From contig JAKSYS010000190.1 of the NCBI GenBank assembly GCA_022925895.1, positions 27,719 through 91,718 of the forward strand: DNA of 64,000 nt, in the 5' to 3' direction. Under the pieces are notes generated by a model, which was not told where the DNA came from, did no database searches, and saw only the letters and a program-made list of their open reading frames with translations. Within the stretch, counting starts at the first letter, position 1. Each line of letters opens with the position of its first letter. The stretch comes from Fragilaria crotonensis. Lineage: Eukaryota > Bacillariophyta > Fragilariophyceae > Fragilariales > Fragilariaceae. Shown one piece after another: positions 1-64,000 of the stretch. The position numbers and the translations under genes were made by a program.

Positions 1-350
1 TAGAGGAAATGGAACCTGAAATCGGCGTCACAGTTGCTGATGCTCGTTTCATGAAACCATTAGATGTTGATCTGATCCGGCAACTTGCCGATGATCACTC
101 CGTCTTGATTACAATTGAAGAAGGATCCATTGGAGGTTTTGGCGATCACGTCTTGCACTTCATGACTCTTGATGGCCTAATGGATGACGGAAACATTAAG
201 TTCCGCCCAATGGTAATTCCCGACACATTGTTCGAAGCTGCAACCCAATACCAGCAGTATGAGCAAGCCGGATTAAACTCGGAGCACATTCGTGGAACGA
301 TTCTAAGGCTCACCAAGCGAATGAAGGTTCCCGTTCTCGAAGAAGCCTAG
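1..350 (+). CDS. dxs: 1-deoxy-D-xylulose-5-phosphate synthase, C-terminal part (cut by window edge)
   Basis: The frame is open from the window edge (first full codon at 3) to a TAG at 348-350, so only the last ~116 residues are present. The segment reads [20 protein letters not shown], then [15 protein letters not shown], then RPMVIPD, the order seen in the transketolase C-terminal domain of DXS enzymes. DXS condenses pyruvate and glyceraldehyde-3-phosphate with thiamine diphosphate, the entry step of the plastid MEP isoprenoid pathway. The thiamine-binding domains and any targeting peptide lie outside the window. The methionine at 9 is internal, not the start. Other transketolase-fold enzymes share the domain, but the [15 protein letters not shown] pairing is specific enough for a firm call. 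Confidence 0.9.
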
Positions 351-458
351 AAGCATATTTCCGCCAGCGAAAATAAAAATGTAGACTAACTAACATGCAT
401 TGCACTACAATCGGCGTTTTACAGCCATCATGGCTCACTGCGACCTTTGAACAACAAA

Positions 459-592
459 TCAACCAAAGCACTGTGTGGCATGGTACTTGATGTCCAACAT
501 CGCCCCAGAGAATGGAAGACCGTCCACACGGCTGATGTCGTAAATAATACGTGCTTTCTGGAAGGCAATATACATGTGATATCCATCAGGGC
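459..592 (-). pseudogene. Broken 3'-end copy of a PhoX/DUF839-like gene
   Basis: On the minus strand this stretch encodes PDGYHMYIAFQK, then VDGLPFSGAMLDIKYHAT and a stop at 459-461. That is the C-terminal ~43 residues of the neighbouring gene at 611-1945. Upstream of the PDGYH segment the similarity stops at about 592, and the next full copy begins within 20 bases. It is a remnant of a fourth gene or of an unequal crossover in the tandem array. It has no start codon and no signal peptide. Confidence 0.85.
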
Positions 593-610
593 ACACTCGT
601 ATTGTAAGCA

Positions 611-1945
611 TTATGTGCTATGGTACTTAATGTCCAACATTGCACCCGAGAATGGAAGACCGTCCACACGCCTGATATCGTAAATAATACCCACTTTCTG
701 AAATGAAACATACATGTGATATCCATCAGGGCTGAACGCCAATCCCGTAGTTTCGTCCGCGTTGGGAAACCTACCGCGAAGAATCGTAAAGTACTTGCCG
801 TTTGAGCTTCGACCAAAGACACCGGGTGAGTTACCACCTTGCCCTCCGTCTTCGCAAAAGTACAAGATCGCTTTATCGTCATTCCTGACCAATCGTGCAA
901 CTTGGTCAGGCTGCTCGTTGAATGCGCCACTGGCTGTAGATTCGTATGTGTAGGTCATAGTTCGCAAGTTGAGAATCATAAGCCTCTTCAGTTTCTTGGA
1001 TGTAGTGAACAGCATGCCGTCTGCGATGTCGATGCCTTCAGAGTTCGGATAGTAGCGTTCAGCATTGTCCCGAGCAGCCCCTTCGTCCTTCGTCCATTTA
1101 AAGGTACCTTTAGAACCACCCGAGATGAGTAGATAATCTCGTGTACCATGATTGAGGGTGCACCAACGATCGCGGGCGTTGGGCTGATTGTAGCATTCCA
1201 TACCTCGGTCGTTTGGGGTAAATCGGGTGAGAGACCCACGGACAGAATCACGCGTGACATAGAATGTGGGACGCGCTGCATCTTTGCGATCGTCGTACGC
1301 GAAGCTCTCATAATGTCCCAAAGTACCCATATCTGTTTTACTTGGCGATATCCCGCCGCTCGGATCAATCTGATGCACCCTTCCGTTCTCGATTTCTTCG
1401 CACGTGACCCACGAGTTCCAAGGAGTTCTGCCTCCACCACAATTATGGCGCAAGCTATTAGCAAGTTTCTTGTACTTGACAACCCTCCCCTTAGAGTCAA
1501 ATTCGATGGCACCAACACCGCCGTCAGTCCAACTACTTCCGGGGGAGTCATTCTCGGCATTTGAGACGTAATACCATCCACCGTTGCCTTTTTTGAACAC
1601 TGCAGCTCCATCGGGACTTTTATGAAACAGCGCACTAGAACGACCACCATTGGCGTAATCTAGACTCTTTCCCGCGCGGGCGATGGCAACAGCATCAAGT
1701 CCATTGGACAAATCAAGGTTACCATCTCGCGAACGCTTTCCCTGCGAAAAGTCTCCAGGTCGGTATAGGACACTTCCAAGAGCACGAAGTGAAGTTGAGT
1801 TGTTTCCACTCCCAAAACCGCGGTAGAGAGGTCCGTTCGCATGCGGTCCAACAAACATGTCTTTCTCTTCATTGTCAAAACCAATCATGTGGGCTTCGGA
1901 CAATGGAGGAACCAGAAGGAGGAGTAGTAGTAATAGTTGAATCAT
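611..1945 (-). CDS. Secreted PhoX/DUF839-family protein, copy A
   Basis: 444 residues with no visible intron. Residues 1-18 are a signal peptide (poly-Leu core, then SEA-H). The body carries YRPGDFSQGK (~61), a GGWYYVSNAEN block (~122), TPWNSWVTCEE (~174-184), a FYVTRDS..GSLTRF block and a C-terminal LAFSPDGYHMYVSFQ segment. The TPW..W.TCEE block is typical of the PhoX family (PF05787, formerly DUF839), beta-propeller calcium/iron phosphatases. The Cys and Glu of CEE fall where the family places metal ligands, so an extracellular phosphoesterase is a reasonable inference, not shown. The start at 1945 gives the signal peptide directly. Two same-strand paralogues follow at 2826-4166 and 4912-6390. 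Confidence 0.8.
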   Translation of the reverse strand: MIQLLLLLLLLVPPLSEAHMIGFDNEEKDMFVGPHANGPLYRGFGSGNNSTSLRALGSVLYRPGDFSQGKRSRDGNLDLSNGLDAVAIARAGKSLDYANGGRSSALFHKSPDGAAVFKKGNGGWYYVSNAENDSPGSSWTDGGVGAIEFDSKGRVVKYKKLANSLRHNCGGGRTPWNSWVTCEEIENGRVHQIDPSGGISPSKTDMGTLGHYESFAYDDRKDAARPTFYVTRDSVRGSLTRFTPNDRGMECYNQPNARDRWCTLNHGTRDYLLISGGSKGTFKWTKDEGAARDNAERYYPNSEGIDIADGMLFTTSKKLKRLMILNLRTMTYTYESTASGAFNEQPDQVARLVRNDDKAILYFCEDGGQGGNSPGVFGRSSNGKYFTILRGRFPNADETTGLAFSPDGYHMYVSFQKVGIIYDIRRVDGLPFSGAMLDIKYHST

Positions 1946-2825
1946 CGCTTTCTATCCAAAGCCTTGCCTGGAGCCAAGAGTTGTTGTTATTTGCAATCAA
2001 GATATGTTAACGTAGTTATCTGAACGGGTACTTTTACCAGGTGAAAGGTGAAAGATGATGAATTCAGCTGCAAAATGCCGAAGAGGTACATCAAACATCA
2101 AAGATTCGAGGGTCAAGATTCGTGGTGAATCCTTGATTCATGAATGAATGATTCATTGATTTTTTTAAATTAGGACCTTCGGATTTCCTTTCCCGTTTGA
2201 TCGTGCGTGCTCATTGCGTGCTCCCAGTGCTCGGTGCATGTCCAATACTGTATTTCTGTATGTTGATAGCGCGATATCATACCTGTACTGGATGACTACT
2301 ACCGGTAGTAATAGTTTTCTACTTACTACAGTGTACTAGCTACTAGTAGAGAATGCCTGTAATATCGTTTTAACTGTGTGGAGTACGGATACCAAACGAT
2401 AAGGTCGTGCGTCGAGAGCTTGCCATCTTAATAATTCATATGCATAAAGCATGAATCGTAGAGGATTTGCATGTTTGTAAGCGCACACTCTAGTAGAGAG
2501 CAAATGCACACGGAGTGCTTCTTACAAATCGTTTGATCATACTCCGAGAATCACCATGTCACCAACATGAGGCCTAACCATCTGACATTCTGTGACTTTA
2601 AAGACGATGACATGCGATTAATCGCCGTCTTCGTTAAAACTCAAGGTGCATAGAAATGCAGGACAGTTTGAAATAATACCCAGCACATCACTTAACAAAG
2701 AAAAGGCACGTATGGCGACTGGCGACGGCGAACTCATGTGTTACCCAGATAAGCTCACTCCTCGCAACGCCTTAAAGGCGCTCAAGATCTACATGGAAAT
2801 ACTCAAGTTCAGCTGGATTATCGGT
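1946..2825. other. Spacer between PhoX-like copies A and B
   Basis: No credible gene. It is AT-rich near 2130-2170 with short repeats of ATGAAT/ATTCAT. A perfect 14-bp palindrome lies at 2297-2310. The short open frames here have no family signature. Since copy A reads leftward from 1945, this spacer should contain its promoter. Confidence 0.6.
2297..2310. repeat. 14-bp palindrome TACTACCGGTAGTA
   Basis: Perfect inverted repeat upstream of PhoX-like copy A. A near copy (ACTACCGGTAGC) lies at 4402-4413 upstream of copy B, and a 16-bp version lies at 29963-29978. Function unknown; a protein-binding site or a by-product of the local GTAC/CCGG palindrome richness are both possible. Confidence 0.5.
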
Positions 2826-4166
2826 CTAATGGTATTTGATGTCCAACACGGCGCCGGAGAATGGAAGACCGTCAACCCGCCATACGTCGTAGATTATGCC
2901 GACATTCTGGTAGGCGACATACATGTGGTGCCCATCAGGACTGAATGCCAATCCAGTTGTCTCATCCTTCTGCGGAAAGCTCCCGCGAAGAATCGTGAAG
3001 TATTTGCCGTTGGGACTTCGACCAAAGACACCTGGTGATGTGGCTCCGAGTCCTCCATCTTCGCAAAAGTACAGGATCGAATGTGAGGTACCCTTTAACA
3101 ATCTTGCAACTTGATCCGGCTGCTCGTTGAAAGCTCCGCTCATAGTTGATGTGTATGTGTATGTCATGTTTCTTAAGTTCAGTATCATGAGCCTCTTCAG
3201 TTTCTTGGAGGTCGTGTACAACATCCCGTCTACAATGTCAATACCTTCGGAGTTGGGGTAGTAAAGTTCAGCGTTGTTCCGAGCGGCCCCTTCGTTTGTT
3301 GTCCATCTGAAAGTTCCCTTAGGACCGCCAGAAATGAGTAGATAATCAAGAGTGCCATGATTAAGGGTGCACCATCGATCGTACTTGTTGGGTTTGTTGA
3401 AGCATTGCATCCCGCGAACGTTGGGGGTAAAGCGCGTAAGTGACCCTCGGTTAGAATCACGTGTGACGTAGAATGTGGGACGCGCTGCATCCTTACGAAC
3501 ATCAAAGGCAAAACTTTCATAGAAGCCCATGGTGCCCATGGCAGTCATGTTCGGCGTCTTCACACCGATTGGATCAACTTGGTACACTTTGCCATTTTCA
3601 ATCTCTTCGCATGTGACCCACGAATTCCACGGAGTCTTGCCTCCGCTGCAATTCTTACGCATCCGGTTCGCCACTCGTTTATATCCAACTATCCTTCCTT
3701 TTGAGTCGAATTCGATGGATCCCACCCCACCGTTCCACCAGTTGATTCCCACAGTTTCATTTTCAGCATTCGAAACGTAATACCATCCACCGTTTGGTTT
3801 CTTGAAAACTGCAGCTCCGTCTGGACTTTTATGAAACTGAATATTGGAACGACCACCGCTGGCATAATTCACATGTTTCCCAGAATATGCAATGGGCTTG
3901 GCGTTGAGACCGTTCGATAAGAAAAGATTTCCATCTGTGGAACGCCTTCCATGGGAAAAGTCTCCCGGTCGGAACTGAACGGTGAGAGTGGCGAGGTCTC
4001 TCTCTATCGATCTGTTGTATGAAGGCTGATCATGAGCTCGTTGTGACTCGTGATCGAACTCCATGGTTGAATGGATCACGTGGGAGTATACATCCGCAGG
4101 CAGCAGAAGTAAGACAAGCATCAGGTACATACACATCGGCAACACATTGGCTGTGGCAGTCCTCAT
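2826..4166 (-). CDS. Secreted PhoX/DUF839-family protein, copy B
   Basis: 446 residues, single exon, close paralogue of copy A. The N-terminus has a hydrophobic stretch (MYLMLVLLLLPADVYSH, ~13-29) fitting a secretion signal. Shared blocks are FRPGDFSHGRRS, SPDGAAVFKKPNGGWYYVSN, TPWNSWVTCEE, ISGGPKGTFRWTTNEGAA, YYPNSEGIDIVDGMLYTTSK and LAFSPDGHHMYVAYQ. Several N-x-S/T sites suggest glycosylation of a secreted product. The three copies differ mostly between the signal peptide and the first conserved block, so that segment is probably a linker. A phosphatase role follows from family membership only; the substrate is unknown. Confidence 0.8.
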   Translation of the reverse strand: MRTATANVLPMCMYLMLVLLLLPADVYSHVIHSTMEFDHESQRAHDQPSYNRSIERDLATLTVQFRPGDFSHGRRSTDGNLFLSNGLNAKPIAYSGKHVNYASGGRSNIQFHKSPDGAAVFKKPNGGWYYVSNAENETVGINWWNGGVGSIEFDSKGRIVGYKRVANRMRKNCSGGKTPWNSWVTCEEIENGKVYQVDPIGVKTPNMTAMGTMGFYESFAFDVRKDAARPTFYVTRDSNRGSLTRFTPNVRGMQCFNKPNKYDRWCTLNHGTLDYLLISGGPKGTFRWTTNEGAARNNAELYYPNSEGIDIVDGMLYTTSKKLKRLMILNLRNMTYTYTSTMSGAFNEQPDQVARLLKGTSHSILYFCEDGGLGATSPGVFGRSPNGKYFTILRGSFPQKDETTGLAFSPDGHHMYVAYQNVGIIYDVWRVDGLPFSGAVLDIKYH

Positions 4167-4911
4167 TACTACAAGGTTTCAAAGAATAAGACTTTGTTAG
4201 GAGCAAATGCGTCTCCTCATTTCGTTTTCGAAAGCGCTTTTGGTAGGTGGCAACAACCTTGATGCATCATTGAGGAGGAATCTGAAATGCGATCCTCTAC
4301 AGTCGGAGTTACCACCTTGCACATGACTCACGACCACACAATCGGTTTTGTGTTGCATCAAAGGCTACCGGCAATTCTACTTTTTCAATATATATTCTAC
4401 TACTACCGGTAGCTACAAGTACCGGTATGATAGAGTACATACATCGTGAATAGCGCTTTGCAATGAGATGTCTTGAAGCTACTGTGAGTGCTGTACGTCG
4501 ACTATCCAATTTAAATCCGGCACTCCAAAGTTCCAATTTCTCAAAATAGAACGAATCGTACAGGTACATTCCTTGTTGGCGCTCGAACTGCATCTGCCGT
4601 TTCGAACGTAACATGTGCTACTGGCACTGTACGTATGAGATATTCATACATCCGCAAAAGCACTATACGCATACTCGTATGCCATAGGAATCATCACGAG
4701 TTTGATGCAATCTTTCGTTCATCAACCATGTAGTATCATAGCGAATCGCATCCGAGTCTGGGCTAAGTCATTTGAAAGAAGAGCGACTCTAGTCGACGGG
4801 GAATAAAATATGTATGGCACCATAACTCTGGTGATACGCATCAGTATCGATCGCGTGTTGCAAAATGCATTTTCATATATGTAGGACAGCGCAATAATAC
4901 TCGGTCAACGC
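4167..4911. other. Spacer between PhoX-like copies B and C
   Basis: No supported gene. It contains the imperfect palindrome ACTACCGGTAGC at 4402-4413 followed closely by AGTACCGGTA, upstream of copy B. The rest is low-complexity-free AT-rich sequence without recognisable elements. Confidence 0.6.
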
Positions 4912-6390
4912 TTATGATTGAGTTGAATCGTCCATCGCGTGGTATTTGATATCCAACATCGCCCCTGTGAATGGATAACCATCCCTCCGCCAAACCTCGT
5001 ATATGATACCTACTTTTTGGTAGGCAACATACAAGTGATATCCGTCGGGACTGAAGGCCAAACCAGTAGTCTCGTCGTTATTCTCGAATTTACCATTCAG
5101 AATGTTGAAGTACTTCCCGTCTGCGTTTCGGCCGAAGACACCAGGCGACCCATCACCTTTTCCTCCGTCTTCGCAAAAGTATAGGATCGAATCAGGATTG
5201 CTAGTCACCAATCGCGCAACTTGGTCAGGTTGTTCGTTGAACGCTCCCCCGCTGGTAGATTCATACGTGTATGTCATGTCCCTCAAATTGAGAATCATTA
5301 GTCTCTTGAGCTTCTTCGATATGGTGTACAACATACCATCAACAACGTCAATGCCCTCGCAGTTGGGGTAGTAGCTTTCAGCATTGTCGCTCGCGGCACT
5401 TTCGTCAGTAGTCCACTCAAAGGTGCCACTGGAACCTCCCGAAATTAGCAAGTAGTCACTGGTACCGTGGTTAAGGGTGCACCATCGATCGTAGTCGTCC
5501 ACTTCATTGTAACACTCCATACCTTGATCGTTGGGAGTAAAGCGTGTCAGGGATCCCCTGGGAGAATCGCGCGTGACGTAGAAAGTTGGTCGATCGGCAT
5601 CATCGCGATCATCGAAGGCGAAGCTTTCGTAAAATCCAGAGGTCCCCATGTCGGTTTGATTTGGTCCTCTGGTACCAGTAGGATCTACCTGATGGACTCC
5701 TCCATCCAAAAGCTCCTCACATGTGACCCACGAATTCCACGGGGTTCTTCCGCCTGCACAGTTGTGCCGTAAGTGAAACGCTACTCTTTGGTAGTTAACA
5801 ATTTGACCATCCTTATTGAATTCAATAGCCCCAACGCCGCCATTGAACCATTCTTCGCCTCGAGTTTCATTTTCGCAATTGGAAACGTAGTACCATCCGC
5901 CATCCTCCTTCTCGAAAACTCCAGCCCCATCCGGCTGGCCATGAAAGCGAATATCAGAACTCCCACCGTCATGAAAGTCCACAAACTGTCCACTGATTGC
6001 AATGGGCTTGGCCCCAAGACCATTGGACAGTCTCAAATTCCCATCGTCCGAAAGCTGATTATCCGAAAAGATTCCCGGTTCATATGTGAGACGCGGTTTG
6101 TCCGGATCCGTGTAGTTACCAGCCTCAGCAATGCGACATTGTGCGGCACGAGAGGCACCGCCATGAGCACATCCATTGGAGTAAAACTTCATGGCGCGGC
6201 GGTTATGAAAACTGCGGGTCATTCGTTGTGGCAATTCTTCTCCGCGACGACGAGATGAAGATCCAGTCGATAACGACGACAATGACAAGTCATTGATACT
6301 TCCTCTCGAACGTCCGATCGGATGCGCCTCCATCATGGGGGCGACGACAAGCGCGAGCAGGAGGAGGGACGCAAGTGAGAATGATGTCAT
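4912..6390 (-). CDS. Secreted PhoX/DUF839-family protein, copy C (longest)
   Basis: 492 residues, single exon. Residues 1-22 form a signal peptide (SLASLLLLALVVAPMMEAH). A 70-residue Ser/Arg-rich extension absent from copies A and B comes next, then a short Cys-containing segment (NGCAHGGASRAAQCR) that may form a disulfide. The family core follows: YEPGIFSDNQLS, HGQPDGAGVFEKEDGGWYYV, TPWNSWVTCEE, FYVTRDSPRGSLTRFTPND, YYPNCEGIDVVDGMLYTISK and LAFSPDGYHLYVAYQ. Likely an outer-surface or secreted hydrolase of the PhoX type. It is more acidic and more diverged than A and B, so the A/B duplication looks younger. Confidence 0.8.
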   Translation of the reverse strand: MTSFSLASLLLLALVVAPMMEAHPIGRSRGSINDLSLSSLSTGSSSRRRGEELPQRMTRSFHNRRAMKFYSNGCAHGGASRAAQCRIAEAGNYTDPDKPRLTYEPGIFSDNQLSDDGNLRLSNGLGAKPIAISGQFVDFHDGGSSDIRFHGQPDGAGVFEKEDGGWYYVSNCENETRGEEWFNGGVGAIEFNKDGQIVNYQRVAFHLRHNCAGGRTPWNSWVTCEELLDGGVHQVDPTGTRGPNQTDMGTSGFYESFAFDDRDDADRPTFYVTRDSPRGSLTRFTPNDQGMECYNEVDDYDRWCTLNHGTSDYLLISGGSSGTFEWTTDESAASDNAESYYPNCEGIDVVDGMLYTISKKLKRLMILNLRDMTYTYESTSGGAFNEQPDQVARLVTSNPDSILYFCEDGGKGDGSPGVFGRNADGKYFNILNGKFENNDETTGLAFSPDGYHLYVAYQKVGIIYEVWRRDGYPFTGAMLDIKYHAMDDSTQS

Positions 6391-6801
6391 CGTCAGAAGT
6401 GGAAAGGTCGAAACGAATGAGATGTATCAAGACCTCCTGACTCTGGAGGTGCGCACAGATTCAATAGTTTTGCGTTTTGCGGAGGGAATTCATCTCACAT
6501 GTCGATATGTCGCATGACGTGAATCTGGAAAATTCACGATTCATTATATGCAACAAGGATTTTGCACTCTCGCGATGATTGATGTGGCAACGTTACCAAC
6601 GACTGAACACTACATGCATAGCCGTATACATCTATATGTTCCTTCTTTCGCGTGTCTGTTCAAACTTATTCTGCATATCTAAAATCCCGTATGGAACATG
6701 TATGATACACATAGAGTCACGCTGCTATCATAGAGTGTATGGTCTATTTATGTCATATGTCATACACAGTAAACAAGCTGATGTACTCCAAGTAGTACCA
6801 G
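6391..6801. other. Spacer upstream of PhoX-like copy C
   Basis: No gene seen. It should hold the promoter of copy C and ends at the left inverted repeat of the pogo-like element. Scattered GTACC/GGTAC words lie near 6790-6806. Confidence 0.6.
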
Positions 6802-6821
6802 GTACTAGTTTAAGCACAATA
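6802..6821 (+). repeat. Left TIR of the pogo-like element
   Basis: GTACTAGTTTAAGCACAATA; exact reverse complement of 19890-19909. The outermost GTA may belong to the target site. Confidence 0.8.
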
Positions 6822-7155
6822 GTGGGTTGAAAAACAGTTATCGTCACGAAAATACGTCGTAATATACTCAGAGGGGTACCAATCGACGCACAATTTCATA
6901 CCGGATCGACTGGTTCAAGAAAATCGGGGATACGACCATATGTTGTGAAGTTACGTTTAGTCGAAAATTCCGAGCACTCGTTTTTTTTAACATAGTAATG
7001 GGACTCCCTAGCTTTGCCCGTGTTAACAGACAAAAAAAATCCTGAAAACAATTAATGCCAACGTTGACGATGGGAATGAAGGCACAGACAATGGTAAAAT
7101 TGAGTCCATTTGCTTCAAACCTCATCCTAACACATGTACCTAAGTCATTGTATCC

Positions 7156-8320
7156 TTACACTTCTTCAATTGGTGGTATGTACGTTGTCCACTCATGATC
7201 AAGAGATGCCAATTTTGCGACAATGGCTTCTGTTTTCTTTAAATCTTTCATGAGACCCGTAGCTTTAGACTCTGGAAGAACCCACCTGATAATGTCAACC
7301 CAGTCCTTGTCTGTCATTGCACTACTGTTCTGTCGATACTTTTGTAGTGCAGTCTGCGCACTAACAAGTATTTTGGCACGACGATCAGCTCGATGTTGTT
7401 CCTGTGCTGCACTTTTTGCTGCTTCAAGGTCAACCTGCTCCTTCTGAGCACGTAACACCACATGTGCATTTCCAATCCTTGTTCCAATAGTGTTCCAAAG
7501 CCCCCCTGCGGAAAATGAAATCTTTGAATCGCACAGCGTCTTGACTTGTTCATCTTCATTAGTCACCCTTTGAGTACGAGCGGCGACAGGTATGGTTGCA
7601 TCAAAAACACCTGCATTCAAACCATGACTCTCTGCTACAGCAACAAGATCATCGTATCTTTTTTGAAGGTCCTCAAGCGCATTTGCTCTCGCAAAACCTT
7701 GTTGACCCAACTCATGCCTCACTTTCTTGTGGAAGACACAGTTACGAGTGAAAGGAACAAAGCCAACTTTTTCCCATGACGCAACAATTCTTTCCTTTGT
7801 GAAAAACTTACTGAAGGGCTTCATATCAAGTGCATCTCCATTGACACCATCGACAACAGTTGCGAGATCCTCAAACCCGATTGCCAATGGGGGCGGTGCT
7901 ACCACTGCACCATTGTACCCTCGTCGTGTCCTGCGATTCTCTTGCAGCTCGCGCCCTCGCATTGTCAGCTTCTGAGTCAGCAGAGCTTCGCCGCGAGCAT
8001 AAGTTGCTGCCTTAAATCCTTGGTACATAATGTCCATCTCTTGTTGGACGGCAGTGGCATTCGGGAGACCCATAAGAATGTATAGTCCCATTTCCAGGAA
8101 CTTTGCACGTTTGGAGATGCTCTCGGCTGAAGCAACCATTCTACCAGGGCCCGAGTCCACCTTTAAGATCACGGGGCCACAAAGAAGTCTACCTGAAACA
8201 AGAAGTTGATGAGTCGAATGAAGTTAGAAGAATTCTTGAAGAAGGCAACAGCAGCAACAAACCGACAGCAAGAGTGGTGGTTGGTGCACACTTACCAGTT
8301 TTGGAATCGAAAGATGCTGC
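7156..8320 (-). pseudogene. DDE_1/pogo-like transposase, 3' half (separated from its 5' half)
   Basis: It encodes the C-terminal half of a DDE transposase. Read on the minus strand: exon remainder 8320-8296, an intron 8295-8193 (donor GTAAGT, acceptor TTTCAG, 103 nt), then 8192-7156 to the stop. Spliced, it reads ASFDSKT|GRLLCGPV and then LKVDSGPGR (second catalytic Asp), followed by GLPNATAVQQEMDIMYQGFK, which matches the pogo/DDE_1 'LPpnTT..QPLD...FK' block with the third acid. A basic, Gln-rich tail follows. There is no start codon, so alone it is only a fragment. It continues the protein broken off at 17932: same strand, matching phase, exact frame once the inserted element is removed. 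Confidence 0.85.
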
Positions 8321-8322
8321 AT

Positions 8323-8342
8323 CAGGGAGCCCAAATCTCTGG
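8323..8342 (+). repeat. Left TIR of the CMC-like element
   Basis: CAGGGAGCCCAAATCTCTGG, preceded by AT at 8321-8322. It pairs with 17912-17931, differing at positions 6 and 8. Confidence 0.9.
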
Positions 8343-8754
8343 TTTGTACTTCACCCGGTGGGTTTTAATCACATATTCCATCAATTTCTACTTATTTCTG
8401 AGAAATGTTTGCTTCATTGTAAATATATATGAACAACAAAACACATTTCTCCTATTTATTGGCAATGTATGATTTTCAGATATTTGTAGCTTTGTTGTAG
8501 ATATTGTTTTACAATAATAACTCTTTGTGCATTATTCAATGGTAATTTATCTTGAATTCTCTGTAATGGGTCACCACCGGCCAATGTTCACTCATGCTCA
8601 AGTTCCAAGGATGCCCGCGCATTTTCTTCACGCGCCAGACTCAGGATTATGTTGCCTATGTCTCGCGCCAAAATTTGTTGCAGTATGCATCTTATGTTGT
8701 GAATTCAGAAAATAGACCTCAAAGTTGCACCATCAGGCATTGTTGACAATTGTC

Positions 8755-11658
8755 ATGTTTGATTGCTTTAACATCAATTGCTATGCTAGGTTTAAATCTG
8801 AACGCGGACTGCGTATGCACCTTTGGCGGAGTTCATCCTGTAAGGATTACATGGAAAGGCAGCAGTCAGGAACTCGGGCAAGCGTGGATGGTTGCCCCGA
8901 AATTGTTTCGACAGTGCGACGTCCCTGTTATGGTGTAGAATCAACCCGCCTGAATCCAGGAATGGACACAAATCCTCCCACGCACATGCCATTCGAAGAA
9001 TTTGACTATGGAACAACTGGCTATGACGACGGCAATGATGATGATGATGACAATGAAAATGACAAGAATGAAATGTGTTTTAACGCCCAGCAGTTAGATC
9101 AACTTCCAATAACAACGACACTCTTTCCTGGAATTGACAATACTGCATCTCCTGCAGTTGTCCATGCGTTGATGGAACGCATTCGTGCAAATGAGAGGCA
9201 TGCAGTGATGGTTTTGCAACATGATGTTGAACATCGATGCATTGTTGAACTTTTAAAGATTCTGGAGGACGCCCAGTGTCCTGACTATATGCTGCACAAA
9301 GTTTTAATGTGGGCTTACAATGCAAAGTCTAGCGGCTTTGACTTCAAGCCAAAAGCTATGTCCAGGAAAGCGAACATCCGATGGATGTATCAGGCTTTGC
9401 AACATTCACACCACCATCTCCCCCAGGTGATCTCCATTGCCCTTGAAGATCGTGACAAACCTCAACAGATTGCTTGCTTTGACTTTGCTCCCATCCTTTG
9501 TCGTTGCTACAGGATGAAGACTTGATGGCACCAGAAAATCTTGTGCTTAACCACGAGGATCCCACGTCAATGTACCTCCCACGCAACAACAAAATTGGTG
9601 AGGCACACACTGGAAGCCGCTACCGTGAGCTCTATCATGAACTTATCACTCGAAAGAATCAGCTACTTGTCCCTATCATCCTCTATATTGATGGGACTGC
9701 CATTGACAGCAAGGGGCATGTTGAAGTGTGTCCTGTGTCCTTCACGACATCTCTTCACTGAGAAGCTCAGGAGAAAGAGCACATCCTGGCGAGTACTAGG
9801 CTATGTTCCTGACTTGAATCGCGGACGATCATCCGCAATGAACTCTCAAGCCAATAACGCACAGTCCAAAGGACGCACCACACGTAATTTTCATGCAGTG
9901 ATGGACGTATTTTGAATGGCATGTCAAAGGCACAAGCTGGAAATGATTGTCGTTTGAGGAATGTTCCTTTGAAACTTGGCGGTCAGTGGGTGGTTGTTGA
10001 TATTGTTTGTCCACTGCTTTTCGTGATTAATGATGGTAAGCAAGGCGATCAACTTTGCTGCCGTACAAACAGTCACCATAGAAGTACACCGCGTCACCAT
10101 CGGTCCTGTGATTGTGTTTTTGACGATCTTGACAATCCAAATGTTGAGTGTTCTTTTCTTCGCATGGATTATGTCAATGATGCATGTCGCAATGGGACAG
10201 ACGATTTACTTCAGCAGCTCTCGATGTACAGGGTTGACAATGCCTTCAACCGTGTCCAGATGGGACGTAATCCTCATGGCATCTTCATGTGTGCTGTCAT
10301 CGATGTCATGCATACTGTACAGCATGGTGTCATCATGTATGTACTTGAGTCATTCAAGACTTGTCTTGGCGCCGAGATCTTGGCAATCCTTGATGACATG
10401 GCACTTAAATTTGATGTCACATGCCTCCAAACTATTCGTCAAGATTTTCCTCGAACTGATTTCGCACGCGGCATCACCAACCTAACACTTATTGAGTGCT
10501 CGGAACAATCAGGTACTTTGTTCCTTTTCGCTGCACTGACTATGCAGGCTGAGGTATGGCATGCCATCTCAAGGTACATCCCCGATCTTCCGGCAGTCCT
10601 GGGTACAATGGAATGCCTTCTGTGCTTCGAGGCATGGCTGGATGCTGATACCTATTGGGACGCTATAGGAGGAGATAAAGTTGGGGAGGCAGCCTTGGCA
10701 GAAAATGCAATTACACGGCTCATGTCTCTTATTCTGAAGTACCTCCCACGAGATGCTGGTAATGGCTGGAAGGTGTCAAAATTCCACGAATTGAAACACA
10801 TCGTCCGTTTCATTTCTACGTTTGGAGCACCTCGTGGTTACAATGCCTCACGACCCGAGGAACATCACAAGGCCCATGCAAAGCGCCCTGCTCGTCGTTC
10901 ACAAAAGTGCATTCAGACGATAGACCAGCAGTGCGCACGGAGAATTGCCGACACATTAGTCATAGACACAATGCACGCCGTGTTTGCAGAAGAATTCCGT
11001 GAAAAACGCTCCCCTCAACACATCACGTCCACTAGCAACGAAAGAAGTAGGTCGTGGCACTCGCTATCACATCCGATGCTTCCGTGATCCCAATCAGAAC
11101 AATCGTTTGGTTCGTGAAGTTGTTTTCATAACGGAAACAAGGGAACCCATCCACCTCGAACCAAATCTTGCACTTTTCATAGTGCAATCGTACAGTGAAA
11201 CTGACTTGGATGAGAATGGGGAGGGTACGATAGAGTGTAGCACTGAATACACAAAGTACGAAGTTGATTCAGAAGAGAAGTGCATTTCCATTCGAGCCCA
11301 TCCAAATTTTCGAGGTGATGGATATCCCTGGTATGATTGGGCATTGATTCGGTTTGAAGACGATCAAGGAAACTTGGATGACTTCCCATGTCGTATTGTC
11401 AGTTGTATTCACCGACGTGGACATCCCCAGGAGGATAAGTCATTCGACCTCGTGGTCCAATCTTGCAATCAGCCCACTGGTCGCGAGTCCATATTGTTCA
11501 CTGAGTGGACCTTTGACCGAAAATTCTACGTTGTTTCCAGCACTGCACTTGTTTCTTTGTGTTATGTACTTGTCGATGGTTGCGAGCTTACGGACACAGT
11601 TTTTGTCGTGAAGGATAAGGAGGAGTGGGCATCTCTGTTTTACAAATCTGTGTGGTGA
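8755..11658 (+). pseudogene. CMC-type (Plavaka/CACTA-like) transposase, frame-broken
   Basis: Product about 960 residues if the frames were continuous. The start at 8755 gives MFDCFNINCYARFKSERGLR..HLWRSSSC, a C2H2-type DNA-binding finger like those opening Plavaka transposases, then a poly-Asp/Asn linker (~9031-9070). Catalytic-type motifs are VPIILYIDGTAID (~9670-9710), a conserved block around LGYVPDLNRGRS, and IDVMHTVQHGVIMYVLESF (~10300-10360). A domain after 11050 lacks a recognised family. The frame changes near 9497, 9757, 9910 and 11005, and none of these sites looks like an intron. The transposase would therefore be dead unless the breaks are assembly indels. The antisense cargo gene lies just downstream, tail to tail. 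Confidence 0.7.
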
Positions 11659-11688
11659 TCCGCATTCTTCAACTATAGTACGTATCAA

Positions 11689-14089
11689 TTAGTACCTCAA
11701 CCTCTTCCTTCTTGGTACCGTGTAGTTGCCCTGCATCAGCATGGCTGCCGTTATAGATTCAGTTGGTGTCCCTTGTGAACGGTCTCCCGACAACATCACC
11801 CGAGGATGAAGGTCTTCATTGAGACTGACATGTCCCTCTCCATCAAAGTTATCCATCGCCACGGAGTCAGAATATTCATCATCAATATCGCGAGAGAATA
11901 GGGATGAGTCGTCATCAGCAGTCACCGCTTCATCAGGTTGGTGTACCTTATCCCAACCCTTCTTCTGCGCGTAAAAACACAACCAGTGTTCCTCCGAGCC
12001 ATCTTTGGGCGGTGGATGCCCGTCAGGGTCCGCATCCTCAATTTTGGGGACGTAAGGTGGAAGCACTTTATCCCACCAAGGAACAAGGTCATCGTCATCA
12101 TTGCTGTTGTCATCACCGTTAACTCCAGCGGCTCCAACAACATCCACGCCCACGTGCGGTGCAATGATTTCGTCACCGGATGCTGTGACAGGACATCCAG
12201 CAGCCGCAGCCGCAGCTGCCCTGCATCGTCCTGCATTTACAATCCGCTCTTTAGCGGCGGAGAATGTACCATACACATGGTTCAGTGTGGGATGGTCGCC
12301 ACCCCATATGGCTTGCCAGTTCCGTCAGGACAAGTCAGTGACGTACAGTGACGTATGACTCGGCCATCCCAACTGATGGCTGTTCCATGGTATAGCTTGA
12401 CAGCAACGCCATTGAATGGCGCACCGTTATTGTTCCCGAATAGATTTGGCATCACAAAAACCAGTTTGCCGCCTTGCCAGGGACTTCTTCAGTCCAAACT
12501 GAGAAGCCCTGTGAGGAGTCACCCACATCGAAGTGGGAGGCGTTTCCAAGGTCCACGGACATGTCAATGGAATACGCCACACGATCTTCACTTCCCTTGT
12601 CAGCCATTGGTGTTACAGGGTGGAGACCGGTGTCGCCTTCAGCATCTTGCATCACGGCAAGAACTTCCGGAAAGCAGTTCGCACCAATCTTAGCCAACGA
12701 CTCAACAAACTTCCGCAACATTCGCTGGGGAACTTTCGAGTTTGCAGCGTACTCTGCCGTTGTCACTCCGTCAAGAAGGATGCGAGTCCCAATCGGATGC
12801 ATGTTTCCAAGATCACCGCGACTGGCCCTAGCCGAGCCGACAGGAACACGCGTCCTCAACAAAGAGTTGTGTAACGTGATGAAACGCAAGTCCTCAACCA
12901 TGAGTGGTCGCCCTGCTTCACCCTTACACAATGGATCCAGAGTTGGCGATAAGATCTGGCGAACCATGATGATCGACTTCCGAGATGTGCAATTGCCAAT
13001 TGGTGCAATATCCACAACAATGTCAACCACAGCATTATCAGCCCCATCAATCACAAGACAATCGCTGGGCAGGCGGAAGTGATGGCAGCCAGGAGCATAG
13101 TGTCTCCCCAATTCTGACAGAGTTTGACCTCGCCAAGCGGTCATTGAAAGCTTGCCCACGATCAGCTGGATGCCACGCACCAATATCAATGCCACCGATG
13201 ACATCAGGTGGCATTCGAGGACCGTCAGCATCGGAGCACTGACTTGCCCAATACACCTGGCGACTCAATTTTTCGTGATGATAACTCCGGGATATTTTCC
13301 AAGCGGATACAAATCCACCATCTGCAGAGGCATCGGAGGCAAGTTTTCTCACGTATCCACCCAGACCGAAGGCCAATCGGTCCATTCCAGTATCTGATGA
13401 TTCACTTGTTGCCCGAGAGAGTCGAAGCCAGCTCATGTCCAGCTGTACAAACGAATTCTGCAAACCCGTCTCAGCCTTGCGTCGCTCGCGGTGGCTATAC
13501 AAGGTGCCAGCACCGGGAAGGAAAGCAAGCACCGCACAGTACTCGTAATCCTTCCCATCCTCGTCATCGCTGTCAGTGTAGACGCACGCATTAGCGACAG
13601 CGTCAGGATCTCGTTCGGCCAGAGGAGCCACACCTCTCCCAGTTGTGGTCGCGCGCGATGAAGAATAACATCTAGCAAGAAGAATTCCGAAACATGGTCA
13701 TGTACACCAGGTCTACAGTAGAGTTCATCAAGGGAACGAAGTTGTGTGACATGATACTGTTTTTCTCTTAAAGAATCCTGAATCCACCGCAGTGGAGTCC
13801 CACAAATACATAGATCATCAGGCATCTTTGGACGTGAATCCATCGCAGCCTTGAAGCCACGACGAACACTCCCGAAAACCAAGGGGAACACACTTCAACA
13901 GAAGCGACAGAACCTTTGGATGGCCAGGTAGTAGTTCCTACGGCCACGCGAACGTGGCATTCGTTGTGCACCACCTGCAGCTTTTCCAGGGTTTACACGC
14001 GGGTTGTCCCCAAGATTCAGAACGCTCGAACGACAGATCGATGTCCGACCACGTGTAGCCAAATGGTCGTTGTCATCATTGCGAATCAT
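11689..14089 (-). pseudogene. Cargo gene of the CMC-like element with a possible Fe(II)/2OG-dioxygenase core, frame-broken
   Basis: About 780 residues spread over successive minus-strand frames with breaks near 13890, 13610, 13150, 12455 (a run of five A) and 12300. I recognise no family with certainty. Readable blocks include SYHHEKLSRQVYWASQ, CHHFRLPSDCLVIDGADN, TRVPVGSARASRGDLG, then NASHFDVGD..GFSVW, ANWF|FVMPN, VKLYHGTAISWDGRVIRHCTS and an acidic, Ala-rich C-terminus. HFD (codons 12535-12527) followed ~62 residues later by the His of RVIRHC (12350-12348) has the spacing of the HxD...H iron triad of a double-stranded beta-helix dioxygenase. TET/JBP-type enzymes are known cargo of KDZ transposons in fungi, so a nucleic-acid-modifying role is an attractive but unproved reading. 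Confidence 0.45.
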
Positions 14090-14108
14090 GGAAGTTGAGC
14101 GAAGGCGA

Positions 14109-14840
14109 CGTCAAGCTGCGTCGTCTGTTGAATGGCAGCTTCAGCGACAGGACAATATCAGTCCTCCCAACGACGTTGATTGCGGCTTGCCAGATGACGT
14201 CAAGTCGCGTCGTCTGCTATATGGCAGTTTCGGCAACAAGACGCCTGACAAAGTCGACAGCGATTGCAGGGCAGGCCAGATGTCGTCAAGCCGTGTCGTC
14301 TGCTATATGGCAGCTTCGGCGACAGGACGCTCCCAGTCCTCCCAACAACGTTGATAGCGCTCGCAAGATGACGTCAAGTTGCGTCGTCTGCTATATGGCA
14401 GTTTCGGCAACAAGAGCGACTCCCAACGAGAAGCTCGCAATCAGTCGCTGTCGTCGCAGTTGTTGTTGTCCCAGTCGTTCGTCGTCCCAGTCGTTCGTCG
14501 GAAGATATTCCGAACTTAATGCACTCAGCGCCGTCGTCACAGTCGTTTGGCAGTGATTCCGAACTCAGCCAAGCAACGCAGGCTCACGTCGAAGGTGCGT
14601 CGTCTGCTATATGGCAGGTTTGGAAACACAACGCTCGCAATCTGACGCACGCTGTCGGAAGATATTCCGAACTCAACGCACTCAACGCCCTCGTCACAGT
14701 CGTTTGGCAGGTAACTCAACGCCGTCGTCGTTCGTCACAGTCGTTTGGCAGTGATTCCGAACTCAAGCAATGCAGGCTCACGTCGAAGGTGCGTCGTCTG
14801 CTATATGGCAGCTTCGGCAACACAACGCTCGCAATCTGAC
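14109..14840. repeat. Internal repeat array of the CMC-like element
   Basis: Six spaced copies of a unit around GCGTCGTCTGCTATATGGCA followed by G(C/T)TTCGGCRAC begin near 14118, 14207, 14293, 14381, 14597 and 14791. The first has TTGA for CTAT. Three copies of a second unit (TCACAGTCGTTTGGCAGTGA-like) lie near 14536, 14695 and 14737. An inverted copy of CTGCCATATAGC occurs at ~15873, next to the accessory gene. CACTA transposases bind subterminal repeats of this kind, but this array is mid-element, between the two convergent/divergent gene sets. Confidence 0.75.
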
Positions 14841-15920
14841 GCTGTTGACAATGAAAAGACTTCCACAACAGTAATGTTGGTGTGAACAATTGGTGTGGTG
14901 TGAACAATGTTGGTGGTAACATGAATAAATTGCTTTCGATACGTAGCAAATGTACTAGAAAATCGATAGAGATTTCCAATTTAATGCGTAGCTAGTGTAC
15001 TGGACGAAACGTAGAGACTCCAACAGCATGAAGTGGGACTTCGAACACAGTATACAAAAAAAACTAGAAGCTTCCTAGGAATTGATAAGAAACTTTGGTT
15101 ACAAGATCGATACATAGGATATATTAATCGCATACGAATTTTCGATTGCGAATGCGGAGAGTTTAACCCCAGAAGACATGTGTCACACAAGTAAAGAAAT
15201 TGCTATTTACACGAAATGATTTCTATTTATTTTTTTAGTTTAGAAATGTGAGGACTTCAAGTCCCATTTCCGCGGTAAGCAAATCTATGGCAGGGATGCA
15301 CATGTATGAATCTTGAATACACTTCATAGTGTGCTGATTAAATCCATATATGTTATATTCGTCTATAACTATCACAAGTAATATGTCCGAGGCAGTACAA
15401 GCTTGTCATATAAACATGTGTGACCGTCAACAAACAATGTACAGATGTGCACAGTAGTACACAGTACCCCAAAGATAGCATGCAGTATTACTATAGCTAC
15501 TGTTACTTATTACAATAGTACAGTACGGTATTTCTACCACAGCATTGCAGTGTAGTTCTACCGTCATATGCACTTCATTACTTTGGTACGGTTATTACAG
15601 CGTCATTACATATGGATAAGTAGATATTTAAATGGATGTACTTATTGAGCAATGCATGTGCCCTTCGCTCGAAAGACTTGAAAATATTTCTTTTGAATAA
15701 TTTAGTTCATAAAGAAATACATACATAAAACACAGATTTCGAGGGCGTTGATTTTTTACAAGACCAGCACACAAAGCACCATCCCGCAAGATGCAGCACA
15801 ATCATATTTTACAATAGTTCTCAACAACAAGAGATCTTGTTGATGACAGTTGGTTACACCACACCTGACGAGCCTGCCATATAGCTTGCTCTGATTGGTG
15901 TGTACCTGCAGTCAACCAAG
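14841..15920. other. Non-coding stretch inside the CMC-like element
   Basis: No gene supported. AT-rich with a GTAC-containing patch at about 15430-15600, and the inverted copy of the array unit (CCTGCCATATAGC) at 15872-15884, shortly before the ATG of the accessory gene. It probably contains that gene's promoter. Confidence 0.55.
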
Positions 15921-17598
15921 ATGTCGTCGAGCGCGGGAAAAAGAGGCACCAGCAATCAAGGTGGTGGCAGTCGTGATCATGGGCATGGAAAAGGTGCTGG
16001 GCATGGAAAAGGTGCTGGGCCTCCAAACGCAGCGCCAGTTACAGTTAGGGGGCAATCTTCAAACTGGCAAGGAAAAGGATCACCATCGCCTTCTGGCAAT
16101 TCGCAAATGATACGACGGAGTCAAGCTGCAACGTTGTCGCCCAGCAGAACCCGCAGTCAACAAGATGCAGCAACATTGTCACCCATGATCATGACCCGAA
16201 GTCAAACTGCAGCATTGTCACCCATGATCATGACCCGCAGTCAAGCTACAACAGCTGGTCGACATGCTGGTTTCACGAATCCAGGAAGTGGAGTTGGAGG
16301 AATGTCTGGTAGATCACAACAGGAACGACAACAAGAGCGACGACAACAAGAGCAACGATATCTACAACGACTTCAAGAACGATTTCAAGAACAACAACAG
16401 CGACAGCAAGTTCAACAACAAACACCACCAGCAGCAACAACAATAGGAAGGCAAGACGATATTGCACGCGATTTAGGAATTCACACATGAATTGGTGCAA
16501 GAAGCGTCACGACGGGAGGATAGCAGCCGCACTGCATTGACGAAAACGGTAAGGAGAAGATTGGAAATGGGTGATCATGATGGACTGACAAGAACTAAGC
16601 TTAGAAAAGTAAGCCAAGAGTTCATGCACGACAAGGTGGTCAAAGAGCTCTTATTTCCGAAGCAAAAGTTTGCAACTCTGGCTGAACTTGACTTCAGCAA
16701 CAGTCCACACTCAATTTGTAGGTTCATGGCGAGCAAGCTCCAGATAGAAGGCGAGGATGAAGTGAAGACTTGGTGGGATGGAGTCAAGAAACATGTTAAT
16801 GATGCATTGAAAAGGCATAGAAATAATGTCATCAAAACCATCAAACAACTTTTTAGAGGTGAGGAACGTGCATATTGCTCAGGATGGTGGTAACTCTGAT
16901 TGACTTTCTGTACTGACAACTGTTATTTCACAGATAAAATACTGGGGCGAGATGGATATGCTGTCACGTTTGAACTTAATCAGATTGCTGGAATGAGGAG
17001 TCCAGCATCTAAAGAAAGATACATTGACTTCCTTGACTGCCTTGTCAAGGCTGTTGTCGGGTACAGCAAGTACATGGAGAATCGCACAAGGCAGCCTCTG
17101 AGTCAGTGGTTCACACTGACGGACGAGGCCTTCCTGATGGTGTGCATCGAATCGTACATGACAAAGTGGAGGCATGATTGGATGGTACAGAGAATGGGAC
17201 CTCCAGCCACATTGCCACCTCGCGATAGTTCTCCACAATTATATGAGGCAAGATACACTGGAAAAACTTACGGAACGAAAAGAAGTTGGTCGAAGGAAGG
17301 GTTAGAGCGTTTCAACGCATTAATGATTGACGTGTTTCGCAACCGTCAAGAACATGGAGCAGCATTTGACGCTGACTTCTTGGAGGAAATGAAGTTCAGG
17401 TATGCTTCTGGAATTGACGCTGCAAGTGGACAATCTGGAGAAGAAGCTGAGGTAATTCCTGTGGCGACTGTTCAGCCAACAATTGTCTACAATGATTTCA
17501 ATATGGAATTGTTATTAGCACACGCAAACATCACTGGAGGTGCAGGGATGAATGGAGAGCAGCAACCTGACGATGGAGTTCGAGGAGTATCAGTTTGA
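15921..17598 (+). pseudogene. Accessory protein gene of the CMC-like element (TNPA-like position), one frame break
   Basis: Start at ATG 15921 (MSSSAGKRGTSNQGGG). The N-terminal ~180 residues are Gly/His-, then Gln/Arg-rich, with three MTRSQ-type repeats and a predicted coiled region (QERQQERRQQEQRYLQRLQ). One frame change near 16480 joins GRQDDIARDLG to HELVQEASRRED. An intron at 16859-16933 (GTGAGG..CACAG, 75 nt, phase 1) joins KQLFR to DKILGRDGYAVTFELNQ. The rest is an alpha-helical basic domain with no family I recognise, containing RSWSKEGLERFNALMIDVFRNRQEHG. CACTA elements usually encode a second DNA-binding protein besides the transposase, so a TNPA-like role is inferred from position and composition. 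The break may be an assembly indel. Confidence 0.55.
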
Positions 17599-17664
17599 TA
17601 ACAATGGTGCTTGTTAGTGTGCTGGCAACAACACACAGTAGTAGTACAGTACTGTGCCAGCTTA

Positions 17665-17734
17665 ACACTAGAAATATTTGCGGGAAAGTTTGGAATGTCA
17701 CACTAGAAATATTTGCGGGAAAGTTTGGAATGTC
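17665..17734 (+). repeat. 35-bp tandem duplication near the right end of the CMC-like element
   Basis: The segment starting ACACTAGAAATATTTGCGGG is present twice in direct succession (17665 and 17700), downstream of the accessory gene and about 180 bp inside the right TIR. Confidence 0.85.
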
Positions 17735-17911
17735 AAGCCAAATGGGAGAAAGCCTTTGTACAGAATTATGTATAAAACTTTAAAGATACTTCTGCAGTAA
17801 TTTCACTTTTTGTACATAAATATCTAGAAATTTTCTAAGTAATAGCCAACGATTAAGGTGAAAGATATTCAAATATTTATTTATAAAATGACAAAAATAA
17901 TTATTCAGACT

Positions 17912-17931
17912 CCAGAGATTTGGCCCCCCTG
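17912..17931 (-). repeat. Right TIR of the CMC-like element
   Basis: CCAGAGATTTGGCCCCCCTG, reverse complement of the left end at 18 of 20 positions, followed by AT at 17932-17933. Confidence 0.9.
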
Positions 17932-19644
17932 ATGTGTTCTAGATATATTAGGATACAATGGCAATACGACACGTTCAATGTAATCATTGAACAAGGAGTC
18001 ATCCATAGACCCACTTGACCTAACAGAAAAGAAACTTCCAGACTCGACTCGTGATGGACATCCAAATCGGCCTTCAATAGTGGGAAGACCCTCTAACCAA
18101 CTCACTTTGACCCGAAAGTTCTTTTCCATCGTTGCCGAAGAATCAAAGATATACATGGGGGGAAGCGCTTCTCCCGCGGCATTTGTTGCATACACACCCG
18201 TTACATGACGTCCTGCTTTCACTGTTCTTTTGTACCCTCGCTGCAGGTTAGGATTGTGATACATTGTTGACCTCGGTCCCCCCTTTTCTGTAGTAATAGA
18301 GAGGTCGTGATGTGTTTCATCCATGTTGATGATGCGTCGTTTCACATCATCACCACCACAATGCGGAGAACGAAAGTCAATTTCAGAAAGCAGCTCACCG
18401 TTTTCATTTAAAACCTTCTGATCGATCGCAAGACCTGAAGCAAGCAAGTCGGCCTTTGCATCATCGAACCACTGCTGCAAGTTATTGTATGTTGTCCATC
18501 GGAGACGAGCATCTTCGGCAGTTGCAACCTTTGCTGCTTGCAACTTTTCTGGATGCTGTTCTCTCAGCTTCCTCCACACTGAAGTTACTTCAAATTTACC
18601 TTCATATCGTGTGCCATGCACAGCAGCTCCAATCAGCCGCTTGAAGTCCCGTCCACGGAGCTCACCGCCATTGCCGACCTGGCTAACTTCGGAATGCGTT
18701 GCTGTAACGTCGAGGAGCAAATCGGGGATCTTTATGGAAGGCCCTTTCTTGCAAGGACTCAATCCAACTTTACCATGTTGAACTGCTCTGTATAGTGTTG
18801 ATCTCGTCAACTTCCTCTTACCATCAAGCTTGTACTTACGGTTTAACTTCGCAACAAGACTGGGAACTGATTCTGCGCAGCTACCATTTTCCTTTGCTGC
18901 AATTGCTTCGGTGGCTTCTTTGAATGCCACCTTGAAACGAGCACTGTATTCCATTTGCTCTATTCTAGCATCAAGCCGTGCTATACTTGCTTGCCTTGAT
19001 GATCTTCTTGTTCTTCGTTTTGGTCTTGGCGGTGCAATACTAGTAGCTGGAAGTGGCGGCGGAGGAGGAGGAGGAGGAGGAAGATGAACAATACTGTTGT
19101 TGCTTTCCCCTTCCTCTTCATCATCAGCATCAACAACTGAGTCGGACAACAGAAGTGCTGATGGCTCAGTTAAGGGTGACGTATTTGTTGTTGCTGTCCG
19201 ATCCTCCTCGTCGTCATCGTTATCACATGATGGTGCTGTAGAAAGGTCAATTATCATTCCTTCTTTCTTCTTATTTAAAAGTAGACTCTGCTCCAGCTCC
19301 TTCTGTTCTTGTTTCTTAACATAGTAATGCAGCAGTTGCGGAGTGACAGTGTCCTCAAGGCAACATGCCCGAATCGCAAATTTGAGCGTGATCTTGTTGA
19401 CCACCACCTGCGAAAAAATTAGCAGTACACATTGTTAGTAGAAAGCAAAATAATTTTGGTCAACACTCCGGATATCTTTTCGCAAGAAAACTCACATCAC
19501 AATGGCAATTTCAGATGATGATATTGAAATGAAACTCACCAGTTTGACAGCATCTTCAATGGTGTATGACTCAGTTCGTCTCCCTTTTTTTGATGATAAG
19601 TCACCATCAAACTTATTTTGCCCTGCCTTTCGCTTCGTTGACAT
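17932..19644 (-). pseudogene. DDE_1/pogo-like transposase, 5' half (separated from its 3' half)
   Basis: Exon 1 is 19644-19540 (MSTKRKAGQNKFDGDL..., 35 codons). Intron 19539-19408 (GTGAGT..CGCAG, 132 nt, phase 0) follows, then exon 2 from 19407 (VVVNKITLKFAIRACC) to the insertion point at 17932. Domains: an acidic/proline-rich linker (~100-150), a helix-turn-helix with SLVAKLNRKYKLDGKRKLTR and STLYRAVQHGK like psq/CENP-B DNA binding, and the start of the DDE core, INMDETHHDLS, giving the first catalytic Asp. The frame ends ...LYPNIS-RTH and then runs into the TIR of the inserted element. The second and third catalytic acids are in 7156-8320. The joined product would be about 880 residues. Confidence 0.85.
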
Positions 19645-19889
19645 GCTCGAAGTATGAGCTATTGTTTTCAGGAATAGATTTGCACTGCGCCAAAAATTAT
19701 GGCTCATCTTAGGCTTCTGTAACTTCCACCTCAGCTGACCTACGAAGAAAAAAGCTACACAACCTCTCTACCAATTACAGTTATCTTCCAGTTTGATAGA
19801 GGCATAAAGAGAAGTCCTGGTGTATGGATACATCGATTATGGACGGAATCTGGAGTCGTCCCATTACTCCTGAAAACAATTCGTCCCGA

Positions 19890-19909
19890 TATTGTGCTTA
19901 AACTAGTAC
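19890..19909 (-). repeat. Right TIR of the pogo-like element
   Basis: TATTGTGCTTAAACTAGTAC, exact reverse complement of 6802-6821. Confidence 0.8.
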
Positions 19910-20628
19910 GTGGTACGGAGAATTTATTATGTACATGTACATGTGCGTAACTTCTCATAGTGGAGTACTGTACCTGGTACGTCAAAGCAGACCTATATTT
20001 GCGGAGTTCACCGAATGCCACCTTCCGATTATCTTTGCTGGCAGACTTCCACTTGGTTCTGTTCTTTATTCTTACTTCAATCCATCGAGGCGTCCAAGGC
20101 TCAAGATTAGATAGGTGTTAGAACTTCATTGGGTCTCCAATACCCATCTAGCCGCAACAACAAAAGGATTTCTTTTGTTGTTTTCATCATGAAACCATGA
20201 AAGGCAGAGGAGTCAGCCACATTGTCATCAAAGAGACATGTAAATTCAGCTAGGCCTTGAGAAGTCAAAAGTTTTAATTGTTTGATTTTGAATTGCCAAA
20301 TGTAGTAGCTGCTGTTGCAGCAATCAAAAGCATTTCTTGGAATGGCGGCATTTGCAATCACCTTGTTGCTTCTTGCCTGCTCAGCAACTATGAGGTTATC
20401 CGATAAATTTCCAATGTGGTGATAAATCCAAGGCTAAACAAATCTTCTTGAAAACACTCAAGGAGGTCAGGAAGTGGTTTCTTTTCTTTGAGAAGCAAAG
20501 GAGCATGCTTGGTAGTATTTGCCGTAGCAGTGCGATATTCTGGCAGCAAATGTATAATGCACGCTTGTTGCTTGGTGGTGGTTGCACCAGCCTGATCAAT
20601 CCTCATCCTGAAGCACCCTACAATAGCC
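19910..20628. other. Unassigned sequence left of the truncated LINE
   Basis: No intact gene. Minus-strand open stretches (20361-20107, 20606-20388) encode protein-like sequence (for example LLTSQGLAEFTCLFDDNVAD) without a recognisable family. Together with 23148-24613 it formed one locus before the LINE inserted, and may be a decayed mobile element. Confidence 0.4.
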
Positions 20629-20644
20629 TGGATGCAGCAAATGT
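20629..20644 (+). repeat. Target-site duplication of the truncated LINE (left copy)
   Basis: TGGATGCAGCAAATGT, identical to 23132-23147. Confidence 0.9.
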
Positions 20645-23131
20645 AATAATAATAAGCGAACTAATTATTAGGGTTTCCACCATGTGAGAACCTTTCGGGA
20701 TTCACTGTGTACCCAGCTCCGGCGATTTAAAGCTCGCGGGAGCTCGTGTTGGCTTCTATGCTGACTGAGTGTGAAATTTTTGTGTTCAAGCTGCTAGAGT
20801 GACAGATCTGGTCATTGTCGTGGGGGAAAAATTGGGTGATGAGAGACTGGTTATTACTCTCCTTTTGGTTTCGCTTTGCTGATGCCTTGACGCGGTGTAT
20901 CCAGCGGTCCTGTGTTGATCGATTGGAGGATAAGAGGCCAGTTAGAGGCAGGCGGAAGAGATAGTTATCCTCGCGCTGGATCAGGTCGGGATGAGCATAA
21001 AAGTGTCGAATTTCAGATTGCGTGGTCGAGCGAATTTTGTCCATTTCTGCATTTGTAGCGCTGTGAAGAATCTCGTTGCGCGACTTCCAGAGATGTTTGG
21101 TGTACGCCTGAAGATCTTTAACCAGATTCTTCATGCGTTTTGCTGCCAAGTCGGATTCGAGACGTTTAGGATCAAACGTATGTAAGGCCGCCAGTCCGTG
21201 CCACTCTTTGCTCAGGTAGCCTTTTGCGGCGTTGTCCCATCCTATCGACGTTTGCCTTTTTGCCGTTAGCCGTACTTGAGCCTGCATATGCAACGGAAAC
21301 TGGGTAAGATCCGGAGAAAACTCTGAAGATCCTGTGGACTGCCAAAAGGAAAGCCCATCATGAAGGAGACGTCGGATAGGATGTGGTGTGTGTTCGTTAG
21401 TGTCCCGAAGCAATGCGAGTCGTTCTTTGAGTATGGATGGATTGTTGGGGCAGCGCAGAAAGTGCTCACTAGTTTCCTTTTGTCGAAGACAACACGGACA
21501 AAGTTGAAGACCTTGGTCTTCGGATGCGGATCGGTGAAGCCGGCGCCATCCGAGAGGTAGCTGATTAAACACAAACTTCATATGTTGGATCTGATCGTTG
21601 CAGGGCAGTTTTTTAAAATGTGAGCCAAAGAGTTCCATGTCGATGTCCTCCCAGGTTCTGTCATCCCATTTATTGCGTCGCTGGACGTATTGTCGAAGAT
21701 GGTAACCGTTGATGTGAAAGCGAAGGGATTCGTCGAACTGGCTTGTCAAACGTGTGCCATTTACCAGAAGCGATACCTGTTGTTCAGAGTAATGGTCAAC
21801 GTGCGAAGATGATTTGAGCCTGCCCCTCTGACGGTAGCGAGTAGCTAAGATATCGGCTCTGATATTGAGTTTCGCTGCGTACGGAAGTTTCGCATATTCG
21901 ATTGTTGTATCGAGGTGCCCCTTGGTCCATTTGAATGCCACGGATCTACGGAGTTCCTTAAGAAGGGAGCGAATCAGAGATAGCAGATCTGCATCAAAGG
22001 GTTGACGATGCGGGCTGCAATTTCGGCGACACATCTTTCGAATTTTTGCAATCGCTGCTTTACTATCCGTGATCCACGTGAATTTGCAACGGTGGTGGAT
22101 ACCCCAGTGACGCGCCAAACTAACTATGAAAAGGAGTGACGATGCGAAGCCGGCCATCTCACACCTCGTGGAGGAGAGCGTATCACTTGGACCGTCGACG
22201 GGTCCACTTCCCTGAGCCAGATGACACTTGTTGGTTGCCAGGACCCAGCCAAAAGTGCCTTGTTGTCCTTGCAAACCGCCATCTGATGCAATGTGCAGTC
22301 GTGCTCTTGAACGCATTGCTCTCCAGAGTTGGACATCTGGAACCAGCTGTTCAACGCCTGAGACCATACGAGCTTGTGATCGGTTTAACGTCCTCATGTA
22401 GGCCTTCAAACTGTCAAAAGAATGAGGTGGCGCCGCTGGTTCCTTACTCGGAACCCAGGACGTTGGGTGCTGTTGTTGCTGCAGGATGCTGTTGTTTGGA
22501 CCCCCTGGAGATGATTTCCAATACGGGATATACCTTAAATATGAGGAAGACACGAAGCGTTTCCAAAGTCGGCGCTGGCGGGAAGATGGTGGAGCCTGAC
22601 GAGGCCACTCAGAGTGTGACTGCCAGTCGCTAGCACGAATACCGTCCAGATAGTCCAGGTTTATCGCTGATGGGCGCGTTGGGTCCACCATTTCCGCTAA
22701 TGTATTCACTTGGAGATAGAGCCGAACCAAGTTTATGTCTCGTTGCTGTGCCTCAGAGTAACGGTTCAAGTGATGGGATTGCATGATGAATTCATCAGTA
22801 GGGGACTTCAGTGAAATGCACGGATGATCTGTAATGGTTAAGGACAGATTGTGTCGGGGCCATGAATTCGCGGAGCGATACCAGCCAGCACTGTGTTAGG
22901 TAAGGAATGTGAGCCTTTGGGTCTTCAAGGAGTTTTGTTCCCACCCCGGCCTCGAGCTGAAGATAGTGAAGGTTGATCATAATGAGTTTACCTGTGGAGG
23001 ACTGCGAGAAGAGAGCATGTCGAAGGAATTTCAGTTGTTCAATGCCGACCTCCGTCCGAACATCACACAAGTTCAATCCCCCAAAAGCGGTCGGGCCGTG
23101 CCGGATTTCAGTTGGGAGTTTTGAGCTCACG
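20645..23131 (-). mobile_element. 5'-truncated LINE with RNase H
   Basis: The insertion lies between two identical 16-bp copies of TGGATGCAGCAAATGT. The 5' end (high coordinates) starts in the RT thumb region and the 3' end (low coordinates) finishes in an AT-rich tail (TTATTATTATTACAT). Both are marks of target-primed reverse transcription. About 2.49 kb remain. The coding part matches, block by block, the LINE at 38143-46856, which places both in one family of RNase H-bearing LINEs (Ambal-like in diatoms; clade not verified). Confidence 0.85.
20727..23131 (-). pseudogene. LINE ORF2 remnant: RT thumb, RNase H, zinc knuckle
   Basis: A 685-codon open frame (22784-20727), preceded in another frame by LPTEIRHGPTAFGGLNLCD (to 23131), so one frame break lies near 22790. 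The RNase H core shows LHIASDGG (Asp), SSTRCEMAG (Glu), WITDSKAAI (Asp) and FKWTKGHLD. LCPCCLRQKETSEHFLRC then forms the zinc-binding segment that follows RNase H in this LINE family. The reverse transcriptase fingers/palm and the endonuclease are missing through 5' truncation, so the copy cannot move by itself. The long uninterrupted frame suggests a fairly recent insertion. Confidence 0.85.
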
Positions 23132-23147
23132 TGGATGCAGCAAATGT
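23132..23147 (+). repeat. Target-site duplication of the truncated LINE (right copy)
   Basis: TGGATGCAGCAAATGT, identical to 20629-20644. Confidence 0.9.
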
Positions 23148-24613
23148 CACCCACCCGACCAATTCATTGCTTCTTCCTTCACTTTAAGCATAGCCAAACC
23201 AGAGAATAGAACATAGAATTAGAACAGAGACTCTCTATATTAGTATTCCCATTGACTATCATGGTTGGCTGTGCGTACTGCCTCCACCCATTGCTTGTTC
23301 TGTTTACTGCTTGCTGAAGGATTAAAAGAAAAAATGGGTCATCACTTAAGTTCCACAGAAAAAGCTTCCATGTTTCAGGAGGTATATCTCAGAGACTCTC
23401 CACCAAGAAGATCATGGCAGATGCGGATTGAAAACATGGACAAGACAATGGGTTTGTTGCTTTCTTGGTTGAGCTGAGGAGTTTGTTGCAGCTGCTTCAG
23501 CTTCACTTTCCTTCTTGATGTTGAAAGACCAGCAATTCTTCTTGTCAGGAGCTCTATCACTTTTGGCAAACCCACCAGCCAGAGCATTACTGTACCAATC
23601 ATTGATTGTTCCCAACCTGCAACCATGACAGGGAACACCACTTTTTTCCATCCGGTACTTGTCCTTATGTGGAGGTTATAAAGTATCCCAAACTCTTGAC
23701 TTCAGATTATGAAAGGATGCGAATGTGTTTCTTCCTCACTGAATTGGCCAGCACTCCTATGGTTTGCTTGGTGAAATCATCCCCATGTATTGTTGCCACC
23801 ACCATCATCATGTGACAAAATGGCCATGTCCATCATGTCTCTGTGTTGAATCCAAGAGCATCAAGAGATGAAATCTGGGCTCATTTGCTTGGAATAGTGT
23901 CTCATCTGACAACCACTTTTCTGTAACATATCTGAGATGCATTTCTACATTTTTGCTTAATCAGAGGCTTTGGGCACTGAAACTGCTGCAAAAGTCGCCT
24001 TTGTGGTTGCTCCAGTACTGAGTACTGTTTACAGTACTCCTCCGTATGGAATACAACTAACAAGATTGGCTGACTTGTCAACTTCGTGAACAATGCTACC
24101 GGTAAATGTCTCACACGTCTGACGTAGTCTCTCGTCCAGCGTTTATGTAAAGGCGAGGGTATTCATTGATATGTGTCAATCGTGTTTCTAAAGAACACCA
24201 TAAATTTAGACTGGTGTCCCGCTCGGCTGGGATGGCTGGCTCGATTTGGCGCCTGTTGTTTTTGATTATATCTAAAATGTCCAGGCTTGCGTGCAACGTA
24301 CTCTGGAGTGCAGTACTCAGTACATCAAGATAATGAACAACTTAACCCTTGCAATGAAACGCTGCGAATCACACGGAGTGACGTCATTGCCTTCCGTAGC
24401 ATGCCATATTTTGAGAGTGAAACCTTAAAAAACACCATACATCACCAATACTACGACGCAAAGTCGTGCGTTGTACGAAGACTCAGCTCTCGCCCTGTTC
24501 TTCTCGTTGTTGCATCTAATTCTACTTTGACTCGACCACAAGGAAACCAGGGACTCAGCCACCCCTCGCGTTTGATCTTCCTCCAGTCAACCCAACTCTG
24601 CCCATTTGAAATC
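23148..24613. other. Unassigned sequence right of the truncated LINE
   Basis: No intact gene. A minus-strand stretch (23651-23412) reads VPCHGCRLGTINDWYSNALA and continues protein-like, but its frame is closed on both sides and matches no family I know. Stops are frequent up to 23900. The part after about 24100 should hold the 5' region of the HA-repeat gene; in-frame ATGs exist at 24401 and 24614. Confidence 0.4.
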
Positions 24614-26754
24614 ATGCGGCCAGGCTTTGATGAAATATGGAATCGACATCTCCAAAACATGATAGCCTACCAGAAAAAGCACGGCCATTTGTTATTTAGA
24701 CGAAAGTGCTCTGACAAGGACAACACTTTGAAAACATGGATTTCTACGCAGAGAAAAGTTTTTCGCAAGGGAAAGATGCCGGCGGATCGAATGGAAAAAT
24801 TGAAGGCTGCGAATTTCGTTTGGAATCCGGAGGACACTTATGAAAAGCGATGGGAGGAAAAGTACGCCGAGCTCTCTAGATTTTACGAGGCCCATGGGCA
24901 CCTGATTATCCCTCCCAGAAAGAAGCATGCTGCACTTAACACGTGGATCCGTAATCAAAGGGTACTCCGCGAAGGCGGGAAGTTGTCACAGGACCGAATT
25001 GACAGGCTCGACAAGCTTCAATTCTCGTGGACTGAACCAGAAGTCAATCCGGGACTGGTCGATCAGCATTGCTTGGAGAATACTGCCTCGGGACCTCACC
25101 TTGAACGATGGAAAGCCAGCTTCAAACGACTGATTGAATTCAATGAGAGATTCGGCCACTTTGATGTGAATACGACCGACGATATGGCGCTCAACCAATG
25201 GATTTACCAGCAGCGACTCCGGCATAGGAAGGGCCTGTTGCAAAAGGAGCGAGCAGATTGGCTCGAGTCTATTGGATTCGAATGGAACGTCGAAAATGGA
25301 AACCAAGCAGACGAGGAATGGAATCTAATGTTCACCAAACTTAAAGACTTCAAAGAAAAGAACGGTCACTTTGCGCATAGGATGATGCGTGCCTGGGTGA
25401 GAACACAGAATTCAACGCAGTGCAGGGACCGTCCGGATAGGAGAGCGATGCTTGAGGAAATTGGATTTCCCTTTCAGGAAGTTGACGCTTTTGGTTCTTC
25501 TTTGCCTCCAACTCGATCAATCCCGAGGAAGCGCACTGCTCCTGATTCGGGTGAAAAATGTGGCGATAAAGAAGTGACGCTGAAGGGTAGGAAACCTCTT
25601 GGTGCGACTAAAAAGCCTAGGAGGCGTAGTGACCGTTCGAATAAGATAGTGACGCAGGAGGAAAGTGGACTTTACGGTAAGCAATGTGACAATTCTTCGT
25701 CCCCTTTCGCCCCAATGCAATCATTATCAAAGAAGCAGACAGCTCAAGAATCGTGTGGCAAATATGAGGACGAAGTCGTTACGAGAACGGGAGGGAAACC
25801 TAAGGCAGATCGTAAAAGTCGCAAGACACGAGGAGACAGCAAAACAAACAAAGCAGCAAAGACTGGTTCTTCGTTGCTGGCATTTAGTCGCAATTGTTGG
25901 GCCTAATGCGAGCACGCCAGAATCCTTGACGACTAAACCACAAGCACCGCCTCCGATGAAAAGTGCGGCATCTCCTAATTCCGATAATGCGACGTCTCCC
26001 AATTCCGACGACGCTGTGTATCCTTTGGGAACAAAGCTTGTAAACTTTTTCCCTGGTCATGGGTGGTATAGTGGAACCATTCAGGCGGTTGACAATCATA
26101 AGTACACCGTCGTTTATGATGATGGAGATCTAGAGGAGTTTCTCATCGAAGGTCCAACCATGGACGCGCTAGTGGAATTGGCCAAATCACGCTCGAGCCT
26201 TTGCCTCGGAGATACTACGCCAGTGCCAGCGATGACAATTTGCCCCCCTGCATCGATGTGCGCGGCTAAACAGGGTTCATCGGTGGGCGGAAGCGTCCGC
26301 AAGACATTGCCAAGGAAGGCCGCACGAGGAACAAGAAGGCACGCCGCAGTGAAACCGATGCGTCAGTGGAAGTATGCAGAACGACAGAATTGGTAGCGGT
26401 GGATGCAGGCCTCTCTGTGGTAAAACAGGATCATACGATAGATGTGAATGCAGGCGAGAGTCTTGTTGAAAGTGATGATATGATAGGGGTGAATACAGGC
26501 GACAGTATGGCAAATCTGAAGGCCAAGTTAGCCGAGCTAGATAGGTCTCTCAAGATTCCAACAAAGTCATGACAGACGCCCAGGCAGAATTGAAAAGCAT
26601 GGAAAATTCACTGCGGCGACAAGAACGTCTATGTCATCAGAAAGACAAGCTTATTGATCAGTTGAAAGCAAGGATAGAGGAGCTGGAGAATGGTCAGTTT
26701 GTGTCCGGATCTGTGGCTCAAAAGGTTATGTTCAGATTAAAGGGCAAATTTTAA
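24614..26754 (+). pseudogene. HA-repeat / Tudor-like / coiled-coil protein, copy 1 (frame-broken)
   Basis: Start chosen at ATG 24614 (MRPGFDEIWNRHLQNM), just before the first repeat; 24401 is an alternative. Four helicase-associated (HA, PF03457) repeats of ~60 residues follow, each with the pattern W...L..F...GH..., L..W...QR, and ending LE.IGF.W. After a basic linker comes a Tudor-like segment, LGTKLVNFFPGHGWYSGTI with YTVVYDDGDLEEF (~26030-26140). A C-terminal coiled coil (LIDQLKARIEELENGQF) and the end motif SGSVAQKVMFRLKGKF finish it. The frame breaks near 25880, 26280 and 26550. HA and Tudor-like modules suggest a nuclear, nucleic-acid or chromatin role (inference). Copy 2 at 54091 is far more intact. 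Confidence 0.75.
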
Positions 26755-27297
26755 CATATAATAGTAGAATATAGGAAGAAGGTTAGTGATGACCCGCTGA
26801 GTTGACTGAATCGCAGTGGTAGATTTCGTTTGATACAACCGTCAACCTCACTTATCCTCCTTCCATCATGTGATGCGCCATCAGCATCATCCTGAACTGC
26901 ACACCATATTTCCCAGTTATATCCAAACGCTTGAAGTCAACGTCGGGAGCAGCATATTACGGCGGACAGTGGCACCAAGGGGGGGAGAAATCACCGACTC
27001 ACTATCATCATACTACCTGCTTCCTGTCCTCTAGTACTTGTACCTGTAAACTTGTATAAATAGCAGACTCGTTCCAGTCGTTCAGCAAATGTCAGCAGAT
27101 TTCTTTTCGGTAGCAGATTTGCTCGTCAGTACATGTACTGAATACTGAACGACTCGTTTTCGTACTGTCAGAGTCAGCAGATAAGTCAGCAGACGTCAGA
27201 TGTTTTTGTCAGCGGATGTCAGCAAAGCAGCAAAGCAGCGTTACATTCCCAAAACCTCGGCTCGGACAGCTCATCGGACACCCACCAAACACCTCAT
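26755..27297. other. Spacer upstream of the SURF1 gene
   Basis: No gene. The right part (27089-27228) holds repeated GTCAGCAGA-type words and is annotated separately. Confidence 0.6.
27089..27228 (+). promoter_or_regulatory. GTCAGCAGA-type repeats before SURF1 (candidate regulatory region)
   Basis: GTCAGCAGAT or close variants start near 27089, 27172, 27185, 27209 and 27218, with shorter GTCAG words between, 70-200 bp upstream of the SURF1 ATG. Their clustering next to one start codon suggests a promoter or 5'-UTR motif; simple slippage is the alternative. Confidence 0.35.
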
Positions 27298-28306
27298 ATG
27301 CATTTTATATTGCTGCCATCAACAGCACGTGATCTCATTGGAATAACATCAATGGCGAGCAGCAGTATCAGAAACAGCAGCAGCAGCCGCGCTGTTGTTG
27401 GTGGATTGAATCTATCCGGAAAAATCTTCTTCGGTAGTCTGTGTGCCGGAACGTTGTATTTGGGTACATGGCAAACCCGACGATATTTTGAAAAGATGGA
27501 TTTAATCGAACAACGCACTAGAGAACTGGCGGAAGAACCAGTTCCTCTTGTAGTGAATACAGGATCAGCGACAACAACAACTGCAACGGGATTTCGACGT
27601 TGCCTTGTGGAGGGGAGATTTCGACATGAGAACGAAATGTTCCTGGGACCACGAGGACCACCCCTTGGAGCATTGGCAGCATCAGGACAGGCCTCAGGAC
27701 GCTCGGAGGGAGGCATGTCCAGTGGACCTCAAGTGCGTATACAGTATTGAGATGACGATGATGATGTGTGTTTGTCTTCGTTCGTGTTTTGCTACAGTTG
27801 TGCTGAATTTTGGATTCTCATTGACTGCACTATTCCACCCTCCTTCTACGGTTCAGGGCTACTTCGTTATCACACCATTCGAAACGACCATGGGACGAAC
27901 CTTGTTGGTCAATCGAGGTTGGATTCCGAGAGAATTTCCCAAGGCAGGGACCTCCTTTGATCACCCTGCAGGTGTTGTTAAGATTGTTGCTGTGCAAGGC
28001 AAGGGCGAGAAACCTCGCTTCATGGTGCCCCAGCATGACTTGTCAACAAGACCGCCTCGATTTTACTGGATGGACCAGGAAACGATGGAAGATATAGCAG
28101 GAATCGACAACGGTGAGTCTCTGGTGATTGTTCAAGTAAAAAGTGATAATGGCGAGCTACAATATCCAGCGCAACCTCCGGCAGATGCTGTCGGAGACTT
28201 CAAGACGACGCCAATGGTTCACGTTGCCTACGCCGTTACTTGGTACAGCCTCGCTGCGGCAGGATTGGTCATGACCCGAAAGTTGATTACCCGTGGACGG
28301 GCCTAA
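27298..28306 (+). CDS. SURF1: SURF1-family cytochrome c oxidase assembly protein
   Basis: Two exons, 27298-27732 and 27857-28306, with a 124-nt intron (GTGCGT..TTCAG, phase 0), giving 294 residues. A Ser/Arg-rich N-terminus precedes the first membrane segment, GKIFFGSLCAGTLYLGTWQ, which runs into the family motif GTWQTRR. Mid-protein motifs are RRCLVEGRF, LLVNRGWIP and FYWMD, and the C-terminus has HVAYAVTWYSLAAAGLVM, the second membrane helix with the usual YA.TWY. SURF1 sits in the mitochondrial inner membrane and helps insert heme a into Cox1. ATG 27352 (MASSSIRN) is an equally good start and would leave a typical mitochondrial presequence. It is convergent with the PrsW-like gene. Confidence 0.9.
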
Positions 28307-28460
28307 GCTTTTGAAGTTCTTAGATGGGCTGCGCAAGGGCTCTAATTCTCCAACAGCTGCAAAACAGTTTCTCCGACGGAATCGTTAGCTTCGGGGGAAA
28401 AGGCGTGTTCGTGTTTCCCAGGAATAAACGTAGGCCCAGACTCTGTAGATGTAGAGAATC

Positions 28461-29903
28461 TCATCTATCAAGATTCTGCCCTTCATCAGCGAGTGAACTT
28501 TGTGCTCCAGCATCAGCAGGAGCGTCCGTGAGGCCGTCCTCTGTATCAACCACATCTGTCATCTCGTCCAAAGCCTGCAAGCGATTCCTTTGTCGACCAG
28601 CGAAGTAAACATAATACCCGAATGTTAGCAGAACAGTCATCCAGACAGCGGCAAGTTCTCTTGCAGCCACTAGTGCCACCTCTTCTTCGTGTTCTGTCAG
28701 TTTCAAAATGAAGTAAGCAAACAATCCGTGAAATACAATGGCAGGAAGTAACACCAAAGTCCGGGAATTCCCTTCCAAGTCTCGGGAACAAAGTCCAATC
28801 GATTGTACTGCAGCCAGTAAGGTATGCATAGGAAGGATGGCCAGTTTCCCAACAAGAATCGTACTACTCCGAACACTCAATTTATCGTCATTTTGAATGT
28901 ACACAAAATTGTTCACCCAACCAAAGCCGGTTCCGACGGCAATCGCGGCGCAGGTAACGGCAGCTCCCGACGATGTCAAAGGTGGGGCTCCACTTGTGTG
29001 GGTTGTTGTTGGCAGCAGCGCTTGGCAATCTTCCCAATTCGGGGGACGAGTTGATGACGCGCTTGAAGCTCCACGTTGCTGTTGAGCAATAATGGCAAAA
29101 CCTTGGTATTTGAGATACTCCTCCCACGCGCCAATAACGACAAAGGCTTGAATGCAGGTCCATACTTGGTTGGGATCCGTCGACGCGAATTGGAGTGTTG
29201 ACGAACTTGTGGTCGATAATAGTGGAGTCCAGTGCAGGAATCCCATCAGTCCGCTTTGAATCGTCGACCATGCTACCGACAGAGCTGTCCCCATGGCAAA
29301 GTAATGTATGGTGTGATTCAAACTTAGATCCAGGCGGTGGTATCGCCAGTAGATTGTATAGAGTATCACAGCAACTTCCAGAATTAGTAAGAGTATCAAC
29401 CCCCACGATGAAGATAGAAGTGCAGCGATCAGAGCGATGAAAATGAGCCCAACACATAAAGTACGGCTCCAACGAGTTACTTTGTGACAGTGTTCCACCA
29501 GGGTCGATTCAGGAGTTAAATCGTGGTAGAACGGATCCTCGTATTCGCCATCTGCTTGTGACCAACAACAAAAGCATGTAGCACAAATTACATTCGGATA
29601 ATGCATAATCACACCGCACACATGCCGTACCCTACGAAGGCAAGGGTGCAAAAATGGATCGTCCTTGACATTGTCCGCGGCGGCAGCACCAATGCTCATG
29701 GGATGAAAGCCCACCAGATTCACGTTTGTATCGCTTTCTCCATCAGTTTCATGTCTGTCATTGCCACAGTCGCCCTCCGTGGTCGTGGTATGCTTCTCTA
29801 TCATGATTCGTCTCGGTGTACAGCCACCAACAAGGCGGTTGTGCAGGGTGTAGTGTTGCTTGCTCGCATCGAAGATGGAAGTCACAGTCTTCGGACTTGA
29901 CAT
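28461..29903 (-). CDS. PrsW-like intramembrane metalloprotease
   Basis: 480 residues, single exon, with about eight hydrophobic segments after a ~100-residue soluble N-terminus containing a Cys cluster (CATCFCCW, ~108-114). It shows the PrsW (PF13367, CPBP-related) signature: EEYLK at 261-265 (EExxK), GFGWVNNFVY at 326-335, PMHTLLAAV at ~358 and FHGLF at 391-395, which together give the two Glu and two His of the presumed metal site. Bacterial PrsW cleaves membrane anti-sigma factors; the substrate in diatoms is unknown. The acidic tail (DVVDTEDGLTDAPAD) is cytosolic or lumenal. A proteolytically inactive relative is possible, but all four motif positions are present. Confidence 0.75.
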   Translation of the reverse strand: MSSPKTVTSIFDASKQHYTLHNRLVGGCTPRRIMIEKHTTTTEGDCGNDRHETDGESDTNVNLVGFHPMSIGAAAADNVKDDPFLHPCLRRVRHVCGVIMHYPNVICATCFCCWSQADGEYEDPFYHDLTPESTLVEHCHKVTRWSRTLCVGLIFIALIAALLSSSWGLILLLILEVAVILYTIYWRYHRLDLSLNHTIHYFAMGTALSVAWSTIQSGLMGFLHWTPLLSTTSSSTLQFASTDPNQVWTCIQAFVVIGAWEEYLKYQGFAIIAQQQRGASSASSTRPPNWEDCQALLPTTTHTSGAPPLTSSGAAVTCAAIAVGTGFGWVNNFVYIQNDDKLSVRSSTILVGKLAILPMHTLLAAVQSIGLCSRDLEGNSRTLVLLPAIVFHGLFAYFILKLTEHEEEVALVAARELAAVWMTVLLTFGYYVYFAGRQRNRLQALDEMTDVVDTEDGLTDAPADAGAQSSLADEGQNLDR

Positions 29904-30935
29904 GTGTGCTGGCGAACAAACGAAGTGCTTACTACCCCGAGTCTCAGTGCAAGGTACTGGTACTACTACCGGTAGTAGCTACTCCAAGACTCCAAATACT
30001 ATGATACGATGATATGGTCGCACAATCTCCTCTATACCACTATACCGGTAGACACAGAACTATACGTACGGGGATACATGTACTGGTACTGGTTAGCGAG
30101 GGCAACTTGTCCTGGCATTTATTTAGACTGTACGGAGTACAAAAATACTACCGGGAATATCATAGGATGTACTGTACTGTGATAAAAGTACGGTACAAAT
30201 TGACGTATTGCTATACAGTACTTGCAGTACAGTACCACTGTGAGACATACGATGAGTCCAATGTACAGTAGTCTACTTGTAGTACACTACCTGACAATCA
30301 ACTAACCATGAAATATCGAAATATCCACTGAACGAACCGTCATCCCACGTGACACGAGACCTTGAAGGCTGTAAACAACCTCACAATCCACCAAAACACG
30401 CACAGAGATTCACTTTAAATGTTCATTTGCTTACTCTCTACAGGTCAACTCGTAGTATTGCATCACAATATTGCCAGCGAAGTCCTGACAGGCTACCGAC
30501 TCATTGCTCTCCAGTACCTTCTTTACTTCATCGTTACATAAATGGATTCCATGGCGCCTACAGCAATACATATCTTGATACGTCGAATGCTATACTAATT
30601 GTTCGGTCGCCATCATAATGAAAGCAATAAGAGTAGTAACCTACTACAACCGCCAGAATAAGTACTCATGCTGTGAAATGAATTTGGGATCCATCGCTTC
30701 CTCGACATGCGAGAACTTGGTGGATGCTGAATTAATTGGCCGTAATGAGACATGAGACCGTGCTTCAGATGAAAGACTCGAAAACTTGATCAAGTGAAAA
30801 GGTTGTGGGCACTCGATGCGGGGGTCCTATCGCATCATCTTGATATGACTTCGAATACACAAGCCCGCATTCCACATGTCACGCTGTCATCGTCCTCTCG
30901 GCGGACTGCAAGTCATTCCTCTCCCGGGGAAAATT
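29904..30935. other. GTAC-rich spacer
   Basis: No credible gene. From 29945 to 30300 the sequence is dense in GTAC and GGTACT words and includes the 16-bp palindrome at 29963-29978. The remainder to 30935 is unremarkable. Confidence 0.6.
29963..29978. repeat. 16-bp palindrome CTACTACCGGTAGTAG
   Basis: Perfect inverted repeat 60 bp upstream of the PrsW-like gene. It contains the 14-bp palindrome also found at 2297-2310. Confidence 0.5.
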
Positions 30936-31739
30936 CTATTCCTTTTTGGCACCGGCCAATTCCAATCTCAACTCGTCCAAAAGTTTCCACGTTTGCAATT
31001 CCGACTCGGGTCCCGCGAAATGGTAGAACCCCACGAGACAAGCTTTGGGAGTAATGTATGCCACGAGGCGTGCCGAACATTTGTTGCCGTTCGCATGGAA
31101 AAGGGAACATCCTGGTGGAATGGGCACGGTGTCATCGTCACGACGGTCTGGTGGCGACTGGATAGTAAACACCGTGTGATTGAATTTCAACACGGCTCGT
31201 TGCGAGGAGAGTACGAGGGGTACTTGCTCCATTTCCGTATCTAGTGTAGAGTATTGGCCGGGATGTGGCAAAATCGAGAATCCATCAATTGAGAAAGCCC
31301 CGTGACTGTAAACAGATTTTGTATCCACGGCTCGATTCTTGACGAGTCGCCGGCATGCGACCGCCGTACAAAAGCCACCACTGGAAGGAGGTTTTAGTAA
31401 CAAGCGCGTCACTAGAGCTTCCGGAGTGGAATTCGAAGTCAGTTTCACTAGAATGTTGTCCTTGTCTTGGTCATCATAACTGACCCAAAATGACAAGGGC
31501 AACGACCGAATAATGTGTCGGATCGCTCGTGCATCGTCCTTCACGGACGTTTCGGTTGGTGGAATTGTTGTATTCCGCTGCAACAACACAAGACGGGCCA
31601 GGGCCAGAACATCTTTGGGTTTCATGGAAGGCTTGTAATCGCCATTGTCTGTGAGAGATAACTCGGCAGATATCAATCGACTTAAGTCTACAGGCTTCAG
31701 TTCTACCTCTCGAGTGGCGTCGATACAACAGCTTGGCAT
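30936..31739 (-). CDS. Protein of unknown function, 267 residues
   Basis: Start taken at ATG 31739 (MPSCCIDATREVELKPVDLS); the frame is open further upstream but only from a non-ATG codon. The product looks soluble, with no membrane span or signal peptide. Distinct segments are PKDVLALARLVLLQ, RHIIRSLPLSFWVSYDDQD, LKPPSSGGFCTAV, VPIPPGCSLFHANGNKCSARLVAYI and a C-terminal helix WKLLDELRLELAGAKKE. I recognise no domain. The even spread of conserved-looking hydrophobics and the lack of low-complexity sequence support a real gene. It is divergent from the sulfate-activation fusion across a GTAC-rich spacer, so the two may share regulatory sequence. Confidence 0.5.
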   Translation of the reverse strand: MPSCCIDATREVELKPVDLSRLISAELSLTDNGDYKPSMKPKDVLALARLVLLQRNTTIPPTETSVKDDARAIRHIIRSLPLSFWVSYDDQDKDNILVKLTSNSTPEALVTRLLLKPPSSGGFCTAVACRRLVKNRAVDTKSVYSHGAFSIDGFSILPHPGQYSTLDTEMEQVPLVLSSQRAVLKFNHTVFTIQSPPDRRDDDTVPIPPGCSLFHANGNKCSARLVAYITPKACLVGFYHFAGPESELQTWKLLDELRLELAGAKKE

Positions 31740-31881
31740 GGCGCAGATTCCAAACACCAAACTACAGCACTCGTAAAAGATATGAGCGCAGATGTCAAAA
31801 GTCAAAACGCATGATGGGTCTATCAGCAATCAGTATATCACCATACGAGTGTATTCAGTCCTTAGTGCTGGATCAGTGCAA

Positions 31882-32024
31882 GTACTCAGTACCGCTGGTA
31901 CTCCAGTACTTTAGTACACTAGGTACTCGCTACATCGTGCCAGGTACTTGTACTGGTACCTGGTACTCGGAGTACTCACCAGTCTCCAGTCGCCAGTCTC
32001 CAGTTGTACTGTGCTGTGTCGTAC
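31882..32024. repeat. Dense GTAC cluster between divergent genes
   Basis: Thirteen GTAC words start at 31882, 31889, 31898, 31906, 31914, 31923, 31944, 31950, 31956, 31963, 31972, 32006 and 32021. About 0.6 would be expected in 143 random bases. Spacing is mostly 6-9 bp. It lies between the unknown gene (ATG 31739, leftward) and the sulfate-activation fusion (rightward). Confidence 0.8.
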
Positions 32025-32351
32025 TGGAGCATCAGTTTATCGTTACATCCGTTAATGTCGGTCAGACGTGCATTCTGGGTACTGTACAAATACAGTACAA
32101 GTAGTAGTCCAGCCTTGTTGGGACTTGAGACTCGAGAGTTGAGCGTTATGACCGACCAGATGCGCTTGAAAAGCATAGTCTTATCTCTCGGTCCACAGTT
32201 AACACCGAGTTCTGCATTCCATTCCATCGTGGTTGCTTGCATTGGCTGTTACCTTGTACCTTCTCCACATCCTTAGCCCTACTGCTATTATTGTTGGTTG
32301 ATAGTTGTTGAACAGTATTCCATCGCAGTAAACCTACGCGCCTACAGGGAC

Positions 32352-35300
32352 ATGGCGAAATATGCATATGCTCCGTTGTCGATTGTAAGTTTCTATTCGT
32401 CATTCTCAGTCGAGCATTGCTGCGGTTGAATTGAACTTTAATTTTGCCTGCACAACCTACTCCAGTACTCACCAAGTTCTACGCCGCAGGACGAAAATCG
32501 TCGAAAGGCCTCGTCCGGGTCGTCAAATGACAACAATGACCATCTAGTCCAAGAACGCATGCCCATGTGTGTAGGCATTTGTGTCCTCTTGGCCATTGTC
32601 TACGTTTTGAGTCGCACTGGGGATCGTGATGCCATCATGGACGCACACCACCAAAACGTTCGCACGGGCGCTGCACCATCAGCCTTGCCTCCTGGGACAG
32701 CGCCAGTCGAGACGCCTCAAGTCGACTTGGACTCATTCAATACGACGACTGCTGCAACTTCGACTACCACTTCTTCATCTACAACTTCGTCCTTGACGAC
32801 TGCCGCGGATTGCAAGTGTCCCGAAACAGATTCCGATCTGCTCGGTGTTCTCCGCGAAAAGGCTCTGGCCAGTTCGCCTCCGCATATCATTGAATGTGCT
32901 GCTGCCAAGGCGGGAGAATCGCAGTCGGCCTGTCATCTGCCTCCCAAGGAGCGATACGCTGCCATCAACCAAAAGGGGGCCACGCTGTGGATGACAGGAT
33001 GTTCAGGGGCAGGAAAAACCACTATTGCGACGGCTTTGGAAGAGAAACTCGTCAAGGAGTATGGAAAGCATGTTTACCGTCTGGATGGTGATAACTTGAG
33101 GACAGGTTTGAATCGAGATTTGGGTTTCTCAGAAGCAGACCGCGCGGAAAGCGTACGACGTACCGGGGAATTGGCGACTCTTTTCAGCGACGCGGGTGTC
33201 ATTACTTTGGTTGGTCTCATTTCACCCTATCGTGCCGACCGTGATGCAGTTCGTAAGCGTCATGAAGACCAAGGGATTCCTTTTTATGAAATATTTTTGG
33301 ACGTTCCTGTCGACGAACTAAAGAAACGTGACCCCAAGGGACAGTATGCGCGTGTCGACAGTGGCGAACTCAAACATTTCACATGTATCGATGATCCGTA
33401 CGAAGAACCCTTGCATCCTGAGATAACCCTCAAGACTCATGAACTCGAGATCAACGATTCTGTCAACATTTTGTTACGCACACTCGAACGCGACGGCGTA
33501 CTAATTGGCGCACCTAAGGTGGCTCCACATGGTTTGCCTAATCCAGATGGAGATACTATCATAGATTTGCACGTCCCAGATGACCTAAAGAAGGAACGCC
33601 AGGAGGAAGCCAAGACATTGCCCAAGGTATTGATTACCGACATTGACCTTAACTGGTTGCAAACTATCGGCGAGGGTTGGGCGTCTCCACTCAAGGGTTT
33701 CATGAGGGAAGGAACGCTCCTCGAGACCTTGCACTTTAATTCCATTCTTGTCGATCCTTTCAACCTAACAGGTAACGTCGATCGATTAGAGAGTCAAACT
33801 GACTTTGCCCACTTCTCGCCACACCCACCACCCATGCGCGTCAGCATGTCCTTGCCCATTACTCTTGCGTGCACGTCGTTTACAAAGGATACCATCGAAG
33901 CGTCGGGAAAGGCTGCTGTGGCACTCGTCACTACGATGGGGAAGATCGTCGCCATTCTTAGGAATCCTGAAATCTATGAAAACCGAAAGGAAGAGATCGT
34001 CACACGCATGTTTGGTGTGATCGATCCAGGTCATCCATATATTGCCAACATTTACAAGGGTGGCGATTTTTTGATTGGTGGCGAGGTCGAACTCTTGGAT
34101 CGCATTACCTACAACGATGGACTCGACAAGTGGCGTAAGACTGCGACAGAACTGTTCGCTGAGTTCAAAGCCAAGGGCGCCGACACGGTCTATGCATTTC
34201 AGACGCGCAATCCCACCCATTCTGGTCATGCCTACCTGATGCGGAGCGCCGGAGAAGATTTGCGCAAGCAAGGGTACAAGAAGCCCGTCTTATGGCTCAG
34301 TCCTCTTGGTGGATGGACAAAATCAGATGATGTGCCACTTGACGTTCGAGTCAAACAGCACGAACAAGTTTTGGAGGCCGGTACCAGCCATCCTGGTGGT
34401 TTGGATCCCCTAACGACGGTCATGGCAATTTGGCCTGCTCCGATGGTGTATGCAGGACCGACGGAGGTTCAATTTCATGCAAAATCGCGACGTTGCGCTG
34501 GAGCCTCCTACTTTGTGGTTGGTCGTGATCCTGCCGGCATGAAGGGCTCGATGGAAGCTGCGACACATAAGGACGACGACTTGTACAATGGTGATCATGG
34601 ACGCTATGTCTTGCAGCACTCTCCTGGCATTGGTGATATGAAGATGCTCTCCTTTGTGAAAGTCATGTACGACATTACTGACAACGTCATGAAGGTTCCA
34701 GACGAATCCCGAATGCAAGATTTCATCTCCATTTCTGGCACGAAGATGAGATTGTTGGCCCACAATGGCGCCGTCCCCTGTAGTCCAACCAACATCCCTA
34801 CTGACTTGGTCGAAGCGAACTGTATCCCCTCTGGTTTCATGGTCCCCAAGGGATGGGATGGTGTCGTAGATTACTACAAGCACGCTGATGAACCTGAACG
34901 ATGGATTCCATGGTCGCGTCCAATCGTGGAGGTACCTGCCGCTAGTCGCACTGCCAGCGATGGTCGCTTTGGCAGTATCACTTACCGCCTCAAGCACATG
35001 GATTACGATTCCTTCTGGCACGACGTTCCAATGAAACCATCTGGTGAAGATGAGACCATTATCAACCTTGTAACGGAAATCCCTTTGATGGTCACCGCCA
35101 AGATGGAAGTTCAAAAGGATCGGGCCAATAATGTCATTTCTCAGGATGTGAACAAGGACGGATCTGCCCGTCATTATACGTATGGTACCCCGTTTTTCAA
35201 TTATGGTTTGATTCCTCAAACGTGGGAAGATCCTTCCCTTCTGTCATCAGCTGGCAATGGTGGCGACAACGACCCGCTGGATGTGATGGAATTTGGATCT

Positions 35301-35693
35301 GAACCCCTGCTCATGGGATCCATTACTCCGTGCCGTGTTTTGGGGTCCTTGGAGTTGATCGATGAGGGGGAGACTGATCACAAAGTCCTCTGTATTGCTT
35401 TGACGGACAAGGATGCTCCATCAATTCACAACATGGACGACTTGGAACGTGTCAAACCAGGCACCCTACTAAGATTGTTGGATTGGTTGAAGCGCTACAA
35501 GACCTCGGACGGCAAGGGCGAGAATGCTTTGGCCTCTGATTCTCCGAAGACAGTGGCGGAAACACTCGCTGTTATTACGGAAACACACAATCGATGGCGA
35601 TCCCTATGCGGGCATGATGGAACAAGCCTTTCGTCGCTTTCCAGCAAAACAAAATCCTTCTGGCTCGACAGTCCGGGATGTCGCGGAAAGTAA
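32352..35693 (+). CDS. APS kinase / ATP sulfurylase / inorganic pyrophosphatase fusion
   Basis: A triple fusion that activates sulfate. From ATG 32559 it has 1044 residues: a hydrophobic anchor (MCVGICVLLAIVYVLSR), a Thr/Ser linker, APS kinase (~140-312; P-loop GCSGAGKT at ~147), ATP sulfurylase (~330-780; QTRNPTHSGH at ~548, GRDPAGMKG at ~655) and family I pyrophosphatase (~786-1030; GGDNDPLDVMEFG at ~902). Pyrophosphate from the sulfurylase is removed by the third domain, pulling the reaction forward. I favour a 5' exon 32352-32384 (MAKYAYAPLSI) with an 81-nt intron 32385-32465 (GTAAGT..TCCAG), which adds 42 residues in frame. Such fusions are known in diatoms (Patron et al. 2008). After ETHNRWRSL a second frame is also open to 35742, so the very C-terminus is uncertain. 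Confidence 0.9.
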
Positions 35694-36002
35694 ACTCATA
35701 GGCCCCGCTGGCATCGCCGGCTCTTGTATAGGAATGAATTGAGTGCCTTACAACTCTGTTTTTATGTCGAGGATCAATTCTATTCGGTGCGTGCGCGGTT
35801 GTGTCACTAAATTAGATGCCGAAATCCAATGCAGCGGCCAAGTCTGTCTCCAACGAAGCATGCAGTGAAGGTTTACATTCGGCGTGTGATGTGACGAAAG
35901 TTGTGGGTCTCGCTTTTTGTTATTAATTAGAAGGATTATCTGCACGGTTCCACTACCGGGCTAAACTTTACGCTAGCGTTCTTCAAGTCATCCACGTTTC
36001 TT
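35694..36002. other. Spacer between tail-to-tail sulfur genes
   Basis: 309 bp between two stop codons; no gene seen. It probably holds both polyadenylation regions. Confidence 0.6.
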
Positions 36003-37175
36003 CTACTCTGCCTTGAGTGCAACGGCCTCATCCCACAAATTTTGAAATAAGGCTGTCGACAAGTATCGTTCTCCGAACGACGGGATGACGAGCACGATGC
36101 GCTTTCCCGCATTCTCCGGACGCCTTGCCACTTCCAAGGCCGCCACGACGGCAGCACCTGACGAGATACCACAAAAGATTCCCTCCTTGGTGGCCAGTTC
36201 TCGCGCCATTGCCATGGCAGTTTCACCGTCAACTTGAATGACTTCGTCAAGCAAGGACGTATCGGCATTGCCGGGAATGAAACCAGCACCGATTCCTTGA
36301 ATCTGGAGTTGGCAGCGACAATAAGGCAGTGATCAATTTGAGTCGTTGTTTTCATTTTGTCAACTGTGTCCAGAACGTGACGGAACGTTTACAAAAGTAC
36401 TCACCTTGTGTGGACCCGGACTTCCACCACTCAAAACTGCAGATTCCGAGGGTTCTACAGCGACAATCTGCAAGGCAGGATTCAAAGGCTTCAAGAATTG
36501 ACCGCATCCAGTCAAAGTACCGCCTGTGCCGACTCCTCCAACCAAGAAATCGATTTTACCGTCTGTATCCCTCCAAATCTCAGGTCCTGTCGTTTCTCGA
36601 TGAGCCTTTGGGTTGTCTGGATTATTGAATTGCTGCAAGAGGAATCCTTTTGGTCCCAGCGATGAAACAATATCTTCCGCCTTGCTGATCGCACCTCCCA
36701 TACCCTTGGATGCCGGAGTCAGGACGACCTTGGCACCAAATGCCTTGAGTAGAACCCGACGTTCCATCGACATGCTCTCGGGCATGGTGAGAATCAAATC
36801 GTATCCCTTACTCGCAGCCACCATGGCCAACCCGATACCGGTGTTTCCAGACGTGGGTTCGACTAACGTGGTAACGCCCGGCGAAATATCACCTCTCAAT
36901 TCCGCTTGGGTGATCATACTAAGTGCGATCCGATCCTTGACCGAATTGGCCGGGTTGGACGATTCCAATTTGCACACAACCTCGGCGACGGCACCATCGG
37001 TGACCTTGTTGAGCTTGACAAGAGGAGTGTTCCCGATGAGCTCCAAAATGTTGTTCGCAATGTTCGCCTTCAATGCGGAGGACGACGAGGAGGCGACGGG
37101 AGCAATCGTCGATGGACCGACAAAGGCTGCTGCAGTGGCAGCGAAGGAGAGGAGGGCGACGACAGTGTATTTCAT
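36003..37175 (-). CDS. Cysteine synthase (O-acetylserine thiol-lyase), plastid-targeted
   Basis: Exons 37175-36405 and 36302-36003, with a 102-nt intron (GTGAGT..CTCCAG, phase 0) inside [15 protein letters not shown], giving 356 residues. ATG 37175 is preferred because it opens a signal peptide, [18 protein letters not shown], whose AAA|F end fits the ASAF-type motif for import into the diatom plastid. The mature enzyme shows [17 protein letters not shown] (PLP lysine K80), PTSGNTGIG (108-114), [13 protein letters not shown] and the SSGAAV block. It makes cysteine from O-acetylserine and sulfide. Its neighbour on the other strand activates sulfate, so the pair brackets the assimilation pathway. 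Cystathionine beta-synthase is unlikely because there is no CBS or heme domain. Confidence 0.92.
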
Positions 37176-37724
37176 TATATTTGTTTGATGTGTGTAGACA
37201 ACAGCGTATAACGTGCAGCTGAAATTGTGTGTGTGCTGTGCGCCGTACGTTGTACCGTGAATTGTGGCGTCCGTCTGAGGGGTCTCGGCAGATGCGGAAT
37301 GCAGATCGGAGCCTTTGTGAGGGATTGGTCTTACAGCGTCCGGCACTGTGTTGACGTTGCGACCCTCCGATCTTGGACTCCGCCAAAAATACAAGCAGTT
37401 GCGAACGCAAATCTTTTTTAATGACTGGCGCCTGGCGTGTGGCGGTGTCAAGTGTCAAGTCTGCCAACAATGCGGGAGTCGTACAAGTACAGTACCAGGT
37501 AGTACTCGTTACTCGTTACTCGTACTTGTACTGTACTTGTACAAGCCCTGTACTGGCCTACTCGTCACTTCGTTCTACTGTATGTGTGCATTGTGCATCA
37601 CTTGGACTCACATCTGTCGCTATATATTCCAACGTGATGTTTGCGTTGATTACTCGACCACTCTACTTGAGATTCCTATCCCTTGTTTACGGGTACTGGT
37701 ACCTGGTTGTGTTACTGGAGGTAT
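37176..37724. other. Spacer upstream of the cysteine synthase gene
   Basis: No gene. At 37480-37560 it contains runs of TACTCGT and GTACTTGTACTGTAC, another GTAC-rich patch. It ends at the left TIR of the MITE-like element. Confidence 0.6.
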
Positions 37725-37759
37725 GAAAACACAAATACACATTTCTCAACGCCGGTTTA
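37725..37759 (+). repeat. Left TIR of the MITE-like element
   Basis: Begins GAAAACACAAATACACATTT; pairs in inverted orientation with 47071-47105 with three mismatches. Confidence 0.8.
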
Positions 37760-38126
37760 CACAAATCTCATCCGTTTTTTCATTCTTTTTTAATCATTGG
37801 GTTATATGCTCAAAAAAACCTTGCACATTTACACAAATTTGTCGAGCACGATTTCGTGTTCGACATATATTTGTGTAACGGTATGCATTATGCATACACA
37901 TTTTTGTGCAACTTCACTTTTAGTTCCTACGGTGATTTCTACATGTCGTACATAGGGCGTTGTTCTGAAATCGCGTTCCGATACAGTACAAGTACTGGAG
38001 GTCTCGGGGTACAGCATTGTCGTATGGGACGGTGGTACTGCACTACACAGAGTTGCTGGTGAAACCTCGTTTTGTAACCATAATACAGAAAAATGCATTC
38101 TCTTGTACCTCTTTCTCGTCAATTTC

Positions 38127-38142
38127 TATACCTCTTCATCAA
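38127..38142 (+). repeat. Target-site duplication of the full-length LINE (left copy)
   Basis: TATACCTCTTCATCAA, identical to 46857-46872. Confidence 0.9.
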
Positions 38143-38329
38143 AACAAACAAAATCTAATTATCGGGTTAACACCTCGTCCAAACCGTTAGGTCCAGAATG
38201 TGTACCCCAGCACCCCGGCGGTTTCACCCGCGAGAGTTTCATCTAACTGTATAAAGTGCTTTGATGACATATAGCATGTCGTTACCCCGTTTGCAGTGCA
38301 AAATACTGTGTAATGAGAGATTGTCTTCC

Positions 38330-41300
38330 CCCGTCAAGTTCATTCTCCGCGATCAATCTCCGCACTTTCCGAATCCATCGTTGTTGTAACGATAGAGGTC
38401 CATGAATAATACTTTCCATTGATCGATCGCACAAATGAAGACGATCGCATAACCGCAGTAAGTGAGGGTTTTGAAACAGGGCCTTGATTTCGGCAACTTC
38501 CGCGGACCTTATCTGATTCTGTTCGTCATCGTCTTTCGAATGTAGCTAGTACTCCATTCCGAGCTGTCCAGATACGTGTGACGTGATCATAAATGGCCGA
38601 GATACAAGTTCGCATCCGTTTTGCTCCGGCACTCATATCTTGTTTACCTTGCTCATGCATATCGCAGCACGCTAAGGATGACCAGTATCGGCTCAAGAAT
38701 CCGGATGCGGCCTCCCTCCATTCGATTCGGTCTTGTGACTCCAGTGCCTTCTCGATTGCTTCTCAGAGATGGAGAGGATACTGGGACAAAACTGGTGTAA
38801 ACTTCTGAGATGATTTACTCCAATGCTCGATCCCATCCACCAACAAGTATCTCATTGGATGTGTATCACCAGTAACGATATCACGACGTAGCTGCCGAAG
38901 ACTCGTGAGGTACTCTGGATTGTTCTCGCATCGGAGGAGATGATTGCTAGTCTCTTTGCTTGTCTTGCAGCATGGGCACAGTTTCAAATTTGGGTCTTTA
39001 GTCCGCGACTGATCATAGCGACGTTTCCCGATGGGTAGCTGTCCATGGACTCTTTTCATTTGTGTAACCTGATGGGAAGGTTGGAGACGTCGAAAATGCT
39101 GTCCTACGAGACCAAAATCAACATCGTCCCATTTTTGATCTGACCACATGTGTGTCTGCTGCATATAGCGACGCAGATGATATCCGTTGATATGATAGCG
39201 GATACAGGAGTCGTATTTACTTGTCAAACGCCGTCCATTTATCGAAATCGAGACACCTTGGCCCGACTGTTTATCCACGCTCGATGATGACTTGAGTCTT
39301 CCTCAATTGCGATATCGAGTCGCAAGAAAGTCCGCGTCGATGTTTAGACTAGCCTTAAGGGGCAGCTTCTCATACGATTGCAAGGAATCTTGGTGACCTT
39401 TCACCCATTCGAGCCGAAGTGGTCGACGAATTTCTATAATGAGTGTTGATATCAGTGAAATAAGATCCGCATCATTGGGCATCTTACTTTGATGACAATT
39501 CGGTAATGCATATCTTTTAACTCGTGATATAGCAGACCTGCTATCAGTAATCCATCGAAAGGAACACCGATGTCGAAGCCCCCAGATCCGAGAAATGATT
39601 GCCACTAAAAGCAGCGACGATGATGCACATCCTGCCAATTCACTCCTTGTGGAAGATTCCGTAGAAACAAATCCATCAACTGGTCCAGAGCAGCGAAAGA
39701 GAGTGTGCTTTTTCGATGCGATAACCCATCCGTGTGTTCCTCTGTTGCCGTCTAACCCACCGTCAGAAGCGATGTACAACCTCGCCTTGGATCGAAAAGC
39801 CCTCCATACTTGGACGTCTGATACTTCTTGGTGGAGGTCTGCCAACAGTCGACGTTGAGTTGTGGGCAAAGTGCGAACGTAGTCGTGAATAGACTCAAAT
39901 GATGATGTGGATAGAGGGGCGCTTCCTTGCACTGAGAGTAGATCTGGAGGCTTGGGTGGAGACTTCCAGTATGGGACGTATCGAAGGTACCATTTCCATA
40001 GACGACGTTGAGTCGGAGTTGGAGCTTCTTGTCGAGGCCAGAGTGGATTGTGAACCCAAGCGTCCGATCGTTGTCCATCGAGAGCAGGAGAAAGGGAGAT
40101 TTTGGAGGAGTTCTCATGATGAGTGAGGTCCGCCAACGTTGTTGCCTGTAGATAGAGTCAAACCAAGTTTATGTCTCGTTGTTGACTCACAGAATACCGT
40201 GCGAGATGCGTAGGTTGCATGATGAAGTCGTTGGTTGGTGATTGTGGAAGTGGTATTGTGACATGAAAGAAATTGTCGAACCGATAGAACCCATGTTGGC
40301 GTTAGAAAAGGGATTGGGATATTGGGATATTCAAGCAAAGGCACTCCCATTCCGGACTCCAATTGTGAGTATTGAAGATTGATACGGATCAGATTTCCTG
40401 GCTCGGCGTCAGAATATATTGAGTTATGAAAGAATTTGATTGCCTCGATCCCCGCCTCTGTTCTGAGATCATATACCCAAGTCCTCCCATCTCCACAGGG
40501 CCATGACAAATTGACGTCGGTAGATTTCCATTGACATGCATTTTTTGTAGCATCACCTTTATGATCCTGTGTTGTACGCCTGCCAATGCCTCTTCATCGG
40601 CCGCAATCGTCGCCAAACTGTATCGCATTGCCGGAACGTAGATCGACCGATGGAATATTCGAATATCGTTGGCGGTCAGCCGGGACGATATGAGACGTGA
40701 GGCGTATCCATCTGCCTTCTTTTTTAGGACGTCAATGTGGTAGCCAAAATCGCCCAATGGATTAAGATAGACTCCGAGCATGCGCGTCGATTCGTCTAAT
40801 CGGGTTCTCCTGATCTCTGTGGTCGCTGACACGTTGGATCCTTGCTGAAGACGAATGGTTGGATCTGTCGGGGTAATTTCTCGTAGCCGTGGACAACCCT
40901 TTTCCCATTCCCAATACATGACGTACCATGAGCATTTAGCCATTATCAATTTACCGCCAGAGAGGTGAAGAAGATGCTCCCAAGTCTGAGCAACTTTCTG
41001 CAGTCTTTCAACAATTTCCTCGCAGGAATGATGGCCATCCGAAGTGAATCCGAGAGATGGCGTCGACGAGGCGCTGGTGTTTCTTACCTCCGACAAGTGG
41101 CAAAAATTAATCCTGTCAGGTACTAAGCAATCCAATGTATTCACAAAAGAGGTTCAAACGGTGTGCCATGGTAATTGTCCTCGGATACTCCATAAACCGT
41201 TTTGACTGTATACTTCATAAATTCCAGTGCCTCGGCGTGTGCTTGAATTGCATTCTCTGGCATTCCACATCTTCTTGCTGCGAGCATCCCGAGGGCCACG

Positions 41301-43850
41301 ATGATGCGGTCGTAGCACGCTGAGGCGTCATTGTCGAAACGCGCTAGATCATGTTTTAGGACTCGACACAAGTCGGTAGTAAGCTCAGTAAGCATCACAG
41401 GGTCAATGGCAGTTCGTGTCGGAACTGACCCATGTTGACCTGGATGTAAGATGTCCAGTTCCCATGCCTTGTGTACCAAACGATGTCCCCATTGCAGCTT
41501 TAGAAAAAAATTGAAATCCGCCTCGACTAAGTGGATGATTCGCAGACGATTAAATCGAGGTCTTCCTGGATCCTTTTCAATGAGAACGGCGTGACACCAC
41601 CTAGGGATTGCAATTCCTCGAGTGATAGCAATACTCAGAAATTGAACCATACATAGCAAGAGATCAGGGTGCTGGATGATTGCCTTATAATGGCCGAGAT
41701 GTCGACCAGATGGTGACGTTGACGTTGATTCTGGCCAGTGGCGGAATCCCTTGTCAGATCATCCTCGGATATTTGGAACGGTATCGGTGGGCAGTTTGCA
41801 ACTCGATCTGGCACTGCAAATGATGCCAAGAATTCTTTTAACGCCTCGTCGTCATTGCCCCAGTCATGTGGTATGTCTCCTTTCAAAATGGACATTGAGG
41901 CTTGCGACAAACTGGAAAGTTAATGCATCATGTATCACTCCGTGTCCACATGGAGATTCAGACGCTGCCCTGAAGGAGTGCCGATTATAAGTAAGTAGAT
42001 GTTGTTCGATGTCTTCTTTGCTTGTTGATATTGTTTCCCATATAAGGTCTTCCGGGTCAGTTTGTTGAAGCAATTGGCATGTATTCTCATCCCCAAATTC
42101 TTGTGTCGGAGGACGCGGAATCATGATCTTCATTATTCCCGATCGCTCGGAAGGATTTACCACTTTCCGAATCTCTCGAAATGTTCCTCGACAGACTTTG
42201 CTAGCAATCGTCTTATGTACTATCCTCGCTTTTCGATTTGATTCCTTGCATGTATCTGGGTTGTCGTCGTCTTGATATGTTTCAAGAAGTTCCTGATAAC
42301 ATTTCGCTCGTAATGGCACCGAAGATCTCTGGCATCTGCAAAAGACTTTTGTCGCTCGATTGAAATGTTCTCGTATTTTTTCAGCCGAAAGGACCTGCCC
42401 TAAATATGGGAGTACAAATGTAGGATTGTGCTGCTGGACTTTGGCTTGCCATCTGTGGAAAGAGTCGGTGTACTCAAGCGATGGATCAGTTACCTCCCGA
42501 AGTCGGAGCTTCCAATACCGTCTCAAGATTGCTGAATTTCGTAGATCTGGTGACCATTGATACTTCTTAGGTGGTCTTCGAAGAAGCAATTCCGAAATTG
42601 CCATTGCTTGACCCTGATCGTTGTCCCACTTTTTCAAAAGAGTTCGAACTTCTTCGCAACTTTTGGTGTGGTGTGTCAAGAATAATTGAGCAATGCGTTC
42701 CATCATGTTGTGTTGAGAGTAGTATTTCAACATTGATTCATGATACGTTGACACATATTCCGGATTTCCAGTATATAGAGAACGTTGGTTGACCGGTTAG
42801 GCCGTTGAGGAGTTCTTCTGAAGAACACCAATCAAATTGATGTCAACATAAAGGCCTCGATGGTCTGACTGGGGTCCTTCCCAATATGAGGGTACCTGAA
42901 CGAGTCGCTTGTCGCCGCACCGATTCACATCCGAAGATAAAATCAATTCTCCTTGATGCCGATCCAATGTATGTCAAAGGAGCAGGAGACCTATCATGTA
43001 GGTCAAAGAGATTGCATGCTTGGATAAAAGAAACCAGCTTTGAGTCGGTATCAGTCGTCGAGTTCGCATTGAGCATGAGTACTATCATGTGCCCACTATC
43101 CTGAAGCCGATGAATAAGCGTTTTTAGGTCTAGGAGGATTTCATAACGTGGGTTGTTATGTCGCTTATTATGGATAGTACGGAAGAAATCATATTCTCTA
43201 AGGAATGCACTGCCCAGAGGTGCCGTTCATAATGATCCGGAGCAGACTCTGTATGCCGTTATAATCGAGAGACAAGAGTTGTCGCATCCCATAAAAGATA
43301 TTCCACTCCAGCGTCCAAGACCGGTTGGGTCCTGAAGGTTGATTTCGCCGTTTACACTTGAGACCACTCGATCAGTCACAAGCGTAAGGCTTCCTCCTGA
43401 TTGAAAAGTTTCCGTTGGTAAACAAGGATCAATATCCCGGTTAGGCGATCCGAACATAACTTTGCTTTGGCTGAATTGACGGCGGAGAATTTGACGGAAA
43501 TCAGCACATGTGGGCGGATGTGTCCAACAAGTATTTGTTTCGGCAAGTCCTGCAATATCCACCTCGTATGATTTAAGGCATGAAGATAGTATCGGTAGTC
43601 GTCACCTGCTGTAGTCGTACGGTGCCTTTTCGTTTTGTAGGATGGTATCACCATATGACTTGTCGGGGCTAGGATCAAGAGGAGACGCCCAGGTCTTTCG
43701 GCCAGGACGATGCGATGGAAGTTGCAAAATAGGAGAGATTGGAAGAGATGATTCGGACTGATCAATCTGGTGAAGAGATCGTTGAGAAATGCGGGGTACT
43801 CTCGTATCCCACAGAAGAGGTTGCCGTTGCTGCTGGACGATCATAATAAG
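38330..43850 (-). pseudogene. LINE ORF2 remnant (endonuclease, RT, RNase H, zinc segment)
   Basis: A single polyprotein broken into at least seven frames. In order: an APE-type endonuclease (DIAGLAETNTCW near 43560, VLMLNANSTTDTDS near 43080, a SASRRIDFIFGC end); a linker (42754-41864); an RT region (WCHAVLIEKDPGRPRFNRLR near 41600, DNDASACYDRIIVALG near 41320); a segment resuming at NTLDCLVPDR (41144); RNase H (LYIASDGG, SSTRSELAG, WITDSRSAIS, LEWVKGHQD; 40136-39303); and LCPCCKTSKETSNHLLRC. The usual GQGSGASPA block and the FVDD catalytic box of the RT are missing: the text passes from HQRLVDA straight to SLGFTS near 41060. The enzyme is therefore lost by deletion, not only by frameshift. 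The 3' part after 38760 is readable down to about 38330. Confidence 0.8.
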
Positions 43851-44361
43851 GACCCTCCGCCGAGAGAATTTTGGGTGTTGTATCGACTCTCTAGGTCGGT
43901 GGTAATATCCTCAAGGGATCGGTTTGTTGTGGAAGAGTCATCAAGACGTTTGATGACTATTGTTTGATTTGGTTGGTCTCCATCATTGCTGATCGTATCC
44001 TCTGAATCATCCTTGTTCGACCGGTGTCCGTGAGCCTGGTTCACAGGTCTTTGCTTCTTTTGTCTGGGGAGCGAAATTTGCGAATCGGTTGAAGAGGATG
44101 ATTTGATGCGGAAGATTTCATAGATACACTGCTGTCTTCGCGGTTTGCATTATTATCTTCCATCTTCTCCTCCTCATTCGTGTTCGGCATCAGGGCCAGG
44201 AGGCCCTCTGGTCTCAAGATCGTAGCCACCTAGATCGGATGTGCGAATAGCCTGAGACACGTTTGGCGATGGACGACGAATCTTCAATGACTCGTCATTT
44301 GCTGTGAGCTTACTTTCAGCCATCAGACCCATCACTAGGCTGATCTTGTCGCTCAGGATGT

Positions 44362-46765
44362 TTATCGAGGCACCAAACCCGCTTGGTTTTCCATCACTAC
44401 TAAAATCTGACCATTCATATTTTTGAGATCCTCTCGCTGAACCTGTTGTGATGCGTCGAGTTTCGAATCGATGTCGCTTTTGAGAGAGTCTATTTTTGTC
44501 TCAACCTTGTCAAAACGATGCAGTTGTCTCTCAATCTGCGCCAATCGGTCGGAAGAGATTTTGTCCTTACGATCGAATTCGGTCTGCTGACGTGTAATTC
44601 GCGCCTCAAGTTCAATGAACCTTGCACTAGACATTGAGAGCATGGATTGACGAGACTTGCCTGAAAGACTGTTAGACGATGTTGACGCAGTTGCATTGTC
44701 GACCGACCGATTCCGATACTGATTTCGAATTGATTCTAGAGATGTTGGTGGTTGTTTTTCAGTCCCATCGTGTTTAGGATTGTCGGATTCATTGCTCACC
44801 ATAGAAACCTCAGAGTCGACCGAGTACTGCTTATCAGAAGCCACGCTGTGTATCTCAGAGCCCTTGTCCTGGGTTGCTGTGTTCTTATACTCTGATAACG
44901 GAGATAGGGTTTTCCAGAAAACTCAAGTTTGCCTTCAATTTTGAGTTCACATGTATAACTGATGGTGCTGGCCCTATGTCTGCTCAAAAACGAGCCTCTC
45001 GTTGTGTGAAAGGGAAAACTTTCCTCCTGTACGTCTCTAAAGCTTCAATCGCGGCATGTTCGTATTGCGGTGGAACCAGAAGATATGCTTTTTGGTCGAA
45101 CCCGCCGTTGACGACGTCACATGGGATGTATGTTTTTCCATCAGACAATGTGATTGTCTTGGACCATTCACGAATGGTCCATTCAATCGTAAGTACCATT
45201 GTCTTGATATTCGGTTCGGATAGTGTCCAGATTTGCAAACATGGGGAATAGAGGAATACCTTTGACTGACTTTATGTATGTGTCATGAGTTTCAAAAAGT
45301 TTTCCAGCTTGTTCCTTTGTCATGTCAGCAAAGGCAAAACGGGGGATATATACCGGTGATCTATCTCCAGTGATATTGGCAATTAGCACTTGACTAATGG
45401 GATGGACATGCTTTTCCCCGCATTGAAAAGCAAGATGGTTGATTTCCTGGTCCAAAGGGGTTCGGCGATGTAAAAGAATGTCAAAACCTGGTGTGGAATC
45501 TGGAAGAGTGCTTCAAAGAAATTGCAAGTATCGCAGTCGATGGGTGGTCATCGGAGCTTTGAGTAGAACATATCCTGCAATCACCAATTTCCCGCTAGTA
45601 CTTTTGGAGTTTGAAAACGAGACCGTTGCGTTGTACTTGTCAAGTGCTGCCTTTGTTGTTTCCTGGTTCCTCCATGTACGAGAGGGTGTAGTACGCGTGA
45701 ATCCAAAGCGAATTGGAATAATCATCATGGATTGGGAAGGCATCAAAGTAACCGATGGACTTATGGGGGTTCCTGCGGCGTCATATTCGAAATCGAGTTA
45801 TACCTCTTAAGTCCTTCCGTTCCCCAGTGATACAAGAGACCGTCGTTATCGCTGAAAATGTCATTTAAGAGATCATAAATAGACCTTGACAAAGAGGCGG
45901 CCTGGCGGGAAGTGTTTGTTGGATCGATCTTTGTCTTCCAGCGAATTGTGATCCGGTATGTACCATCATTAACTGGAATGTTCATGTTGGGAATAATTGC
46001 AGAGACTTTGCCGTCAGATGACGCTGTAGAATTATCTTCTGTAGTTTTCTTGGTGGCAAAAACTTGGTCCGGCAAGGCTCGTTTTCCCGAAGGCAAAGCT
46101 TCCTTTGTTGTGACAGGAATAGTTTCGACTGGAGGAGACTCTGCTCCTTCTTGAATGTTTTTGGAGGAGATGCGAGAAGGGAAGATTTGCGAAAAGATTT
46201 TGTAAATCCGAGGCTATGCAAATCCATTGACTTGCTCGCCTTAGCAGATTGAGATCGTCCTTTCTGTGGTCAACTTTTTCCATGGCGTCATCGAGAAACC
46301 TTTGGTTGCTGCAATGGATTGCCATGTGGTCGTCAGAGTATCGGTGGTCATAATAGATGGTTCCTTGACGGCAAGAAGAGGTTGAGAAAGCTTGGTGGCC
46401 CAGACTTCGAGTTTGTCAGGAATTAGCATCTTTCTCTCGATTTGGTACATGTAGTTATACCAGATAATACTGTGCAATCTGGTTGGGACAGTTTCAAACT
46501 CGTTCCATGCCATTTCGAAGAGTTCTCCATTCACGGCGTAACGTCCGAGGACCGAGTACCTATGCCAAGCTGTTGGAGTATGACTGTTGCGGAAATCAGT
46601 CTCGCTGTGCAAACGATTGTTTCTATCTTTCTGAGTTTCCGGTGGTTTCGGGTCAAACTCAGGAGGTTCGATCCACTTCGAAGTGGAGAAGCCAAAGACA
46701 GGGTCATTGTCCGGTGGATGAGACGAGGGAACGGGAGAGGCAGAAGCGGTGGATCCTCCTATCAT
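44362..46765 (-). pseudogene. LINE ORF1-type remnant
   Basis: Several minus-strand frames follow one another: 46765-46241 (MIGGSTASASPVPSSHPPDN..., with HRYSVLGRYAVNGELFEMAWNE), 46096-45761 (NMNIPVNDGTYRITIRWKTK), 45455-45183 (HVHPISQVLIANITGDRSP), 45238-44984 (TIREWSKTITLSDGKTYIPC) and 44844-44362, a Ser-rich coiled-coil tail (RFIELEARITRQQTEFDRKD). The order, the charged coiled coil and the position before the endonuclease identify a LINE ORF1/gag-like nucleic-acid chaperone. No zinc knuckle is visible. Frame breaks are frequent, so no product is expected. Confidence 0.65.
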
Positions 46766-46856
46766 GGTGGTTGGTCACAAGGAGATTCCGTAGGGTGAAT
46801 AGGAGAACGGTTGACGGGCAGAAAGGTGTTTCAAACACTAAATTCTTAAAAGTGTG

Positions 46857-46872
46857 TATACCTCTTCATCAA
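46857..46872 (+). repeat. Target-site duplication of the full-length LINE (right copy)
   Basis: TATACCTCTTCATCAA, identical to 38127-38142. Confidence 0.9.
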
Positions 46873-47070
46873 GTACAGCATGAACGGCCTTTTTTGGTTT
46901 AAGTTCATCGTTATCATCGTGGAAATGGTCCCCCGCTGCCCGCTGATAAGCATTTATATGAAAACCAGCCAGAAATCCCTTTTGTGTGTTTATGTTTTCT
47001 GAAAGGACGCTTTTGCACATTACAAATACACGATTTTCATGTGCAACACCACATGAAAATCTACGTGTGT

Positions 47071-47105
47071 TAAACCGCCGTTGAGAAATGAATATTTGTG
47101 TTTTC
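47071..47105 (-). repeat. Right TIR of the MITE-like element
   Basis: Inverted counterpart of 37725-37759, 32 of 35 positions. Confidence 0.8.
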
Positions 47106-47112
47106 TGAACTC

Positions 47113-47346
47113 TGAACTGCTCCACTGTGTACGAGTATGCATTGCATGGGGTACAGGTACTAAGAACATAGTACCTGGTACCCGGAGTTCACATATGAGC
47201 GTCGGGGACATGGGTTGTGGGTTGTGGGTTACCACTTGAACTGCTCCACTGTCTGTACGAGTATGCATTGCATGGTACCTGGTACCCGGAGTTCACATAC
47301 GAGCGTCGAGGACAGATGGGTTGTGGGTTGTGGGTTACCACTTACC
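47113..47346 (+). repeat. Tandem duplication, period ~124 bp
   Basis: The block starting TGAACTGCTCCACTG at 47113 recurs at 47237. Both copies contain CGAGTATGCATTGCATGG, ACCTGGTACCCGGAGTTCAC and GGGTTGTGGGTTGTGGGTTA. The second copy lacks a ~13-bp GTAC-containing part of the first. Confidence 0.85.
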
Positions 47347-47725
47347 ACGAGTCCAAATTCGAAAATACGTCGGGCACTGCCAGTTAAAACTTGAACGACA
47401 AACAGATCGAAACTGTCAGAACTCATGACAGAATATTCCCAAACGGATCGGAATGCAATGACGACAGCGGCGAAGGCGCGTGTGGCAGACATTCCAAGAA
47501 TTGTAAGTCTGTATACAAGTATATGTAGTTTATGTATTAGGTCTCACAAAATCAAAAATTCAAGTTTCTTTCGAGATCTCGGTGTTCACGTTTGAAGGTT
47601 CAATCGTACGCCGATTGCCGATTGAGGACATCGTGAGACAGTTGATCAGAGTACTGGTACTACTTTGTACTGGAATACCAGATTGAATTGAGAACGCAAT
47701 CAAAGGATATCGTTCCGAAACATAA
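47347..47725. other. Spacer upstream of the isochorismatase-like gene
   Basis: No gene seen. It should contain the promoter of the downstream gene; one GTACTGGTACTA patch lies near 47655. Confidence 0.5.
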
Positions 47726-48682
47726 ATGATGTCAAATGAGAAAGGAAACAACTATAACGACAACGGTGGTGATGCCGATAAGAACACAGCGTGTTACGAG
47801 GAGTTGAAGATGAAAGGACTTCCATTGTACAATCAAGGATCAGTGCTAGCATCGGACGTCGATGCTTTTGTTCCCAAGACCTCTCCGCCTCTCGACGCCA
47901 GTCGCACAGCTCTCTTGGTCGTCGATGTTCAGCCGGAATATTGGTCTCAATGTCCTGCAGTCCGACAAGACTTCCCGGAATTTCCATCACGCCTTTCCGC
48001 TCTCGTTGACACTTGCCGGAAGCAACGAGCGAAGATTATTTGGGTAAGAGCAGATTATCGCTATTCTCACTCTCCTTGGTTGATGCAATTTGCCCGACTT
48101 CACGGAGGAAAGATCCCGTCCGAAGTTGAGTCCTCCCCTCATACGGCCCAATGGGAAGACTTTGCTACACCTCAGGGAGGAGAATTCGTCATTCCAAAAA
48201 CATCCTGGAGCAGCACCAGTCACACCAACTTGATTGAGCTTCTGCAACAATCAGGTATCGACACGGTGTTGGTTTGCGGTTTGATTACCAGCGTATGCGT
48301 CCAGCATTCCGCGTTCGGAATCTTTGAAGCCGGCTACAGAACAATTCTAGTTACAGACGCGTGTGCCGATCGCGGACGTGCCCGACATGAAGCAGCTCTT
48401 GCGCTCTATGGGGATTATATGTACGAACTCGTTACGACGCTGCAAGTTCAAGAGACAATGCAAGGCGCACAACCAGTCTGGTTGACCAACGCACCACACC
48501 ACAAGACTTCGACGGGTCACAGAGACGGCGGTGGAATGGTGCAGCGCATGCCATTGAGTTTCGTACAGGATTATGTTCTTGCTGGAAGCAATGCAAAGGG
48601 ACAGACACTCAATGGTGATGATGACGATATTAGCAGTCGCACAGGTAGTTTGTCTACAACCGATGACGATTTTTCGAGATGA
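47726..48682 (+). CDS. Isochorismatase-family (cysteine hydrolase) protein
   Basis: 318 residues, single exon. The catalytic triad of the family is visible: Asp67 in TALLVVDVQPEYW, Lys158 in VIPKTSWSS and Cys191 in GLITSVCVQHSAF, followed by the usual G(F/Y)....V.DACAD segment. Members hydrolyse isochorismate, nicotinamide, ureidoacrylate, biuret or related amides; the substrate cannot be named from the motifs. The first ~50 residues are polar, without a targeting signal. The C-terminal ~80 residues (from QGAQPVWLTNAP) lie beyond the family fold and end in an acidic Ser/Asp-rich tail. The second of the two adjacent ATGs (47729) is an equal alternative start. Confidence 0.88.
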   Translation: MMSNEKGNNYNDNGGDADKNTACYEELKMKGLPLYNQGSVLASDVDAFVPKTSPPLDASRTALLVVDVQPEYWSQCPAVRQDFPEFPSRLSALVDTCRKQRAKIIWVRADYRYSHSPWLMQFARLHGGKIPSEVESSPHTAQWEDFATPQGGEFVIPKTSWSSTSHTNLIELLQQSGIDTVLVCGLITSVCVQHSAFGIFEAGYRTILVTDACADRGRARHEAALALYGDYMYELVTTLQVQETMQGAQPVWLTNAPHHKTSTGHRDGGGMVQRMPLSFVQDYVLAGSNAKGQTLNGDDDDISSRTGSLSTTDDDFSR

Positions 48683-48998
48683 CAGAACAAAAAGGAAGTG
48701 AATACCTTCATTCTTCACGTATCTACTTTTGCAGTACCAGTACCGGCCAAGCGGAGCCACAACACTAAGTGTGTTGCTATTCGGAAGTCATAATGGAGTG
48801 AATTTTTTATATGCGTACTTCACGTATCTACTATTGAAATCCCTGTTGCTAATAGTAAGTCATTATAAGGGAATTTTAACATGAATACCTGGAGTACCAA
48901 TCAAATCTGGAGGGGTAGAGAGTCGCCCCACCCGTTCCTAGAAATAGCAGTCTGCAAAGGACGATACGAAAACAAATCTATTTCTAAGCCATTTAATC
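48683..48998. other. Short spacer between convergent genes
   Basis: No gene. The phrase TTCACGTATCTACT occurs twice (about 48714 and 48821), each near a GGAAGT/GTGAAT context, suggesting a small decayed duplication. Confidence 0.5.
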
Positions 48999-49862
48999 TT
49001 AAGCTTCGAACTCTTCAACCTCGTCATAACTTTCATCACAATCATCTTCTCCGTCACTCTGATTTTCAACAACATCCTTGGTGGAGGGCACCGCTGCATC
49101 GACTTCACCTTCGTCCATCGTCTCCTTCAATCGCCGTTTCGATTGGTGCTTGCGGCGTTCCACTCGCCCCAAAAAGCTTTGTAGTTTCGTCATGGTTTTC
49201 AGCACTCCAGCGTCCGTGCTTTCCAAACAACAGTATTCCAAGGGAGTCTTCCCTTCCTTGTCTCGCACCATGACAGAACCGGGAAAGGACTTGAGCAGGG
49301 CTTGAAGGACGGGAGTGGGAGCATTTCGGCGACACGCATAGTGGATGGGGAGAAGGCCATCATTGTCTTGATGTTTGGTGCAGCTGGGATCGGTGTACAG
49401 CATGACATGGATCGTTTCCAGCGAGGGAGCGTACTGACAGGCCAAATGAATCGGAAGGGCACCGGTGTAGGGATCCGCTGGACAATTCGGATTGTGACGC
49501 AGGACGATCGACAAGAGCGCAACAGGAGCGCCCAATCGGCAACAGTTGTGAATCGGCAGGCGCTTCCACATTTGAGTCTCTTTCTTATCGTCTGCAGCGT
49601 CGGTCTCAATCCCATATTGCCATTTGTGGGCTTGTTCTGGTTCATCCTCGAGCAAGTCATAGGCGCATTCCCACTTGCGGGCCACCATGAGAGCATACAA
49701 TTCATTTGGAGCACGCCATCCGACACCTACAGGAATAGGATCCACATCACCAACATCACCGTAGTCATCATCGTCATCGTCTTGAATCGATTCCTGGTCG
49801 TCGCATAGGATCTCCGAGGGCACAGGACGATCAACAGGACTTTCTTCCGAACTGTTGAGCAT
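48999..49862 (-). CDS. Ankyrin-repeat protein, 287 residues
   Basis: Start at ATG 49862 (MLNSSEESPVDRPVPSE); an upstream GTG is ignored. An acidic N-terminus (DDQESIQDDDDDDYGD) precedes a repeat region: RLPIHNCCRLGAPVALLSIV, ALPIHLACQYAPSLETIHVM, LLPIHYACRRNAPTPVLQAL and KTPLEYCCLESTDAGVLKTM. These are four ankyrin-type helix pairs with the LPIH.AC signature common in diatom proteins. A basic stretch (RRKHQSKRRLK), then an acidic tail (DGEDDCDESYDEVEEFEA), end the protein. Ankyrin repeats bind other proteins; no partner can be named. The neighbour at 49944-51323 is on the same strand with related LPLH/LPIH repeats, so the two may be an old duplication. Confidence 0.75.
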   Translation of the reverse strand: MLNSSEESPVDRPVPSEILCDDQESIQDDDDDDYGDVGDVDPIPVGVGWRAPNELYALMVARKWECAYDLLEDEPEQAHKWQYGIETDAADDKKETQMWKRLPIHNCCRLGAPVALLSIVLRHNPNCPADPYTGALPIHLACQYAPSLETIHVMLYTDPSCTKHQDNDGLLPIHYACRRNAPTPVLQALLKSFPGSVMVRDKEGKTPLEYCCLESTDAGVLKTMTKLQSFLGRVERRKHQSKRRLKETMDEGEVDAAVPSTKDVVENQSDGEDDCDESYDEVEEFEA

Positions 49863-49943
49863 TGATAAGATTTGACACACAATTCAATGAGTTAGTTGCT
49901 GACGAGAGAGAAGTAGACAAGCGCGACACAGCGCACAGGGCAC

Positions 49944-51323
49944 TCACATGAGACTAGTCTCCGATTCGTCCTCCACCGACACAGTGTCATCGTCAGATTT
50001 CCTGCCCAACACTCGTAAGCACATTCGTTTGGTGATACCGTCATCCATCATTTCTTCAATCGACTCTAGTGGCGTTCGATTGGTCGTCCGAGATGGTATT
50101 GACACACTCTCGGGATAGGCAGTCACCAAATGTTGCAACGCATCAGCCAACCTCCAATCATCACAATGTCGTGGGTGGGCAGCTGCTGTTGTTGCAATCG
50201 GGGGGACCCATTGGTCTTCTTGGTCAAGAGGTTGTGAGGAGAGCATATGAATGGGCAACCGTCCGCCCCAGGCCCAACAGCGGGCGCCGGCGGGATGGGC
50301 TTGGCACAAGTGTTGAATGACAGCGGGAGATGCTCGGTAGAGACATGCGACGTGGAGTGGTAGTAAGGCATCGGCTTCGGACCAAGGAGGATCTCTGCGG
50401 TTTGACGCAAGAGCACTGGGAGAGTCCGGCAACTGTTGTTTTTCATCATCTTCGACGGACTCGATGATTCTGGTACTACTGCTGTTTCTTTCAAACAGGC
50501 GCTGCGAAGAGGATGTCGACGCGTGTAGGTAGGCGATTCGGCTTGGAGTCGCGGAGGAATCTTCCGTGGTACTGATATCCAAGTCATGGTGTCGGTCCGT
50601 ATCACCGTCCATGAATCGGTGCCGATGACGACGCCTGATAAACCATTGACTGGATTTCCCATGAGTGCGACGGCGACGACGTTTCGTCATGGTCATGGTG
50701 GCCGTCACGCAGGCGGCGTGGACATCATCCTTATCATTATTCTTGTTTGAACCGTACAAAAGCTTTTCAATCACCAAAGCTGGAGGATCCAACGCACATG
50801 CCAAATGCAAGGGTAACAAATTCCATTCTTCGACACCGTCCCATGCAAAACGACGCATTTGATGGATTTCCGACGGAAACAAGGATGCTCGAATCAGTAC
50901 CATTTGCCAATCACGTCGAGCCACCAATTGCAAAAGTGACGTGCTACCAGCACTAGTCTTGTTCTTGCTACTCCTTTTTGCAGAAGGTGAAGCTTGAAGT
51001 TGATGATAATTCCTTTGATGAAACGACAGTGACTTGAAGCTACAATTCAAACGTTGTCGCGACAATTTGAGTCGAGAAGGTTTGGCAACCACGGCAAGTG
51101 TGGTGGTGGGGCGACGCAATGTTGATGTCGTAGGAGCACCATTGGTGCTGCTGTTGCGATTGGCATCGTCATTCATGTTCTTCTTGTGACATTCCTTCAT
51201 GTCTGATGACGGCATTGTTGTCGGGCGAGGCAAAGACACTGCCAAATTGGACATGGAGGACGCGGCTCGAGGGACCCAAGGTCGTTTCAAGCTGGGCTTG
51301 GGGCCAAAACCAGAATCTGCCAT
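49944..51323 (-). CDS. Ankyrin-like protein, 459 residues
   Basis: Single exon from ATG 51323. The first ~125 residues are Ser/Thr/Arg-rich and probably disordered. Repeat-like segments follow: TSLLQLVARRDWQMVLIRAS, LLPLHLACALDPPALVIEKL, ALLPLHVACLYRASPAVIQHL and RLPIHMLSSQPLDQEDQ, then TTNRTPLESIEEMMDDG. The LPLH.AC pattern is that of ankyrin repeats, interrupted by a long basic insert (KRRRRRTHGKSSQWFIRRRHRHR) that could act as a nuclear signal. It lies 82 bp upstream of the smaller ankyrin gene. A scaffold role is inferred only. Confidence 0.7.
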   Translation of the reverse strand: MADSGFGPKPSLKRPWVPRAASSMSNLAVSLPRPTTMPSSDMKECHKKNMNDDANRNSSTNGAPTTSTLRRPTTTLAVVAKPSRLKLSRQRLNCSFKSLSFHQRNYHQLQASPSAKRSSKNKTSAGSTSLLQLVARRDWQMVLIRASLFPSEIHQMRRFAWDGVEEWNLLPLHLACALDPPALVIEKLLYGSNKNNDKDDVHAACVTATMTMTKRRRRRTHGKSSQWFIRRRHRHRFMDGDTDRHHDLDISTTEDSSATPSRIAYLHASTSSSQRLFERNSSSTRIIESVEDDEKQQLPDSPSALASNRRDPPWSEADALLPLHVACLYRASPAVIQHLCQAHPAGARCWAWGGRLPIHMLSSQPLDQEDQWVPPIATTAAAHPRHCDDWRLADALQHLVTAYPESVSIPSRTTNRTPLESIEEMMDDGITKRMCLRVLGRKSDDDTVSVEDESETSLM

Positions 51324-54090
51324 TTTTCGTTGATTCGATTTAATTCGTCAAACAAACAGAATATAGATTGATGCTGCGTCGTGTGTTTGTGCTTCACAAG
51401 GATCCACGAACTGATGAGTTGATGAGTAGTAAAAAGTCTAGTCTGTGCAAGATAGGCGATCACCGATCACGCCTTTGATTGATCAATCAAATGCAAAAAT
51501 AATACACACAAATGTCGTTGTTGTCAACATGTGCGTTCAGTATTTGCCACGATGAGTATCACCAAAAGACGGAAAAGCGGATGCGTGTGATGGTATCATA
51601 TATCATACGCAGTAGCACCCGTACTCAGATTGTGCGTGGCACCTTGCTCTGGTACTAACGGTAGTACATGGAGTTGGACAAAAAAAGGTGCAGGAAGTAC
51701 CAGGTACTCGCACGTACGTTGGAGTAGAATACGATGGTACTACCTATGGTTTTTTACAACAACTATGATACGCAATCCTGGACGTGAACCGCCACAAATA
51801 TGTATGCTACTGGTACGACGGCAAAAAACTGCCGATCGACAGGTCGGCAGGGGTTCTGTGGGCAACTTTAATTCGTAGGCAAGATTGGCAAGGAGCGCCG
51901 ACGTCGCCACATGTAGTTGGCTTGTCCTAATTCATGCAAAATCAGAAATTCTTAACGGGATACGATCTCCGAAGTGGAACAATTTTGAACCGTGAAACGA
52001 CAAAAAATGAGGTGGGAAATGCGTGTACAAAATACGGCGATCCAACTTTCTGATATGCACGAATTGGGCATACCCGCGCATATGTCATAGCTTCGCTATT
52101 GCGAAATATGAATAGAATATTATTGTTAAAGTGTCGTTACCACCGCTCTTTAGGTTTTAGGCATACTAAAAATTATTAGACAAAATACGGTAAGTAACGG
52201 TTAGTCTTACGATTTAATAGACTGTAGCAGGTATGTATGAAAGCTGATATGATAGTAGAGGTACTATGCTAGAGTGAAAAGCAGTACTACTATCGTCCTG
52301 GTAATGGAGTACCGTTACATTGTACTGTAGGTAAAGATAATGACCAAATTGCTTTGGAGGAGGTACACCCATGTAACACCCCACCCCACACCCCACCCAC
52401 TAGCAGAGATGTGCACAATGGTACTGTTATTGTGGAAAAGCAATGGCAGGATCTGAATGCTGCTACAAATGAGATGGAGGGTAAGAAAAGCGCACATTCA
52501 TTGACTGTTGGGTGTACCCGCTAGCTAGCATGTCTACTGCAGTACACTGTATGTACCCTTAGTGTAGCACCATACACTATACTACAATTACTAGTAACCA
52601 GTACTACAATACAATGGCCATGTATAGTACTTGGATATACTGGTAGGCTAATAATACAATAGTACAGTGCAATATTAGAGCACTGGTCCTGTACAACAGT
52701 AGAATGAGAACTGGTTGACAGCTCTTGGAGACTCACTGGGTCTCCTAGACAATTAAAGAGAAGAGTCCAATCCCATCAGGGATGGGACTGCTCTCTGGGT
52801 TTTAAAACTAGTCTCATAACTTTTAATAAGCTACAACTAGTATTAACCCTTAAAAACTAGCTCCATGTTAAATTACAAACTGATTACTTTGCGAGTAGTA
52901 GGGCATCTAGTAATACTGCTTTGGGCTACATTTCTGACTTTCTTCAAGAAGGCACACCCAAGTACAGACATGTTCAAGCAACACACCAATGCTATTTTGG
53001 GACTAGCTTCTGATTTTGAAGTAACAACAGCCTGCCAAGTACACAAATGCACAAATCATTTTAAGGCTGCCTTGTGCCAAACATGTTCACAAATGTTTCT
53101 AAACAAATTCCGAGATAAAAGGAAGTGAATGAGAAGATATATTGTTATGACTATTGGAAGAAGGTGTGGGAATGACCTTGCTTACCACTCCAGGATCAAT
53201 TCAATGCAATAGGGACATCTAATCATGAGTGTCTGATTAATCTTTCACCACATATTGAGCGCCAAATGGAATCGGATCTCAAGCAGATGGCAACAGATAA
53301 AGAATCTGGCATGCTTTTTTTAACCAATCATTAGCTCCTCATCACTAATTGCTGAATAACAGATCATTTTAGTAGTATCTTTCCTTTTTGTTCATTCTCC
53401 ACATCGCAGGAGACAACAGCGAATATCTTATATCTTATACGCATAATGAACGCACAAGTTGACACGACCTTGAAAAATCTACAATACTGGCGTACTCGCT
53501 CAGGTCATAGGTGGGAGCTACCGGTAGAGAGCAACTTCTTAAACAAACTCTTTACTAACATGATGTTTAATGAATAAACAGCTGTACCATCTCATTCGAT
53601 TGATTAATTTTCGATAGAACACATAGGCGATAACTTTATAGGACTCGCTTAGTATGGAACGTGCTTGAGGAGCTTTATCTGACCTCCGATTGTCGGATGT
53701 CTATCTGAATGCGCCATAACGTGCACTTTCCAGGTACTAGAAGTGCGAATTGAGTCGTCGACGTCCCAAGTCCCAAGTGCCAACACTTGTATATGCAACC
53801 TGCAATGACCTCGAAGGAATTCCGAACCTCCTGGTGTGGACAGATGTTGCGTGATGTAGTCATATGGTTCTCATTACACATAAACACACTAAATGTAAAA
53901 AGAGGCACTCCTGTAGGGTCACCGATACAGGACGTGTCCGTAGTCCACAATAATGAAGCGGCACGCCTGACAATACTGGTACTCCACTCCACAAGAGAGC
54001 TTGACTTTCTATCGACTATCAAGAGATTATCAGTATTAGTACCACACTGCTCACACACGGAAACGAGCAACGTACCACTTGCGACACGCC
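51324..54090. other. Long gene-poor spacer
   Basis: No gene I can support in 2.7 kb. GTAC-rich patches lie at 51600-51830 and 52200-52740. A hairpin-forming AGTCCAATCCCAT/ATGGGACT pair sits at ~52767-52792. An 87-codon frame at 52865-53128 (FKQHTNAILGLASDFEVTTA...) has a CxxC-like tail but no family match. TGAGTCG/CCAAGT short repeats occur near 53750. Confidence 0.5.
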
Positions 54091-55971
54091 ATGACCACTT
54101 CCTGTGATCATCTTCCTCAACCAAACCTGCTCCTTTCCTTGGAATGCTTCGCAGACCATGAAGAGTTGTGGAATCTACGTCTCCAACAGATGCTTGAGTA
54201 CAGGAAAAAACACGGTAACTTATCGTTCAAACGGAACTGCGGCGGAGATGAAGCCAAGCTCCGCACGTGGATTTTTACCCAGCGCAAACTTCTCAGGTGC
54301 GGTAAAATGTCCAGCCCTCGAATCGCATTATTGAAGGCTGCCAATTTCGATTGGAAACCGGGGATCGTTTCGGATTCTAAATGGGAGAAAATGTACAACC
54401 AGGTTGTTGCGTTCTTCGAGGCCAATGGACACCTGGCTGTCCCCGCCAGGAAACACGAGATTGGCGCATGGATGTGTAGGCAGAGGGTAACACGCAGAAG
54501 AGGCAAGTTATCTCAGAATCGGATCGACAGACTGAACAAGCTCCCGTTTTCGTGGAGCGGAACAGAGGTAGAATTTGACAATGCTCAGAAGTATGGGTGG
54601 GAAAACGCCCACCCTAACCAATTCGCTAAGGAGTGGCATGCAAAGCTCAAAGAATTGACGGAACACAAGGAGAAATTCGGTCACCTGCGTGTGAGTAGGG
54701 GCTACAACCAGCCACTCACCCAATGGATTTTTCGTCAGCGAAGGCTGTATGCGGAGGGCATGCTGTGCAATGAGAGAGTTTCAAAACTCAATAGTATTGG
54801 ATTCACATGGCGCCCTAGGAAGGGTAACGTGGTGTCTCCATCAGACGAACGATGGTATGAAATGTACGAGAGGCTGAAAGCGTTTAAACAGAAGCATGGT
54901 CATTTTGACATCGTCTCTCAAGGCTACAATGATCACAAATTGACGAAGTGGGTGAGTGTACAGATGAGTGCGCAGTGGACCTCCCATCCAGAGAGGAAGG
55001 CAATGCTAGAAGAAATCGGATTTCCCTTGGAGCAATGCGACCCTGCACCTTCGTTGCCCTCAACTCGTGCAATAGCAAGGGAGCTGAAAACTTCAGATTC
55101 AACCGAACAACATCAGGATCAGGAAGTGACGACTGAGGCTGGGAAACCTCGCTTGATCCGTCCTAGTCGCAAAGTCTCGAGTGATCGCGAATCACTTGAC
55201 GAAGCAAAGCACGATGTAGCATTGATGGGCGTCAGTTCCACTCGTGACAGGCCGACGATGAAAGCCAGTACGCGAGACGATTCTGCGACGACCAAGGCAG
55301 TGACTGAAAAACGGAAAGCGGCTCCCAAGACTGCTGTGCTGCCTCAACAGACTGACTGTGTCTTTCCCGTGGCCACACAAATTCTTAACTTCTTCCCTGG
55401 TCAAGGCTGGTTCATAGATACCGTCCAGACCGTTGAGAGGGATAAGTACACCGACCTTAACGAGCACATAGATACTGATAAAGTTCGAATTGGAGGACCA
55501 ACCATGATGGACGTAACTCTGGAATTGGCCAAATCATGCCCTGCGCAAACCACCGCGATAGGAAGTGGCGCATCTGCACCAATGTGCGACAGGGATCAAG
55601 GTTGCTCAGGTGATGGGCGAAAGCGTCCGCACGACATTTCCAAGGAAGGGGGGATGTCGAACAAAAGGCCACGCCTCAATGGGATTCAGTTGTCGGAGGA
55701 GGCATGTAATCTAAAAGAAGGCGAGGTCGCAGTCGAAGTTTTGGAACGTAATATAGCGACCCTGAAGGCCAACTGCGCGGAGCTTGAGACTTTGCTGAAG
55801 CGATCCAAGGAGGCCGTGGCAGTGGCCAAGGCAATGGCAATGGCCAAGGCAGAATCGACCAGACTGCAACGTCTTGTTGGTGAACTGAATGCGAGGATCG
55901 AGATTTTGGATGGAGTCAATTTGCGACTGACTCCGTGGCGCGAAAGGTCCTGTCCAGATTACTGGGTTTGA
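54091..55971 (+). CDS. HA-repeat / Tudor-like / coiled-coil protein, copy 2
   Basis: 626 residues from ATG 54091 (MTTSCDHLPQPNLLLS). Four helicase-associated repeats (PF03457-like) lie at about 24-88, 97-155, 180-240 and 253-311. Each has W...L..(Y/F)...GH, then L..W...QR, and ends (L)(N/E).IGF.W or a variant. A charged linker leads to a Tudor-like segment (~423-470, VATQILNFFPGQGWFIDTVQ), whose YDDGD strand is replaced here by LNEHIDTDK, so ligand binding may be lost. A coiled coil (~545-610) follows. The last 14 residues (RLTPWRERSCPDYWV) are out of frame: a +1 reading gives QFATDSVARKVLSRL, the conserved end of copies 1 and 3, so one base was lost near 55915. No helicase core is present. 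A nucleic-acid or chromatin role is inferred. Confidence 0.75.
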   Translation: MTTSCDHLPQPNLLLSLECFADHEELWNLRLQQMLEYRKKHGNLSFKRNCGGDEAKLRTWIFTQRKLLRCGKMSSPRIALLKAANFDWKPGIVSDSKWEKMYNQVVAFFEANGHLAVPARKHEIGAWMCRQRVTRRRGKLSQNRIDRLNKLPFSWSGTEVEFDNAQKYGWENAHPNQFAKEWHAKLKELTEHKEKFGHLRVSRGYNQPLTQWIFRQRRLYAEGMLCNERVSKLNSIGFTWRPRKGNVVSPSDERWYEMYERLKAFKQKHGHFDIVSQGYNDHKLTKWVSVQMSAQWTSHPERKAMLEEIGFPLEQCDPAPSLPSTRAIARELKTSDSTEQHQDQEVTTEAGKPRLIRPSRKVSSDRESLDEAKHDVALMGVSSTRDRPTMKASTRDDSATTKAVTEKRKAAPKTAVLPQQTDCVFPVATQILNFFPGQGWFIDTVQTVERDKYTDLNEHIDTDKVRIGGPTMMDVTLELAKSCPAQTTAIGSGASAPMCDRDQGCSGDGRKRPHDISKEGGMSNKRPRLNGIQLSEEACNLKEGEVAVEVLERNIATLKANCAELETLLKRSKEAVAVAKAMAMAKAESTRLQRLVGELNARIEILDGVNLRLTPWRERSCPDYWV

Positions 55972-56485
55972 TGTTACTTAGTACATGTACACATAGGTTC
56001 ATGATGTAAAAACGATCTTCGCCAGTATTAAGTTAGCTGCGGATCGAAGGTGGGGTGTAGGTTTGATATGTGCCAAGTCCGCACCAGGGCTTTCCTATGT
56101 TCTTACTATACTGCACCATGAGTCGAAAGGTGGTCTTCATCAACAACAATTTGTCGATGTTAACTCCACCCTCTTTTTGAGTACATTCAGAGCAATGAAT
56201 CAGGGCTCATCTGGTCTTCAGCAATCCTGCCAGGAACTCAGGGAGTCTACACCAGAGTACTCCGAGTGCGTTTGCGTGCCGAGGGTCTAATCTGTTCACA
56301 ACGTCGATTAAGTTTGATTGTTTAGAAATTACCGTAATCCACAAAACACAAAAGGCAGATACGCCCATTGTCCGTCCCTACCGCAAACGCTTCCCTCACG
56401 ATACAATTGTCGATCGTCCTGCTACTTCCTGGGAGTAGTAGAGAGAGTCCTCCACGTAATACTAGAGAAAGGCCCCCTCATACTT
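55972..56485. other. Spacer between copy 2 and the transporter gene
   Basis: No gene seen. The GAGTACTCCGAGT palindrome-like word at 56255-56267 is the only notable feature. Confidence 0.5.
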
Positions 56486-57457
56486 CTACTTTGGCAACAG
56501 CGGACGCGTGCCACTTCCTCCGACTTGAACTCCAGGTGCATCTTGTTCATCGTCCAACTGTTTGGCATTATCTCGCATGGGTGCTTGTTCGTATCCAAAG
56601 GCTGCCGCAAGGCAGAACAAGAGACACGCCACACCAAAGAGTGATGCGTGCTTGTCCCAAATAACTACATTGATGACAATGGTAAGAATCTTGCAGACAT
56701 TGCCCACAATTGTAAAGGATGTGGCGGCCAAGAGCGATCGCGCCATCCAAGCAAAGTAGGACATGGCCGCCCCCAAAATGACGCTCACTGAGAGGGCCAA
56801 GAATCCATCCGTGGTCATGGACTGGACGGCCTCGAGCTCCGAGGCATTGAGGAGGAAGGGAATGACGAGGGGGATGGCGGCCAGGAGATTGGAATAGTAG
56901 ACGCGGCCCCAATTTTCCATCTTGACCGTGTTTGTAATGTGTTTGAGATAAATCTGGTCGGTGCAGAAAATGACGTACCAGAGGGCACAAAAGAAGTATC
57001 CCTCGACTTGGAAGGCACTGTCGGTGAGACCGTACCCCACAGCGCCAGCGAGGAGCGCTATCAACGAAAGCCATCCGCGGAGATTGGGTAGAGTTCTCCC
57101 CAAGAATACATAGTCGGCAACGCTAATGCAGAGGGGAGTGGAGAAGCGAAAAATCATAAAGGTTTCCACATTGGCGTATTGAAGAGATTTCATGTTCATG
57201 AAAATGGTCAATAAAAAAATCAAAGCAACGGGCATGAATTTGATTGCCTTTGAGGTTTCGAGCTTGTCCACCTTGATGTACCCCAGAAGATTCGCTGCCT
57301 GGACCACAATAACTGTGCCCATGAGCTGCGCAAAGAGAATGAAGGAGGGAGCAGGTAGCAAGTGGATGGCCAACTTGTTGGAGATCAGAAGACATGCAGA
57401 ACAAAGCATGTATCCTCCCACCGCAAAGGGCGTGCTGGCTAAGAACCCCCCAGCCAT
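56486..57457 (-). CDS. Nucleotide-sugar transporter of the DMT superfamily (GDP-mannose transporter-like)
   Basis: 323 residues, single exon from ATG 57457, with about ten hydrophobic segments, the usual count for NST/TPT-family carriers. Useful motifs are LLISNKLAI in helix 1-2, FMIFRFSTPLCIS (~110), and ATSFTIVGNVCKILTIVINVVIWDKHAS (~250), close to the GDP-sugar carrier pattern (S.T..G...K...N...W..H). The acidic C-terminus (QLDDEQDAPG) would face the cytosol. It most likely imports a GDP- or UDP-sugar into the Golgi in exchange for the nucleoside monophosphate; the substrate is inferred. A triose-phosphate-type plastid carrier is less likely because no plastid presequence is seen. Confidence 0.8.
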   Translation of the reverse strand: MAGGFLASTPFAVGGYMLCSACLLISNKLAIHLLPAPSFILFAQLMGTVIVVQAANLLGYIKVDKLETSKAIKFMPVALIFLLTIFMNMKSLQYANVETFMIFRFSTPLCISVADYVFLGRTLPNLRGWLSLIALLAGAVGYGLTDSAFQVEGYFFCALWYVIFCTDQIYLKHITNTVKMENWGRVYYSNLLAAIPLVIPFLLNASELEAVQSMTTDGFLALSVSVILGAAMSYFAWMARSLLAATSFTIVGNVCKILTIVINVVIWDKHASLFGVACLLFCLAAAFGYEQAPMRDNAKQLDDEQDAPGVQVGGSGTRPLLPK

Positions 57458-58544
57458 GATAGTCGATCGGTCAAGGAACTACGGTAAGCAGTGGAACAAT
57501 TGAGAATTGAGAATTGAGAATTGAGAATTGAGCAATCCGCAATCAGCAATAACGCAATGGTCGCCGCGACTCTTTGATCTTTGATCAGACATCACCAGTA
57601 GTACAAGTAGTCTACATAGGAGTACATGTGGGAGTCTATGACCGAGGGTTTTCGGCCATCCTGCCATCCTTCACAAGAGAGAGAGAGGCCAATGATGTGA
57701 CGGACTGGCACATGGAAATGCCCCGTTACTGAATACAACAACCAGTATATTTCTGGTGTATTGTATGGTACTCGTAGTAGTTTACATAGCAGTGTGACTT
57801 TGGAGTACTGTCGTAGCAGCAACGGCGAGAAGTGACCGAACCCTGTACCCTACTGCTGTAGTCTGTAGTCTACCTCTGTACAGTATGTACATACTGTACC
57901 TGTGCTACTGTACTCCAGTACTACAGTAGACAATAAGGCGTGGAGAAGATTTAAAAGTATAGACATACAAGTATGTCATACTTGTGCGCAGGCAACGCTC
58001 GTACGGATTTCTACTACCGTTGGACCTCTAAGAGAACATGTACTTCATAGTACTCCGGTAAAGTAGAAAGTACTCCAAAGTCGAAGTGGAGAGTTTTACG
58101 AGAGCCGAGAGTTGATTTTACCGGACCGGATACCAAGTGCACCGTATATTTTGAAAGGATTTCGAATGAAAAAGAGGCGAGAACGCTGATTCGTGTGGAG
58201 CAGAATTGAGGTACCAGGTACTGGAGTACGCACTATTTGCACGTTGTACGTTTGTACCGGTACTCCCAGGTAATTGTGCAGCGATTGTTCCTTGCCTTCG
58301 CGAATCATCGTCTTCACATGTCACCGCCCATCACCGCCATCAGCCTCGTTGCATTTACATCGCAAGAATACTTGTATTTAGTCCCTTGTGTACTCCTGTC
58401 TCATACCTTAACTGGTAGTCTGCTTTACCTATTGCTTTCTGTTTATTCTCAATTCTTGACACTTGGTTCTTGATTCTTGACATTGGACACTTGACATTGC
58501 CCACTGAGTATTTCCTCATACTCAGCACGAACTGTAAAATAACA
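57458..58544. other. GTAC-rich spacer between divergent genes
   Basis: No gene. GTACTC/AGTACT words are frequent from 57595 to 58280. A 7-bp tandem repeat lies at 57500-57532, just upstream of the transporter gene. It should hold promoters for both the transporter and the FYVE-SYLF gene. Confidence 0.6.
57500..57532 (+). repeat. TTGAGAA tandem repeat, 4.7 copies
   Basis: Four perfect TTGAGAA units followed by TTGAG, 43 bp upstream of the transporter ATG. Confidence 0.9.
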
Positions 58545-60228
58545 ATGGCACAGCCACAGCAGCAAGCTACGATAGCACAGCTTCCCCCTGAAGAAGCCAA
58601 GGAACCAGAATCCATAAGAGACAAGAACGACAACGCCGTTGCAAATCTTTCGGCTCCCTGGGAGTATGATGATCTTCAGCCTTATTGTGCACAATGCTCA
58701 GAAGAATTCTCACCTCTAAATCGCCGTCACCACTGCCGTTCTTGTGGAAAGATATTCTGCGGTCGCTGTTCCGATCAGCGATGTCTCATTCCCCCGTCAT
58801 CCATTGTTCTAAGTCCCAAAGGCGGAAAGAAGGCAAAACCTCGAACCCACGACTATGACATTAGCTTCAGTCTGACCAAGATCCCGATCGCATGCTGACC
58901 TTTATTGACGGCAACAGAACTAACAACAACAACGACACAAACACCGGCGAGGTCGATCAGGTCCTACTGTACGGCAAGGGCCTTGAGGAACGCTTCGCCT
59001 TGGCCCGCGAACCCCTTCGCGTGTGTCGGCCCTGTTGGGAGCAATTGGCACCCCTTCAGGAGGATCTGCGACAATCCAATAGCAATGCCATGCGCTACAA
59101 TCACATTGATCCCACGGATCCGAAGCGACTCTTCAATTCACCACTGGCCTTTACCCTCGGACATGAAATTCGTAAGGCAGCGTACACGCTCAACAATTTG
59201 CTCCCATTGCCCAAACGAATGGGACACTTTGTTCCAGTGCACCATGGCACAACTGGCGATTCCCAATACATGTCCGTGTACCAGCAACAACAACAGCAGT
59301 GTTCGGAACAGTGTTCGGCAGTGTCTCCCAATTTGGGTGATTTGGATGGCGTTCGCATTCCGGCGAAACTTTTGGAGGAAGCCAAGGGTATTGCCACCCT
59401 CACCATTGTCAAGGGAGGATTCGGATTGTTCGGCGCTGAATTTGGAAGTGGTTTGGTCGTGGCGCGTCTCTCGAATGGTCGATGGTCCGCACCCAGTGCC
59501 ATTGGTGCTGCTGGACTGAGTTGGGGAGGTGAGTCGCAGTGGACATGTCATCACCAGCCTGTATTCTTCTTCCAGACCGTGGGGTCGATTTTATAACTAG
59601 GACTCACCTCGTGTTGCTCTTGTTCCCTATCTCGCTCGCGCTCGTGCTTTTAGCGCTGATCGGTGCCCAGGTTTCCGATCACGTTTTCTTGCTCATGACG
59701 GACTCGGCTGTGGAAATGTTGTTTAGTAACAATGGCAGCATCAACCTTGGAGCTGACGTTGGAGTTGCCGTGGGTCCTCTTGGGCGAACGTTGGAAGGTA
59801 ACGTTGGTGCCTCCACAGGAAGCGTGGCACCCATCTACACGTACTCTCAATCCAAGGGCTTGTACGCGGGAGTGTCGGTCGATGGCAAGTTGATTGTGAC
59901 ACGTCACGATGTGAATGAGAAGTTCTACGGTCGTCAAGTGAGCGGTGCGGAATTGTTGAGCGGCCTCATCCCGACTCCACCAGCCGCACAACCATTGTAC
60001 GATGCCCTGACTCGCTGTCACGTGTACGCGACAACGACTGGTACCCATGGCAGCAGCAGTGCACGACGGGCCATGCGGAATTACGACCGTGACGATAATA
60101 CCAATTTGGAGTATGGAGAGTATATGAGGTCTGCCTTGTCGCCAGAACCCCATGCCATGATGCCTCCGGCACCCAACGATCAGCACTCGTATGTGAGCGA
60201 CTTGACGGATTTGGGATCGTGGTCGTAA
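58545..60228 (+). CDS. FYVE-finger plus SYLF-domain protein
   Basis: Starts at ATG 58545 (MAQPQQQATIAQLPPEEAKE). The FYVE finger has WEYDDLQPYCAQC, then RRHHCRSCGKIFCGRC, with the last Cys pair in VCRPCWEQL (59015-59040). A frame change near 58888 lies within its loop and is either an assembly indel or an unusual intron. Exon 2 runs to 59528 and exon 3 from 59654, with a 125-nt intron (GTGAGT..TTTTAG, phase 1) inside the SYLF (Ysc84/DUF500) domain: GIATLTIVKGGFGLFGAEFG, then SDHVFLLMTDSAVEMLF and YTYSQSKGLYAGVSVDG. FYVE fingers bind phosphatidylinositol-3-phosphate on endosomes, and SYLF domains bind acidic lipids or actin, so an endosome/membrane-traffic role is likely. Divergent from the transporter and convergent with the CRAL-TRIO gene. 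Confidence 0.82.
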
Positions 60229-60494
60229 TCGAAGAGACAGCGTGTTAAATGTATTAGTTGTGAAGTATTGTTGTATGACCCGGCACTTTGCGTTGCCCTG
60301 ATCAATAATTTTCTCCCCCACATGACGGCTCATAACTTGGATTTCGCTCGCAATGCATCTATGCATAGATCACACAGACGTGACGTTTTGTACGTCAAAG
60401 GACTTACTAGTATTTCACAATAATACTGACATCATTATGCAAAAACACTCTCGTAATATCAATGTAGGTTTGTTACCGAGGACCCGCCTCTGGC

Positions 60495-61532
60495 TCACAC
60501 TTTACCTCCTTCAAAATTTTGCGGCATGTCAGGAACCGCTTGGCCCTTTCCATCAGGGTTAACACAGGGAGGAAGAACTTCGGGATCGAGGTACTTCTCC
60601 AGCACTTGCAAATAATTGTGATACCCAGCGAATTCCATCTTCTGCTGCATGAAGTCCGGGAAGAATCTCTTGACCAACGCCCAGACGGCTCTGAAAACAG
60701 CTGGAGTACGAATAATAATGATTTTCTTCGCACTGTCCGGATAATTATTCTGATCCACATGCATTGCATCGCCGTAGAGCGCAGCGACCTTTGAAGAAAT
60801 GATCTTGCGACTCAATCCATCAAGATCTTCAATCACCAAAAGTTGACGAATGGGTCTCTTGGATTCTTCTTCCCACTCCTTCAACCAAGTGCCCCGCAAG
60901 GCAGACTCTCGTTTGTAGATTTCATAACGAAGCATTTCCGCGTGTCCATATTTCTTCAGCATTCCACTAATATCAGTCACGCCCATGCGACTCATAAAAA
61001 CGGGATCGCCATCCCTATCCCGCCCCGCCAAAATGGCTCCAGGATACTTTTCCAGCAATTCCTCCGGCGGCTTGTACTCGTGCACCATCGTATCCACTCC
61101 ATGCTCCTCCCTCCACGCCAACGAGTCGCGAAACATTTTTTCGGCCTTGGCAACGTTGAATTTTTGAGTTCGGAGGTATCGAATGACGACATTGGGACGG
61201 TTGTAGTGATGATCCACGTCACGAAGCTTGTCTCGGAGCTCTGTCAGGGCGGTGCCTTGAGAAAAGTCCAAATTCCAATATCGGGCAAAGTAGCCAACAT
61301 TTTCCCAGTCATCTTGAGGAATGAAATCCTCCGGTGGGTCGGGAATAATCGTTTCCATGGAAGTCATGGTACGGAAGCGAACTTCCTTGATTACACTGCG
61401 CGATGACTCACTCATGTCAGAATCTTGCTCTTCTACTGCTTGCTCTAACGCTTTCTCAAGGATTGTAGAACTGAGGATACTCTTTGCACGAACTGTGAGG
61501 GCGGGATGATCCGTGGACGTGGTGTTGGTCAT
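60495..61532 (-). CDS. SEC14-like CRAL-TRIO lipid-transfer protein
   Basis: 345 residues, single exon from ATG 61532. An acidic N-terminus (~1-75) is followed by a CRAL-TRIO N-terminal helix bundle (PNVVIRYLRTQKFNVAKAEK and MFRDSLAWREEHGVD, ~113-147) and the CRAL-TRIO fold (~160-310): YPGAILAGRDRDGDPVFM, QLLVIEDLDGLSRK, NNYPDSAKKIIIIRTPAVFRA and VKRFFPDFMQQKM. NYP(D/E).....I.N.P.F...W....PF is the SEC14 hallmark; here N is replaced by R in IIRTPAVF. Such proteins exchange phosphatidylinositol and other lipids between membranes. The ligand cannot be named. No GOLD domain or membrane span is present. Confidence 0.85.
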   Translation of the reverse strand: MTNTTSTDHPALTVRAKSILSSTILEKALEQAVEEQDSDMSESSRSVIKEVRFRTMTSMETIIPDPPEDFIPQDDWENVGYFARYWNLDFSQGTALTELRDKLRDVDHHYNRPNVVIRYLRTQKFNVAKAEKMFRDSLAWREEHGVDTMVHEYKPPEELLEKYPGAILAGRDRDGDPVFMSRMGVTDISGMLKKYGHAEMLRYEIYKRESALRGTWLKEWEEESKRPIRQLLVIEDLDGLSRKIISSKVAALYGDAMHVDQNNYPDSAKKIIIIRTPAVFRAVWALVKRFFPDFMQQKMEFAGYHNYLQVLEKYLDPEVLPPCVNPDGKGQAVPDMPQNFEGGKV

Positions 61533-63359
61533 TAGATTGACTTGAATGCAAGATAATCCTGATCGTAGATCGTTCTAACGTCTAGGAACACAAAATCTGG
61601 CAAGTCAGTGAATTTGTGTGGGAACTTACAGCAAACGCAAACCGGCGCTCATATTGACCCCCGTAGATCGCCAGTACTCTGCGAACTTAGAATACTGGGT
61701 TTCTACTCAAGTGTACAAACGACCTGATCGATAGTACAGTATTTGAAAAAAAAAAAACTTGAACTTCGAAAATGAGGAAGGAACTCCCGGAAGACTTCTT
61801 TGTTCTTGATACGTGATCCCTACAAGATCAATTGGGAGCATTGGTATCTTGTATACGCTTGAATCGTGTTGGTCATTTTCATACGCCCAATCAGAAGCTC
61901 GCCAATTGATAGAATTCACTTTGTCAGAAAGCAGGCATTCGAAGATGTTCATCGAAGCGTATATAAATGCAAACATATATCCGATGCCAATACCGGTATG
62001 GTTAATAGTTAATAGTACTCTCAGTACGTAGAGTACTTGGTCACACACTGTAGTACTCCAGTACCACGTACTATACTACATACGACGAAGAAAGAATAGT
62101 GCCCATGCTGCATAAAAAACAGATGCCTTTACTGATATACAAATCAGTATTTTATATTCCCCGAAACTGCGGGAAACCTTTTAATCAACTGTGAGTACAC
62201 AGACATCAGATATCAGTCAGTCATCATCAGTCATCAATTGATCATAGAATGCAAAAGTACTCCGTCACGCGTCCGCCTGGTCAACGAAAACACACACGAA
62301 CGTCCAACCAACCAACAAATTTCACATATGCCATATGCTTGATTGACGAGGGTCAAACGGAGTACGACTGACTATAAGGATCTTCTGTAGAACACAAACT
62401 CCGTGTCTCGGTAACCCAGCACCCAGCGTGATAGACCAGAATAGTGACTTTGTGCAGACGAACAAGTGCCCAATTCCAGCTGTGCCGTCTAAACACGTTA
62501 CCTCGCCTTCGATCGAACATGTTGCGTGCACCAACTACGCTGCGAGTACTGTTACGACCACTGCTGACGGCACCATTCTCGCTCTACGAGGTCGTTCTGG
62601 AAGAATTCTTCGTGTGATTGAGATCTCCACCTTTCGTGTGGCGTATACCATTGAGTTGTCACATGCGACGATTATACTTGTGGATTCCGATGGGGTTGCT
62701 GCATTAAACCAGGCGATTACGCTGTAGCGATGGCGACTACCAAACGTGATCGCAAGAACGACCCGCTCGATGAGCACTGATTTGCCAAGCGACAACGGCG
62801 GCGTGGCCAGTGATACAAACAGCAAGGGTGACAAGCGCATCAGCATCACTCTTTCGGCCGCTGCCAATATGGTGGAAACGGACAGCTACTTTGTTGATCG
62901 CAACAACGGCGCGCGTACTCTAGAGCCGTGAATGATGGCAACGAACATCCAATCCCTGGTACTTTAGACTTCAATTTCATTCAGTTGTGATCAATGAAGT
63001 AATCGAAGTAGGTATCGACGACTGTGCATGACCCTAGGTGACCCATCACTACCCGAAGCCTGTAGGAAAACAAGGACGCAAATGGCTTCCGCATAGTCCA
63101 TGCATCGATTTAAGTAGTATACCAAGGAAATATCTCATGCACATCTTGTGTCTTCTTCGCTTAATCGTTTCCGTACCTTCGCATGAGCTTGTAGTGCTGC
63201 CAATGCGAATGACGTCGTTCTTGCTTGCTCTCACTTTTCAGTTCATTTGACCAAGTGTTGCCAATGCGAATGACGTCGTTCTTGCTTGCTCTCACTTTTC
63301 AGTTCATTTGACCAAAATCTCTAGTAAGACCAAGCACCACGGTGCTCGGGATCTTCCAA
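61533..63359. other. Gene-poor spacer before the right-edge gene
   Basis: No gene I can support. A run of ten A lies at ~61748. GTAC words cluster at 62015-62080. Short plus-strand frames at 62428-62727 and 62770-62931 (MSTDLPSDNGGVASDTNS...) are open but without a family signature. A 61-bp tandem duplication lies at 63194-63315. Confidence 0.5.
63194..63315 (+). repeat. 61-bp tandem duplication
   Basis: The block starting GTGCTGCCAATGCGAATGAC is repeated immediately as GTGTTGCCAATGCGAATGAC, two copies with one difference visible near the start. It lies just past the 3' end of the HA-family copy 3. Confidence 0.9.
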
Positions 63360-64000
63360 CTACAACTTATCTTGCAATCGCGACAACACCTTGTGAGCTA
63401 CAGAGCCCGTCACAAACTGGCTTTGCTCCAGCTCCGCTATCCTTGCTTTCAATTTATCAATCAGCTTCACGTTCTCAAGACATTTGCGTTCTCGTTGTCG
63501 GAGTAAAGTGCTCATCTTTTTCAATTCTGCCTGGGCCATGGCCGCGACCTCATTGGCTTGCTTCAGCATAACCTCATACTCAGCGACCTTGGCCTTGGCA
63601 CTCGCCAAGCTGTCAGCTTCAGTTGGCTTTCCCACTTCATCACCTTGCAAAACTTCGGATGTGACGTTTCCTTCTGTCTCGTTACGTGACTCCCCCGACA
63701 AGTTGATCCCAGTGAGGAGTGCCTTTTCAATCGTCATGCCCCCCACTGTGAGCACGTCCTGCGAACGCTTCAGCGCACCCGAATGACCTTTATCACTCGC
63801 ACCCATTGGTGCGGATGTGTCACATGCTTTTGGAATCGCAAGCATAGCATCTCCGAGGCCCACTTCTGGGTTTGATTTGGCCAATTCCACAAGTGCGTCC
63901 ATCGTTGGTCCGTCAATGAGAAATTCCTCAACGTCGCCATCGTCGTAAACAACGGTGTATTTTTGTTTGTCAACAGCCTGGACGGTTCCTATGTACCAGC
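63360..64000 (-). CDS. HA/Tudor-like/coiled-coil family, copy 3 (C-terminal part; cut by window edge)
   Basis: On the minus strand the frame is open from 63998 to a stop at 63360, and the start lies beyond the window. It begins inside the Tudor-like segment (WYIGTVQAV, KYTVVYDDGDVEEFLIDG), then PTMDALVELAKS, a Ser/Gly-rich linker, a long coiled coil (ASAKAKVAEYEVMLKQANEV and LLRQRERKCLENVKLIDKL) and the conserved end QFVTGSVAHKVLSRLQDKL. Unlike copy 1 it has no frame break here, and unlike copy 2 it keeps the YDDGD strand and the true C-terminus, making it the best template for this part of the family. HA repeats are expected just past the right edge. Confidence 0.75.
   Translation of the reverse strand, partial: WYIGTVQAVDKQKYTVVYDDGDVEEFLIDGPTMDALVELAKSNPEVGLGDAMLAIPKACDTSAPMGASDKGHSGALKRSQDVLTVGGMTIEKALLTGINLSGESRNETEGNVTSEVLQGDEVGKPTEADSLASAKAKVAEYEVMLKQANEVAAMAQAELKKMSTLLRQRERKCLENVKLIDKLKARIAELEQSQFVTGSVAHKVLSRLQDKL

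Follow-up and report, generated by a model that had tools for sequence, protein, structure and literature searches.

A 9615-bp Plavaka-like transposon nested in the transposase gene of a second DNA transposon in the diatom Fragilaria crotonensis

Results

In a 64,000-bp stretch of the genome of Fragilaria crotonensis (hereafter the window, to which all coordinates refer), a Plavaka-like transposon of 9615 bp almost certainly lies nested in exon 2 of the transposase gene of a second DNA transposon. The two elements are unrelated, and the nesting is genuine but ordinary; transposon nesting is common and has been widely described.

The outer element is bounded by a TA duplication, the TA (6803..6804 and 19907..19908) standing outside the CTAG terminus at both ends. 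Its left terminal inverted repeat (TIR; 6805..6826, plus strand; CTAGTTTAAGCACAATAGTGGG) matches the right one (19885..19906, minus strand) at 20 of 22 positions, and the same terminus occurs at the related loci L005-L009, L012 and L014. An exact pattern located 15 termini of the outer family in 21 loci, and by a count made by eye TA stood outside CTAG at 14 of them; the left end of the paralogue C291 showed the shorter form of the terminus only (GGTAGTTTAA). As the initial annotation had proposed, these repeats enclose the two halves of one transposase lying on the same, minus, strand. Exon 1 runs from the ATG (19540..19644), its splice sites being predicted from GT..AG and the alignment with C291. 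Exon 2 is in two pieces, a long one upstream of the insertion (17937..19407), which encodes the N-terminal half with the first aspartate, and a short one downstream of it (8296..8319), which includes one duplication copy (8318-8319). Exon 3 (7153..8192) encodes the C-terminal half with the second and third aspartates of a D-D-40-D pattern. Exons 2 and 3 are separated by a GT..AG intron of 103 nt (8193..8295, minus strand), absent from those relatives that align straight through and located at the same position and in the same phase as the 101-nt intron of C291.

Once 9615 bp and one 2-bp duplication copy are removed, the gene encodes 878 amino acids with a single, terminal stop. That the two halves keep one reading frame and fit the phase of the shared intron, as first suggested, is borne out by C291, whose frame stays open through the joint and whose intron has an identical phase; another relative (C350) carries an open, intronless frame of 838 amino acids through the joint. 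The frame is preserved, but this has no special meaning, since any precise insertion yields it. Compared with C291, the gene shows a purifying signal dating from before the interruption (dN 0.22, dS 1.10), which points to a transposase that was under coding constraint until then.

The order of the two insertions, outer first and inner later, is supported by insert-free relatives. Among the 29 outer-family loci examined (L002-L030), 19 span the joint, 18 of them distinct though not all mutually independent, and none of these 18 carries an insert; the two halves are contiguous in the relatives. The joint obtained by removing 9615 bp and 2 bp has the length found in 18/18 relatives, and no other cut gives it. 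Over long stretches, the nearest relative of the outer element shows 73-76% identity with it; a terminal piece of 161 bp (C87) reaches 89% identity, and the genome search revealed no near-identical second copy.

The inner element occupies positions 8320-17934 and has 23-bp TIRs starting with CATCAGGG, the left (8320..8342, plus strand; CATCAGGGAGCCCAAATCTCTGG) matching the right (17912..17934, minus strand) at 21 of 23 positions, so that the presence of inverted repeats, noticed from the start, holds as a near-perfect pair. A simple model with equal and independent bases predicts, over the whole 13.1-kb region, about 0.003 ungapped inverted pairs as good as the inner one and about 0.01 as good as the outer one, and a chance origin of either is unlikely. 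The termini of the inner family read CATCAGGG..CCCTGATG. At 28 of the 29 readable termini (counted by eye, C137 and C76 being one insertion) CAT precedes CAGGG, the sole exception being C72, and CAT therefore belongs to the element. The duplication consists of the 2 bp just outside CAT, here TG on the left (8318..8319) and on the right (17935..17936). The equivalent 2 bp agree in 9 of the 10 insertions having both ends paired on one contig (P about 1e-10 for a chance agreement of 1/16), including C594, which reads AA/AA; C295 is a true mismatch (GC/CC). One locus with its ends in opposite orientation (C629) and those with a single end read (C84, C72, C108, C405 and C471) were left out of this count.

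These borders correct the initial annotation, which had placed the inner element at 8323-17931, 3 bp short at each end, with an AT duplication and a CAT GCA joint; the actual joint is ACA GCA, the duplicated TG reading CA on the other strand. The AT reading, in which the element targets CATG, has in its favour that AT is present outside both of the shorter ends, and that removing the shorter element with one AT likewise preserves the frame. We consider it highly improbable for three reasons. First, CAT at 28/29 termini would demand that the target be CATG nearly always. Second, the bases outside CAT agree in 9/10 paired insertions. Third, the joint would gain two residues that are found in 0/18 relatives. 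We rejected it, with its predicted empty site ...ACACATGCAGCATC..., on these grounds of termini, paired duplications and joint length. A 15-mer search of the genome for the empty site of the initial annotation found none, and a search for the corrected site ...ACAGCATC... that tolerated as many as 3 mismatches also came back empty; neither an identical empty site nor an allele of this locus free of the insert turned up in the genome.

The inner element was found in full length at two further loci (C3 and C764), which match the query from base 1 to base 9609 and share its ends. With these shared ends and the contiguous halves of the outer relatives, neither of the outcomes that the initial annotation had named as refuting it came about. 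The window copy is recent, differing from C3 by 13 mismatches in about 8.49 kb compared (0.15% substitutions). The copies also differ by many short indels, some of them in homopolymers, so the assembly cannot be fully trusted in its finer details.

An assembly artefact, in which unrelated loci were joined within repeats, has very little probability: near-identical inner copies could mislead an assembler and the short indels suggest imperfect polishing, but the TIRs are complete and the 2-bp duplication is identical at the two junctions, and the flanks, once joined, have the length seen at the joint in 18 relatives, which is unexpected from a misjoin. Nor is it at all likely that the inner element is spliced out like an intron, leaving the outer transposase at work, an idea which we set aside because, despite an AG just beyond one border on the strand of the outer gene (GATGCAG), the other border has no GT donor and an intron of 9.6 kb would exceed the gene's own 103-nt intron about 90-fold in length.

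The inner element, whose insertion into the outer transposase gene we retain, carries three genes. Gene 1 (8716..11658, plus strand) encodes a putative Plavaka-like transposase with an N-terminal stretch resembling a zinc finger by eye; its frame is broken in the window copy and open (833 amino acids) in the copy L034. Gene 2 (11689..13894, minus strand) is convergent with the transposase gene and belongs to a conserved family with an invariant HxD...RH pattern; its frame is likewise broken in the window and open (808 amino acids) in L034. Diverged tandem-like repeats (families D1-D5) span 14082..14842. Gene 3 (15885..17598, plus strand) has no Pfam family above cut-off, its single sub-threshold match being DUF4777 (E 0.09). 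Neither Rfam nor a tRNA scan gave a match in the window.

The inner transposase has no direct match in Pfam, and the window locus is not one of the 80 matches of the Plavaka model PF18759 in the genome. Its homologues at C5, C131, C147 and C728 (E 3.3e-103 or better, 35-36% identity) score 39-49 bits against PF18759, above the cut-off of 26.3. When re-tested, the C5 piece, which is 33% identical to the inner transposase over 275 alignment columns, scored 49.6 bits (4.5e-13). The PlavakaB ends, CATCA..TGATG, are found at the 28/29 inner-family termini, and the 2 bp duplicated in the 9/10 paired insertions agree with the 2- or 3-bp duplications by which PlavakaB is recognised. From its termini, its duplications and its homologues above the PF18759 cut-off, the inner element appears to be Plavaka-like. 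ISL2EU elements make AT duplications; this candidate was dropped when the duplication turned out to vary in sequence and Plavaka homologues turned up.

As for the outer element, its transposase shows the pattern MDET / D / QEMD, with 147 residues from the first to the second aspartate and 40 from the second to the third, which we liken to pogo / Tc1-mariner motifs. The DDE_1 family named in the initial annotation was tested, and neither the two halves nor the joined protein had a Pfam match; DDE_1 was also missing from the outer-family members scanned. Elsewhere in the genome the model gave 36 matches, 33 of them above cut-off, and none coincided with the listed places of the outer family when the two lists were compared by eye. 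The outer element thus resembles pogo / Tc1-mariner (Pfam DDE_1) in its TA duplication and the 40-residue spacing of its motifs, but differs from it in the length of its protein (878 amino acids), the distance between the first two aspartates and the absence of a DDE_1 match. A putative DDE_1/pogo label rests on two features, the motif and the TA duplication.

Gene 2 deserves separate treatment. Plavaka matches in the genome repeatedly have a second, convergent gene next to them, and homologues of gene 2 lie on 45 contigs. In the gene 2 family the HxD and the distal histidine are invariant in 8/8 sequences, two of which are nearly identical; an HxD...H pattern binds iron in Fe(II)/2-oxoglutarate oxygenases, and it may do so here. 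Judging from this pattern, gene 2 could possibly encode such an enzyme, of the TET/JBP-like type. The 808-aa frame and four other members (L060, L064, L065 and L068) matched neither the TET/JBP models PF12851 and PF20515 nor any other Pfam family. Searches of the genome with these two models gave 0 matches, a weak result since PF20515 matched 0 control genomes; PF12851 matched one control genome only, below cut-off. Searches of PDB sequences with gene 2 each returned one chance-level match. The AlphaFold model of gene 2 (mean pLDDT 35.4) had no PDB fold match with E <= 0.001, and the 18 listed fold matches include no 2-oxoglutarate oxygenase, which with so poor a model is no evidence of absence; the fold searches carry almost no weight because both AlphaFold models are poor. 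In viral contigs, 26 pattern matches gave 0 confirmed.

Discussion

On the reading that we favour strongly, an outer transposon of about 3.5 kb, with a three-exon, minus-strand gene for a putative DDE-type transposase, inserted first, duplicating TA, presumably by a cut-and-paste mechanism. Later, the 9615-bp Plavaka-like element entered exon 2, duplicating TG; its point of entry separates the codon for the first acidic residue of the presumed catalytic triad from that for the second. The outer transposase would thereby have been inactivated at this locus, while its TIRs may still be usable by a transposase from another copy. Nested insertions have been described, for instance among PIF/Harbinger elements (PMC2213677), which are alike in that one element interrupts another, the families being different.

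Plavaka elements are known best from fungi. In the parts of the literature consulted, fungal PlavakaB elements have CATCA..TGATG termini and 2-bp duplications, and Plavaka is grouped with EnSpm/CACTA (PMC12730594), so that the CMC-type assignment first given to the inner element is broadly right. The inner element resembles fungal PlavakaB in its termini, its 2-bp duplications and a second gene travelling with the transposase (PMC12730594), and fungal Plavaka in that its transposase is homologous to genome proteins above the PF18759 cut-off. It differs in that its transposase lacks a direct Pfam match and its gene 2 is not TET/JBP by Pfam. The same article concerns fungi; its main text contains no mention of diatom, stramenopile, algae or protist, and names oomycete and Chlamydomonas for other enzymes or elements (PMC12730594). 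We dropped the idea that Plavaka outside fungi was unreported, as EnSpm-Plavaka is reported from Auxenochlorella, a green alga (PMC12636532), and Amoebidium is reported to have giant repeats with a flanking Plavaka transposase (PMC11244446). These resemble the inner element in having a Plavaka-type transposase in an alga or protist; the passages concerned give no termini or duplications. As partner genes they name tyrosine recombinases in Amoebidium (PMC11244446), and an oxygenase in neither organism. Searches of the open-licence literature brought up no diatom record of Plavaka, only fungal work for Plavaka with stramenopile, and nothing combining diatom, transposon and TET dioxygenase.

Two practical points follow from the borders. 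The corrected termini identify the inner element, where an AT duplication would misdirect a classifier; and duplications need checking over several copies, of which this locus is a clean example. We put forward, tentatively and as the less probable outcome, that a diatom Plavaka lineage with PlavakaB ends has as its standing partner a convergent gene for a divergent TET/JBP-like DNA-base oxygenase. If this were true, the alliance of a transposase with an anti-silencing enzyme, described from fungi, would be older, or would have re-arisen in an unrelated lineage. Should gene 2 prove to be a DNA-base oxygenase, the fungal idea of self-carried anti-silencing enzymes would become testable in an alga.

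The nested transposons and their insert-free relatives

The nested insertion is secure. Both claimed pairs of inverted repeats are present: those of the outer element (6805-6826 and 19885-19906) share 20 of 22 bases, with TA outside both, and those of the inner element agree at 21 of 23 bases when the start is set at CATCAGGG. As also proposed in the initial annotation, the minus-strand halves of the outer transposase read continuously in one frame after computational excision of the insert; with exon 1 added, the gene comprises 878 amino acids with one stop, which is terminal, and a 103-nt intron lies downstream of the joint where the halves meet. Nesting as such is no novelty.

In a DNA search of the surrounding genome (881 contigs, 62.1 Mb), the N-terminal side of the outer transposase had 54 matches and its C-terminal side 29, counting the window. 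Uninterrupted outer-family copies were found, such as contigs C291 and C350, which are contiguous across the joint. In C291, the two sides adjoin, the intron has the identical place and phase, and its removal leaves an open frame of 850 aa; C350 carries an intronless 838-aa open frame spanning almost the entire transposase. Among the 29 loci (L002-L030) aligned to the joined protein, 19 extend over the joint and 18 of these are distinct (L010 repeats C291, and some other outer-family loci are near-copies of each other). Thirteen run unbroken across it, L029 has 27 additional residues close to it, and the others break at or after it, with a gap no larger than an intron where the following piece is seen. 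The dN of 0.22 and dS of 1.10 between the window gene and C291 are the mark of constraint acting until recently.

The intron (8193-8295), present in the window and C291, is missing from the thirteen straight-through relatives (L003, L004, L011, L015-L020, L024, L025, L027 and L028); it was therefore gained or lost within the outer family.

Boundary of the inner element

The initial annotation ended the inner element at CAGGG (8323-17931) with an AT duplication, which is wrong by three bases on each side; the corrected element occupies 8320-17934 and is flanked by a TG duplication. First, CAT stands directly ahead of CAGGG at 28 of the 29 inner-family termini read, window included, and is therefore part of the element. 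Second, the two bases outside CAT are equal on both sides in nine of ten insertions with paired ends (window, TG; C3, TT; C764, AT; C137 and C76, one insertion, TT; C14, CA; C188, CG; C261, TG; C317, TA; C594, AA; the mismatch is C295, GC/CC), the pairing per contig being our own and less certain for the broken-up elements C188, C261 and C317. This count excludes C629 (ends oppositely oriented) and C84, C72, C108, C405 and C471 (single end read). Third, the spacing from a conserved PN to the next conserved F, which at the level of predicted protein is an independent test of the boundary, is six residues in 18/18 relatives and, once the cut is corrected, also in the window, versus eight with the joint first proposed. 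Because six bases separate the two cuts, both keep the frame, so that frame restoration alone cannot discriminate between them: the exact restoration initially emphasized does occur, but any precise insertion should produce it, and it fits either cut.

In C137 and C76 (L034/L040 and L035/L041), the inner element is flanked identically on both sides; these contigs are therefore either separately assembled alleles or the product of a segmental duplication.

The inner element is 9615 bp long, and two further full-length copies have identical ends. Compared with the window, C3 shows 13 substitutions over ~8.49 kb and 20 gap events (9 in homopolymer runs), C764 34 substitutions over ~8.48 kb and 33 gap events (11 in such runs), and C137 30 substitutions over ~6.09 kb and 17 gap events (9 in such runs). 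Across 12200-14000 (1.8 kb), indels, short and often homopolymeric, outnumber substitutions in five of six nearly complete copies (L032-L037), the exception being L037 with 25 substitutions. This excess suggests long-read polishing errors in the assembly, and sequencing error may therefore account for the broken frames in the window copy. In L034, genes 1 and 2 of the element are open (833 and 808 aa).

Identity of the outer element and neighboring genes

Without its insert, the outer element measures ~3.5 kb, with 22-bp terminal inverted repeats and a TA duplication. The acidic residues of its transposase occur in the order NMDE, ILKVD and EMD, spaced by 147 then 40 residues, and the inner element entered between the first and second. 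The DDE_1/pogo label given initially is plausible from this motif, the accompanying fold search being weak, but none of the 36 genomic matches to the Pfam DDE_1 profile coincides with any of the 70 outer-family matches listed (54 of 200 candidates scored). We would call it a TA-duplicating DDE family that is as yet unassigned.

Four loci (L005, L006, L008 and L009) are ~1.27-kb forms, presumably internal deletions, that share the termini of the outer element. Within the 64 kb there are seven instances of the 11-mer GTACCAGGTAC or its complement (6795, 19970, 31956, 47171, 47275, 51697 and 58211), among them sites near both outer-element ends.

Elsewhere in the window, 611-6426 (minus) holds three adjacent same-family genes (446, 450 and 504 aa), with a Pfam PhoX match over a short stretch in both of the two scanned. 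A single 1083-aa frame at 32442-35693 (plus) combines APS kinase, ATP sulfurylase (with a PUA-like domain) and inorganic pyrophosphatase. Two plus-strand frames (24266-25906 and 54040-55971) have repeats alike by eye; the first, the one scanned, matches four Pfam helicase-associated (HA) domains. These domains and the three-part sulfur gene fusion would fit a diatom. Minus-strand frames at 20727-22895 and ~38763-43840 resemble, by eye, non-LTR retrotransposon remains, and two frames from these regions had no Pfam match.

A Plavaka-like element with a partner gene

A Pfam scan of the inner element's proteins gave no direct match. Its gene 1 transposase (8716-11658, plus) is homologous to four proteins (C5, C131, C147 and C728; E 3.3e-103 or better) that exceed the Pfam Plavaka cut-off, one confirmed at 4.5e-13.

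Gene 2 (11689-13894, minus) has at least 71 matches on at least 45 contigs (56 of 523 candidates scored). Sixteen contigs bear both one of these and one of 80 Plavaka matches. On nine (C30, C109, C157, C295, C341, C502, C529, C777 and C797), the two are convergent and 2.4-2.9 kb apart, like in the window element, the Plavaka match of C295 being under the cut-off. The pair on C317 is close but shares one strand, and on the remaining six contigs the two lie more than 11 kb apart. From the convergent pairing, gene 2 looks like a standing partner for part of this transposase family.

In eight core gene 2 sequences, an HxD and a distal H are invariant, together with many further positions, a pattern that we take to resemble iron/2-oxoglutarate oxygenases such as TET/JBP. 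Gene 2 members had no oxygenase match in Pfam, and such a function gained no support from searches of the genome with PF12851 and PF20515, from PDB sequences or from a fold search on a poor predicted model. We regard a TET/JBP-like oxygenase as a doubtful, tentative candidate identity.

As described in PMC12730594, PlavakaB has CATCA..TGATG termini and 2- or 3-bp duplications, and the TET-carrying Plavaka families treated there all fall within PlavakaB; the inner element shares both structural marks, termini and duplication length. Plavaka-type elements outside fungi are reported from the green alga Auxenochlorella (PMC12636532) and from Amoebidium (PMC11244446), and Plavaka in an alga is therefore not new as such. 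The novelty of the inner family is that a diatom element is Plavaka-like, has PlavakaB ends and is accompanied by an unexplained partner gene.
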